From contig JAJEKV010000004.1 in NCBI GenBank assembly GCA_021234155.1, positions 1,628,519 to 1,692,518 of the forward strand: 64,000 bases of DNA. Direction: 5' to 3'. The notes beneath the pieces were generated by a model. It searched no databases, had not been told where the DNA came from, and saw only the letters and a program-made list of their open reading frames with translations. Each line of letters starts with the position of its first letter. The stretch's first letter is position 1. This DNA comes from Isoetes taiwanensis (lineage: Eukaryota; Streptophyta; Lycopodiopsida; Isoetales; Isoetaceae). The translations under genes were made by a program, and so were the position numbers. Shown piece by piece: positions 1 through 64,000 of this stretch.

Positions 1-1
1 T

Positions 2-109
2 GCGGAAGCGTATGGCTGGTTTCATTGGCCGGATTTTGTTGCAGAGGAACAAGCATTCGCTTTTGCATCATTGGAATCACTAAACAAAAATGCCAAAAAT
101 CTTGATTGA
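2..109 (+). CDS. C-terminal end of an unrecognised gene (partial)
   Basis: An open frame enters from the left edge and stops with TGA at 107-109. The 35 residues read AEAYGWFHWPDFVAEEQ and then a mixed Ala/Ser/Asn/Lys tail. The composition looks like genuine protein rather than translated intergenic DNA, and the run stays open right up to the window edge. I do not recognise the family. It could also be a chance open frame, because only the last 36 codons are visible and no splice site can be judged. Confidence 0.3.
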   Translation, partial: AEAYGWFHWPDFVAEEQAFAFASLESLNKNAKNLD

Positions 110-2050
110 ATCACATCTTTAACTAAAAATTCTCGCGGATTTCTCTTCCGTGAGCTTGATTAGTAATGTAGAGCCTTTATCATATGGTAGCGAACAGAAA
201 GCAACGAATCAGTGGCAACGCAATGTATAAGTGATAATCCATGTAATATTCCTTAAAACGAATATTCGAGATTATATAGATAATCCATGGAATATTCCCA
301 AAAACTAATACATTCTAGAAATTATGGATTTTAACCTCATCTTCATCCAACGATGGGCAACCTGGCCTTCTGGATCGGGCTAACGACCAAGTAGCGACCT
401 GGAGCACAGGGGCTGGGTATAATGTAAGGGAGCAAATGTAATTGATCGAGACTCCACTGTATGCCAATGACAAGAGGGTCGACCGGCAAGGTAATAGAGG
501 ATTAATTAACTTGCTTTCTACAATATGGTAATTGGGGGAGGGCAGACACATGGCAAATTATGCATCAACATAGGTGAAAGCGGAATGTTGAGCCAACTCC
601 ATTATGCACGGATTTTTGATGAACTTGTTGCTACTGTGAAGAAGCTTTGAAACATAATAATATTTGTGGTATGTGCCCCAATGTTGCAGAATCCATTAGG
701 GTGATCCCAATCACAAGAGGGGCAATCTTTATTTCAATCAACCACTTTGCCTTTCTCGTATAAACGACCGTTGTTGCTCGGACGGCCACAAGAATCTTCT
801 CCGGGCCGAAATGAAGTCGCGGAGCAAAGTGGGATGAGAAGCTTATGTCAAGATCTTTATAATTAAACCTAAACTACCTCTGCTATGGAGTCACCCCCAA
901 CTTCCACACCTCAACTTTAGAGCCAACCGAAGCAGGGACGTTGGCGCCTTATATGGCAGCTATATGGCAATTACTACCAATTTAAATAATTCACGAGGCC
1001 TTTTCTTCAAGAAATGGATTTCTTATTTTTTGCTAATGCTAGTATAAAGATATCTCTTTTGGGTCCCAATATACAGGTATATTTTGGCTTTTATATATTA
1101 TTCGTGGTAAAATAATCGGTAATCGGAAGGTTGAAACCGGCAGTCGGGAATACTTCGATCTCATATTATTTGGTCATTGGCAAGCAATCAACGCAATGAC
1201 GAGCTCTTCCGTCTCGGCGGTGCCCCTGATTTTCTTCCTATCCGCCTCCAACCTTAACAACTCCGTTGCTGCCAGCTAATGGCATGCTTATCACCACAGT
1301 GTCGAAAAATATTGCCCTTCAAAATTTCCAGCTTCGACGGAGTTCGTGGCCCATGCTTAGTACGTTGTTTCTTTTATTTTCATTCAGGTTTGTTATGTCT
1401 TCTTTGATCAGCACTAAACTCTTTGAACCGGAGTCAGGGTTGTGGGGCCTTTTATCGGGATTTCTAACTTGGTGATTCAATTTGGTATGTGATGGGCTCT
1501 CGGGCATGTCCTTAGAGAGGCAGCTAGGAAATCATCAAGAATTTGTTGTGGCATTTAGGTGAAACCCATTGAATGGATCGTTAAAACAATAGCTTCAAAT
1601 TCTCATGGAACTCCCGCTTAGATCTCTACAAGCATTCATCTATAGCATGGGACTAAGTCTCCGTTGTTCAGAAGGCTGGATTTGTAGAATGGGTACTCTT
1701 AGATGGAGACTGTAAATCTTAATGTTCTGTTGACTCGAAGAGAAATGGTTCGTTCTTCTATAAATTTAGAGACTGTTTATATGAAGCAGTTCAACAAAAA
1801 CATAGATATTATTTTTGTGCATTGTTTTTGTGTGTGAGCTTGGCGCATTGATTAAGTCTCTGGCTTCTGCACAGGCAGTAGCATAGGAGGAGCTTGATGG
1901 CCCCATTGCTAACTGTTACAGGCCATGAGAAGGCAGACTGCCTTCTCAATTTCCAGAAGGTAAGATGATAAAAGAAAAGGTTGCAGTAGGTAGCCTTTAT
2001 AAACCTCCCTCTTGGCATATGTTGCAGACCATTAATAGTTACCATTATAA
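110..2050. other. No gene recognised; AT-rich spacer
   Basis: No convincing coding sequence is seen. A short direct repeat built on ATAATCCATG(T/G)AATATTCC occurs at about 235-253 and 283-301. Some of the stretch after 1200 may be eroded 5' sequence of the ABC-transporter pseudogene that follows, but I could not match it. Confidence 0.4.
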
Positions 2051-4299
2051 TGATGCCAGGAAAGTTTTGGCTATTAAGGGAGCAGTTTTACTTGCTGGAG
2101 GAGGGATTGGCATATTGTCGATCAGGTTCTCTCGGAAGGAGTCGAACACAACTCGCTTTTGTTAATGGAATGCCATTGGGAAAATGAACAACTGCCTGAT
2201 GGAAAGAGTGCAAAGAAGGCTCTTTAGAAGAGGGAGTGCTAGAAAGCCTAGCCTAAAAATCAGTGAAACTTATTGTTGGGCATTTTGTTTGCAAAATGGG
2301 CAAGAAGGGGATGAATTATCTTTCCTTTTGGTGCTTATTGGCGTAAAGTTTTTATTTATATCTTTACCTGTGACTCTTTTTGTTTTCCTAAGAAGATACT
2401 CACTAGTCTGCCTTGGTACACAGATATATTAAGGACTACCTTGAGCAATAGACTTGCTAGAGTGCAAGGTTTTTGTTTAGAGCAGCTTTTTAAGGCGGTC
2501 CACTTTTTCTTCTTCGCCTCATATCTGAAAATCTACTGCTCTGCCTCAATCCGTTTTCATGTCAACAACAAAGTTTCTTACTGGCAGCTTGAGCTGTACT
2601 ACGGAAAATACCGGCCAAGCTGTATTCATGCAGACTATTTCCAGGTTTGATCTTCTCTAGCCAAACACTGAATTTTTGGGTGTCTATGTTTCTTTTATGC
2701 TTAAAGATTACCTTCTACTTAGCATTAAAACGAGAATAAAATGCTCTGCAGATAACTCATAGGTAAATGGTATGGTAGAACCACATATGCTGTGTGTATT
2801 CAGCTTTTAGCAAAAAATTATTTCAACTAATATGCATGGCATAAAGTGCCTGCTTTTAAATCGCACTCACGAATATGATTTTGCTTTTTCTTTATTTATT
2901 CTAATCCAGGGATGCAAATTTGCATATTTGTTCCTTTTGCCAGAAAAGTGTTCTGATGTTGAATTAACTCATATAATCTAGTACTGTCACCGTGAATTTG
3001 TCATGCTATTATTCATCTTATATAGATTCCTTTATTCTTGGGTAAACAGAATATGACATATTACAAAATGTCTCATGTGGATCGCCAAATCAGCAATGTA
3101 GAACAGAGAATAGCAAGTGATATACCTAAGTTTTGTTCAGAGCTCTGCTTAATCTATACAACAAAAATATACGCTATATTCGACGGGTTCTTTACACTCC
3201 ATGCCTCTGTTCTGTTATGCAAGCCCAAAATACGCACTTGAATTTTTTGGTACTGGCAATACATTATTGCAATTTACAATGCATTTTGACGCCCATTTTC
3301 TTTGTCATTCCCTTGTATAGCTAGGTACTATGGCTTTGTAATGACTTTATCAGCCTTTGACAGGGATACGGCCATAGGTGCAGGTGCTATCACAGGGTCG
3401 CTGTCACCCCTTTGGTAAACTCCATGTCTGCAGAACAGCAGCTAGAAGGTGATTATAGGCAACTCCATTCCCGATTAAGAACGATTCAGAGAGCATTGCA
3501 TTTTTATGGTGGCCAAGACATGGAAGCATCGATAAATACATCAGCGCTTCAGAAACCTATATAGACATTTAAGTGTTGTCCTCCACACAATGGTGGTTTG
3601 GCATGATACAAGACTTCCTACTAAAGTACCTTGGTGCTACGTTTGGTGTAGTCTTTGATAATTGAACCATTTTTTTCGGGAAACTTAAGCCTGATAATTC
3701 AGTTACGGGCGGCAATGATGCTAAGCAATATGCTACCATACCAGTGTGATAATATCCCTATTCCAGTCAATGGGCACACTGGCAACTAGTATGCGCGGTT
3801 TTCTAGGGCTAAGGTCAAAATGCTGGAGCATTTCTGGTTTTTGAAATGGCATATGTATATTGTGATTAACAGCAAAGTGACACGCGGTGTGCAGTGGTTA
3901 TGCGGATCGCGATTTCACGGCGCTAATGTCTATAGCTAGAGAACTCCGCGAAATCTGGTGGTAGCCAGCTACAGAGAAACAAGAATGGCAGCCATTTTAT
4001 AGAAGCAAAGTACATTGAGTTTGAAGGTGTAAAGGTGAGTAGAGAAATTGCTTTTTGCATAGAACTGGTGAGCTGTATAGTCGTGGTATTTAACTGTACT
4101 TGCAGGTGGTAACAACTCAACAGGCACAACACTGGTTGATGATTTAACCCTTAGAGTGGAACCCGTTCAAACCTATTAATCACAGGTAAGAGTTTCACAA
4201 TTTCACAGCATTTGAAGAGAAAAGGAGCAGTGTAGATCTGCCTATCAAGGTTTTTTAGGAGAATAAGCACAATGATAAATCCTATACATGTTTCGCCTC

Positions 4300-4995
4300 T
4301 AAAACTGCATCTTGCAGGGCCTAATGGGAGGGAAGAGCTCTTTAGAGTTCTTGGAGGTTTGGCCACTTGTTTCGGGTCGTATTGCAAAACCGGGACTGGG
4401 GGTCTGACTTGAGTCATGAAATCTTCTATGTCCCTAACGCCCATACATGGCTGTTGGGACCCTCCGCTATCAACTAATCTATCCTCTGACAGTGGCAGAA
4501 GAGTCCCAAGCTCCTTACTGCTGAAAGCATGCGCCAATTGTTTAAGAATGTTAGTGACAGCTAATTGGCATTTCTTTGATAAAATCCAACCAAGTGGCAT
4601 TATAGAGATATATCCCCATTATGCTAATCCTCTAAAAATTTTGCTATAACAACATGAATTAAGTCCATTTGGTTTGTCAAAGGCAGAAGATATCTGAAAG
4701 AACAGAGCATGTCTTGTGCAGGTAGATCTGGAGTATCTTCTGATCGCTATCCCCGAGCAAGAAGTTAACTGGGGTGAAGAGCTTCCCTTGGGAGAACAGC
4801 ACGACACTTGGAAATGGTCCGTTGTTCTATCATAGGCCTGCATTTGTTATTCTTGATGAATGCACGAAAGTGCTGTGACAACTGATATGGAGGAGAGGTT
4901 TTGTGCACAAGTGCTTATGGGGGACATCATGCGTTACAATTTCATAGGCCTGCACTCTGTTGCCTTCCATGATACAGTTCTTTTCCTTGGATGGT
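4300..4995 (+). pseudogene. NBD1 remnant of the PXA1-like pseudogene
   Basis: The Walker A region is visible at about 4315-4340 as a GPNG..GKSSL-like nucleotide stretch that now needs a frame change. It is followed by a RVLGGLWPL-like piece and the RIAKPGLGV piece to 4400. The ABC signature is recognisable at 4788-4815 (LGEQ, then frameshift). The Walker B region (PAFVILDECT) lies at 4835-4862, followed by the TDMEERFCAQVL and TISHRPAL-like blocks to about 4960. At least three indels separate these blocks. This is the first nucleotide-binding domain and could not bind ATP as encoded. Confidence 0.8.
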
Positions 4996-7900
4996 GAAGG
5001 TGGATGGAGGTATACTATAAAAGGTTAGTTTTAGTCATTGGGGCTGTCATTCTAGTTTGCACCAAAAGAGGATTTGAGTCACTTTAAAACTTGATACAGA
5101 GATATGGGTTCTCAGTCCCTTCTGCAGCTCTGTGATGTGGATCAGCCAAGAACAGACCGAGCAAATGATGCATTGACTGTTAAAATGAATTTTCGGGACG
5201 GTAACAAACCCTTTGATAATGTTTTTGACTTTTAAATAACTGGGTCACATATATGGTTTTTTAACCAGGGAGAGGAACCAGGAAGAAACAAAATCAGCAG
5301 ATTCATATGTATCTGCAGTTTTGCATCTTCTCCCCTGCAGTTCCTGGTATGCAGGTCCCAGTTGTCCCAAGATTATGCAGCACCCCCGCAGTACAGTTGC
5401 TAAAGAGTTTCTTCCCTCCCTCAAGATTTTGGTATTTTGATTTTGTCCCTTTGCCTTAAATGTCAGAAAATTACCAATATTGCTTGTTTCCAGATCACAT
5501 ATACTGTGCAAGTCATTTTTTATTAAAATTCTCTGTTTGTGAAGCCTGTTTTCTTCTTGCCCTCAACAAAAAAGACTTTACAGTTACTTTTTGTTGGTAC
5601 CACTGCAGGTGCCTAACATGTTCTGGACAAGCAGGGCAGTCAGCCGTTTGTTGTTGCCTTACTAGTTATTGGACTAACATGGATTTCGATCTATTGCTGA
5701 CCTGAATGGTAAGTAGTCATTTCAGGCTTCCTGTTTATTTTAAAACTAAATTTGCTAAAGTTTAGAAGAATCTTATTTATATCTAATCCAGGTACCAGTG
5801 TAAAGCACGTGATAGAGCAGGACAAGGCTGCTTTTATTCTCACTGGTGTCAGCATATTTCCAAAGTGCCGCGATCGCCAATAGTTGCACCTTCACTCAAG
5901 GTATAGCATGCTGTTTTGACTTGCATCTTCAATGGATACTCCTATGTGGCATTAAATGTGCTCATGGACCATGTGGAGACTTAAGTGCTAGTGGTATCAT
6001 GTATTTAACTATAATGACAAGTTGCCGCGTGTCCTAAGGGAGCATTTACCATAAATCTATTTTATCTAAAACAGATACCTGACATCCAAGCTGGCTCTGG
6101 GATGGAGAGTTCATTAACCGGAGCATCTCTAAGCTGTACTTTTAGAAACAATGCTTTTACAAGGTCATCATTATTCGGGTTCTTTTTGGCAGATTGCTAC
6201 AGTACTTGTTCTGCAACATGCCATTATAATGTTTTGCTCTTTGTTTCGCTTAATGCCACTTAAGTACCGCTTTGTCTCAAAGGACAGAAATTTATGTCTG
6301 TTGGTGTTTGCATTTCCCTTTAAATATCTGGAAGTGTGTTTTATTGGAGGGGTTACTGTGTGGGTGCATTGGTGGTGGTGTTTGCTCAGATTTCATTTCC
6401 ATCTGCCTTGCATTTTTGCTGTTAGTGTTGCATAATTTTTATGTTGATTTTTCTGCAACGCCCTTCTCATTTTCATCTGGATGTAGGTTGTACCCTTCTT
6501 TCTTCATGCATAGATGCTGATCAGCTTTATTACACAGGATGTAGAAAAGATCTGTGGTGATATTTCTGACTTGTTACAGGCATGGTGAAGCCTTTGTGGA
6601 CATTGTATGGTGAGGATTGCAGACGGTTATACTAGATGCTTGTCAAACAAAGCCTTATATGACATTTTTTGGTTGGTCTGTCCTTATGCTTGAATTCAAG
6701 CAACAGAGTACCTTCACTTTTTTCTTCCTTTAAGAGTTCACGGCAGCATTAAACAAGTAACAAGCCCAGTTTTCAGTTCTGTGTAAATTAATGTGTAAGC
6801 TGTTATTAGAACAAAAAATTACATTGATCTCATCAAGAGGCTGGAAGTCAGAGTAAGGCAGTTAGTAAGATGGATAGAGAGTATTGTTAGATTAACTAGA
6901 ATTCAAGGTTAGCCAAAGTATAATTGTTCACAATACCAACATTTTTGGTAGATGGAAGAGGTTCAAAGTGTCATCACACGGCATTTGAAGATTAAAAAAA
7001 ATTTGAACTTTATGATTTTTACCGGCTTCTTTGCTGTGTTCCGTGGCATTAAAGATTTGGAAAGTTTAAACTTTAGGACTATGGACTCCTATATTTGTTT
7101 CTTAGGTTTACATTGGGCGCATGAAGACTTTACTGAAAACGAGGAGTAGCCTTTTTATATGCTTACATGTTTGGGTCTAGGGTTCTTATGTGTATCACTC
7201 TCGATTTTGCTTTCTTTAACTAGCACAGAGCAGCAATTGAGGGATCATTCAGGTTGTTTGGTGCTTTGCTTATTCTTATATCATGTAGCAGCAAAACATA
7301 TGCTTGTTGTTATAAACTTTTGTAGGTATATGCATTCAAGGTCTGCACTCCATGCTGAACTGTTGTTTCTTTGAGGCGGTTCCCCAGAACAAGCTGTAAG
7401 TTCCAGTTCAGATAGAGTCTGGAAGGAATAGCCCGATGATGGCTATATCTTAATAACTTTCAGGTTGTTGATGGCAAGTTTGAGGCCCTTCTTAGGGCAT
7501 TGGTAGAAGGTTATTATCCAAGAGATGGCTCTTTTGGCATTGCAGATGAGTTTGTGACAAAGCAACTGCCTCACAATGTAACCTGGGGTCTTAGCCTGTT
7601 GTATGCTGCTGAACATGGTGGCGATAGGTCTTCACCTTCTGTACAAGGTGAGTTTAAGTTGGTAGTATCCTGTTCTTTTGTTAATTATTCTGATTCTTCT
7701 TGTTCATTATGTTCAACAACAGGAGAGCTGGCACATGATTTACGATTTCTAGCTTCAGTAGTCTCACAAAGTTTTCTTTGCATTTGGTGATATTCTGGAA
7801 TTGTATCGTAAAATTTCTTTGAACTTCTTGGTGGCATCACACGGTATCAGAGCTGGACGAAGTTGTTGATGACTGGCAAGCAGCAAAGGTAAAGACGGTA

Positions 7901-8235
7901 GGCAATAACCATTGCTTCCATTTGACATTCTGTTTCAAATGTATTTAATGTCAACTCATAGGATGGATAACAGATGTCGTTTATATCAAAATCCAAATTC
8001 AGTCGATCCTTTGGAAGTTAATAGAGAAAAAAGAAGGCAAACATTTGTCGCTTCATGGCAGAAGACACCAATGACATTGTGTTTTCTGGTGTGGATATTG
8101 TGACTCCTTTCAAGAGAAGCTCCTAGCCAGAAAGCTCACATTCAAGATTTCAGTTGGGCAAAGTATTTGTTACAGGTAATTTCTTTTGCTTATATTGTTT
8201 CCAGTGGACTTCTTACATGTCAACAGGTTCGATAT

Positions 8236-9275
8236 TGATATTATCTAGTTTCCAGGTCCAAATGGGTGGAAAGAGCCTCTGTTCAGGTGCTTTGGTGGTT
8301 TATGGCCTATTGTCATGGTTCAGTCACAAAGCCTGGTAGAATTACCAGTGATTCAGATGGTGTTCATATTACAGGGCTGAGTCGCGGAAATCTTTTATGT
8401 ACCTCAACGCCCCTATACCGCCTTCCCTTTTGGCACGCTTTTTAGAGATCAGATAATATACCCTTTAACGCCGCCGAAGCTACAGTAAAAGTTGGAAGAG
8501 TCCGATAGAGGTTTGGAATTTGACAATCTGCTTAGTGATGGATGCTTTAAGTTATTTGCACTTACTTTGCATTTCTATGTTACCCCTGTTGCATTTCATT
8601 TGTATGTTTTGGTAGATAATGCAGATGGTATAGTGCAATCTTTTACCCTCTGAAGAGGCATCCATCTTACTAGACCGAAGCTGCTCTCTATTTTAGAAGA
8701 TGTTAGGTTAGTTTATTTTGCTTGAACGTGAAGGAGGATGGAATACTACAGCAAACTGGGGAAGATATGTTGTCACTTGGTGAACAGCAAAGACTTGGGA
8801 TGGTAAGTTTTGTTGGCTGTATGTTATGCATGCCAAATATTCTTTGGTACTAACTATTCAGTAATGCAGGCTCTTCTTCTTTCATCATCCAAAAGTTCGT
8901 ATTCTAGACTAGTGCACAAAGTAATTATTCTGCACGTGCTTGTACTTCTATATAAGGAAATGGCTCATTAATCTTACATATCATTTATTTCTGGTAGTGC
9001 CAATGAAAGCATAGACGTTGAAGAGGGTCTGTATAAGCATGCACAGTCGCTTTGGGATCACGGTTGTAACAATTTCCAGGTATGGGTACCCACTTTTTCT
9101 GCTCAGCATCAAATTCTATTGAATTCAGCATCAAATTTCTACTGGATTTGTCTGACCTCGCCTTTTGTAATATAAATAAATGACAGCGCCCTGGTCTTAT
9201 ACCTTATCACTCTAAGGAGCTACGATTAATTGATGGTGAAGGAAGTTGGGAGCTAAGATCAATTAAGTCCAGCTG
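8236..9275 (+). pseudogene. NBD2 remnant of the PXA1-like pseudogene
   Basis: Walker A (GPNG.GKS) lies at 8254-8276, followed by CFGGLWPIVM-like and KPGRITSDSDGVHITGLSR-like pieces to 8390. The signature LSLGEQQRLGM is perfectly preserved at 8770-8802, ahead of a GT donor. The Walker B exon at 8870-8925 reads LFFHHPKVRILD and then TAG where Glu is expected. The next exon (about 9000-9080) gives DVEEGLYKHAQSLG-like sequence, and 9184-9275 gives QRPGLIPYHSKELRLIDGEG. The intact signature beside a stop in Walker B shows decay after normal coding constraint. Confidence 0.85.
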
Positions 9276-10083
9276 ATATAGATTATAATTTCCTTTTGTA
9301 AATGCATTTAATTTGCTACAGTGGCAATGCAAATAGCTACTGGCTGGCAAATGCAAAGGTTAAATACAGATTTATGGGAAGGTCAAATCAAAATAAATGA
9401 AGGCGGGATGTGATTGGAATGCTCATATCAAATAAAAAAGAGATCAAGAGGGAACAAGCTTAGCTATCTTTTTGGAAATTCTTCTTCATTTGACATGAAG
9501 ATGGGCACTTGGTCTCTTGAGTTCTGCAAACAAAGATTTTGAGTGACGACTATTCAATAAAGTGGACCTGCCTGTTGCCAAAGGAGCGTTTTGTGGATTA
9601 TTCAGGAATTGTGGAAGTTGTTATAGGAGGGTACACCACAGTTCCCAAGTACTAGCAGCGAGGGTTTGCTCGTCTTCAAATTTCACCATGTAAAGTATAC
9701 ATAGGTATAAGTGCTAGTGCTCACTAGGCCATTCTTTATCTAATGCTTCAAGAGCGACATCCACAAAAGCTTCTTAATATTTCTGCTATGATAATAATGT
9801 ACTATAGACTTACTGAACAATAGCCAAATCTGATCCAAATTTTTTAAATCTCCAATATGCTTTGCTGGAAATGTTGTCAGTTTAGGAGTTCTGTATAGGT
9901 CTAAAATGCGTCATCTATTATTTTATAGTGCAAAAACAAGTATGCTTTTTAATTCAAGCTCCTTTATGGCTGTCAAAATAGGAGTGTAAGTAAAATATGC
10001 ATTTGAAGAGCTGGAAATGTAGATTTGGCTTTTTTTTTTTTTTTGACTATTTGGTCGATATAGTATATCAATATTTTGTATAA
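9276..10083. other. No gene recognised
   Basis: AT-rich sequence with a poly-T run near 10029-10044. No ORF or repeat family was recognised. Confidence 0.4.
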
Positions 10084-10284
10084 TGTTAGCACATGACATG
10101 TCATGTGTCCCTATTCATAGATGTCTAGGCATGCCATCTAGGTGTTGATGACATGGCTTGTTTATAAAGCCATAGTCATGCTTTATTGTTTTATATCGAG
10201 TTCACTAATTAGACTAGCTCTATCATCCATCTCATTCTATCTGCATAGTCGTCTTTAAGCTAATCATATCTAGTCATATCTTCA
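10084..10284 (+). repeat. 5' LTR of the copia element
   Basis: A 201-bp block begins TG and ends CA. It is directly followed by the TGGTATCAGAGC primer-binding site, which is the standard LTR/PBS junction of plant copia elements. No second copy of this exact LTR was found in the window, consistent with 3' truncation. Confidence 0.7.
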
Positions 10285-10969
10285 TGGTATCAGAGCTTGA
10301 TGCAAGGAGGAAATTGAGTAGCGAATTTTAGCATGTGGGATCATAACGAGTCTTTTTGGGTCTGATAAAGAGAAATTCGAATTGATTCAAATTCAAATTT
10401 GAATTGTTGGTTGGAATTGTTGGTTAAAATTGAATTTTGTCAATCTTTTAGGCTTGGATGTGACACATGTTAGTTGGAATATTCTTTAGCTTATCAGATT
10501 TTGCTTTTCTGGTCAAAATTGCTTGAAGAACCCTCTTGGTAATCCTTTCTCAATCAATTCGTACTTCCTTCTTGGCTCTGCTTGAATATGTTTGGACTTG
10601 TATTCTTTTCACCACAAATGGCCACAGATAACAATCTTCGAAAATACTTTACACACCCTATGTTAGAAATTGACAATTATTTCACATGGCGAGATGTCAA
10701 TTTGAGAGTTATTTTTCAACCAAAATAGAACCCTACTTCATCTCATGATTTGAAAAGGATTTTTATGGCTTTGTATCATCTCAAAAGCATGTGAAGGATA
10801 TATGTATTAGATAGTGATTGTAGAGGGAGATGACATATATCCCGTATCGGCTAGCCTAATGGGTGTTGGAGCTCAAACTCCCTTTGTAATGGATAATATG
10901 CTTGTACTTGCTTCCCAAGACTATATGCAGCCTATCTATCTCAAAGCATGCCTTGAACCCTATTCAAAA

Positions 10970-11103
10970 TTTTTTTTTTTTAAAGGCATGGTTGGTGGGA
11001 CTTGCACCCGCCCACGTCTCCCACCCGATGGTAGCCAGTGGGTTTTGAACCCTAGTGGGGATCACCCTAATCCAAGGCCTTACCACTAGACCACCAATCT
11101 GGA
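10970..11103 (-). mobile_element. tRNA-derived SINE
   Basis: On the minus strand an A box (TGGTCTAGTGGTA, 11081-11093) and a B box (GGTTCAAAACC, 11041-11051) are spaced as in a pol III promoter. They are followed by about 55 bp of unique body and a terminal poly-A (poly-T on the plus strand, 10970-10981). Possible target-site duplication: TATTCAA at 10961-10967 and at 11109-11115. It lies inside the copia element, so it inserted later. Confidence 0.75.
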
Positions 11104-12339
11104 CGCCATATTCAATTTTGAGGTTGAAACTAGAGCTAGAAGATGAATATGTCTGAATCTTATAATCCTGTGCTCTGAGAACAACAACAACCTCAAGTGA
11201 TGACTCACATGATACTCTTTTTGTCGGAAGTAGAATCGAAAATATACAAGCCTTCCTTATTTAAATGACCATTGGCTATAGGGACCCAAAAGTTGAAGAT
11301 CAACAAATTGCAAAGAATTTTTATGAAGAATGTGAACGCATATCCATCCGAGAATAGGTGAATAGCCCATCTTTCGGGATCAAAGTCACTTACACTAAGT
11401 AAGTTCACAAGTAAACCTAGGCACTAGAATGACGCCCTTAATTTTGAAAGAAAGACAAAGGTTTGATGATACACCCCTTTGCAGAGATTTAGCAATATTT
11501 CCATTGGCCATTTTTACCAATCGCTTTTTTTTGTCATATGAATGAAGAGTCCGGAAATCATCCGACCGGCCTCGCTAAATGCTTGTATCCCGAATCCACA
11601 AGCCAAATATGTGGTCAGATTCTCTGGTTGGCCAAAGGAAACATGTAATTTTGCCTCCTCCAAATCAACATGGGAAACATGAGCATTTACTTTACTAGAA
11701 ATAGTTGAATCAGTAGCTTTTTGTTTGGTTTTCTTGTGTTTTAGAAATTCAGCAATATCTTTTAGAAGCTTTCTACAATCACGCTTTTTAACATCTCCTT
11801 CTTTTACCACAATACCGGCAAGTGAATGGTTGCTTAGATCCAAATTTGAAGCCGGGATTTAGATTCCTCAAAAGACTCATAAGAAGGGAAAGAAGAAGTG
11901 AATCCAGATGCAATAACTAAAGGATTAACAAAAGGTGAAAAAAGAATAGTTCTAGAATAGAAATTATCTTCCATTTGCTCATATCTTGTATGACCTTGTT
12001 CAACATCTATAAGTTTGAGTTGAAGTTGATTGAAAGATATAGTGATCTTATCTTGGAGCTTGTAATATTAGATACTTTGAGAACTTTCTAGGCGTAACTT
12101 TGAGAGCATTCCCTCGATAGAGTATGCTCGTTAAGCTCCTTCAATGCTTTCAATTGTTGAGATAATCTAGCATATTAGTGCAAGTTTCCAAACTGAAATT
12201 ATACATTTGGTTTTGGATACCGAGTTGATGACCTTCACTTGCCTGAATGCAATTCTTATGCAGAAACTCAAATGTTGTGGTAAAAGTGTATACCCTCGAA
12301 TATAATAATAATAATGAATTGATCTCTTGAAAATCTAGA

Positions 12340-13545
12340 CATTGTCATAGTGGATGCTTTTAGTAGATATACATGGGTTTTTCTAATCAAATTCAAGTCT
12401 CAAGCTCTTGCTATCTTAGGTCTGCAAATTGAAAATGAATTATCTACTAGTATTAAAGCTCTTATATCGAATATTGCGAAGGAGTATATCTCTAATGAAT
12501 TTCAGACCTATCTTCTGTCCAAAGGAATCCATAGAGAGATGATTATGTCTTACACTCACTTTCAAAGTGGAATAGCAGAATGAAAGAAAAGAACCCTTAT
12601 GAATTTGACTCGTAGCATGCTCAAATATAAAGAGTTACCTTCAGAACTTTGGGCTGAGACAGTTCTAACTACTGCTTATTTGTGTAACAGGGCTCCCACC
12701 CATGCCATCAACTTTAGGACACTGTTTGAGGCTATAGCACTAAGCCAAATGTGTCTAATCTTGAAGTTTTTGGCTGCCTAGGGTTTGCTAATGTTCCTTG
12801 AGAATTACTGCAAAAACAAGGCAAGCTAGCTGACAGGGCCATTTAGGCTATCTTTATTGTATATCCTAGCAACATCAAACGTTGGCGATGCTTTGACTTT
12901 GGTACCAAGCGTGTATTTGCCTCCAGAAGCATGCCGGATGTAGTCTACTCTAAGGAGTTTTATCATCCTAACACCATTGATTATGCCAAAGGCATCATCA
13001 ACACCTTTGATATTGATCATGACACTCAAACCATTCAATCTGCAAGATCTTCTCATGTGGTTCATAATGGTGGCGTTTTTTGTACCTTCCATTGTTGCAA
13101 GCCCTTCCAGGTTTGCCGGTACTCCCTAATGTTGCAAGTTCTTCAAGTATTGCAGCAGATAGAGCAGATGGTGCGTGATGCTTTATGAGTATGAACAGTT
13201 GAATATCGTGAGCCCATTCCAAATGAGGATAGTGAAGGGTATGAGTCCGATTCACATTCATTTGAGCTGCCCATGCCTATTACTAAACCACGCCTAGGGA
13301 GGCAAAAGTTTCCAATCTCCCCTTGCTTAGAAGCTCATGAATTGCCGAAGTTCTGACCTATTGACTACTTTCAAGATGACTTTTTCATGTTACCGTTAAC
13401 TCATGCTCTTATGGCTAAGGTCTTATCAGCAGAAGTTGATTTTGTTAATTATGTTCAAGCCATGAAACAACCACACTAGATTGCAGCAATGGAAAAAGAA
13501 TTATCCGTGTTACATAATCAAGGTGCATGGGAGCTGGTTACTTCT
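12340..13545 (+). pseudogene. copia pol fragment (integrase core to start of RT)
   Basis: Typical copia integrase blocks are visible: DAFSRYTWVFLIKFKSQA near 12350, GIHREMIMSYTHFQSGIAE then a stop at 12525-12583, and LTRSMLKYKELPSELWAE with AYLCNRAPTHA at 12603-12710. The link region has FDFGTKRVFASRSMPDVVYS, and the tail is the conserved N-terminal RT motif (AAMEKELSVLHNQGAWELV). Several in-frame stops (12584, 12781 and later) make it non-functional. The zinc-binding HHCC part of integrase is not visible. Confidence 0.75.
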
Positions 13546-14365
13546 CTAGTATATCCACATCTATCTTGTAGCGATAGAAGTTAGAATCTACATGTGAAAA
13601 GTAGCATGTTGCCGAAGAAAAGAGGGTGTCGCCAATGGCTCTCTCGCACTTAGATCCATAGGTAATCCAGGTAGGGTCATACATTTTTTGGCAAAGAGAC
13701 TGATGGTACTAGGCTTGGTCGGTAGTAGTAGGCAACACCCCCATGTCCGAGTTTGCATGTGCATTCATTGAACAATGAGTAGTGCTGATAGCCTAGCAGG
13801 TCTGGTAGCTTGTGCCCAACATTATCGCGGCAAAAGCCCTTTAGGTTCAGGAAGATCACATGCAAGCATAATTTCTATTTGGAGTGGCAAATGGGGGCCT
13901 GTTGGACTTGGAGCTGCAGCAAGGCAGACAACATCAGGGCGCAATGCAGAAGCATGAGGAGCAGCAAAAATAGTAGCAGCATCCCGGGGGGTGTTAAACA
14001 TTAGCATCCTAAGTAGTAGTGGAAGTGGAAGTAGTGTCAGCTTCAGCTGTAGGTGTAGCAGCAACTTTGGCAGCATTGACAATAGCCTTAACAATAGCAA
14101 TCCGAGGCATTTTAGCAGCCCTATGCATGGCATCTCTGATCTCAGCATTGGGCAGCCTAAACACATACGCTTTACCTTGGATTAGTGCTGCTGCACCTCT
14201 AGTGCGGTTGATGGCCCGCACACAGGCTAGCTCCTTTCTAAGTTATTCTTGCTACCGCAGAGTCGACATACAATGAGGTGGCCTTCAGTTTCACATGCTG
14301 GCACAATATGGCATCTCTTATTATTGCATATGTAACCATAAGTTTTGGTTTCTCATGGATGATCG
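13546..14365. other. Unassigned; faint retroelement gag-like sequence
   Basis: A stretch at 13865-13935 (plus) reads GACWTWSCSKADNIRAQC, which resembles a damaged CCHC zinc knuckle. On the minus strand a 114-codon Leu-rich open frame (13822-14166) overlaps it and looks like a shadow. No firm gene call is possible. Confidence 0.25.
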
Positions 14366-14505
<140 letters not shown>

Positions 14506-15351
14506 GCGTCCGTGCATGCCTGATCTGTCTGCCTGCCTATCCTCTGTCCATCTGTCCATCCATCCATCCATCTGTCCATCCATAACCTCCTGGAGGTATG
14601 ACCCCAACAAACTCACTGAGGCCGTATTCAATAAATCATGCAACGGTTGGCCAGGCACTAGTAATCGAACATCTGCTTCCTGGGATATGGGCAAAAAATC
14701 AAAGGTATATTTGTTGGGAAAAAATCATGTGAGCACAACCTAGTGCTACACATGCACCATGAGTTTTCTTTTGAGCTGGACTCACAATTTCAATGGAAGT
14801 TTCTTGCCATTAGTATATCCACAATAAATTGTCGTTTGCCACTGGTGGGGTTACAATATGACATAGAAAGGGAGGTCACATTATATTATGTAGGTGACGT
14901 GTGTGTTGTTTCGTTTGTATGTAGTCGTTTGGCCTTTTCTAACACATGCATATGATGTGATTGATTGTTTTGCCTGTATATAGTTTTTTTTTAAATGTAC
15001 GATGTGGTTGATATACTTTTTTTCCCATTTATGAAAAAAATGGGTATTGATATGATCAAATTCGAAGACAATTATGATCCTATAAGTTCGTAAAAGACTT
15101 GAACTTGGTTGTTGGAATACTGATGTGAACATACACATGCATTACTCAATAAAAAAACATGAATTCCAACATCATTTATTTACACTATCTGTTAATGCTA
15201 TTTATTTATTTATTTATTTATTTATTTGTTGCCACCATTAGAGACCCCCCTCCCCGGAAAAAAAAAAAGGACATGCCATGACACACACACACGCAATGTA
15301 ATTACTATTTTATTAAGTTTAGCCATTCTAGCTACTGGAGATCTATAAATC
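14506..15351. other. No gene recognised
   Basis: AT-rich spacer with a short (TTTA)n run at about 15199-15227. Nothing coding was recognised. Confidence 0.4.
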
Positions 15352-15360
15352 GTTCCGTCG

Positions 15361-15507
15361 GATGGTCAAAATCTCGTCGAATATGTTCTAGAATTTATTC
15401 GGGACTTGGCTAGAACTCAAATTGGAGAAGAGGAATATCGTCCATGGGTCCCCTTTATTGGGACCATGTTCTTATTTATTTTTGTCTCCAACTGGTCAGG
15501 TGCCTCA
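15361..15507 (+). pseudogene. atpI: Plastid atpI fragment (ATP synthase CF0 subunit a)
   Basis: About 48 residues match the central part of plastid atp[20 protein letters not shown], then [18 protein letters not shown] and VSNWSGA. The match breaks off after the SGA codon. In plastids this subunit forms part of the proton channel of ATP synthase; here it is only a fragment with no start, and an internal segment of the gene. Confidence 0.9.
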
Positions 15508-15535
15508 ATCTTTTTTATGAAGTGATCAGCTATAA

Positions 15536-16126
<591 letters not shown>

Positions 16127-16142
16127 AAGATAACGGTGATGA

Positions 16143-16270
16143 CTCCCAAGAGCTCTTTATCGGGAGTCGTTTTGGCACCTCGATGTCGACTCATCACATC
16201 CGGGGTTGAAGAAGGTCCCAAGGGTTGGTTGTTAACGTCCGAAGTGGTACGTGAGTTGGGTTTAGAACCG
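16143..16270 (+). rRNA. rrn26: Mitochondrial 26S (23S-type) rRNA fragment, non-functional
   Basis: The block around TTTGGCACCTCGATGTCGAC (16170-16189), CATCACATCC, GAAGAAGGTCCCAAGGGTTG and GTGGTACGTGAGTTGGGTTT belongs to domain V of large-subunit rRNA. The GAAGAAGGTCCCAAGG form and AAGTGGTACGTGAGTTGGG fit plant mitochondrial 26S rRNA better than plastid 23S as I remember them. About 130 bp only, with small deletions, so it is a NUMT fragment. Confidence 0.75.
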
Positions 16271-16274
16271 TACT

Positions 16275-16700
16275 CCTCCCGCGGTTCTTGAAAAACCGAA
16301 CTTTTCTCCGAGGGGATAGATGGGGCCATTCGTGTGAGATCAATTCTAATGGGGATTTGACCTTCCATTCTCACGGGATAAGGCGGTCCAGGGGGGCCAG
16401 TCATTCATGGCTCCTCTCTTCCCGAGAATCCATATATCCCTTATCAGTGTATGGATAGCTATCTCTCGAGCACAGGTTGAAGTTCAGCCAAGATGTGAAA
16501 AATGGAGCACCTAATAACGCATCTTCATGGACCAGGAACTACGAGATCACCCACGGAAGTCTTTCATTCCGGGGTGACGGAGGGATCGTATCATTCGAGC
16601 CTTTTCCTGCTTCTTCCCCTTTGTCACGGGGAAGCAATCAATATTATCTATCAGGAGGGGCCTAGGAGACCGAGGATCCAACCAAGGGCATAAATAACTC
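16275..16700 (+). pseudogene. Plastid trnI-GAU intron fragment (ycf68 region)
   Basis: The segment around ACTTTTCTCCGAGG, GATGGGGCCATTCG, GGCTCCTCTCTTCCCGAGAA, TCCCTTATCAGTGTATGGA, GCTATCTCTCGAGCACAGG and GGTGACGGAGGGATCGTA follows the plastid trnI-GAU group II intron, where the doubtful frame ycf68 lies. The match fades at about 16700. It is out of context (no rrn16 or trnA beside it) and carries indels, including an insertion after ACCCACGG near 16555. Confidence 0.8.
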
Positions 16701-18388
16701 CCCGCCATACATCAACAGATCATGGTTTTGAGGGTCACCCATCATGAAAAGACCCTCTTTCAAGTGGATATGTGGAAGTACGTTATGATGATCCAGAGAA
16801 ACGTGTGGTTTCTGAACCGATTGAGACGATACCACAAAAAAATCTAGTAAGAAGATTACATTTCATTTTTAAATTCTGGCATATATGATTCTACTATATG
16901 CAAAATCCTGTAGGCGGTAATCTACAATGGCAAATTTGCTAGTTAGGCTAACTAGGGATTTCAAACACTAAAGCTGTCCTTGTTTGTTCATATATAGATG
17001 TCTCGCTTTTTCTAGCACGTGTGATGTCCTACGTATCTTTTTCCCATCCTTAGAAAGAACGAACATAAAAGATGAGATAGATTTTTTACATCCATGAGGA
17101 CCCCATCGAGCCATGGGATGGGTACAGAACAAAGGGCATAAGCCCAAATCAAACCTGGGACCGAGCTTCATCACAGAACATGAAACATGTTTAAAAAGAA
17201 AACCCAATTTAAAATTAATCCAACCAGGGGTTTTGAGGCCACTGGTCAAAAATGAGTGTTGTGCCTTCTGGGTATACTGCCTTTTTTTCCGAAAGCCTCG
17301 CCTCTCGAACCTTGCAGAGTTCCTAACATCTCCAAGTTAACTGAACTAGGAAGAGGTCCTCTTGCACCGAAAAGTGAGTGCCCTTGAAGTGACTCCCATG
17401 CTGTCACACATACAGCCTATCCCATGACGTCGAGAAATGCACCAGAAGACGGCGTGGTCAGTCTGGCCGTTGAACACACACTCTTTGTGCTGTAAAAGTT
17501 CCTAGACTATGGATATGCATTGTATTTATAAAAAAATGTGTAGCTGCCTTCATATCTGAACAAAAGCCTATTTTCTGGACCCCCACGAGTCGTAAGTTCA
17601 AGTGTTGGCCTGCTCGGGCTGATCTAAGCCTGTACTCTATATGCTATCTGAGGCTCTTGTTCCTAGCTCCTGTGTATGATCCTGAGCGCCCTCTTGCATT
17701 TGGACATCCACCGGACTATGGTATCTGCTCAGGCTTGTGGCCTGGGGTGGGGGGAGGGAGGAGGGGGCGCTAGTAGTCTGGTACTAATGTCATCGAAAGC
17801 TCCAAGATCTCTAAAGCCTGTACCCAGTGTTCTAGGGGTAGATGCATGGATGTCCTTTGTAATTAATCGAGGAACCGGATCAATGGAAACCGCGACGCTA
17901 ACTGTCTATGTAACAAAAAACTTGAGCTATATCCGGGTGGGGCTCTTGGGGAAGGGGTTTCTGAAGTATTTTTGCCCGTAATTGTACTTGATGTGTCCAG
18001 ATGGGGGAGGACACATTCATGGTCTAGTGGCATGTATGGCTTGCTCTTTTGCTGGGTCTTTCGCCATATCTTTGGCTTTACGTGTCATGGATAAGGGATC
18101 TGTGGCCTATAGATGTTTGTTAACATTGTGGTCGGGATTGGGTCTTTTGGATAGGACAAACTGATCTGATGTAGTGGGACTAATATGGGGAAGGAACCCG
18201 ATTTAGTGAGGTAGAATGAATTGGGGAGTAACAAATCATGTTTTGGAAGGGGAAGGGGGGTCAATGGGAACTAGGGGTAACAATCTGGGGGGATCAATTG
18301 CTTGGGGATCAAGTGAACTGGGTATGAAACCGATCCGGGGAAAATATAATAAAACCCCTTGGATGCATGGAATAGAAAACGGGGGCTC
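16701..18388. other. Unassigned sequence, possibly more organelle-derived DNA
   Basis: The composition becomes G-rich at 17730-18330 and differs from the AT-rich surroundings. Two open frames (17676-17981 and 17982-18164, plus) have no recognisable domain. It may be a continuation of the organelle insert from mitochondrial intergenic DNA, but I could not match it. Confidence 0.25.
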
Positions 18389-18585
18389 CAAAACGTCCTT
18401 CGCGCCACTTTTTGGGCAAATTAGGGCATGGCAAAAAAAGTTGCACGTTGCTCGTTTAGGGCATCTGGATTAAAAAATGCACCACTTTCTAGGCAAATTA
18501 GGGCAGGGCAGAAAAACTTCAGCATTGCTCGTTTAGGGCATCTGGATTCAAAAACATCCCTCGTGCAACTTTGGGGCAACTGAGC
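18389..18585. repeat. Tandem repeat, about 80-bp unit, 2.4 copies
   Basis: The core GGGCAAATTAGGGCATGGCA and TTGCTCGTTTAGGGCATCTGG occur in the first unit (18390-18472), again in the second (18473-18548), and a partial third unit follows to about 18585. Units differ at many positions. Confidence 0.8.
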
Positions 18586-18898
18586 AAAACCCTAGGCAAA
18601 ACTCTAATGGGCAAAACCCCTAGGAGGCTCGTCAGCTAGGAGGCGGTGGAGCTCGTAGGCGGTGGAGCAAGGGGGTGCTAGGCGATGGACGTTGGAAAGA
18701 GAAATGCTCAATTGAGAGACAATTGAATAAAACTCAAAATCATATAGATTCACATAGTGTAAGCCAGACATTGCAGGCCCAACGTACACAAGTGTCATTG
18801 ACAAAATAATTGGAATTCCAAATCATTTATTTGCTCTATAAACTATTTCTGCTATGGATGGATGTGGGAGCACTAGCTTCGCGAGCCCGAAGATCAAA

Positions 18899-19046
18899 AG
18901 CAACTTTTACAAGTTATGAAAGAGTTGCGGGGCAAGGATGTATGCTAGTTGCATACGGCCAGGTTCATTCCGAAGAGCAAGAGCAACTTTTAGAATTTTA
19001 TGAAAGAGTTTCAGGGCGAGGATGTATGCTGGCTTCGTTCATTCAC
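18899..19046. repeat. Tandem duplication, 83-bp offset
   Basis: Two copies of a segment starting AGCAACTTTTA, containing TATGAAAGAGTT and ending AAGGATGTATGCT or GAGGATGTATGCT, lie at about 18899-18945 and 18982-19030. The 83-bp offset is not a multiple of three. Confidence 0.75.
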
Positions 19047-19194
19047 ACACACTAAGCAACAAGAAATACACCACTTGTACATATACCTTTTATGGAAGCA
19101 TATGCTAAAGAGTATTTTATACATGGATTGAGATCAATATACGGGAGTTTATGGGGAAGAGTATTTACATTTATTACAGCTACAAGAAACTTAT

Positions 19195-19434
19195 CGCGGC
19201 GGCCAAGGCCGCCGCGAACGTTTCTCTTCCCCGTATTTTAAGCTAGAACATGCAGGATTTGAACCTGCATTTTTTCACCGTGCGTTCAGCACCTGCACGA
19301 TAGAAGGTTGCTGATCATAAGGACTATAAGATTCCCAATGCAAAGTGTTATATATATTTTTTTCAAACATGTCATGCAATGGCCAGTGGGGTTTGAACCT
19401 TGGCGGGGAATTTATCACGGCAGCCAAGGCCGGC
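19195..19434. repeat. GC-rich perfect palindrome with tRNA-like B box and a diverged second copy
   Basis: CGCGGCGGCC-AA-GGCCGCCGCG at 19195-19216 is a perfect 10-bp inverted repeat in AT-rich DNA. A B-box-like GGTTCAAATCC lies on the minus strand at 19255-19265. A diverged unit follows: CACGGCAGCCAAGGCCGGCGC near 19414-19434, preceded by another minus-strand GGTTCAAACCCC-like motif at about 19388-19400. Two degenerate copies of one tRNA-derived repeat is the simplest reading. Confidence 0.5.
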
Positions 19435-21925
19435 GCATGCGTTGTGTCAGTTTAGAATTCAAATATTATAATAACTCTACCTAAAGAATGAATTAAGTTA
19501 CACGAATACTTGTATTTTAAATGTCTTTGTACCACTAGCAAAGCAAGCTTGAAACATATAAGATTTGCTAAACTAACAAAGCGAGCTTGAAACATATAAG
19601 ATTTGCAAAAAATGCTATCATATTACTACATAAATATCCTTTTGTTTAAGACAGGCAAGTTCATTCAAATATAACTCCATTCTAACTCCATTCTAAGATA
19701 ACAACACCCACCTATATTATACCATGCAAAGCCCATTCATAGAGTGTTCATTTGATTTGAAGATAAAGAATTATGGAAAACAACGAGATCCAAATATCAA
19801 GGTAATAATATTGTAGCCTTGGTTCTCTAAAGGTTAGCGTTCTCTCATTAGTGACAGAAATGTGTTTCATATGCTTCGCCATGATGGAATTGAATTTGCA
19901 AATAGAGACTAATTTGCCAAAATGGAAAATGGAACTTGGATGTAATGTTAAAAAAACAGTGCTCAAAAACTATGTAATAACTCTGGCACCACCGCCCATA
20001 ACCGAGCTACTGTAAGACAATTAGCAGCAAGAATCGACATTATTTTTGAAATAGAGTTTACAGAACAATACCTTTCCTTGAGAAAGTCAGATCAGCATAG
20101 CTAGCCCGAGATATGCAAGACATTCAGCTATCCGCCACTATACTTCTGGAATTTTTGAAGCAAATGATAAAAACTTTGGCATCCATTAGGCCATCAGAAA
20201 TATTATTTTAGCTCTGCCTAACAATGTTTGTCAGGCCTAACAATGTTTGTCAGGTCTAAGCATACACGAGTAGCTCAGCCAAGTAGCCATATGTATCATA
20301 TTGCGAAAAATCGAATAGATCTCAATGTCTCATTCAATCTTAGCTATAAATCTGTGTTGTTAAAACGCCAATATGCAACCTTCTACGCATCTACAATCTG
20401 CCAATTCTAAAAGCATAGGATTAAGGTTGCCTTGATATTTCTTAAAGTGTTTTTTTTTCTGTCACGTTATGCCTTAACATAATGCGATGTAATAGTGCAT
20501 GCAAGCCTAGAAGAGTCTAGCTGCAAATGCAACAGGCTCCAAGCATGCAAATAACATTATAAATAAGGTCATGTTATGCCTTAGGATCATAATATGTAGC
20601 AATGCTTGCGAGCATAGCGAACTCCAACTGCAAGCATTACTCCACCTAGGCATATATAACAACTGACATCTCATGTAGCATTTCATGCACGGTCTACACA
20701 ACAATAATAACCTACACAATACAGCAAAACAAAAGCCACAATATAGTAGCAGAGCATCTGCCCTGCTTCACTAGCTTATGTCGCTGCAACGGGGCTTCTG
20801 CGATGGAGCTCCGGGAAGAACAAAGGATGTGAAGTATATGTTCCGGTAAGAACAGGGCTTTTGAGTTTCTTTGTCCTACTGGATGACTTGCCACCATTCC
20901 AACCTCAAATTCTCTCCTCCAAACAGCTGAATCCAGGCATTACCTAGCAAACACTGGCTATAAGCAAGCATATCTACCAGGTCTGCAAAACTTAAACCAT
21001 ACACTAGCGTATCTAGCTGGCAGCTTGCTATCTTACGCAATTTTCAAATATTATTAAATCCTTAGCTTGCTTCTAATCCATAGCATTTCAAGCTCCAGTT
21101 GAGTTGAGACACATTAGGAATTATCTCTAACACTGGACTCTAGACATGCATCAAGCTTGAATCATACTGTCAACAAAGCAATGATGAAACCATAAACATC
21201 TAATTAACTGAAAAAAAAAGATTCACCTGTGCCACATCGGTGATCATATTCTCGGTGTAATTCATGCGATGTTTATTCCTGCATAATTTGTCAACCCATT
21301 AACCATGTATCATTATCACCATAACAAAAAGAATCAACCTGACCTGATATGCTGAGTCCACACATCTGCTCATTAGAGGAATTTCTGCCATAGTGGCTCC
21401 TTGCCATGTTATCTTAGTCTCAATTCGTATTCAGCAGGTCAATATATTTGAATGTGTATTCCACAATTTCACCAATAATTCATCATGACATGTAGCAAAA
21501 GCACATTATTGTAAAGAAGAAAGGGGCTATCAAATGGCAAATGAGAGCTCACTTGTTTGGTTGGTGCAATAACAACTTGAGACTGGTTCCAGAAGGATTA
21601 ACGATGGCAAGAAGTTGATACGATCATTTCAAGCTTCAAAGCCTGCATCCAAACTTGGGATTAAGGTCATGTGTGCATCATACCTCTATTCTTTCTTAGC
21701 GAGTACATCTTCAAGCTCTTTCGCAGTTCAGCAAGCTCCGAATCTTTTCTCTGTAATAAAATGAGAGCTCCAAAGTTGTATGATATGTCCATACAGTTCC
21801 TTAACCCAGGAAAAAGTCAGAAAGGTATCATACAGTTCCCCTACAACATGTGAAATTGGGCATCATGGTCATCTAACAAATTTCTTAGCGAAGCAACTAT
21901 GTCAAAAGCACTGGTTATTTTCTCT
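19435..21925. other. No gene recognised; short duplications
   Basis: AT-rich DNA. A 20-bp unit (CCTAACAATGTTTGTCAGG) is duplicated at about 20217-20255. No exon chain or domain was found on either strand. Confidence 0.4.
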
Positions 21926-22087
21926 TTAAATGAAAATTGGGTACCTGCATGCAGTGTACACGGCTTCAATTTTGATGATTCCGGTGGGAAATTCAGAATC
22001 CACAATGGGGCCAGTAAGAAAATACGTAAGGCCAGTGAAAGCCTTTGGGTTCAGCGGCTGGAAAACCCTCTGAAGAAAATGCAGCAG

Positions 22088-22140
22088 AGGTGGAGATTGT
22101 AGCCACAGTATGAGGTGGAGATTGTAGCCACAGTATGATG
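22088..22140. repeat. 31-bp tandem duplication
   Basis: GAGGTGGAGATTGTAGCCAC plus AGTAT occurs twice in succession at about 22088-22137. It lies downstream of the J-domain exons. Confidence 0.75.
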
Positions 22141-22367
22141 TCATTTTTTATCCCAACCACACAACCCAAATCATCTGCGCTGACCCTGGACTCCGCCATA
22201 GCCAGACTATTTCAGGCGATAAGCATCTATTATCCGAGATACATCCATAGCCAAAGTAGATTCGCAATCTAAGATATCTCAGACTACACAGGTCCTTGTT
22301 ACCTTTTGCCCTTAAAATTTGCACACACGCATTTGTGAAAGAATACAAAAGCAGGGGCTATTCTTAC

Positions 22368-22869
22368 CATGGTGGCCACAGACAAAGCACATGAGTAATA
22401 GATTTGCCATGCCATGTCGTGCCTGAATTTGAGCTCACAATCCCCCTCTTTGCACACATCCGGATGAAACTGAACATAATAATACAATTCACATTCTGTG
22501 AATCAAGTGCATACCGAACCCAAGAGACGATTTTGTATTGAATCCATATCTGATTCTGTAAGCGGCTTTGATGCCTTGCTTTGAAGCAGTTGGGGAAGTC
22601 TGCAATACCGTATAATCGTCCAAAGCCAGAGCAGAGGCGTCTCTGAGTGCCTCAACTTTGATGCCCCTTTTTGGATTTTTACAATTGGATTTGGCTAAAA
22701 TTCCATGCTCCAAACTGATCGAATAGGAAGATGGATATCCTTGGCTATCCAAGTTCATATGGAAAAATCCATCATCTGCTGCATCTAAGACAGACGACGA
22801 GCTTAGAGGCAGGTAGAGGCTGTAAGAAATCGTTGTTCTCCATAGCCAGCCCCAGAGTGCAGGAAGCAC
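22368..22869 (-). pseudogene. J-domain (DnaJ-like) protein, degenerate gene or gene fragment
   Basis: J proteins stimulate Hsp70 through an HPD loop. The first exon (about 22540-22869) encodes a Ser-rich, transit-peptide-like start and then LDDYTVLQTSPTASKQGIKA plus AYR, which is J-domain helices I and II. The second exon (22368-22469) opens at a good AG acceptor with FHPDVCKEGDCELKFR, carrying the HPD motif, and ends at a GTAAGA donor. The residues between AYR and FHPD that should complete helix II are wrong, and no clean donor lies just after AYR. The joined frame is therefore doubtful. It resembles the short plastid-type J proteins with HPDVC after the loop. Downstream exons are unclear, although open sequence continues to about 21926. 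Confidence 0.55.
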
Positions 22870-23212
22870 GCACCTTCTCAGCTCCGACTCTCCATAGCCA
22901 GCTCCGTTGTCCGTCCAGAACCTTTCCTAGAGATCTGCCACATGATTCCGCATATTGAGCAGGGCTGGATTGCTTGCACTGCAGGGCCGGATTGCTTGCA
23001 GGGCAAGAAAGGGACGTCACTCCTTTTTTTTTTTCTAAGACACGTGTCTCTTCTAAATTTTTTTTGCATCAAAGAAAATAGGAAAAAACAAAAAAGAACA
23101 TGCTTTAGATAGGAGTGATAGCTATATTACAGCTATAGCTATAGCGCTCGCTACTATTTACAGTCGGAACAGAACCTGGAGATTCTGGATTCCAGGCTAT
23201 ACAGACTCAGAT

Positions 23213-24492
23213 TCAGGCAATGGAATAATGCTCGATGGTAATTTCCTCCCCGTTCTTCGAGGCCCGTTGCTTGTTCTCAAACCTGTAGCGCATATACTCG
23301 CCGTACTCGAAAGGTCGGTACCTCGGGCTTTCATTAATATCTGTGGTGAACTGGGGAAGTGGAGAAACCTTGTTTTTTGGTCCAGGAACACAAGAGAATG
23401 CAAAGGAGTATCTCGTTTCGGTTTTGTTGTTGATCACTCTGTGCATCACACTCCGGTACTTATTATTGCTCCATACCTGGAAAGGAAAAGAAACAGAATA
23501 AGAATTAGGTCATGGCATTGTATAAAAGTCTTTTCTGCTGCGTTTTGGTATATATTTCAACAGGGATCATCAAAATATACCTGAAGAATGTCTCCTACAT
23601 TCACCACCAGGCCATCTTTGATGGGTTTTATTGTCACCCATTCTCCATGTCTGAGAACTTGCAGACCTTCTACTCCATTTTGAGCCACAACATTCAGCAC
23701 ATTGCCATCTTGATGCTTTGCCAATCCCAGCGTGTCTGTTTTTGGAGATGGCGGGTAGCAAAGCAGTATCAGAGCATTTAACTTATCCTGGTAGCATTCA
23801 TATAAATAATTTGCTGGTAACCCCAAGCTTCTGGAAATCAAGCTTAGAAGAAATGCTGCAGTCTTTTGAGCTTCAACTATCAGCTGGTCTTTTATGACAG
23901 CCCTGCAGAAACCAGACATACATAAATTTCTCTTCATTTTCCTTTTTAATTTTCTTTATCATGTATACAGATGTAGATGTACATAAAAAAAAAAATAAAA
24001 TCAGTTTGCCACCTAATTGCATACCTGAAATCCTCTGGTTTCTCAGGCCAGCAATTGAAGCGAGAGTAGCCATCTGCAGTGCTGCTATTAGACTGGTCGT
24101 CAGCAAAGAAAAACAAGTGTTCTTTCTTTTCAAGGACTTCAACAAGTCCACTCTCATGGCAGTAGCCTGTTGGAACAGGGGTGGTTTCAGGAGCAGGTAC
24201 CACAGTCATTTTCTCTTCAAATGGACGAGCAAAAAATTCCTTTTGCATCTCTAGAGAGCGTTCTATCAGGGCTGGATTCAGACCATGATTTATCACCTGG
24301 AAAAATCCCCATTCTTGGCACGCCTCTGAAATCTCTTTTATAAGCTGCTCTCTTTTTTCAACACCCTTCCACTGATTCATCCTCAAAGAAGGGTGCCAGG
24401 TCTATCAGCGCTATATCTTCTTGGAATGGTTGCTGTGGTTCCTTTATCTCATTCTGTTCTGCGAACAAAGGGGTTGCGTCTGTTATCACCAT
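23213..24492 (-). CDS. 2-oxoglutarate/Fe(II)-dependent dioxygenase, 3 exons, one frameshift
   Basis: Enzymes of this cytosolic superfamily oxidise hormones or specialised metabolites using 2-oxoglutarate and O2. Exons on the minus strand are 24492-24025, 23902-23581 and 23476-23213, all with GT-AG borders and matching phases, giving about 350 residues, the usual length. The N-terminal DIOX_N part has LIDLAPFF and EACQEWGFFQVINHGLNP. The catalytic core has H-x-D as AKHQDGN, a second His in SVMHRVINN and R-x-S in RYSFAFS, so the iron ligands and the 2-oxoglutarate-binding residues are present. Exon 1 has one extra base in a GGG run at about 24363, which throws the start out of frame; the rest is open. 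The substrate cannot be told (a GA-oxidase or flavonoid-type DOXC enzyme is possible). Confidence 0.85.
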
Positions 24493-25215
24493 AGTTGCTT
24501 AACTCTGCAGGTGTTCCAAAACACTATGCTTAGTAAAATTTGATGGCCGCAGTAGAAAAGAATGCATGTCTATCAGCCAAAAAGAAAAGTTAAAAAAGTG
24601 CAACACAGACTTGAGAGACACAATCCCAGCGAGTAACTGATTACAAAGTAAATTTGGAGTTCTTGGACCTGCATTGGGATTGTATGGATATAAGGAACCG
24701 GAAGAAGAGGCCATGAAAGAGACACATCGTGATGCATATAATTGTGTGCTGGAATTCAATACAAGGGCAGAAATATAATACTGGATATAAAAGCTCTGCC
24801 TATCCGCGCAGTTTATATAAAAAAGGCATTTAATCGTATGGCATGGCCTAAAACATGACCCTGCATGTCAAAGTGCATGAAAGAAAGAACAGAGAAAAAA
24901 AGAAGAGAAAAAAACAGAGCAAAATTGCGAGGCAGATTTGGAGCATTATCAAGCAAGAAGAAAGAGTTGAAATTGGCCAGATTCACTCACATAACAATAG
25001 TGTTGCTGAAACAAAAAACTGCGTGCTGCTTCCTTGGTTGAAAGAAGGAAAGGAAAAGAAAAAGTGTTCTTGAAGAACCGGCTCAGAAGTGTCTAAAGGT
25101 AATGACTGTTACATGAGATACTGAAATGTCCTTATATAGCAAGCCAGATCATGGGAATAGTGCAGCTCCAAGCAGCTAGGTAGTGATGTCTGTGGTTTTA
25201 AAATTAGGAGCAGTA
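24493..25215 (-). promoter_or_regulatory. 5' flank of the dioxygenase gene
   Basis: No coding sequence. A TATA-like TATATAAA lies on the minus strand at about 24812-24819, some 320 bp before the start codon, and another (CTATATAAG) lies near 25133-25140. Either could be a core promoter; this is inference from motif and position only. Confidence 0.3.
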
Positions 25216-25605
25216 AAAAGGACAGCAGTAAAAAGGAACTGAGAAGGTAGGGACACCTGTCAGAGAATCTACAGCTGCACAAGGTCTTCTGATTTTATTT
25301 TACCACCCCATTTTGCAGGACTTACAGGCATTGAAGGGGGACCATATTGGACAGACCAGAACTGCAAACTAGACATCAAAGATCAGGCAAGTGATCCTTC
25401 CCTCCTGTCTACATGTTAAAGTTGATGAATAAAGGAACGTCCTGTCTTCTCGGAGATCTAGCAAATCTGTAAAGAACCATCCATCCCATATATCATGCAC
25501 AAGGGAGCAGTGAAAAAGGAACTGAGAAGGTAGGGACACAGAGAATCTACAGCTGTACAAGGTCTTCTGTTTATTTTCGGTGCATTTATTGGCACCCCAT
25601 TTGGA
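25216..25605. repeat. Pair of about 90-bp direct repeats
   Basis: GCAGTAAAAAGGAACTGAGA, then AGAATCTACAGCTGCACAAG and a CACCCCATTT end lie at 25216-25310. The same series recurs, slightly altered, at 25505-25605. About 195 bp of unique DNA separates them. Confidence 0.8.
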
Positions 25606-25682
25606 CTTGGATTCATTTGAATCGAGGCCGAAATGTGGTGCCAAAATATTTCCTTCTTCGTTTTATTTTACCATTCGTAATG

Positions 25683-26424
25683 ACCAAATGCTTCAAATTT
25701 CCAAGAATAGCTTTGCAATTACCGGACGTAATGACCAAATGGTTCAAATTATGGCAATATTTGCCTAAGATTATAAGACGCAATATTTCGGAGCGGCGCC
25801 GCTTGTTTTCTCCACCGCCACTAGCCTTTGTTCCAGATCCGGCACTAGCCTTTGTTCCAGATCCGGCATTCCTGCTCGCCGCTGCAATGTTTTCGAGATT
25901 TTCCAGCATCTTCTTGCTGAATCTTCTTTCTGCATCTTCTTGCCGCATCTTTGCTTAATCCCTTGCTCGACTCTTAAATCCGGCTCGAATCTTTGCTTCA
26001 TCCCTTGCTTCTATTTCTCTCTAATGCTAGCTTTTTTCTTCTGTTTCCGGCAGCGCAGGTTTGCAGAACAACTGAGAAGGCATGGATCCACCAGCTCTGC
26101 TACCGCCGGAGCTACGGATTTGAGGAGGTTTAAACGGATTAAAGGGGTCTAGAAGGGTAGAACCAAAACATAGAGGATTAAAGCTATAGCCGCCATGCCT
26201 GGAGACGTCATTTGCTTCCTCTGCTTCCATCTAAATCCATTTGCAGGCTTCATCTATTTTTTGCAGGCTTTTTTTTCATCTATTTGTGCCGGAAGCCAGA
26301 AACAGTATGCAAGGCCTATGCCAGAAATTAGAAGTAGAAGCAATATGCAGGATTTGAAGTAAAATCTGCAGGATCTCAGGGCCGGATCAAGCAAAGCTAT
26401 TCTTGGAAATTTGAACCATTTGGT
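25683..26424. repeat. Inverted-repeat element with 34-bp arms
   Basis: The left arm at 25683-25716 (ACCAAATGCTTCAAATTTCC and on) is the reverse complement of 26391-26424, with one mismatch. A partial extra copy of the left arm lies at 25731-25751. The 670-bp interior has three overlapping short open frames without a domain. It looks like a non-autonomous DNA transposon, but I saw no clear target duplication. Confidence 0.55.
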
Positions 26425-26521
26425 GTAATTGCCCAGACTCGGCTCATTCCGCCTGTAAAGGGCTCCGGCGGCGCCGCCAGAGCCCTTTACAGGGCGGAAT
26501 GAGCCTCCTCCGAGCAATTAC
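26425..26521. repeat. 97-bp near-perfect palindrome
   Basis: The sequence folds back on itself around GGCGGCGCCGCC at about 26467. Inner arms (GGCTCATTCCGCC, then GTAAAGGGCTC) match with one gap and one mismatch, and the outer GTAATTGC ends also pair. It abuts the right arm of the inverted-repeat element and may be its outer part or a separate foldback element. Confidence 0.8.
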
Positions 26522-27674
26522 CTATATTAGTGACAAAAAAAACCCTCCTTATTGCGCTGATTTTAGTATATGTAAACTCAATTCATCTATTTTGCATTTC
26601 GCTATTATGAGCTGCTTCTTGATACTGCTTGGTGCATCGTCAATATACAAGCCAATTCTTTCTCCGTTTTCAACGTTGTCCAATACCTTCAAAAGCTAGA
26701 AGTGAGAAAAGATTTCCAATTGGTCCCTATCCTTATATCAAGAGGACAAGATTGTTGGGTGTGAGAATGAATATGTAAGGTTTATTGCCAAGTGACAATA
26801 AAACCATCGCGCGTGGGAATGATCTTTTCCTTCTTGCAGCAATGAAAATAAATGCACATGGATGTCTTCTATTGGGTGCGATTAATCATACAAGAAATTT
26901 ATTGCGGCGGGCATTTTTATCTACCAACCTTGGTTCGGGAAATACCGAGGTTTAAGCCCATGTGTCCGTTTATTTTCTAAAATTAACATGTAGGCAAAAT
27001 ATTAGCAGGAAAATTTAGTGCTACAACTAGGAGTTTTTCTTGGTTTTTCCGGCAATTTTGAAGAATAGCCTTGTAGCTTGCCGGACAGGTTCAAAACTGC
27101 AGGAAACTTGATGCTTTAGGCTAAAAAGTTTCCCGAACCAAGCTACCAACTCATTTAGTGGTTTGTTTCTTTATTCTTTTCTGTATGCTCAGCCCACATT
27201 TGTATGCACAATCGTCGTTCTTGTATGTTTCTTATTTAACACCTTGTAATCATCGATTTGGTTCAGATAATAAGCTAATCAAAACAGATTCTTAGCCATC
27301 AAGCGTCTATATTATTATCCCTGGAGGTGAACATAATAGTTTAAGGATCTATAAATCCGTAGTTATATTGTCATCGAAATATAGTTACATTATACACAAA
27401 ATCGGTCTTTGGCCTTGGCCTAGACCTTTTCTTCCACATGCAGGCATTTAAAAAAAAAACAGTTATGGCGAAAACCAGGTGTAATTCATCGTCGGGGCAT
27501 ATAGAGCAGGACCAGGTAAGATTCATTGTTGGAGCAGAATTTGGTGCTTGGCGTAATCCGATTCTATTGTGGAAGAAGAAGATGTCCACCACAAAATAAG
27601 AAAAATAATAACAAAAACAAAGAAAGGAAAGAAAAGTGTGGGCAGAAAGAGCATCCCCCCAGGATAATTGGCCT
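26522..27674. other. No gene recognised
   Basis: AT-rich spacer. A short imperfect direct repeat around ACCAGGTGTAATTCAT and ACCAGGTAAGATTCAT occurs at 27475-27535. No domain was seen. Confidence 0.4.
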
Positions 27675-28250
27675 TCATCTCTTTTTGCCCGTTATTGTTG
27701 CAGAAGCTTCTCCTTCCTTTTTCGGTTTCCCCGTTCCTCTTGCTAGTAGGGCTCTACACACGTACTCTAAGGGATTTTTCTCACGGCAATTGATACACAT
27801 TTTGGCACAATCACCTACCAGAAGAATATGCTGATAGCGCTCAGATCTCTGTAGATCGCCCATCCTTTGTAGCAGATCAAAGCACGTTGTAGATCTTACG
27901 AAATCTGCTTTTTTGGCCTCCCTGTTTGCATCATCCATGCACCCCATAACCTCTAGCAGTGTCATATTATATACAACTTCACTCATATCCTGTGGGTAGT
28001 GTAGACAATCACAATGCAAACAATGTACCTTCCCACATGCAACACATGAATTGATCCCTTTCTCTAAGCACTGGCATGTCCTCTCGCATCGCATAGACAC
28101 CACGAGTATACATCCTCAAGCGCCTTGTTGAAAGGAACCGTAAGATTGCCTGGTCTGAAAGAGTTTCTTTTCATTTTGATCGGCACCTCCTCATCGGCTC
28201 TAGTGTCATCTATGATCCACTTCCCTCTGTTGATGGTTTGCCGCTTTCGA
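27675..28250 (-). pseudogene. Cys-rich ORF of unknown family, with a frame change
   Basis: Reading leftwards, an upstream frame (about 28250-28110) gives GKWIIDDTRADEEVPIKMKR and FRPGNLTVPFNKALEDVY. The main frame (28103-27675) then continues with closely spaced cysteines and histidines (CERTCQCLEKGINSCVACG, CLHCDCLH), a helical middle, a second pair (CAKMCINC) and a basic tail. The Cys/His pattern suggests a zinc-binding protein. The two frames appear to be one former gene broken by an indel near 28110. I do not recognise the family; a captured host gene fragment or a transposon-encoded protein are both possible. Confidence 0.4.
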
Positions 28251-28689
28251 ATTGTCCAGGTTCCTTTTTGATCTGTGGGCGTCGTTTCGTGTTCTTATAT
28301 CCTCCTAAGGTTGCCTTTCCTTCGATATTCTCCGTCACGCCGACTTTAATGCGAGAAATCTGCTGTTATCCGGACTTTTATTATCCTGTTCTTATGATTA
28401 TTATTATCTTATACCTATCGTCGTTCGACACCACAACACGCCCGTCCTATATCATTACTTCTCTTTCTCCTGCGTATATTAACGAAAAGTTACTCTAATC
28501 CGTATTTACCTGACTTGCGTCTATTTGACATACTTACTCGTCTCAGCTCTTCCTCAACCTATCTCAACGGCCAGTAGAGAATCCCGCCATGTCATGAGTT
28601 TGTGAGTGTATCCTTTTTTGATGTCGCCCGTGGCGGTCCTACACCGTGAATAACGGATCCTTTCCTGATTCAAAATTTAGGAACTCTTG

Positions 28690-29340
28690 GGTATCAGGTT
28701 ACATCTGTTAGCAGCCCTGTTAGCAACATATGCTACCGTATACACAGCTTCTGCCCAACTAGGGCTTAAGTGATACAAAGCAAGCATTGCTCGCAGTAGA
28801 TCTTAAAGAGACCTGTTTTTCCTCTCGGCCACTATGAATGAGCAAAGGGGTATGATCAGTTCTCTTTTAAGGCCATGCTCATAATAATACTCATTAAATT
28901 TATACCTCCTCCATTGTCTGTCCTTATACCATTGAGTTTCATGGATTCCCTACTTACCTGATTTTTCCACAAAAGCATGGAACTCCTTGACTTGGGAGAA
29001 AGCCTGCTTCTTGGTTTTTAAGCAAAACACTTAGATATATCTTGTACAATCACCATAAAGCGTCTAGGTCTAGGACCTCCCAAAAATGGTGCGAGCATAT
29101 ACAACAAGTATCGGAGTGTACCATCCCTAATGGAAGAGAAGTCATGTTCGAGGCTTAACTTGGATAAGAATGTTGAGGACGTTTGCCCAAGCAACAAAGC
29201 CTCATATTCAAGAGAGAGAGATTCAAAGTAGGAAGAACTTTCCACCATATGAAGTCTGGATACACTCATATATGACCCCACCTTCCACTTGTCGCTACCT
29301 TGCATGCCAAGGCACACTTGAGAAAACTCTGCTGCAATCT
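28690..29340 (-). pseudogene. Ty1/copia integrase fragment
   Basis: On the minus strand, after LAPFLGGPRPRRFMVIVQDI and SKCF (29130-29020), a second frame gives FSQVKEFHAFVEKSG, the DNG-type block, then YEHGLKRELIIPL and VAERKNRSL. The series ends LLRAMLALYHLSPSWAEAVY with VANRA near 28710. This is the catalytic core of a copia integrase with several stops and frame changes. LTRs of this copy were not found. Confidence 0.7.
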
Positions 29341-29679
29341 AAGTGCCAATGGGGCGGAATATAATCAAGCATCAATAGTGTAGAGGCTTCTTGATTCATA
29401 TGCCTTGTTAGAAGAACTGGACTCGACTTCTTTGGAGTAAATTCAAATGAGATGCAAATTGGTAAGGTACATCTTCCCTTTACCAACGATAACTATCTAG
29501 CAGTCTTTGCCAAATTTAAAAACAAACAATAGGTTTGTCTGAAGACCAGATCGTTAACACATAATTGGCCACATAATTGCCAGAGGATGAATAAAAATTA
29601 ATCTCACCTTTTGCTTCATCCCGACAAGCGATACCATTTTCCATCATAAACATGATGGTATTGTCAGTGATCCAGCAGG
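29341..29679. other. Probable continuation of copia debris
   Basis: Minus-strand open frames at 29295-29486 and 29516-29704 have copia-like composition (for example NQTCWITDNTIMFMMENG) but no diagnostic motif. No host gene was seen. Confidence 0.3.
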
Positions 29680-30098
29680 TTTGATTGCCCATTAAGATGT
29701 TCAATAGCTTCCTGGTCCATCATACAATGGTGAAGAGACATTAGAGGCATGATTGGCCATCATCAGCTAGCAAGTTATTGCATACAATATCAAGTTCTAT
29801 CTATATTACACACCCTATAGTTTGATTGCCCACTAAGATGTTCAATAGCTTCCTGGCCCATCATACAATGGTGAAGAGACATTAGAGGCATGATTGGCCA
29901 TCATCAGCTAGCAAGTTATTCATACAATATCAAGTTCTATCTATATTACACACCCTACAGTTTGATTGCCCACTAAGATGTTCAATAGCTTTCTGGTCCA
30001 TCATACAATGGTGAAGAGACATTAGAGGCATGATTGTCCATCATCAGCTAGCAAGTTATTGCATACAATATCAAGTTCTATCTATATTACACGCCTTA
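29680..30098. repeat. 140-bp tandem repeat, 3 copies
   Basis: Units start TTTGATTGCCCA at 29680, 29821 and 29961 and end with TATCAAGTTCTATCTATATTAC plus CACCC or CGCC. The copies are about 97 percent alike. The CATACAATATCAAGTTCTAT end recurs alone at about 31665, next to LTR-like DNA, so the unit may derive from an LTR. Confidence 0.95.
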
Positions 30099-30908
30099 TT
30101 TTGCATTATCCTTATTGTTTTTTTTGGATCATTGGATCCAAGCATAGTTCCATGAATATGCTAAATGAAGGGCCGTGGAATTTACACATCAGCCCCACGT
30201 ATAAGTTTGTGCACCCCATATGCCTAAATACATATATACATACATAGTATACTTGAATCCATACACAATAAGAAATGAATATATTACCATTGCGCATTCA
30301 CAAAACACAGATAAGAACAAATGAGAGTGAAGAACAGATCAGAAGAAATGAGAGTGAAGGAGTGGCATTTATTGCAAACGTGACATAGCTCAAACAGGAC
30401 TGCATTTTTGCCAGAAGTTGAAGTCTTCTTCTGAACCTCTGGGGAACCTTTGCAGCACTCCCCCGAACCTCCCAACCACCCAATGCACAATCCGAATTAG
30501 AGCTTCAATTTGTGCTGCACACTCTTTAAGAGAGCTTCTAAAGCTTTGATGTTGCAAACTTTAAAGCCCTAGATTCACAAAGTAGGTTTACATAGAAGCC
30601 TCAAGAAGAGGCCTCAGAAAGGACCTGAGTAGGTAGATAAACAAAGCAGAAAGAAAAGAAGAAACAACAGGTACTTAAGGCATCTTTGCATGAGACGCCG
30701 TAGCGTGCACTGCATCTGGCGGCCTGGCATGGGGGCTGCTTTGGTAAGGCGAGAACTGCCACAAAGGTGTAATTACCATTGCCATTGTTTCCCCTGCTTA
30801 ATTGTTGTTGCTACCGCTGCTTCCCGCAACATGGTTGTTGATCCTCAGAGAATTTCTTCCTATAATGGCTCATATCCATCAGTTAATTTGAGTTACACAA
30901 CTTAGAAT
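30099..30908. other. No gene recognised
   Basis: Contains a small duplication of AGAA(C/A)AAATGAGAGTGAAG-type sequence around 30315-30360. Open frames here are short and without domains. Confidence 0.4.
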
Positions 30909-31362
30909 CGCCGTATTTAGAGTTTGGGATGTGGTATTTCCGGACTTTTTTGTGGTGTTTCCGGCCACCCGTTATTAGCCATTGTGCACTTCGCAGTTTC
31001 AAGTCCAGAATCAACTGTTTTGGGTCATTTTTTGCTCGATCCGGCCTTATCTGAGCTCAAATCGCTTCCTCTCTTCATCAAACTAGTGTTAAAGAGGAAG
31101 ACAAAGCGATTGGAAGGGCTTTTGAAGCATTTTAAGCCGTCCACGGAGCTGCAAGAAGGATCCGACCAAAGATTTTGGCTCCGCCGCGCAGTTTTGCGCT
31201 TAGTTTTTGGCCAGAAATACCATATTTTTGGCCAGAAACACCACTTTTTTTGGCCAGAAACACCACTTTTTTGGCCGGAAATAACACTTGGTTGATATCG
31301 GATGGCCGGAAATACCACAAAAAATGGCCGGAAACACCACATCCCGGACTCTATATACGGGC
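30909..31362. mobile_element. Non-autonomous inverted-repeat element (MITE-like)
   Basis: The ends at 30909-30967 and about 31303-31362 are inverted copies about 60 bp long (start CGCCGTATTTAGAG on the left, end CTCTATATACGGGCG on the right). Each end carries GTGGT(A/G)TTTCCGGCC-type motifs. The interior adds three more copies of GGCCAGAAA(T/C)ACCA spaced about 20-24 bp at 31210-31275. The 123-codon open frame inside has no domain. Confidence 0.65.
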
Positions 31363-31443
31363 GTCCCACAACTTATCGGTCTGCTGGAGAAGCAGCATCA
31401 CTGAAGGCAACAAGAGTATAGGAGATCCTGGCAGGCAATACAA

Positions 31444-31460
31444 CTCTCTCTCTCTCTCTG
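31444..31460. repeat. (CT)n microsatellite
   Basis: Eight to nine uninterrupted CT units. Confidence 0.9.
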
Positions 31461-32610
31461 TGGAATCGATACAGCTATGGCAATAGCAGAACTTAAATCC
31501 TCCGCTTCCTGCGTCTTAGGCTGCCATGCTCGGACAGGGCCGCCACGAGTTTCCAACAACCAACATTAGCCAAGGTCCAAATTTTTTTTACCAAGACCCT
31601 TGCCCCTAATTTCCGCCAAACCATTAACAAAATCATAGTGAGAGATAATTTGCCAACCTTATGCATACAATATCAAGTTCTATCCATGCAAAGGCCTACA
31701 TGATGACATGGCAAAATGATGATATGGCATGATCTTGGCCAGTCATATACTATTATGTCTGATTTAGGCCAGTTAGAATGAGTTTATAAACTCTATCATC
31801 AATCTCATTAATTGCTGAGATCATGCCTTTATATAGGGTCATTTCTCTTTCCAGGATCATATCTCTTCTATTTGATGTCCTCATATTTCATAATACACTG
31901 GGCATGTGGAAATGAAGTGTCCTCAAACTCAAATTTCTCCATATGGCATAGTCGGCGAATGTTAGAATTTCAGTCTAGTTGCATGACCTGCCTCAATCTC
32001 AAACTGATTGGATGAGACTCTAAGTTGACCAATTGTATGTCAACTTAGAGTGCTAAATGATGATTCAAATACTGGATGAAGCCACCTCCATTAAATGCAA
32101 GAAAGTAATCTTTGTAGATTTCTATCTTGGTGGAAATCTCTCTTGAGGTCAACCATGTCTGTGATATATATTCCAGACCATTGGTATAAGAAGCAATGTA
32201 TATAGATGGAACAAATATACTGCTAGGAGTGAATAAGAATGCCACATGAAAGGCCTAACTCTTGCAAAAACTTGCGTTTCTTCTCAATATGTTGTAGTCA
32301 AGTTGTTTGCAGAGTTTGAAGTAATTTCTTGCTTTTAAGGGCAACTGATGTATGTGATGCTATTTTGATCTTAACAATTCGAGGTTGGAGCTTCTCTTTA
32401 TCTTCCATACACATTCTATCTATAATCTAAGATGCACAAGGTGTTTATCAAAGTCCATGGCCATGATTAGTGGATCTAGGTCTAATTAAGCCATGTTATG
32501 CTAATGCTGCAAACTTTTCAAATATGCTTCTTCTTTTTTTAAATGTTGCATTGCAAACAAATGATTTCTTTCTGTGATGACTTCACAACGTCCACTGACT
32601 TGCTTCTCTT
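31461..32610. other. LTR-like debris, no gene
   Basis: 31660-31860 has the features of a copia LTR (ATGACATGGC blocks, TATAAACTCTATCATCAATCTC, then TTATATAGGG) but no matching partner in the window. The remainder is AT-rich with no coding evidence. Confidence 0.35.
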
Positions 32611-32692
32611 GATGATTTTGAATCTTCTTCTCTGGCTGTTCCAATGGGTGATGGATTTTGAATCTTCTTCTCTGGCTGTTCCAATGGGTGAT
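32611..32692. repeat. 39-40 bp tandem duplication
   Basis: ATTTTGAATCTTCTTCTCTG plus GCTGTTCCAATGGGTGATG occurs twice in a row. Confidence 0.95.
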
Positions 32693-32982
32693 GATAACTC
32701 CACAATCCAGCAAAATCCATATGAAGATGTTCTATAAAGGGCATGTTTTCTATGGCTCCAATCGTAGTTGGATGGCTGCTACTAGGGCATATGTTCTTCA
32801 TGAAGTCCAGCACGTAATGGCTCAACCCTTGAAGCTGTACTTGCTTATTCTGTTAGCACCAAACTTCAAGGATAACCTATTTCAATTTATGCTTAGTCCT
32901 TTCAGCATTTCAACTCCATGCACCTGAACAACTGCATATATGGGTGACATAAGAACATAACTGGCAGAACAATAAGAAGTCA

Positions 32983-33258
32983 ATAAAACAATTTATTTAA
33001 AGCAAAGCCTTGCAATATCTGCATTCCCATGCATTTTTCATGCATAGAGCAATGTATCCATGTCATGCTATCTGTTAATAAATTATCCTGAAGAAAATAT
33101 TGTACCTCATTGAAGCATCCAGCACGACCGAGCAAATGAACTATGCAAGTGGATGAGAAGTAATTGACTCTATTACTAATTGACTTGAAATACCGCCAGC
33201 CTTCATCCATTAGGCGTACATGACTGAACGCAGCAAGAGTACTGCTAAATATTACCTG
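32983..33258 (-). pseudogene. Pentatricopeptide-repeat (PPR) protein fragment
   Basis: PPR proteins bind organelle RNA. The minus strand reads FSSTLAAFSHVRLMDEGWRY, FKSIS, then CIVHLLGRAGCFNEVQYFLQ and DSMTWIHCSMHEKCMG. This is the PLS-class pattern of the last PPR motifs before the E domain (SACSHAGLVDEG..YF, LLGRAG.L.EA). Key positions have drifted. The upstream part is missing because the sequence meets a TGTTGG LTR-like start at 33259. Confidence 0.75.
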
Positions 33259-35251
33259 TTGGCCCCAAAGGGAAACATACTAATTGTGGTCTATGCATTA
33301 AAGCTAGGTTAAGTCATTTTGGAAGACTAGGTCAAAGTTTGGAAGAGCTTGGTAGCCAACATTGATGTGGAGGTCAAAGGATGCTTACCTTCCAGGTCAA
33401 CAAGTGCTTAAGTTAAAAGTTCACAAGAGGAACTTTATTTGAGGTCAAATGCTTAGTCAAGAATATACTCTAGAAGACTCTGGGTTATGAAGTTTGGAAG
33501 ACATCTTTTGAAGTTTGGAAGTTAAAAGTTTGGAAGACCCCTGTATACATGGCACCAAATCCTGGTTCTTTCCTTCTCCCCCATTTCCATACTCATATCT
33601 CATTCCCATTTACCTTTGTTTAACCATTGTGCCCACTTCTTCACTATACTTGCCAAGTTTGCTTATCTCAAATATTCCTCTAGCCCATATTTTCCTTTTC
33701 TTTTCATAATACTACCATTGGATATTCTTTTTATCATTACCCTTGCACATCCCCTTGAGTTTTCATTATTCTAGCCTCTCTCACTCTATATATCTTCACC
33801 TCCATGACTATCATTTTCTTTCTTCTTACCTTCACACTCCATGGGTACCATTACCTAGGGATTTGTGCCTACCTAACATAGCTCCAAATCATCTCCAAAA
33901 TCGAAGGGTCACATGGCTACATTCTCCATGGTTCAAGACTTGCTAAATTTCCATGATACACTTATAGTACCCTCGAAAAACCATGGCCAAAATTCTTAAG
34001 GCTCTAAAATACTAGCATATTCGAGCATATACGCACAAAAATACCTGGACCATATCGCGAGTTTTTGCAAAAAATATGGCATTTAGCCCTAGAAATCAGG
34101 AACGGGCTCAAATTTCGTCGGAATTGGATTCTTAAGCTCTGAAACATGCCTGTTATTGGATTCCCGCATCTAAGCAACACATTAAGCCTAAAAATATGGT
34201 CTGAGATCCCGGAAATCTTAAAATCAAACCTATATACAGGGAAAACGTACACGGGCAATTTTTGAAGGCCCAGAAACGCTCAAATTCAACATTCACCAAT
34301 GCTGAGCATGATCTGAAAAAATTCTTGAAGTCCCTGAGCACTCCTCGATTAGATTTGCAAAGATCTGATTGATATTATTTTCTAAAAATTATTTTATGAC
34401 CTGAGATTGATATCCTCCAGTATTTGAAGTATTGAAACACTGTTATTCATTATTATTGTGATCTACTTATCTCCACATTAATGAAAATTCGTTGCCAAGT
34501 TGATGAAGTTGTCTCTGATATGATCTTTGGCAATTTTGCCTTTCAAACAAATTCTACAGTAAATTCCTCTATACTCCCAATTGCCTTTGGCCCAGTGGCC
34601 ATCGATCCTTGAGACCTCTGAGATCTATATGCTTTGAAAAAATTGAACAATACCATCCACAACTCGAGTTAGAAAATCTTGCACCCTGTTTTGACTGTTC
34701 TTGACTGTACTTTGCCAAATCCGAGTTCAAAAATACCTCTGAGCATCCAAATGAAGATTTGATTTCATGCCTCCATTCTTTACCATCATTGTGACACATT
34801 TGCTTTGAAAATTCTCAAAAAAGTGGCCAGAAGCTCCAAATCCCTTTTTCTGATCACTGTTTTTCAGTTTGACCCTTATTGACCAACTTTTAAACTCACT
34901 ATAAACTTGAATATCTCTCAGATCTATGATCTGACTTGGTCAGGAACTACACCATTGGATTCACATAACTTTTTTGTGCCAGTCTAAAGCATCTGACCCA
35001 AAAAATCAATCCGTTATCGACTACTACACCAATTTGAGCAAAGGTCCCATTTCCTAGAAATGGGAAAGGTATGAAACTTTGAGTTTTTGGATTCTTATCT
35101 AGATTTATCTTTCAAAGAATGATCACCTTAAGTGATCTGGAGGTCCTAACACCAACTTGAGTCCAAACTCAAGTTGGCTCATTGTGGTTGACCTTTGAAG
35201 CCAGGTTGAGGGTCAACATCTTGGAGGTCCCTAAGAGATCCTACTTGGATC

Positions 35252-36320
35252 TTGAGAACTCATGGCTCCAAAACAGAAATTTCCAGTGAGCAAGAACCAC
35301 CGGGGCGATCAAGAAGCATCGGAACAACTGCGAGAGATAGGTCTCTGCCCTCAAGTTTTTCAACTGGATTACTCCAAAGCATGCCTTATCAGTTTGAATT
35401 GAATGTTCCTATTCCGTTGCCTACTTTTGACTCCAGCATGAGTGCTAATACTTTTTTGAGAACTTTTGAAGATTACTACAGGGACTATGGTTTTAAAAAG
35501 AGGTGTAAGTTTTCAGAGTTTGAGAAGTGTCTCAAGGAGGAGAGTGAAGTTGGTGCTTGGCTGACTTATGAGAAACTTATGGGAACTACCTCATGGGATG
35601 ACCTTGTCACCAAGTTCTTAGACAGGTTTGGAAAACTCGCTGCTCCCAAGGATCTTGTTAATGAATTGCAAAACTTCTCTATTTATGCAGGTGAAAGTGT
35701 TAGTCAATATAAGGAGAGGTTCATCACCTTCATGAATAGGTGCCCGAAATGCCAAGTTATCATTCCCACACTCTTTTTAGTGTCCTCTTTTATTAAAGGC
35801 CTGTCTTCTAGACCATAAATCCAAAGAAAACTTATCAAGATTCGAGCTGCTGAAGGTTTTGATTCCATTTACAAGGTTTTTGCCAAAACAACTGAGTTGA
35901 CCAAGATGCTTTCTATCCTACCAGAAAAGCACAATGGCTTTCATCATGATCCCTTCCCTGATGCCACTGATGGCCCTTATGAACCTCACCATTCTGTCCC
36001 AATCTATGTTGTGCACAAAGAAAAGAAAAAGGCCAAAGATGAAGAGGCTTACTCTCAAATTTCAGAAGTTAAAGCGATTTGACAAAGGTGGTGAAGCTTT
36101 TAGAAGTGACCAAACAACTTGTGGAGCTTAAAACAAACAGGGCAGGTAGAACTTATCCTGAATGTATCCATTGCAAAAGAACTTCACATCCAGCTGACAT
36201 CTGCTATTGACAAGTGTGCCCTAAATGCAATAGAAAAGGCCATTTTGGCAGAGAGTAGCCAATTTGTGCTTTTGCAAGGAGGTTGGTCACACTGACCTTA
36301 GGTATCCTGTTAAGGAGTAT
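35252..36320 (+). pseudogene. Gag of the gypsy-like element
   Basis: The first 188 codons are open. They include PYQFELNVPIPLPTFDSSMS, a capsid-like GAWLTYEKLMGTTSWDDLVT with KFLDRFGK, and NELQNFSIYAGESVSQYKER. After a stop at 35816 the frame resumes, and a basic linker leads to three zinc knuckles at about 36150-36310: CIHCKRTSHPADIC, CPKCNRKGHFGRE and CFCKEVGHTDLR. The capsid-plus-knuckle arrangement is normal gag; the stops show inactivity. Confidence 0.75.
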
Positions 36321-36799
36321 TTTGCTAAGCAAGAAAGAGAAAAGAAATCTGAAACAACTCCCCATGCTGAATCTACTAGTTCTATAAGGTTTGTGCAGGC
36401 TACAGAAATGCCAAAGATTGAAAAAATAATGGTAGTACAGACCAGAAGCATGGGAGAGGTCCATAGGCCTGCTGAACCCAGTAGACATGCTCCAGAAGAT
36501 TCAAGGAGACCAACATTACCACCAGCTCCCGTTCTGAAGTTCCTTTTCAAGAAATAGCTCCACCTCCCCAACAAAAGTATGGTAAGAAAGATCAAGACCT
36601 TGATGAATTAGATGTTTTGCTTAAAAATTCTAAAGTAAGTGTAGACTTATTTACTTTATTAAAGATTGCACCCAGATAGGAAGAAATTATTGCAACAAAC
36701 TACCTCTAGTGAGGCAGTGGCTTGTGTAAGTTTTGCAGATGCTACTAATCTCATTTTAGCTCAAAATGAGGAAGATCAGTGCATTCATGTGTTCAAACT

Positions 36800-37031
36800 A
36801 CTTTAGGAGGATACTCTTTTTCCAATGTGTTCTTTGGATGGTGGATCACCCCTAACTATCATGCCTTATCATGTTATGAAGAAATGTGAGCTCGAGATAG
36901 ATAAAAGATCATCTGTTTTGTTAAAATCCTTTTCTAATGCTAAAATAGCACCAGTTGGTATTGTGACCAAAGTTCCTGTCAACACTGAAGGTATTGTTGT
37001 AGCTGCCAACTTTATTATTGTTGCTTTTTGA
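36800..37031 (+). pseudogene. Retroviral-type aspartic protease fragment
   Basis: LDGGSPLTIMPYHVMKKCEL carries a D-G-G-S active-site block (D-S/T-G-A/S in active enzymes). It is followed by the beta-strand pattern around KSFSNAKIAPVGIVTKVPV. This is the usual partner of the upstream gag. Confidence 0.6.
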
Positions 37032-37319
37032 GGATGCGGGGAAGATCTGAGATATATATGATCTCTTCTTTGGGAAGAAGATGGATGGCTACAGTTGATG
37101 CTAGGCGGTCGATCTCAAGGGAGATGTACCATTTCAAATGGTTCCTAGGTGGCTACAATCTACAACCGGGATGCTTCCCTATGGCTCCAAGGAAGAGGTA
37201 CATTTCATTAAAGAGTTGCTAATAAAGGAGCCTTTGGGATCTTATAGTTTGCTTAACCCCGGATCAAAAGAAGTGTGATTTGATTCCCTTGGTGGGGGAA
37301 TGTGCACTACCTTTTGAGA

Positions 37320-37700
37320 ATGGTAGGAGGGATGTTTATGGTTCGATGGAGGGATTTGAAGAAAGCGAATGTAGCATCATCTGACTATATTAAAGATACT
37401 TCCCAAATAACTTCCAATGTAGCGAGTATAAAGCTTTGATTGCGAGGTCTCCAAGAAGCTAAGGCTATGGACATTTCAGTCATATACATTTATGGAGATT
37501 CTCAATTGGTTTTCGAGGAGACGGGTTAGTGGTGAACATCGGGACAAAAATCTGATATGGAGTCTCTAAGAAATCAGGTAATGGGAATACTTGTTCACTT
37601 CACTTCTTAGAAAATTACTCATGTCCCAAGGGGCGAATTGGGAAGGCGATGCTTTGTCTTGAGAGACACTTTAATGTCATATCTATCTGAAGGACATATA
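37320..37700 (+). pseudogene. RNase H-like fragment of the gypsy-like element
   Basis: After a frame change, YKALIAGLQEAKAMDISVIY and IYGDSQLVFEE are the helix and the D of an RNase H domain. They are followed by THVPRGE, as in the DALS region of gypsy elements. Stops interrupt it. No RT precedes it. Confidence 0.6.
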
Positions 37701-37978
37701 CGGAAGAAGATCTTGATGAAGATAGCAATGGGCCTTGAGGATACTACGGTGAAGGACATGATTCTATAGATGTATGATGATGTGTGAGTATGACTTTTTA
37801 TTCATAATGTTGTGAATGTTGTATATAATGTGCAATTGAATTTCAAAATAGGTAGGTAGACTTTTCGACTTCATGAATCGAGAAAGTCGGCCCCTAAACT
37901 ATTATTGTATGGGTGTGATGTTCGCATGGTTTGGGTATTTTCGGGACAACATCTTCTTAGGGCCTATGGGGAAGTGCG

Positions 37979-38335
37979 TTGAATAGATTGCGCACGTATT
38001 ATGAAAAGTGGAATGACCCTCTACTGGAAGAAGTTTGGGAGCCATTAAGGGTATTGAGAGCCCTTGTGCACGTTCATGGATACTGGGGAAGAAGTGTATT
38101 CGGCCCGGACTCATACGAATGGAAACGACAACAAGGATTAGAAATTGGTTGGACCAACCAGCCTATCGCTCAAGAAGCACCTCCTCGTGCGGCCTTTCAA
38201 AAACTTCATGTTGCGCCAAAGGCCTGGTTTAAGAGGGAGTCGACACCAAACATTCAACCATTAAGGTGGTCTGTGTCCGATGAAGTTGTCACAAAGGTCG
38301 TCCGGCGGCCGCCATGGTCCTTGAGGCTACTGTAA
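37979..38335 (+). CDS. Unrecognised ORF at the end of the gypsy-like element
   Basis: 118 codons, rich in Trp, Arg and Pro (VHGYWGRSVFGPDSYEWKRQ, RAAFQKLHVAPKAWFKREST). I see no known domain. Its position directly after RNase-H-like debris suggests it belongs to the retroelement or a nested one. Confidence 0.2.
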   Translation: MNRLRTYYEKWNDPLLEEVWEPLRVLRALVHVHGYWGRSVFGPDSYEWKRQQGLEIGWTNQPIAQEAPPRAAFQKLHVAPKAWFKRESTPNIQPLRWSVSDEVVTKVVRRPPWSLRLL

Positions 38336-38340
38336 AATAA

Positions 38341-39198
38341 ATTTTGTACTTGAATAAAAAGTGTTTTTATATTTTTATTTCATCGCCACCTTACCTTTGG
38401 CTAGGATTGTAAATCATTTTTTTACTTGAATAAAAAGTATTTTTATTTCATCGACACCTTACCTTTCGCACTATGTTTAGACTATTTTTTAATGTAATTA
38501 TGCTATTTTGCATTGCAAACCAAACAAATCGATAGCACCAAGACAACCTAATTTTTCCTTAAGCACATTTGGTATCGGTGAATCGGTTGCACTACTTGAC
38601 CCTTAGGCATCATTTACTGGGTTAAAAAGCTGGTGTTCGGAAAAATGGGAGCGACATCGTCCCACTTTTACCAAAATCGACTTTTACTCCTCCGGGTGGC
38701 CCTCATCGGGTCACACCGCCCGTAAGGGCTTAAGTCCCTTGGACTTGGCCCTGCCTTGATGGTCTACCCGACCCGCCCGGTCGCGCTGCCGGAGACACAT
38801 GTCCCCTAATTAATTACGAGGGGTAGTGCCTCGTGGCGTCGTGCGGATTACCCGGTAACAAAAATTTTCCTAATTAAAGACAATAAAGGTTCGCCCCTTT
38901 TGTACTGTAGCACCTGCCCTGTTTTAGGTTAAATTGACTTTCCTCCTTCCTAATTTCTCCCCCTTTTATTTATTTACTACCTAATTAGATATAATGATTT
39001 TCTATTTCTATTTTCAAATCAAAGTACCCCCTTCTAATCTAAAACAACGTAGATGCTAATAAAATGCAACAACCTATTTTAACAATTTTTAAGACAATTA
39101 TCATTACAAATTAAACAATTAATTTAACTAGCTAATTTAATACAAAGGGGAAAATAACTTAATTTATCTTATAAAAATGTACAATTATGACAAAATTA
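38341..39198. other. No gene; short tandem duplication
   Basis: TACTTGAATAAAAAGT(G/A)TTTTTAT with CATCG(C/A)CACCTTACCTTT is duplicated at about 38348-38398 and 38420-38467. A GC-richer block (38690-38860) has no recognised match. The stretch before 39199 would be the 3' flank of the histone-like gene. Confidence 0.5.
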
Positions 39199-39964
39199 TC
39201 AAAAGTCTCCTCGAGCTTTGTCCTTACGGATCCTCCGGACCAAATGAAGGTCCTTTGGCATTATCGTAACCCTCTTTGCATGGATAGCACAGAGGTTGGA
39301 CTCTTCAAAGAGCTGTGTGAGCTCCGCCTCTGCTGCTTCTTGCCATACTCTCGTCATATCGGTCATGACCCTCTAGTCGGTCCGGAAGTCTTGAAGGACT
39401 TCCCGAAGAAGTCTCTCGAAGGGTGCCCTCCTAATGAGGAGGCCCACCGATTCACGGAAATGCGGTTCCCGGATCACCAGGACTATGAGGAGTGTACGGG
39501 GTGAACTTCCTCATCCTCGGCTTCTTGGGCTCCTTTGGAGGCCTTGGCACCCCCGGCCGCCGACCCCCACATACTGTTCCTCCTCTTGTATTCGGTATAG
39601 TAGGCTACGTATGCATCGTAGCCTACCATAAACATCTTCCACCTCTCCATATGGAGAGTGTAGTTGATGTCTAGCTTCGGTGAGGAGAGGTTTTCTGGGT
39701 GGCTTAACTCTTAGGCTTCCTAAGCTCGGGCCATACCGGGTAAGATACTGGCACGAGCTCGGGAACCTCTGGCTCCTCCTGGGCCTGCTCCTCAACCTAC
39801 TGCTACTCTTCAACTTGTTGCTGCTCTTCAACACATTCTTTGCTCGATGTTGGTGCCAAACCCGATCATCAAGGTCGATTTTTTTCTTCTTTCTCCCCCA
39901 CTTGCTGGTCTCTCCTAACTTTCTCTTTCCCTTCGATGGATCTTTTCTTCTTCAGGGCCTCCAT
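39199..39964 (-). pseudogene. Histone H3 variant-like gene, degenerate
   Basis: Histone H3 forms the nucleosome core. On the minus strand the C-terminal histone fold is unmistakable: LIRRAPFERLLREVLQDFRT at 39450-39380, then [20 protein letters not shown] and [20 protein letters not shown], stop at 39199. Canonical H3 has QEAAEAYLV.LFED.NLCAI and IMPKDIQLARRIRGERA, so this copy is divergent, with an extra basic end (KDKARGDF). The segment before the fold (DPGTAF, then REPHFRES) corresponds to the RPGTVALREIR part but is shifted. A TAG interrupts loop 1 (after FRTD). Upstream, a Lys-rich start (MEALKKKRSIEGKEKVRRDQ) at 39964 and a Glu/Gln/Pro-rich stretch would make an unusually long tail, as in some CENH3-like variants; whether they belong to the same gene is uncertain. 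It lies 206 bp outside the left end of the DNA transposon. Confidence 0.65.
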
Positions 39965-40169
39965 TGTCTCTGCTTGAGAGATGGAACATTTAATGAGAGA
40001 TGGATTGATTGGAAAGAATCTTAAGTTGTGTTGGGTCGAAAAAAAGACTTTTAAGTTGTGTTGGGTATTGAAAGTTAATTGTGGGGATCAATGAAGGTCT
40101 AGGATGAGCGAGGCCCGGACCTTTAGAGGCACAATATAGAAACAGAATCGATTTTTTTGTCTATGGACT

Positions 40170-40203
40170 AACAAGGTGACCTAGCAAATGCACTAATGAC
40201 CTG
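40170..40203 (+). repeat. Left terminal inverted repeat (34 bp, perfect)
   Basis: Exact reverse complement of 48638-48671. Beyond it, similarity continues weakly (GGAATCTTT on the left, GATTCCTTTTT-like on the right). Confidence 0.95.
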
Positions 40204-40528
40204 CGCTTGCACCGCAAAAAGGAATCTTTCAAAGATTCCCTAAAAAAACCTAAAAATTGCCACTTTTGGGGGGTCAATTGAAAAAACAGCCCTTAATTTT
40301 GATTTGCGACACCCCTTTTTGGTCCAAAATTAGAAAACTTTTGTTGTTTTTAAATTCTAGACACCCAAAACAAATTTTGTAAAATTGGAGTCACCTTTTA
40401 GGAAAATCTAGGAAATACAAGAAAACTAACAAAATTAAAGAACCATTAAAATCTTCACAAGAAATGAAAGCAAGATTGGCAAATCTAGGCGTATCTATTT
40501 GTTATTACTCAAGAAGAACCACAAGGTG

Positions 40529-40542
40529 CTATGCGCGCATAG
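40529..40542. repeat. Isolated palindrome copy in the left part of the transposon
   Basis: Exact CTATGCGCGCATAG. Degenerate copies on the left side lie at 40635, 42697 (GCGCACATAG end), 42737, 44165 and 44213. Confidence 0.9.
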
Positions 40543-40712
40543 GCAACAGAAAAACATACAAGACATAACTAACATGTCTGATAGCATTTGGCGCTTATAC
40601 AAGATATGAAAAAACATGGATAAACTTGGAAGAAGCTATGCGAGCTTGGCAAAGGCCTTCAACATGTACAAAAAACTCTAGCCAAAACTAGGAGGTAACG
40701 ATGTGCCCACAT

Positions 40713-43700
40713 TTAGATTATACAAAGTTTCTGACCTTTGAGGAGAGCGGGATTAGGAATGTCGTTATACTCGTCAACTCCTTGGACTTCGTCACCCTTG
40801 TCCTCGTTGCCACTCTCCTCATTGTCACTTGAAGTGGTCGAAGAGCTAACATTTGGAATCTTGTCCTCATCACGGGAAGCCGTGCGAACTATCTTGTGAG
40901 AAAGACTTGATAAGTTAGCTGTTGTCGCATACGTAACTGTTATCAACCTTGAGTGTAAAATCATAAGCCCGGCACTTGAGTTTCGTTCAGGTCCATATTG
41001 TCCATGTGATTCTTATTCATCGTTTTCCGGCCCTTCTTGAAAGGAATTATCATAGGATCATCTGGAGACCAACAAAAGGATATATATCCTTAGTGGCGCG
41101 TGCGGTGAACTTTTCACTACTAAAGGAGATTGTCTTTGAGTTCAATGTCTTTAACCGGCGCAATCCGGAAAGGGCGGCTCTTAGGTCATCGTCGGTCGAA
41201 GGTACAGCTATAAGCATCCCTTACTCAAACCACGCTAGTTTTTACGGAGTTTGGCCTTGGTTCTTTTCAAAGGCACGTCTACTTAGAGGTACATTACGAT
41301 CGGGTTCCTTGTTGACTTCCGCGATCTTTGTAGAACCACGGAACCCTTTGCAACAATCCGCGCCTCAACAAGGGGATGAACTTGAGTACCAGGCCAACAA
41401 AAAGCAACTTCCAGGGAGATGTTGTTGAGGGATTTAGTTACATCCTGCATTATTGAAAAGAAATTCTCTCACCAACCTTTGTCCTCCTCACTGAAGTACT
41501 TAAAATCCGACCTTATACTTTTCTCCATCTTTGGTCGGTGAGGCGAAGGGATTTTGTCCTTGTTCTTTTACGTGTAGTCTATGGCACACCCCGATTGGCT
41601 TTGAATAGCCCTTCTCATTACCTTAGTTTCAGGAACATATTTTAAATATTGTAGGCCTGCCTCAGGCTGCCAAGTTTGGGAGGTGACAAAGTACTTCCCT
41701 TGAAGTTGTGCTTTACCGTCCTTGAGAAAAAATTTTACATGATGTTGAAATGTCAAATTATTCAACCTATGGATAGCAGGACCTATATCACCATGCCATT
41801 TGGAAAACAAACTCACGAAAATCAAAAGTCTCGCTAAGCACCCGACAAGCCGGAGTTGGATTGTAAGCTTGCTCAATCACCTGCACCTGAGGAGTGTAGA
41901 CAAAATGCCTTTTCCTTCGCAACCCCGGGAAAATCATTGAACATTTGGTCTATCGATCATGGGTGTGACCCACAAGTAAGAAACCAACCTTGACCTTTCA
42001 AAAGATACCCAACTCGACCAGCATTGCGCAATAAGCAAATAAAACTTGGTTTTTGTTTTCTCTAGTAGTATTGTCTAACTGTATGTACAACACTTTGGCG
42101 CGACTTCTCCTTTGCCCAGCAAAATCTTATTTAGTATTGTCACTTAGTGAGGTTAGGATCATTGTGTATATTTGGATAGGTCAAAAATACTGCGACCTTT
42201 GTACAACACCATGAAAGATCATCGCCCCAACCAAATGAAGCCTCAAAAATCAGTTCATCTAAATCCTTTGGAACATTTACAAAATGGGAAGTGACATCTT
42301 CTTTTGATCCATGCCATCTACCACCACGGACATATATTGAGTGGCCTCCAAAGATTTCTTTCTATGTTTTGCTAGCTTCTTTCTCTCCAAGGCTTGAGCC
42401 TCTCTGTGAACTTACAACTCTTGAGTTATCGATGCGCAATTAAGGACATTAGTCGATTACCTTGAAGCAATAGTAAGGCTCCCCAGGCTGCAGCTAAGCT
42501 TTTATAGCCGTGCTATCTTGGCGCATAGGCAAAAGCTTGTCGATTACCTTGAAACAGCGATGGGCTCCACAGGCGCAAAAGCTTTTGTAGTCGTGCTATC
42601 TTGGCGTATAAAGCCGAACTTCTGGGGGGGGGAAGGGGCGAAGCTACAAGATTGAGCAGAACCTTTGTGCGAGTACTACAAGATTGAAAAGACACGCTAT
42701 GCGCACATAGACAAACTCAAGACTAAATAAGCCGTGCTATGCCCGCATAAGACAATGTCTCTAGCCGTGCTATCGAAGGGATTAGGCGAAAGGGGCGTAC
42801 TTTTTTTCTAGAATATCCTTTGCCATTGATCGTTTTTCCTTTAATATGGGCGGCTAGTACACACGCAAGAAAATCTGTGCCTCTTCGGAATCCTAACAAG
42901 ATTAAATTCTTGCTTCCACAACCTCAAGTAGGAATAGGATATGAACTTGACTTGAACTCTGGAAAAAGATCCTTGTACATCTTTGTAGACTTCCTTCTTA
43001 GTATCTTGTATGTCGGATGATATCTTTGGACTGTTTGGAAGTCGCTCCACGGTTGGAGTCAAAGAAACCTACCGCCAAGCTTTTGCTTCTAGGCAATACA
43101 TACCAAACAACTTTTTTGGGTGTGAGCAGTCATCAATGCGCGGGTTCTGTCTAACCTCTTTTGCACTCTTGACATGCGGCGACTTCCAATGGCATGTATT
43201 CTTTTAAAAAGCAAGTTGGCTGCTTGTGTTGCTTTCGAAACATAGTATGAAAAATTGTCTCCAACCGAGGCCTTGCTTTATGCCAAAGTACAACTCTTGA
43301 TCACCTTTCGACATTGACAAAACCGTTGTCTTATGTGCCTTAAAGGCGAAAATGTAAAGGCACGTAAGCATTTTTTTTCGACAACAATTCGGTCTCCTCG
43401 GCTTTCTCATGTAAAAGTAGTCCCATCAATCGCTCGCGCATAACAATTCTAAAAGCTTTTCTTTGTGGGATCCCTCTTAAATCTTTTCGCCTTCTTTGTA
43501 TGGGTTTTCAACTGCGGGACTTTTATTACGGCGATTAATGCGTGGTAGGTCTTTCGAAGTCGCGAGGCTGCGTCTTCAAACCTCGGGGTCATCAACCTTG
43601 TAAGCCCTCAGCGGAAGTCAGTGCATCGACCAAATAATGTTCTCGACTTTCTCTTGAACATGAAGGTCTTCCTCGAAGCCCTTTACATTAAAGAAGGGCC

Positions 43701-44095
43701 CGGCGACCTTGACACATGTCTCTCATGAGAATCTACAATATAGAAGGAGCGATTAGGTGTAGTTCACGGAGAGGTGAAGGAGTATCAAAAATAGAGTGAA
43801 ATGCGTTGAGTAGGGAAGAGGAGAAGATACTTCGTGATTGTGTGGGGGGAGGGTGTTTTAAAAGCGGACCGAATGTTTGAAAAGCGTGTTTTGGAGATGG
43901 AGTTTGAAAAAGAGGTAGACACCGCCAGTAGGTGTAAAGGGGAGGGAGGCGGTGTGGAGGAGGTAGCATCGGGAGAAGCGTGTCGTAGTCTTCTTCATCG
44001 TCACCTTTGGTGTGGGTGTGTTGTAACGACCGAGTCAATATTGCAACGTGCGGGGAGGAGTTGAAGTAAAAGCGTCTTAAATCGTCGCTCTCCAT
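40713..44095 (-). pseudogene. DDE-type transposase gene (DUF7869-like), several exons, damaged
   Basis: Transposases cut and join element ends. Reading leftwards, a His/Pro-rich beginning (44095-43740) is followed by LWKQEFNLVRIPKRHRFSC with V-C (42935-42865), the zinc-binding-like IPK..RFS.C block typical of this family. Next come MSVVVDGMDQKK (42338-42300) with a probable first catalytic Asp, LYIQLDNTTRENKNQ (42090-42046) with the D-N..REN block, and FLLVGHTHD (41980-41952), the VGHTH..IDQ.F block, here broken by a one-base deletion. Then FSKWHGDIGPAIHRLNNLTF and a W-rich end lie at 41820-41580. An acidic C-terminal tail stops at 40713. The set of motifs and their order match proteins carrying DUF7869 in plant and animal transposons. 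Introns separate most blocks. The N-terminal exon is the least certain. Confidence 0.75.
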
Positions 44096-44696
44096 TCTTT
44101 TGCCGCAGGGAAGAGTGACTTGTTTCAGCCATTAAACCCTCTCCCTTCAAACCTGCAAGTCTAGCCCATGCGCGCATAGAAAAGCAGTTACAAACGTAAT
44201 ATACACTAGTTGCCCATGCGCGCATAGACAGGGAAACAATATGTCTATGTACGCATACTTCAATACGAAAAGTAGATGCCACACAACCAAGAAACATTAC
44301 AAAATATTAGACATTATCTCCCCAAGCCAATGCCTGCAACCAAAACTATATGTGCATGCAAGAATTCATAGACGAAAAGCAAAGTACGTAACACAATATA
44401 AATACGAAAACATATGGAGGCATTTGCACATACAGACGATACTCCAAGGCGCTCGACCTCCGCCTAGAATTTTGCTCTTCCGTTTCGAACTGTAGCATCT
44501 CCATAGATTTCTGCATAGCATTGCCAAAAATGTCAGGTGGAAGGTACGTAAACATCTCAGCCAGTATCAGTTTACATTACTTGTTTATAGGGACTTTTGC
44601 TTAGAGTCAAAGAGAATTGATTTTAAGCTTTTTGGACATCCTGTTTGCCGAATTTCTTCTTGGGCATTAGCATTTAGTGTTTTTTTCTCTCATTGT

Positions 44697-44914
44697 CTAT
44701 GCGCGCATAGGCATTCTGTCTTTTTTCTTATTATTGTCTATGCGCTCACAGGCATATTGTTTTTTCTCTTATTGTATTGTCTATGCGCGCATAGGCACCA
44801 ACATTTTTAGCAACCCTTGACTATGCGCGCATAGGCGTTTACCTTTTATCCTGCCATTGTCTATGCGCGCATAGGCAGAATGTTTTTTACTTGCTATTGT
44901 CTATGCGCGCATAG
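44697..44914. repeat. Regular array of CTATGCGCGCATAG palindromes
   Basis: Exact copies start at 44697, 44781, 44821, 44861 and 44901, and a degenerate one starts at 44738. Spacing is about 40 bp (41, 43, 40, 40, 40). Most sit in the context TGT-palindrome-GGC. The DNA between is not conserved, so this is a set of sites rather than a tandem repeat. It lies between the two divergent genes of the transposon. Confidence 0.95.
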
Positions 44915-44979
44915 GCCTTTCCATTGTTAGATCTGCTTGTGCTTGTACATTTTCTAGCTGTCTTTTAATATGTTTTTTG

Positions 44980-47900
44980 TCTTGTAGAATCAAGAAAAAT
45001 CACGGCGAGCTCCTCCCACAAGGCGTCCAAGAAGAGGAAGCCGACAAAGGATAAGAATCAACCAAAGGATGATGCACCTACACCTTTCATGATCGAGGGC
45101 CGGTTCCTATTTACGTAAGGACCAAAGGTGGCTACTTGTAAGAAGGAACTAGTGAGCACTAGAAGCGGCACATTTTTTGTACCTATACATTTGTGACCGT
45201 TTTGGTAAAGAACCCCAAGACTTGGACAGCTTCAAGAGATGTGGCAGGTTAACAGATACTGAGCTCTTCGGTATGTTTCATATTAACTGCACCACATCGA
45301 CTAAGGGGTCTCAACATGTTTACTCGGTGGACCCCCATTTCTTTAAGCTCAGTCTGTCGTCTCCCGAGGACATGCAGGGTTACATCCAGGCCAGAATGAA
45401 AGCAAAAATTGTAAGTATTGTCTATGCGCGCATAGCTTAAGAAACTTTAATGTTCTTCTTGCGCTAATGGAATGTTTCTTTGCAGGATCTTGTCACCATT
45501 TTGAAGGACCTGCTATTGTGCAAAGATCCTATTTTAACTTCTAGTGCCTCTGTTCCTAAATTAGGTAAAAAAAATTACTCAAAAGGCTGGCGTTAATTTA
45601 CAACCACATCACCTCAGGCTCTCAAAAGGCTGCTAGGAAGGCCTTAAAAGCAAGCTTTGGTTCGGGGACTGCACCGAAGATAGCAAGCAAAGGAGAAGGA
45701 TATGGCAAGTAAGAAGCTCAAGGAAATCGAAATCTGAGATGTCGATGATGCCCGGCATCATGCATCTCTCGGTGGTATGGTAAAGCTTGCACCTAAGGAT
45801 GAGCACGCGGTGTAAGACAACAAGCGAGGTCAGAAAAATTCTGATGGCCATAGCGCATTCAAAGAAAGAATAAGAGGCGGTCCAGAATAAAAGAATGACT
45901 CCTCATATTTGTATAGTTGATCGCCTTGATTCAATGATAAGGAGTTGTTCGTTAAGGAAGAGGCGAGAACTACAAATACTATATTTTAGGGGGCACCCAC
46001 GGTTTCAAGGCAAGAAGGCAGCTATACAAGGAAACAAAAAGCACCGATTTTCACAAATCTTTGCCTTTGTTTTACGTGGGTGTCCTTGACTTCGAAGCAA
46101 AAAATTTGCTTGCAATGAGCCACAGCGTGGACAAACGAGTATCGGATGAGTATGAGCTTCACAGATAAAATTAAATTCATGCACAAGGAATATGAACTCT
46201 TCCGTTCAGAGCACCAAGGTGAGAAAGATATTAAGGAAGACCAGGCTCTGTACCTGGCCTTAAAAGAACAGTGCGCTACTGAGTGCTGCCTAACTTACTC
46301 CACCTCAGATGCCAGAGTATTTCTTATAAAATACGATAATTATTTTCAGTTAGCTTTCCGTCATGGACGTGTAAGTACTTTCTCTCGACCTTCGCCTTTG
46401 GCTATGCCCGCATGGCTTAAATATTTTAACATGCTTGTTGTTTTCTATGTTAGGTCTGGGAGCTACAAGAAAAAAAATTTGACATGTTCTCTAAGGGTAC
46501 TTTAAAAACTAAAGGCAAGTCAACGGATTCCAAGAGGAAAAAAACGGATCCCGCAAAGCAAAAGGATATGGGCATAATGGCCTGGCGTGAAATGCAAGGC
46601 CTTAAAAATGTTGACAAAGTTTGTGAGGTCCTGCAAAAGGTTGTTGATAAACAGTTCACTCTGGAAGAGACGCAGAGAGAATTTAAGCAGTAAGCCTACA
46701 TTACACACACACATTTTTTCCAATGTTTGTTATTAACCTCTTGCAGCGTTTGCAGCCAAAAAGATTGTGCACTCTGTCAACAACAGTTAATGGTTCACCT
46801 CAATTGCGACAACTGGGAGAAGGTGCGGGAATTATACCCCACGTGGTCCTCAGACGAAAAAATAAATCAATACGCCACCAACTTTACCAACTGGGTATGT
46901 CATTTGTTTCTCCTTCCTGCTGCTTGAGTTAAGGTACTCGTTTTTGTACCTGTGCTATGCACGCATAGCATGGGAGTGAGGGAGCTGTCGTTTTGTTTCT
47001 TACAAATATTTTCGGCTTTCAGAAAAAGAAAGACCCCATGCCACCTGGATTTTTAAACATGGTCAGGCTAGCTAAGGAGGAGCGGTCGAAGCTGAAAAAG
47101 TCTCAAGAAGCTGAGCAGAGTTTGGTGCCTTCGGAGTTTGAAAGATTTGATATGTTTGGCCAAAATTGTCTATATCAGGTGTATCGTGGGAATTGTGTCA
47201 AACTTGACCACACTTTGAGACCTGGCAACTATTCCTTGTGCATAGCTGACATACCTTACGGGTTTAAGTTGCCTGACAGCCGTGGTGATGACTCCCATTT
47301 ACGTACGCCGAGTTTGATTCTTTTTTTGGGAGGTTTGTTAAGATAAACTTTGCTAAGCTCACGGAGGATTGTCGTCTTCCACTCCACTAACCGGCCGGTA
47401 TGGTGCAAGTGCTATGAAGACCCCTTTGCAAAAAATTTGGTTCTGAGGCTGCCATACTGGTAAGTGTCTAGTTGTTTTTTCTCCATGCGGGCATAGCGAA
47501 TACAAAAGTGTTTCCTTTCTTTGCGGGTTAAAGGCGAATAATAGGGGGAGGTGGTGGTGCTAGACTTGTCAGCGTATGGGGCAGATTCATATAGGCTACC
47601 ATAGGGTATCTTTGAGAGAAGCCAAATGCACTATAATACTCTTCGGCATGGATTTTTCTTAATGCTTTTCAATTTAGGTGATCTTACAAAAGCTTACGGA
47701 CCAGTTCACGAGGGGCGCATTGTCAATCCTACCGAAGCCTCGGAGACTCATTATTCGGAGATGTTCTTACAACTGGAGATTGGGTCGTTGGCCTTTTCGG
47801 GATCCGACCACGTTGGCTTGTGCACTAGGAAGGGCGCAAGCTGCGTAGCCATTGGCGTCGGGCGGATGCGTGGCATACATCAGCCCGAGTCAGTTCCTTA

Positions 47901-48177
47901 CCGCGGCTTGCGAGGGGCGAAAAACAGGAACTTGGGATCAAGGATAAGGATGGTGTTAGGCCTTCTCGATTCGAGCATGTGCCTCTCTTCACAGGGAACT
48001 GCGGCGATCAAGGCGACTATGTTGAATTGATTCCGTCGGACGATCCAATTAAGGTCATGAGAGGATAAAAGTCCGGCCGAAGTCGAGGACAAACTACAAG
48101 CTACTAATCCTAAGTCTCCCCAAGGTTCTGAATCAGATGAGGAAGTACCTGCAAAGGATGTTCCCCTAGATATTTAA
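44980..48177 (+). pseudogene. Beta-class DNA amino-methyltransferase-like gene of the transposon
   Basis: Such enzymes put methyl groups on N6 of adenine or N4 of cytosine. A Lys-rich N-terminus (SHKASKKRKPTKDKNQPKDD) follows an AG at about 44987. Exons with good GT-AG borders then encode a helical middle, a Cys cluster (CSQKDCALC...HLNC, 46750-46800) and the catalytic part. Motif IV reads SLCIADIPYGF (47235-47265; D-P-P-Y in active enzymes, here D-I-P-Y). VVFHSTNRPVW follows at about 47370. After an intron come VNPTEASETHYSEMFLQ (47723-47775, matching the HPTxKP region before motif I) and SGSDHVGLCTRKGASCVA (47797-47850), which aligns with the PGD..LDPF.GSGTT motif I. Motif IV before motif I is the permuted beta order. 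An acidic tail ends at 48177. Frame changes at 45118, 45715, 47315 and 47870 suggest decay. Confidence 0.6.
45422..45435. repeat. Palindrome copy inside an intron of the methyltransferase-like gene
   Basis: Exact CTATGCGCGCATAG, 10 bp after the GTAAGT donor at 45412. Similar but altered copies lie in the introns at 46402, 46955 and 47483. Confidence 0.9.
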
Positions 48178-48257
48178 AAATCTGTGCAAAAATTTAAACA
48201 TTTTATTCTATGTGCCCTATTTTAAATATAATATATTTCATTAATATTTATCATCAT

Positions 48258-48552
48258 GTCTATGCGGCGCATAGGCTTTTTCTCTTCGGTTGCATTTTGT
48301 TGGTCTAAAAAGTGTGTCTCTTACTTTGTCTAAAAACAAGAAAACACACTTTGTCTTGAAATGTGGACTTTTTTAGGCTCCTTTGCGTTTTTAAATAAAT
48401 TATATTTTAATAAGGACTGTCATGTCTATGCGCGCATAGGCTTTTCTCTTTTCAGTTGCATTTTGGTGCTCCAAAAAGTGTGTTTCTTACTTTGCCCAAA
48501 ACCAAGAAAACCACCTTGTCTTGAAATGTGGACTTTTTTAGGCTCAACTGCG
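48258..48552. repeat. 130-bp direct duplication in the right end of the transposon
   Basis: Two copies (48258-48389 and 48423-48552) each begin with the palindrome (48260-48274 with one extra G; 48425-48438 exact). They continue with AAAAAGTGTGT.TCTTACTTTG and end TTGAAATGTGGACTTTTTTA plus GGCTC. A poly-T run follows the second copy. Confidence 0.9.
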
Positions 48553-48585
<33 letters not shown>

Positions 48586-48637
48586 GCTAAAATGCAGAAT
48601 TTACGTGTTTTTGAAAAAGGAATCTGCAATTGCACCA

Positions 48638-48671
48638 CAGGTCATTAGTGCATTTGCTAGGTCACCTTGTT
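48638..48671 (-). repeat. Right terminal inverted repeat (34 bp, perfect)
   Basis: Reverse complement of 40170-40203. The next base outward starts CTGGTG and does not repeat the left flank. Confidence 0.95.
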
Positions 48672-49770
48672 CTGGTGTATTTACGTGTTAACACGTGGCA
48701 TTGCGAATAATCCGGAATGGAAGTTGGGTACCCTGATTCCGGGTGACAGCTTCAGCCAGTCACTTTCATTTTTTTTAACAGGGTTCCATTACATACATCT
48801 ATCTCTTCTATCTCTTGTGAATAAATTTCATATGTATGATAATCTTTATTGAGATTTCTGTGCTAAATCGCTTGGATAATTCGCAGTTGCGCAAGTAGGG
48901 GTAGTATGTTGACATGAGGAGCCATTTATCGTGGTCACGGGAATGATGGATGCAAGGGGCCAATTCGATCCGGAATTTATTTGGATAATTTAGCGAACCT
49001 AGGACTTATTTCATGCTAGATAAGACTTACGGAGCCGCATGGATGCACATTCATCACTTCCGAAACCCTAATATGTGCTCTATTATTGCATATCATAAGA
49101 AACTATGATAAGTAAAGCGAGGTTTTTTTCCTGCTCCATCTCCGGTTCTGTTTTCATTTCTTACAAATACGGCCCCTGCCAAAGACAACAAACGAGCATT
49201 TTTTCTTTCCCTTTAACTTAAAACAAAGGAAAAAATCGGACATTTAAGCGTAGAATAGAGCAGTTAGTTAGAAGATCTTGCCCATGCTAAAGATCTCGCC
49301 CATGTAAGATCATGTAAGTGCATCGCCATAGTTCTATTCTAAAATGATAGGGTCAATGATACAGTGAAAAAATCATTTGATACGGGCATGAGCGCACGCA
49401 ACAAGAAAAAACAAAGTTATAAAAATGCTTGCATGCAAAAAAACTCACATACAGCTTGATAAATATCATTGGAATATGAACCCAATGTAAAAATATCGCC
49501 AGAATAGCTCTTTCCTAAAGCTGTAAAATAAAAAACCTAACTAAATGAGCACAATAATCAGCAAAACCTGATCTTCCTGCTCTAATTCTAGCAACGACAA
49601 AGTTAAGCAAGAAAAATCGAGAAACGGCATAGTACTGCTAAACGAATCATGAAGCGCTTTCATTTGAGAAGATAAGTTCGCCAGAAGGATGAGCTCTGCC
49701 GGCCCTTGGCGCCTTGATGAAGCCAGAGAAGAAAGGCGAAAAAAAAAAAATCTCCCATGTTTTTATATTG
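48672..49770. other. No gene recognised
   Basis: AT-rich spacer without domain-bearing ORFs. Confidence 0.4.
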
Positions 49771-49886
49771 TGGAGGGAACGTCACTTGGTCCCCTTTCCG
49801 GTGGGCTGGTGATCCGCTCCTGGCTACCCCCGGTCATAGGACCCCACGTCCACACCAGAAAGGGGTCCCAAGTGACGTTCCCCCAT
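49771..49886. repeat. Foldback element, copy A
   Basis: The left arm at 49771-49803 (GGGAACGTCACTTGG, TCCCCTTT) and the right arm at 49852-49886 are inverted copies with a few mismatches. The 48-bp loop resembles that of copy B at 51786. An open frame across it is accidental. Confidence 0.8.
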
Positions 49887-51785
49887 ACATCATGTATATT
49901 TGTGCAGATTTCCAGCTTTTGCTAATGAAAGTGCATCTTTGAAGAAATTTTCTTTTTTCATCAAAATTTTTGGTGTTGAGACCAAACGCATCTATTTGTC
50001 TGACATGAACCAGTTCTAAAACAGTGCAAGAAGCCCATCAAGAGTGACCAAATCGTTTACAGAGTAACTTGCCTATCAGTTCTTACATTTAGGAAAAAAA
50101 AATCTCAGGAAGTTATCTGGTAAAAAACCATGGAATTGTTCATATCTTCCGGCTGAAAACTAGTTTTTGCTTTCGATGCTTCTATTTGGCTTAAATTATG
50201 CAAGAAATTTACCTTTTTATGTCTGAGTTTGTCGTTCTTTGCATGCCACACCTCCATGCTTAAGTGTTCTTTCTATTTCGACACAAAGAGGGGAGAAGCA
50301 GGGCATAGCGCAAAGGATGCTTGTGGATATCACCTTTGATAACTAGGGATTGGGCGAATAGATCAATGCTTATAATATCTTGGATGCCATTTCCTTAGAG
50401 GGCCATAACTTCTTACCCCTCTGGCTCCAATACACAAAACTTTTCCTCAGATTTCAACAAAAGGAAAGATTGTTGCTTTAAAAGCATCATTGCGATAAAA
50501 AGAACACGAGGCGAGGAGGTTGTCGATGCTCCTTTTCTGGTTGAAATAGGCACTAGAGCAAATTGTCGGACTGGAGCAAGGAAGTCCGGATCACTGCTTG
50601 AATCAGAACATTGGCGACTGGGTCAACTTTTTTTTTGCTACCATAAATGCATCATAAATGCATAAATGTGCGCAACCACACGTCTCCATCCTAGTAGCAG
50701 GTACATGTCATTATGTGCGGGCTTCAAACAAACAAAATGCACCAAAGAAGGGTGCGAACAAAAAAATAAAACCCTAAACACGTGTCAATTCTATAATTTT
50801 CCTCGGCACAGAAAAAAAAGTTCAAACAAATATTCATCTCAAAAAAAAAAAGACTGCATTGTATATGTTGTGATAATAGTTGAATAACACCGTGATTTCA
50901 TGGTTGTAACTCTTCTAGATACATCATGAAATGTTTGAGAAAAAAATATTTTGCATCCTCTCCAACATAAGTAAAAATATTTTGCATCCTCCAACATGGA
51001 AATAGGTTCGTTTTTTTGTCGGAAGATGATTTATATGCTGCCACGTGTCCTATCAGTACATCATGAAATGGAAAGGCGGAAGTACATCACGAAATGGAAA
51101 GGCGAAAGACGATATTACAGCTAATCACGGAATTTGAACCCACCAAACCAAGAAGCCAAAAAATGACTGGATCCCTTTTGCAGAGCATGCGTTTATCTAA
51201 ATCCTCACATGTTGAAATGATTCCAAGAGAGTTTCAAGCTCTAAAAAACAGAGTAAGGAGGAAAAGAAAGAAATTCATACTGTTTTGAAAACATTTATCG
51301 CTTATGAAGCGTTGGAATGCAAGAAAAAGAAGAAGAAAGTTAGATTTATAGAGGATGTGGTCTCACCAAATGGAAATAATCAAGAATACAGGCGCCATTC
51401 TAGATCACACAGAAAGATTTCTTCACAAGATTGGCCGAAAAGTTCTGTATTTCTTATGCTCCACATACCTCTACCCTGTTTCTTCCACAATGCTTTGTGG
51501 AGATTAGAAGCAAGAATGTAAAAAAAAACATAGTTTTGAAAAGGATGTTAAAGAAAACACAGTTCTGAAGCATCGCCGCACCTCTGTATCAGCTAAAGAA
51601 AACATAATTAAAGAAACATAGTTAAAGAAAACACAGTTCTGAAGCTCGCCATTGCCGCACCTCTGCATCAGTTAAAAAAAAAAAAACACAGTTCTGAAGC
51701 AGCGCCATCGTCGCCATCGTCGCATCTCCGCCTGGAAGGGGGGAAAAAATGCAGGAAAAAAAAAAAACTCTCTATTTCCATCTTG
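49887..51785. other. No gene; short duplications
   Basis: A 27-bp unit (TACATCA(T/C)GAAATGGAAAGG) is duplicated at about 51059-51105. A TTTGCATCCT(CT)CCAACAT repeat occurs near 50950-50997. AAAGAAAACACAGTTCTGAAG-type units repeat three to four times at 51550-51690. No gene was recognised. Confidence 0.5.
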
Positions 51786-51904
51786 TAGGGGGATGCCCAT
51801 CGGTCGCACTTTCCGGTGTGGCTGATGACCCGCTCCCGGCTCCACCGGTCGCGGGGCCCCACCGGTCCACACTGGAAAGTGCTTCCGGTGGGCATCCCCC
51901 TATA
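51786..51904. repeat. Foldback element, copy B
   Basis: Arms 51786-51821 (TAGGGGGATGCCCATCGGTC) and 51867-51904 are inverted copies. The loop (GCTGATGACCCGCTCCCGGC) is clearly related to copy A (GCTGGTGATCCGCTCCTGGC). Both copies also have a poly-A run 15-25 bp before the left arm. Confidence 0.8.
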
Positions 51905-53199
51905 CATAAGTCCTTGGCCAATTATGGATTACATTAGACACACCACTAGCTGGCAAGCATGGCCCTCTATTCTCTCACCTTTGATGCGTAGGTTGGTCCT
52001 TTCCCCATGTGTTGTTGCAATGCTATGTATATTCTAAAAAGTGCGGGTGATATTTTATTGCACATCACATCTCACTTGCTCTGCTTGTTTCCTTAGTTTA
52101 TGTTCATGCAACCTGGTCATTGCTTGTGCCATAACCTTGAATATAATGGCATCTTTCTTAAAAAGTCACAGTGGCACTTAAAATGTAGGCTAGACATTCT
52201 TGTATAAAAAGCTACATGTATTCTTAAACATGACCTTAGGGACACTTTGGCTGGAAAGAATCTTGTTTTAAGTGACCCGTTCGTACATGTTAGATCCACC
52301 CCTAAGCATATTAAAGATGCTATAAATATAGGAGAATGAGGTGGTGCTTCTTGGAGTGCATAAGTGGGACAAATTCCAAAGAACTCCAACATCTTAGGGT
52401 GGAATCACACTAGTGACTGCCCAAAACTATTTTTTTTATGTCTTGGACAGGTTGCAGATGCCCAAGAAAACTGGGTATCACACATGTGCCCAAGAATGAA
52501 TTGCCACGTCAGAAATTTCTAACAGAGGATGAAGCAACAGATGAACCCTAAAATCATGTCTTGCAGTCCGATTCTGCTCTGATTCTGCTCTGAATTGCTC
52601 AGGGTCCTGAAAAACACCAGCATTACCTGTTTATCTCTAAATCAGTTCTTCAAGCAACGATTTTGGGCCTGTTCAGTGACGATTTGGGACTGCTTAGCTC
52701 GATTTTAGGTTGATCCGATTCGGATTTTTGCTGTTGATCATTATAAATTTCTTTCGCAAAGCCGGCTCCAATCCTCGTGAATCCAGTGCTAAATCGTTCT
52801 AATCTGTGCAGCTTTGAAAGCAGGAGGAACCTAATATTTGCTCTTCGATTTTTTTTTCTCCAACGTGGCTCTGAGGTGGCAGTGGCCAAGATCTTGGTCA
52901 GGGGGTAACCCCCGACCAGGAATATGCACCCCGCCCAGGAAATATTGCATCCTGGCCCCCCCAAGTGTGATAGAGGGGACGCCAAGGAATCTAAAAAACA
53001 AACATTTGATTGGTGGATTAGAATTTAGGATCATGGGCGGCCACAAGTGTGATTTCACCCTTACATAAGAATTTTTGAATGGACATTTCTTCAATAAGTT
53101 TGCCGGCTAAAAGCTGTTTGTTGGAGTTTCTTTACACTTGTTTGTTGGAGTTTCTTTACACTTTTTCGATTAATATCTACCTTTTTCGTATATAAGAAT
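51905..53199. other. No gene recognised
   Basis: Contains a small palindrome GGTCAGGGGGTAACCCCCGA (52896-52917) and C-rich blocks. No domain-bearing ORF. Confidence 0.4.
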
Positions 53200-53269
53200 C
53201 ACCCTGGGGCTTGAATACCGAGGTGTCAGCATTGCCTCCAACACACCCCAGAATTCAAGCCCCAAGGTG
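53200..53269. repeat. Hairpin-forming inverted repeat
   Basis: CACCCTGGGGCTTGAAT (53200-53216) pairs with ATTCAAGCCCCAAGGTG (53253-53269), one mismatch in 17, with a 36-bp loop. It lies about 540 bp downstream of the FtsHi-like stop codon and could be in its 3' UTR or be another small foldback element. Confidence 0.75.
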
Positions 53270-53805
53270 AGTCTTAAAACGTGAAGTTGGGTTACGAGAA
53301 ATTCAGATGAGTGAACAATATGCAGAATGATCGGTGAAAACAGCTGAATGCTTGTTGAAATTATCAAAATGTTGGTAAAAACAATAGAGCTGCCTAAAAC
53401 AGCGATGAATTTTGTCGACGCCATTCAACAATTTTACTCAACATTCCTTAAAAGAAGATTGGCCACGCTTATTAATTGTTAAGCTGTTAAGAGTTTGTCC
53501 AGCACGGACATACATCCTTTAAGACTTCTCCTTTCGGGCCTCTAAACAACTTGAGCAAGCACAATTTCCAATTTCTTTGTTTGCATGTGCAGCAGGTTCT
53601 TGGAAAACCGCCCTTATCATGTAGCATATGTGAACTTGTGCTCGATGGAATTGATACATAGTAGAAAAAACTCTTTTCATAGAGGATTAAAATACATCGG
53701 GGCTGCATTGCCAGGAAACCTCAAAAATCTTCTCGACTCTTCCCCTGTGAACAACATTACATATTCTAAGAAGAGAGAATCTATATATGTAAATCTTCCA
53801 TACTC

Positions 53806-56800
53806 TTATTTAATTATCCTCTCCATACTTTGTTCTGACTGGAGAAATCGTCTGATCCCCAGAATTACCACTGAAAGAACTTTTACTATATCTAGTTTTA
53901 ACATCATCAGGGAATTTGCCAGCGGCACGATCAAATTGTCAGTTTCCAGCTTATTATACCCATTGTTTACATCATGATCAGAAACATCTCTGTTAGAATG
54001 TAGCTCCGCTTCACTTTTGTTCAGATCCCATGCAATAGACAAGGTAGGCGAGCTTCCTTTATCTGGTAGAGCACCCTTATCTTGCTCACCATCAATAACA
54101 TTCACTGGAGTATCAGCTGGATACTTGTCAATTATAAGCTCAATTTCATCACTTGAAAGAACTTCTTTCTGCATTATAACCTGTCATAGAATCATAGTTC
54201 CATAAGCCAATGTTATAGAACAAACATTTGCCACTGAAACAAATAAAGAAAGCCCACGCGTAACTTACATGTACGGCTTTGGTGAGAGCTGCCTCATGTG
54301 ACTGAAGAAGTAAAATGGTTTGTTGATATGTCTTATTTAAAAGGTTATGCGTTCTTACTGCAATTTCGTGATCCATATTTGGATTGATTGTTTTACCAAC
54401 AAGATTATAATCTGTATAAAGCCCGGCCTCAAAGAGCATGGGAGGTCCAAAAGGTGATTCCCTTTCCCATGGCACAGAGCACCCATGCATAGTTATCTCA
54501 CCTTCAAGGTTCCATCTGTCAAAAAATGCCATTTGAACTAACTAAGTTATTCAAAAAGGTGATAAAGGCTCATAAATCCAACATCTCGCTTACATGGATA
54601 ATACTTTCAGCGCAAGCCAACTAGCATCTGCCATGTACGGAGCTGACAATGATGATGTCTCGTGTCCATACATTAATTCCTCTGCCGCACGTGCTGCCAA
54701 CATCACCTGGACAGACATTTTATGGTGCTGAGCCTTCCTATCTAGATCCTTTAATCTATTCGTAGCAACTTAACTAGAACCACACATACTTGCATACGGT
54801 GAATTATTGTGGGCCGCCTGAGAAACATATAGGAGTCTTCAGCAAACAAGTTGAAAACAGTCCGAGCGAAAGACTAGAACAGCAAAGGTCCAAACATGCA
54901 AAAGACACATTCAAAAGAGTTATAGAAACGTTTCGGAATTCGAAGGCAGCACAAAAACATAAATGCCCTGCCGAACAACAGAAGAAACCAAATTAACACC
55001 CAATATGAGAATTTTAAAGGGGCCATTAAGCCTAAGCTTATTTTTTTTAATGCTGCTTGCTCTAGACACAACATGTGATTGATGTGAATGCACAATGGCG
55101 TGGGAATGCCCATACTGCTAAGCTGCATGCATACCCGAGGAAGAGTTTGTCTGTCTGTCATGAACATTTATGGGGAATTTGATAGACCGTGCCAAGTCGT
55201 GTTCCACATCCAAAAACCTATAACTCATGACCTGATCTAACCGTGGCCAGTGTGATGTCCAATTGTAATTTCATTTTTGCTCAAAGCTCATGGCTCAGGC
55301 CAGAGTATAAGTTCGAACAGCTACCAACAAAGTTAAAAGATTCAAAAGTAACCTCTTCACGTGGAATGATCGAAACATGGTTGCAAGTTTCTATCTCCGC
55401 ACTTTCAATTCTCTGCAAAAGATGAGCTGCAAATGCCATTCCAAGTTCAACAACAGCCATCCTTCGTTGAGCCTGTGTGCGTCGCACTACCCCAACTAGC
55501 TCTGGACCTGTTGTAAGCCTAACTAGTGCAGCATCAAAATCCTCCTGCAGTACAGCCTGATGACCTTGCCTCAATGCGACTAAAGCTGCCTCTTGTACAA
55601 ACTGGGCAAGTTCGGCTCCACTCCAACCTGTCTTCATTAGAACGTACATAGACAGACAAGAATAAAAAATCTTGCTAGTTCAGATGCCAAAATACACACT
55701 CTTTAATGACCTTGTAAATTGTTTGCATATGGCAAAAGATCAACAGAACTATCCATGTTCACTTTTCTGGTATGGACTTTCAAGATGTCATGCCTTCCTT
55801 TCGCTTCTGGAGGGCTTATAGAAATCTGGCACATTATAGATGATTAGTTACCAATCATAATGACATGGATTTCTGGGGAAAGTAAAAGGCAAGAATATTG
55901 GAGCTCAAGCAAACTAGATATAAAATAACAACTTAAAGCTCAAATACCAATACGAATGGACTAAATGCAATACAATATAACGCCAAAGGTAATAATCCAT
56001 TTATCTGGCCCAAAATCTTAGTGGTTCATTAAGCATAAATCAAATTTGTACCCGGCGGTCAAATCTCCCTGGTCGCATGAGGGCTGTATCAAGCAAATCA
56101 GCCCGATTGGTCGCACCTAGGAATATAACTCCTGTTCCGTATCAAATCCATCCAACTCTATTAAAAGCTGGTTTAATGTGGTTTCCCGTTCATGTGCTCC
56201 AGCAGTGGATTCAACTTTTCCTTTTGACTTGGATAATTGTCGCCTGCAGTTTTAGAAGTGTTGTTAAACCACGTTTTATATAAAGTCAATTCTAGGTCAG
56301 CATACATTTTCAACTTTATGAAAACTAGGAGCAACATCGGTAACCGAAAAAATGTTGTATTATGCATGGACACAAAGATTGATGACATTAAGGATTAAGC
56401 AAGAGCGGAGACAATAATTTGAGAACTATATCATCTGAAGTATCCAAGGTAAGCAGTGCCACTGATCTACTAGTAGAGATCAAGTCGTGACAATCTTCAC
56501 AATTACTCCCAAGGGACCAGAATGTGGGATGGCATCATTCTTGCAGACAGCCAAAGTGCATCAAAGAGTTGCATTCTTTCAGAGCAAAAATACATCCCCA
56601 TGGATCCAGGGCTCAAGCTTACCTATGATATTGATGGGCCTGCACGTGATGGAACTTGTACACGAGTTAGGTGGGGACCTGTTACTGGGATGTTGAGCAC
56701 TCTTCATCGACTTGTACAGGAGTTAGGTGGGACCTGTTACTGGGATGCTGTCTTCAATGAAGAAAGTTGCATCAGACAGCTGCTAAGTGGGAGCTTTCTT

Positions 56801-59800
56801 TCTTGAGGGCAATGACGAATGAGCAGGCTTCATGCCTTGTTAATATGCAGGCTGATATGACACTCGGAAATCTACCACAAGGATGGCACTTAGTCTAGCT
56901 TTGTCTCTAGATGAGGGAAAGGCAACCTGGACAGAGACAAGATATAACGCCCTTTCTAGTATCACTTGTGAGCTGAGCTGAGCTGAATATGAAAATGTCG
57001 GAGGATCTCACTCTCTCTATTAGCCATACTCCCCTGATGTATAAGCTCATCCTTCATGCCCTGTCTATGCATATTGAAGTCCAAACTCACTATGTACCAG
57101 AGAAAGCTGCGAAGGTTGAATCTGAATGATTTATTATAATTGTCCAACCAATCAGCAACTGGCTGACATCTTCACCAACCAACCTTGAGGAGAGCCGATG
57201 ACCACAAGTCGTTAGCTTGGACCGACAAATGTAGGCTGATTGGACACAAATTAGCTGACTGTATACATAGGTTGAGGTGGATAAAAAGTTATCTTTGGCT
57301 GTAGCTGTCACTATGTAATGTATCTGCTTTTGGCAAATACTGACACCTATTTTCTTGCTCCAGCTCTATCACCTTTTGGGAATGGTCTCTTTTTCTTTGT
57401 GTACCTTCTCTGGCACATCGTTGCTCTGACACAAAGGTCGCCAATTAACAGCATAATAAAACATGTGCCTTCATCTTTCTCTCTGATATACTTTAAGCAT
57501 CTGGTGCAATATGATCCAACCTGCAGTTGAAAATCCTAAGAAACTTGGAATACTTGCTTGACCAATTCCAACTCCTTCCTTCATCTGGGAGAAACCATGT
57601 CAAGGAGTTGCAGTTACTGGTCAAACACTTACTGGCACGAGAAGATATTTGAGCATTGTAAATTATGTCCTTCAAGCAAGATCCCATAATATTTCAACAA
57701 TTACTAAAAGACAATCCATCATTTGGAGAAAAGACACAAGCCTACAAGAAACAATTGAATATGTACATAGACTCACACTCCTCCCAATGCATCAATCTCA
57801 TCGATAAATACAACTGCTGGACGATTCACCTGCATAGCAGAAGTACATATATTAGAGTATACAAGTGAATTATTAAGTAGCAGTGATTATGCCATGCTAT
57901 CATGCTTAATGTTACTCGTTAACAGAAAAAAATCAGTAATCTAGGCTGAAGGAGCCTACTGACTATGAGGAAACCATACAAAAAAGTCCAGTGTACAGCA
58001 ATCCAACATGGCACATGAAGCCGTCTGATATGGTTTAAGGTTAATAACTAATAATGGTGCTCGGGGGAGTGGCCTTGCATGGAACAATATTTATTGATAT
58101 GATCAAGTAAGAAAGTCATCCAGTATGTCTAAGCCTTGCTATTATCAAAGAGAGAGCTAAAAATAAACCTTGACCTTTATTTAGAGGCAAAAAGGCAAAA
58201 AAAGGTATTGTTGCCTATAAATAGAAGGACAACTTTGAGATGTGATATCTCCGCAACCACAACTCAGAAATCGGCGATCCTTACCTTATTGGAAAGCCCT
58301 TGAAGTCTAGTTTCCAGATTGGGCTTGGTTGTCCATAGATTCCTTACGGTTTGAAAGTTATGCCCAGAAAGGTGCATAGGGGTCTGAGTTGACTGCACAG
58401 CTAGATCTGCTTCTTCCTATGTTGATGATGAGCCTAGCCTTACCTTCTAGTATCTTCTCTTGTTCCTTGCTTGATCATATCATTAGAAGGAGTTAAGGAG
58501 TTCATGTAACACCAGTGGTTGGTGGCTAGAAAGAGTTTGTTCTTATACAGTCTTGCGGAGTAGCTTGACTTGGTGATATCTCTTCTAGTTGGTCCGGTTG
58601 GGTGGTAAAACGAGTACCCTGTGGTATTTTGCTTTCTAATTAGTTGATGAATTTGCAGGAAGATTAGAGCATTCGTAACACCGTCTTTACAGGCCCTGTG
58701 CCTCGCAGAATTGCCTACACAGCACTAGTCTAGTCAGCACTTTAATAGCTATAGCTATGTACAGATCTGTTTAGATGTCAGAAATGCCACTGTGTGCCAC
58801 AACATCAAACATGCTGCCATCATGTGACCATGTCTGCTGTAACTTTATACATTCTGCTAAGAATTTATACATTTTTTATACCATTAAGCCATAATAATGT
58901 CTTCAGCTTACCTTCTACTGTAGCAGTTGCTGAAAAACCAATCTTGGAATGGGTCAAATTTTGTAATCACTTTAATATGCCATCTTTTAATCTCATTTGC
59001 CAATTCCAGACCAGGAACAAAGAACCATTCATCAATACCATTCATTCCAGACCTCTAAGACACGTGATGCTAGCAAGTGATTTGTTATTTGAATGTGGAT
59101 CCTACATGGCAATGAGAAAGGCGCACATAAATGGCACATGTATTGATGTCTAAATGGCCTGCAGATGGACGTGTTGGGATATGGTACCGCAACTCAATGC
59201 TATGACTATGTTATGTCTCAAAATGAGTTGATATTGAAAGGGTCTCAGCGATTCTACATGGCATTTGATGTATCTTAGCAAGCAGCCGATGACTCGTACT
59301 AGTTAACGTGAACTTTTCTATCATTTCTCGTGGGTTCTATGGTCTAGTGACAGTGGACTTTGAATCCAATAGCTCGAGTTCAAATCTCAATCGGACCTCA
59401 TTGAATCGTAGAAAAATGAGAGCACTCGATCGCTTGTGAATAAACCATAAGCAATAACTGCTCTAACAGTGTCCATTTGGCAACAGGGGAAAGACTTCAG
59501 TATAGTCATGGATACTAATCTTGCTTTGTGTTTGGCCAAGGATCCATCTGCATTAAACTTTGTCTTGTAGACCCATTCTTTTTTTCACTGAACTCCATCC
59601 TAAAGATGTCACTCCAGTGCATATTCGGAGACTTTAAGTGAAATTCATTCTTGGATTATTTTCTCTTCTTTCTATGTATTCCCAGGTCAATGGCCTACTT
59701 CCTTGCTTTGGAGTGAAACGTGCCGGAAACCATTCACAGGTAGCTAAGTGATAGAGATAAAAAACCTCTAGTTTACATGGATCTAGCCGAACATTCAACA

Positions 59801-62800
59801 TTTCCTACGATACTTTATCTTTTCAATGGCAGGTGATGCAATCAAGCTACCTGCACTTGTTCGATTTGGCATTTTGGCGGCTCTTTTCTGATGAACGAGG
59901 ATGTGAATGGGCACATCTCCTAGGGACTGGGGATGCCTCACGGCCCAGTGGTCGACATGATAATGGTGGGTGGGCGATAGCTATACCTTCTGAGACAGCA
60001 CAGCAGACAGCGCATCCACTCTAGGTGCAGAGGTCACAAGCCCAAATCTCACCACCCCGAGTCAAGTCAACAAAATAAAGACGTGATTTATTGCCAATAA
60101 CATTGTGCTTAGCTCGTCTATTGGTCTAGGAACGACTGCCCAAGTATCTTGCTCTTCTAACATAGAATACTCTTGAGTCATAGCATCCACCCACTGTTTG
60201 TGTTTGTGCTTGACCACTTGACTAAAATGCGGAGAATTCTGATGCTCATCATATTTTTCCATGAGAGCATTGTTGACAGTGAGGCTAGGAGGTAAGCGAG
60301 CAAGTCTGAGTGACCTCCTTGGAGTAACTGGTTGAATCTCAGGTAAGAGAGGTCGAGTGGCCACTGAGATGTCACAGATTAGGGTTTCTTTTGTCAGAAA
60401 TAGTGGATAAAGATTAATCCACTTCACTTATCAAGGAAATTACAGCAAATTCATCTTCTGTTGCTGTAGTAGTAATAACCTCAGACTCATGTGAGGTGTC
60501 AGAACTAGATTTATCATGCTCAGAAGGTAAAGTAGGAGCAGTTGAAATTCAAGAATTAGCATGGTCAAAAAATTGTTTGAAGTAAAACTTTTTGAAAAGA
60601 ATATTTATCATTGTCCATTTGTAAATATTCTGAGCAGTTGAAATTCAAGAATTAGCATGGTCAAAAATTTGTTGAAGTAAAACTTTTTGAAAAGAATATT
60701 TATCGTTGTCCATTTGTAAATATTCTGCATCTTCTATGAATTGAACACTTCTGGAATATTATAAAGTCTCCAGCAAAAAAGCAGAGACCTGATCCGGAAA
60801 GCAGAGCTGCTCAAATATTTTGAAGATTGGATGAATAGAGATGAAAACAGGCTCCCAACTACAAAAGCTGCTTAAATCAAAGTAGGAACTGATGAAATAT
60901 CTCATTTCTGCTCAGAGAACACCTTATAAGCACGTCTTGTCAAGAACTATCAAAATATCCTCCAAAACTTGCCAGATTGAATCAAGAATGGGATCAGTAG
61001 AATGGTGAGACAGAGAGGACTCAGATCTGGAAAGCTTTCACTGAGATTATATTACACACACAGGATTCACAATGCGTCCTCCCTCTGCAACTTTTCTCAA
61101 CTTTCCTCTGTAGTCCAGCTCTGATACCATATTTGAATGTGGATCCCACATTGGTATCTCAGAAACGCGTACATAAATGGCACATGTATTGATGTCTAAA
61201 TGTGGTAATGACAAATCAGAAAGGCATGACATACATAGTCATGTGTGACACGTCGTAGAGAGTAAAGTGTCATATGTCTCTAACATTTGTGTTCCCCCGC
61301 AAATTCTTCTTGCCATATTTAATGGAACATAAAGCAAAGTCCAGGACTGTTGCAAACCTTTGATCAGTCAATATTGATACAAGACCCATCTCTGTTACCT
61401 ATTGTTACGAACTGCAAGTTGGATCAGGTTAAGTCCACACAAGACCTTAAGACAAGTATGGCCACAGCCAAAAGGACAGCAGAAACGGTGATTAACTCGC
61501 CACTCAACCTATGAACTCAGACCAATCCGAGCTCCCCGCCGAGCTGCCGAGCTACACAAGACGACCATGTGATCTCAGGATTCCTCCCTCCCAGATCCAT
61601 GTAACTGTCACTCTTCACCTTTCCCCAAGACCTTTCCAAAAGGTGACTTGGCATATAAGACGTACACCTTATATGGCTACTTCCCCCTTTCTAGCCTCTA
61701 TGGGCTGCGCCCAAGATGGCCTCCCCTAAGCGACTGCTACAGATTCCAAGATCCAAACTCAGAATCGTAACAGCCCACCAGGGTAAAAAGACAATTGACC
61801 TCAATTGTAGCGACCACACAAGTCCCTCGACCACACAGGTCATTGACCACACAGGTCCCTCTTTTCGACCACACAGGTCATTGACTACACAAGTCACTAT
61901 TTCGACCACACAGGGTCTTTATTTCGACCACACAGGTCTACCACGCAGGTCCACCACACAGCTCATTAACCCCACAGGTTCCACACAGACCACGTAGCTT
62001 ATTAACTACACAGATTCCAGACAGTCCACATAGCTCATTAACCACACAGGTTCACACAGACCACACAGCTCCACCACACAGGTCCCTTGATCTATCTCAG
62101 TTGTTGGGACCTCCAGCAGTGCTAGACAAACCAGCCTCAAATTTGGCCTCCCATGTTCAGCTGCTAGGTAAACTTCGCTAAGCTTTCAGAGAACTCCTCT
62201 TTTTGCCATTCAGCTTTGGTGTGGGGCACATACAACGTACTAGGGCATTATCCATCCTAATACCAATACCAAATATGCACTGCACTAGTTCAACTAATGC
62301 CTCCATTAGCCTAGCTAATGGTTGATTCATCTTGAGGGCACATGGCTCACACAAGATTTGGAGTATCCATGATAATCCCTCTGAGGCACAAAGCCCCTCC
62401 AGGAGTAACCACACTATCTATATTACGTTTCAACTCCCTCACTTGCTATCGTCGTAAACAAATAAGGACAGCAGAAACGGTGATTAACTCGCCACCCAAC
62501 CTATGAACTCAGACCAATCCGAGCTCCCCACCGAGCTGAGAGCTAGCATACACAAGACGACCATGTGATCTCCTCAGGATTCCTCCCTCCCAGATCCATG
62601 TAACTGTCACTCTTATATAGCTAAGTCTCCCTTCACCTTTCCCCAAGACCTTTCCAAAGGGTGACTTGGCATATAACCCCCTTCCCCCCTTCTAGCCTCT
62701 ATGGGCTGCGCCCAAGAAGGCCTCCCCTAAGCGACTGCTACAGAATCCAAGATCCAAACTCAGAATCGTAACACCTATAGTACAAGCCAATATTGGGTGC

Positions 62801-63284
62801 TCTTATTATTCCTCGTCTTATCTTCTCACATACTGAATAGTGGCAAAACCTCATGGATAAAGATGACAGAACCCTCCCAATATGGTAATAAACTATCATA
62901 TAAGAGACTGAACTACACCTTATAAGTTTCATTTCAAGCACATGAATAAGTATGATGAACAGGTGTAGATTAGAAAAAATCACTAGAAACCACCAACCTG
63001 TGCACGCTTGAAAAGGTCACGTATTCGTGATGCACCAACTCCAACAAGAACCTCCACAAACTCTGATCCTGCCATCTGGTAAAATGGTACTCCTGCCTCC
63101 CCAGCAATAGCTTTCGCCAGCAAAGTCTGCATGAATTCTACTTTGTCAAGCACTACAGCATGCAAAAAACTGCAACAATAAACATTACCTTCCCACAGCC
63201 AGGAGGACCCTCAAGCAGAACACCATGTGGAGGCTTTGTACTCAATGTAGTGAACTTTTCAGGCTCCTTTAAATAAGCCACCAA
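53806..63284 (-). CDS. FTSHI1: FtsHi1-like inactive FtsH protease (3' part of gene, 10 exons seen)
   Basis: FtsHi proteins are plastid-envelope AAA ATPases that have lost protease activity and act in chloroplast biogenesis and protein import. Exons (minus): 63284-63189, 63126-62998, 57829-57777, 56243-56052, 55825-55711, 55627-55353, 54873-54790, 54706-54594, 54515-54269 and 54180-53806. All borders are GT-AG and all phases fit. Walker A is GPPGCGK then [17 protein letters not shown] across the first two; Walker B is [12 protein letters not shown]; the SRH region is [20 protein letters not shown] with FDRR. Then come [20 protein letters not shown] and, in place of [16 protein letters not shown], so no zinc site. 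[12 protein letters not shown] and [11 protein letters not shown] follow. The match to Arabidopsis FtsHi1 continues to the end. Exon 56243-56052 lacks one base in a GGG run near 56137. Upstream exons lie past the right edge; an open stretch at 63960-63870 (VIFVRGSHQSPRETIPEY) may be one. Confidence 0.85.
56650..56752. repeat. Duplicated 40-bp segment in an FtsHi-like intron
   Basis: CTTGTACA(C/G)GAGTTAGGTGG with GACCTGTTACTGGGATG occurs at about 56655-56695 and 56711-56750. Confidence 0.85.
56990..57190 (+). pseudogene. copia RNase H tail
   Basis: [19 protein letters not shown] (57058-57114) and, after a frame change, [15 protein letters not shown] (57140-57183) are the conserved end of copia RNase H (.SMHIEI..HYVREK.., PT..Q.ADIFTK). 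Inserted in an intron of the FtsHi-like gene. Confidence 0.7.
58060..58690. other. LTR-leader-like sequence
   Basis: TGATATCTCCGCAACCACAA with TTGGAAAGCCCTTGAAGTCT resembles sequence found in LTRs and leaders of plant gypsy elements. No coding part or second copy was found here. Confidence 0.3.
59333..59398 (+). tRNA. tRNA-Gln(UUG)-like sequence, probably a pseudogene or SINE head
   Basis: GGTTCTATGGTCTAGTG (acceptor and D arm, A box), GGACTTTGAATCC (anticodon arm, TTG) and GAGTTCAAATCTC (B box) are followed by GGACCT. It is 66 nt, about 6 short in the D arm, and the acceptor and T stems contain mismatches. Close to nuclear tRNA-Gln but unlikely to fold correctly. It could be the head of a tRNA-derived SINE. 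Confidence 0.6.
60062..60427 (-). pseudogene. copia RT N-terminal fragment
   Basis: [17 protein letters not shown] and then [20 protein letters not shown] with [10 protein letters not shown] is the linker and first conserved block of copia reverse transcriptase (W..AM..E...L....TW..V). The rest of RT is absent. Confidence 0.75.
60537..60729. repeat. 97-bp tandem duplication
   Basis: GAGCAGTTGAAATTCAAGAA through TATTTAT then CCATTTGTAAATATTCT occurs twice in succession, with small differences in the poly-A/T runs. Confidence 0.95.
61470..62773 (-). mobile_element. Small LTR-like element with 300-bp direct repeats
   Basis: 61470-61771 and 62463-62773 are direct repeats about 90 percent alike (GGACAGCAGAAACGGTGATT ... 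CAAACTCAGAATCGTAACA). On the minus strand both begin TGTTACGATTC, as an LTR would. The 690-bp interior has no coding sequence; part of it is a minisatellite. The arrangement fits a TRIM-like miniature LTR element. I did not find a convincing primer-binding site, and one copy has a 19-bp insertion (ATATAGCTAAG region). Confidence 0.6.
61806..62092. repeat. Minisatellite with CCACACAGGTC core
   Basis: About 18 irregular copies of (GA)CCACACAGGTC, spaced 11-30 bp, with CATTAAC and CCCTC spacers. It lies between the two 300-bp direct repeats. Confidence 0.9.
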
Positions 63285-64000
63285 CTAAGGGAAACAAACT
63301 TACCATTAGAAAGCCAAAAAGCTCGGGAAGAAGGAAAAGACGAGATCCATAGGGTCTACCAAACAAAATAATACATCAATTCTTTATCATCTAGGAACAT
63401 CCAGATTCAGCAATCTGTTGACTTCATCTCCGGAGCCAACTCCAGAAGTGGAGGACAAATGGGCAGACAACCTACGTCAAACATATGGATTAATTTCTTC
63501 GTCTCGGTCATCTATTAGTTCCACGCGACGAACCTTTGAAGATACACATGAACTGTACCAGATTTGGTCACTATTATTATTATTGTTGTAATGGTAATAT
63601 AATTTGTATGGCAAATAGGAAAAACGGCTCATGCCCACCAAAAGCTATTGCGTTTCCTCATTAAAATTTCCATAAATTTGGGGCCTTGATGCGATCTTTC
63701 TCGCTCTATCTTTCAGGCCCTCCATATGAACCAGAGCTCTAGACCATTAAGAATGAAGGAGGAGCTGACTGCTACTAAAGCTTACTTCACTTTGTATAAT
63801 ATCTACCTAAATTTTACTACTGTCAGATTTGCAAATCACCTGTTACATAGTCAAAAGTTAACCTAACATGGTCTGCTTCATGGATGTACATTGCATATTC
63901 TTTGCATTGGTATTCAGGGATGGTTTCTCTTGGACTTTGATGAGATCCTCGTACAAAAATCACTTGTGTTCATAAAAGAAAAGTCAGATTCCATTGTCTC
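63285..64000. other. Intron or upstream part of the FtsHi-like gene
   Basis: No certain exon. A minus-strand open stretch at about 63960-63870 could be an exon. The rest is AT-rich. Confidence 0.35.

Follow-up and report, generated by a model that had tools for sequence, protein, structure and literature searches.

Several kinds of mobile element are known to encode a DNA methyltransferase (MTase) of their own. According to the available part of its description, the Ectocarpus element Sola1-1_Ec32, reported in 2025, carries, on the strand opposite its Sola-1 transposase, a gene for a ParB-MTase protein (PMC12477816), and the same text cites transposon cases from green and red algae (Iyer, Abhiman & Aravind 2011; Petroll et al. 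2025). The property is shared by DIRS retrotransposons, which encode Dam-like adenine methyltransferases, and by DNMT-bearing retrotransposons of dinoflagellates and charophytes; as described in the accessible portion of PMC5890265, however, these are retrotransposons with other MTase families or cytosine-5 enzymes, lacking a ParB-like region and terminal inverted repeats (TIRs). Cut-and-paste elements of algal viruses also encode a methyltransferase, but it is accompanied by an endonuclease, in a restriction-modification-like arrangement, and by a mariner transposase.

The locus described here lies in a 64,000-nt stretch of the Isoetes taiwanensis genome (hereafter the window) and is best explained as a dead 8.5-kb copy (40170..48671) of a vascular-plant DNA transposon with two genes and a presumed cut-and-paste mechanism. 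It consists of TIRs, a DUF7869 gene, a divergent gene encoding a ParB-like region and an MTase, and intergenic palindromes (Table 1). The TIRs had been annotated as perfect, 34 bp long and 8.5 kb apart, which is borne out by complementarity at 34/34 positions and a spacing of 8434 nt. Allowing up to 3 mismatches, a search of the window recovered only these two ends, and the same search found no match across 100 control dinucleotide shuffles. The window element shows no flanking target site duplication (TSD). The first-pass annotation of this DNA was silent on the dead state of the copy, the palindromes, and the ParB-like region.

Table 1. Features of the Isoetes taiwanensis element, in window coordinates.
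Feature	Position	Strand	Remarks
Left TIR	40170..40203	+	34 nt
Right TIR	48638..48671	-	34 nt, perfectly complementary to left TIR
Broken DUF7869 gene, putative transposase	40740..43277	-	DUF7869 profile match and tblastn with Azolla protein and P0039
Aligned DUF7869 pieces	43277-43155, 43047-42859, 42423-41803, 41777-40740	-	tblastn
Broken ParB-like + DNA methyltransferase gene	45156..48068	+	limits uncertain; homology pieces 45965-47394, motif-level matches to about 47870
ParB-like region, ILGGTHGFKARRQL ..., internal frame change	45965..46373	+	by motif; some relatives match DUF6551 weakly
MTase motif IV, ADIPYG	47245..47262	+	same in 8/8 Azolla copies
NP(YQKP)-type motif (here NPTEAS), then frame-shifted motif I	47725..47870	+	intact counterpart NPYQKP...DLFSGTGTT
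Palindrome array, six copies of CTATGCGCGCATAG (2 mismatches in one copy)	44697..44914		spacing 40-43 bp, between divergent genes
Three more palindromes, at 44166, 44214, 44245 (1, 1, 3 mismatches)	44166..44258		intergenic, DUF7869-gene side
Exact palindrome	40529..40542		359 bp from left end
Other palindromes, up to 3 mismatches	40636, 42697, 42737, 45422, 46402, 46955, 47483, 48426		between or outside aligned coding pieces

Both genes of the window copy are pseudogenes. The DUF7869 gene has 8 and 10 stops in two alignments to P0039, three of the four MTase alignments contain one stop each, and there are frame changes as well. A few of the counted stops may fall within introns.

The minus-strand gene had been called DUF7869-like, and a profile search confirms this (PF25273; E 1.8e-26, 93.4 bits against a gathering cut-off of 26), the match coming from one frame translated through its stops, which were set to X. 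Further minus-strand pieces, searched singly or joined, gave no other Pfam match. In an intact relative the domain is recognized at E 1.7e-52 (178.3 bits). Among 40 aligned proteins out of 175 matches, D326, D404, E409, and D446 (P0063 numbering) are invariant, a set of acidic residues compatible with a DDE-type transposase, which DUF7869 probably represents. A PDB profile search with DUF7869 returned no match below E 0.6.

The plus-strand pieces, single or joined, matched no Pfam family, PF01555 included, because the window copy is too broken. Nevertheless, the joined read-through of this gene finds P0001 of Adiantum, which carries PF01555, at E 9.6e-22 with 26% identity over 62%, and continuing the search beyond P0001 yielded 38 related proteins. 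An intact Azolla protein also aligns in pieces to 45965..47394 by tblastn. The motifs occur in the order ADIPYG, NPTEAS, motif I, with motif IV thus upstream of motif I. The original motif reading was right in kind, with DIPYG as motif IV and NPTEAS corresponding to NPYQKP, while the stretch SGS...LCTRKGASC proved to be motif I in a shifted frame. The window gene is akin to fern and Ginkgo-type proteins that combine a ParB-like region with a beta-class N6A/N4C MTase. In a tree, the window sequence sits on a very long branch (3.74), and its placement was therefore not used.

Searches for other kin gave little. Megablast of the element against plasmids found no match, phage relatives of P0001 align to its C-terminal half only (at most 31% of the query), and two additional scans of viral contigs found no relative. 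Two candidates for kinship with the whole protein were rejected: the MadMen methylase, whose 231-aa gene is too short to hold a ParB-like part, and a viral-contig match (L001) that is an ordinary 267-aa phage methylase. An Rfam scan returned an rRNA fragment and a tRNA, and nothing else.

Intact relatives were found on contigs of a cyanobacterial MAG that almost certainly contains DNA of the fern Azolla. The divergent gene pair occurs in the same order on 5 of the 6 contigs with space for both genes, and each of the three contigs that reach across the whole element has 34-nt TIRs at its two ends. These elements measure 7.7–7.8 kb, with a deletion derivative of 6.0 kb. One MTase gene (L002) could be spliced to a 960-aa protein that matches PF01555 at E 2.3e-16 (60.8 bits, cut-off 26.7) and has the motif order ADIPYG, NPYQKP, DLFSGTGTT; its closest relatives of solved structure are RsrI, MboIIA, a putative modification methylase, and CcrMI. 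On profile and motif order, we classify the MTase of this relative as a predicted beta-class N6A/N4C DNA methyltransferase (PF01555). Across the aligned members, 14/32 match PF01555 at E<=1. Motif IV of the family reads DIPY or DAPY, not DPPY (for Adiantum, as taken from the alignment). Not all Azolla copies are undamaged: the last-exon alignments of C259, C358, and C433 contain stops, as does an earlier exon of C358; on C473 the MTase pieces are interrupted by stops, and no array is present in 0.6 kb. With both genes lying between the TIRs in the window, kept between shared TIRs in other copies among the relatives, and with the MTase recognized in the best intact copy, the initial proposal of a DNA transposon bearing its own beta-class-like DNA methyltransferase is supported.

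The ParB-like half is defined by its GG[TSNC]HS box, which we take to be a ParB-like motif. Weak DUF6551 matches occur in 6/32 members (best E 0.0078), and no ParB model is among the 25 families listed for the 32 members. Neither DUF6551 nor a ParB profile is matched by the 960-aa Azolla protein.

Although the TIRs of the window and Azolla elements agree in length, their sequences match at 12–13 of 34 positions, no better than shuffles; beyond length, only the first four letters, AACA, are common to both. A TSD is found in one of four elements, where TGTT flanks L002 on both sides; at the same boundary none is present in the window, L007, or L008. Sola-1 elements generate TSDs of 4 bp. For Sola2 the TSD is also 4 bp (PMC3627910).

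The evidence also bears on whether the MTase gene was captured by chance, from the host or a bacterium, or belongs to a second, nested element, and has no function for the transposon. Gene capture is frequent in plant DNA transposons, the window copy by itself could not exclude it, and one Azolla contig (C311), which extends 2.8 kb past a short and diverged DUF7869 start, has neither an MTase nor an array. However, Azolla repeats the same pair in the same order and TIR frame, and in Adiantum the two genes have adjoining locus tags (L7F22_049838 and _049839, on contigs with an identical length of 2,828,115), although this pair consists of chopped gene models and P0038 lacks the catalytic part. 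In addition, dN/dS is 0.00–0.09 for the MTase exons (dS defined in 23/86 comparisons and saturated in the other 63) and 0.04–0.13 for DUF7869 (dS defined in 21/28), with pN below pS in every comparison listed, showing purifying selection on both genes in the intact relatives. Because the pair, its order, and the TIRs recur and the MTase is under purifying selection, chance capture or nesting is largely refuted, and we consider it very improbable.

The gene pair had been thought undescribed, which does not hold given the Ectocarpus element and the algal cases cited with it in the text of PMC12477816 at hand. Like Sola1-1_Ec32, the window element and five Azolla contigs have an opposite-strand accessory gene combining a ParB-like region (identified here by motif) with an N4C/N6A MTase, and self-modification is proposed for Ectocarpus as well. 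Sola1-1_Ec32 is larger, at 21.5 kb with a 1104-aa protein. The plant elements differ in their vascular hosts, in a partner recognized as DUF7869, against one reported as a Sola-1 transposase, and in their between-gene palindromes, of which the available part of the Ectocarpus account (PMC12477816) makes no mention. With the beta-class MTases of bacteria and phages (PF01555; RsrI, MboIIA, CcrMI; phrog_67, phrog_498) the plant enzyme shares motif IV before motif I, NP-QKP, and significant profile matches; unlike them, it is eukaryotic, split by introns, attached to a ParB-like region, and transposon-borne, and no partner nuclease was seen. As far as we searched, ParB-MTase transposons in vascular plants, the DUF7869 partner, and the palindrome array are new.

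The palindrome CTATGCGCGCATAG, a motif picked for its repetition, has 18 sites in the window element and none in the other 55 kb; none of the 18 falls inside the aligned coding pieces. The Azolla palindromes resemble TCGATGC-N3-GCATCGA, and all 41 core-motif sites lie on the between-gene side (11 contigs scanned, sites on 8; a ninth has a variant). Since the sites were selected by that core, its invariance is no evidence. In four arrays the palindromes are more alike (0.83–0.95) than the spacers (0.61–0.69), and the outer arms covary, with 41 double-sided changes versus 21.4 in shuffled data, a number reached in 0/500 shuffles and exceeding all slid versions. Generic palindromes number 1.41 per kb in the window element versus 0.87 and 0.65 outside. 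In the Azolla stretches (10 shuffles each), the counts for whole L002, L008, and L007 are 9, 10, and 8, where the shuffles reach at most 10, 10, and 8. Between the genes there are 14 in L005 (maximum 2), 6 in L006 (1), 4 in L003 (0), 4 in L002 (3), 3 in L008 (4), and 0 in L004 (1). Generic counts thus distinguish some stretches but not all.

The presence of both genes and the row of palindromes in the intact relatives suggests an element that marks its DNA itself and thereby exerts control over it. We propose, with somewhat better than even confidence, a two-gene transposon in which DUF7869 is the putative transposase, the ParB-like region would bind the element's palindromes, and the MTase domain would methylate adenine (N4-cytosine being the less probable target) within or close to these sites. 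The self-made mark may control the divergent promoter, and through it the supply of transposase, and may also label the element against host chromatin, making the element the carrier of a private Dam-like switch. A narrower version, which we advance tentatively, is an epigenetic switch in which the ParB-MTase would recognize and methylate (6mA or 4mC) its own promoter palindromes, their methylation or hemimethylation state setting transposase expression. Dam acts comparably on bacterial IS10.

The same palindromes might instead form hairpins, in a 5' leader RNA, as a small-RNA source, or as extruded DNA, or serve as a transposase-binding array, independently of the MTase. Symmetric variation of the outer arms is also compatible with hairpins, some Azolla palindromes are at least 31 nt long, and the spacing is near 40–43 or 50–54 bp in several arrays. 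However, a sequence-blind palindrome search recovered a shared core in every palindrome of the C447 (14/14) and C437 (9/9) arrays, as expected of a protein site, and the window also has isolated sites, located between coding pieces and close to the two ends; we regard this alternative as doubtful. About equally doubtful is an MTase that writes 6mA or 4mC element-wide, either keeping the element open or opposing cytosine methylation by the host; the palindromes would then have no special part in methylation and would bind transposase or a host factor. This would fit reports in which 6mA is tied to permissive chromatin in many eukaryotes (PMC12695648) and TET/JBP genes on fungal DNA transposons are interpreted as a means of silencing escape (PMC12730594). 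It is less favored because a general mark would need no between-gene palindromes, and the exclusive location of the Azolla core-motif sites between the genes points to promoter control.

Under the preferred reading of a self-marking element, the palindromes are a candidate cis-acting partner of the ParB-MTase, with no counterpart in the algal account as available (PMC12477816). The elements also widen the known range of ParB-MTase transposons from algae to vascular plants. Enzymatic 6mA/4mC in land-plant DNA is disputed, and some reports, as summarized in the accessible text of PMC12695648, question 6mA in plants; an intact, selected, transposon-borne beta-class gene beside a candidate target array, apparently in the fern Azolla, offers a direct test. 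If the narrower switch version is correct, ferns and lycophytes, and perhaps gymnosperms too, would have an N6A/N4C mark that is targeted and enzyme-written, in groups for which marks of this kind are disputed.

The perfect terminal inverted repeats (TIRs) that bound the window element are the sole such matches in the 64 kb, and none arose in 100 shuffles. Between them lies a minus-strand gene matching DUF7869 (PF25273; E 1.8e-26, with the frame translated across its stops, each written as X), the presumed transposase. The divergent plus-strand gene, which the first-pass annotation had read as a probable DNA methyltransferase (MTase) carried by the transposon itself, matched no Pfam family through its own pieces, single or joined; its joined read-through matches Adiantum nelumboides protein P0001 (E 9.6e-22), which has 752 aa and contains PF01555. 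The window copy is a fossil in which both genes are broken, with 18 stops in the DUF7869 gene (two alignments to P0039) and three in the MTase gene (four alignments), some of these stops perhaps being intronic, and a frame change within a region that forms a single exon in relatives.

Coordinates of features in the window and in Azolla-type contigs
Feature	Sequence	Position	Remarks
Left TIR	window	40170-40203	34 nt, perfect inverted match to right TIR
Right TIR	window	48638-48671	34 nt, perfect inverted match to left TIR
Palindrome array	window	44697-44914	six copies of CTATGCGCGCATAG
60-nt repeat	window	48333-48557	copies 165 bp apart with 85% identity; on the inner side of the right element end, palindromes near
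Region resembling Adiantum P0025	window	12428-12969	separate retroelement, judged by appearance; PF25597 domain of P0025 is not part of the MTase
Large-subunit rRNA fragment, bacterial type	window	16129-16287	85.9 bits; perhaps organellar DNA insertion
202-aa open frame	window	35210-35818	resembles retrotransposon gag (by eye)
tRNA match	window	59333-59398	37.9 bits
Two repeated stretches	window	61472-62773	~1 kb spacing, 97% identical
TIR pair	C204 (L002)	698/8421	
TIR pair	C433 (L007)	506/6549	TIR sequence AACACGTTTGCGTGAAGAACAGGTAATATTGCGT
Deletion derivative of Azolla element	C433 (L007)	506-6549	both TIRs kept; intergenic region and 5' part of MTase gene deleted; stops in DUF7869 frame
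TIR pair	C142 (L008)	859/8663	

A search with P0001 returned 38 proteins, itself included: 28 from A. nelumboides, several of them chopped or fused gene models, two from A. capillus-veneris, seven from ena/jgi, and Gb_10123, a gene name in the Ginkgo biloba style. The family has two conserved regions. The first contains a GG[TSNC]HS box and is one we take to be ParB-like on its motif; its matches to DUF6551 are weak (6 of 32 members, best E 0.0078), and the spliced Azolla protein has no DUF6551 match. The second is an MTase domain marked by [DE]APYG in Adiantum or ADIPYG in Azolla, by NPYQKP and, in complete members, by DLF(A/S)GTGTT. In the Azolla protein this domain has hits to families of phage methyltransferases at E 1.1e-17 and 1.9e-16, and profile comparison with solved methylases identified RsrI (E 1.8e-7), MboIIA (3.4e-5) and CcrMI (1e-4). 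Because these three are adenine enzymes, N6-adenine is the preferred predicted target, N4-cytosine being less likely.

Compared with prokaryote genome contigs, the family alignment found seven loci, all in one metagenome-assembled genome (MAG), 'uncultured Trichormus' (run ERR2144891). The fern Azolla harbors the cyanobacterium Trichormus azollae as its symbiont, and the introns of these loci and their kinship with fern proteins suggest that the contigs are host fern DNA. A cyanobacterial MAG of a reference collection (record CAKZGI01, L002-L008) includes plant-type transposon contigs, a probable host contamination.

Each gene has at least 11 matches on at least nine contigs of this MAG, which includes seven near-full-length open DUF7869 frames. 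Both genes occur on five contigs (C142, C204, C433, C437 and C447), divergent in each as in the window. Seven of the remaining eight (C326, C299, C425, C259, C294, C358 and C473) stop less than 0.75 kb past the gene start, before the expected place of the partner. On the eighth, C311 (L039), the DUF7869 start is diverged (48% identity over 95 residues), and the 2.8 kb of sequence beyond it contains neither an MTase nor palindromes of the kind described below; this contig may represent a different lineage or a solo copy. In A. nelumboides, the MTase-family protein P0038 and the DUF7869 protein P0107, one of two from this species among the matches listed (120 of 175), have successive locus tags (049838, 049839) on equal-length contigs, both being incomplete models and P0038 lacking the catalytic part.

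Both element ends are spanned by three contigs (C204, C433 and C142), all with 34-nt TIRs of a single family. The MTase-side end is visible on C259, C294 and C358 and the transposase-side end on C437, C447, C326 and C299; no end was found on C425. Window and Azolla TIRs are of equal length and both begin with AACA, beyond which their likeness is not above shuffles. TGTT flanks both TIRs of C204, and no corresponding duplication was found at the TIR boundaries of the window, C433 or C142.

Removal of four GT-AG introns from the C204 MTase gene yields a 960-aa protein scoring 60.8 bits against PF01555 (cut-off 26.7); the same procedure gave no open splicing for C142. All eight Azolla copies contain ADIPYG, and stops occur in two exons of the C358 MTase and in the last-exon alignment of C259 and C433. 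In every between-copy comparison listed, nonsynonymous differences are less frequent than synonymous ones, with dN/dS of 0.00-0.09 for the MTase (23 of 86 exon comparisons with dS defined, the others saturated) and 0.04-0.13 for DUF7869 (21 of 28, the others saturated). By these ratios, the MTase is under roughly the same constraint as the presumed transposase.

The 14-bp palindrome CTATGCGCGCATAG, chosen for its repetition in the element, has 18 sites there at up to three mismatches (eight exact) and, as a control, none in the other 55.5 kb of the window. Six form an array between the two genes at 40-43 bp spacing; the others sit outside the aligned coding pieces or in the gaps that separate them, and none of the 18 sites is inside a listed coding piece. 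Azolla copies have palindromes at the corresponding intergenic place: the core TCGAT-N4to8-ATCGA has 41 sites on 11 contigs scanned, every one on the between-gene side (C447, 14, and C437, 10, mostly 50-54 bp apart; C204 and C259, 4 each; C358, 3; C142, C326 and C299, 2 each). C425 has three palindromes with the variant core CCGATGCAGTGCATCGG. In C433 the region is missing together with the 5' part of the MTase gene, and C294 holds just 155 bp of it. Two contigs scanned in addition contain no core sites: C311, and C473, whose copy has stops and includes 0.6 kb of the region. A sequence-blind palindrome search recovered the same core in 14/14 palindromes of C447 and 9/9 of C437, while counts in some other stretches were not clearly above shuffles. 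Palindromes are more alike than spacers in the four arrays tested (window 0.95/0.62; C437 0.89/0.63; C447, 12 of 14 sites, 0.83/0.61; C259 0.88/0.69), the choice of Azolla sites by core biasing their palindrome likeness upward. Window and Azolla palindromes have only the core ATGC-N2or3-GCAT in common, a suggestive link between them.

Both the position of the array and the recurrence of its core point to a candidate protein site in the promoter. Hairpins are an alternative that the symmetric variation of the outer arms also fits: 36 core-picked sites show 41 double-sided changes versus 21.4 expected (0 of 500 shuffles), with a covariation score of 0.237 versus at most 0.110 in slid versions, a signal to which tandem copying may add. 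The anatomy, conservation and selection of this two-gene element are established. In the proposed mechanism, DUF7869 would carry out cutting and joining at the TIRs, the ParB-like region would anchor its protein on the palindromes, the MTase would modify them, and their methylation state would adjust both divergent genes. The main rival is anti-silencing by a general coat of 6mA or 4mC over the element.

ParB-MTase transposons are already a known kind, as in Ectocarpus Sola1-1_Ec32, where the gene lies opposite a Sola-1 transposase (PMC12477816, and algal cases cited there). The literature searched yielded no mention of DUF7869 and, by title or abstract opening, no plant case of the MTase/DUF7869 pair. 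To this kind we add a distribution in vascular plants, the DUF7869 partner, intact copies under selection, and the palindromes.
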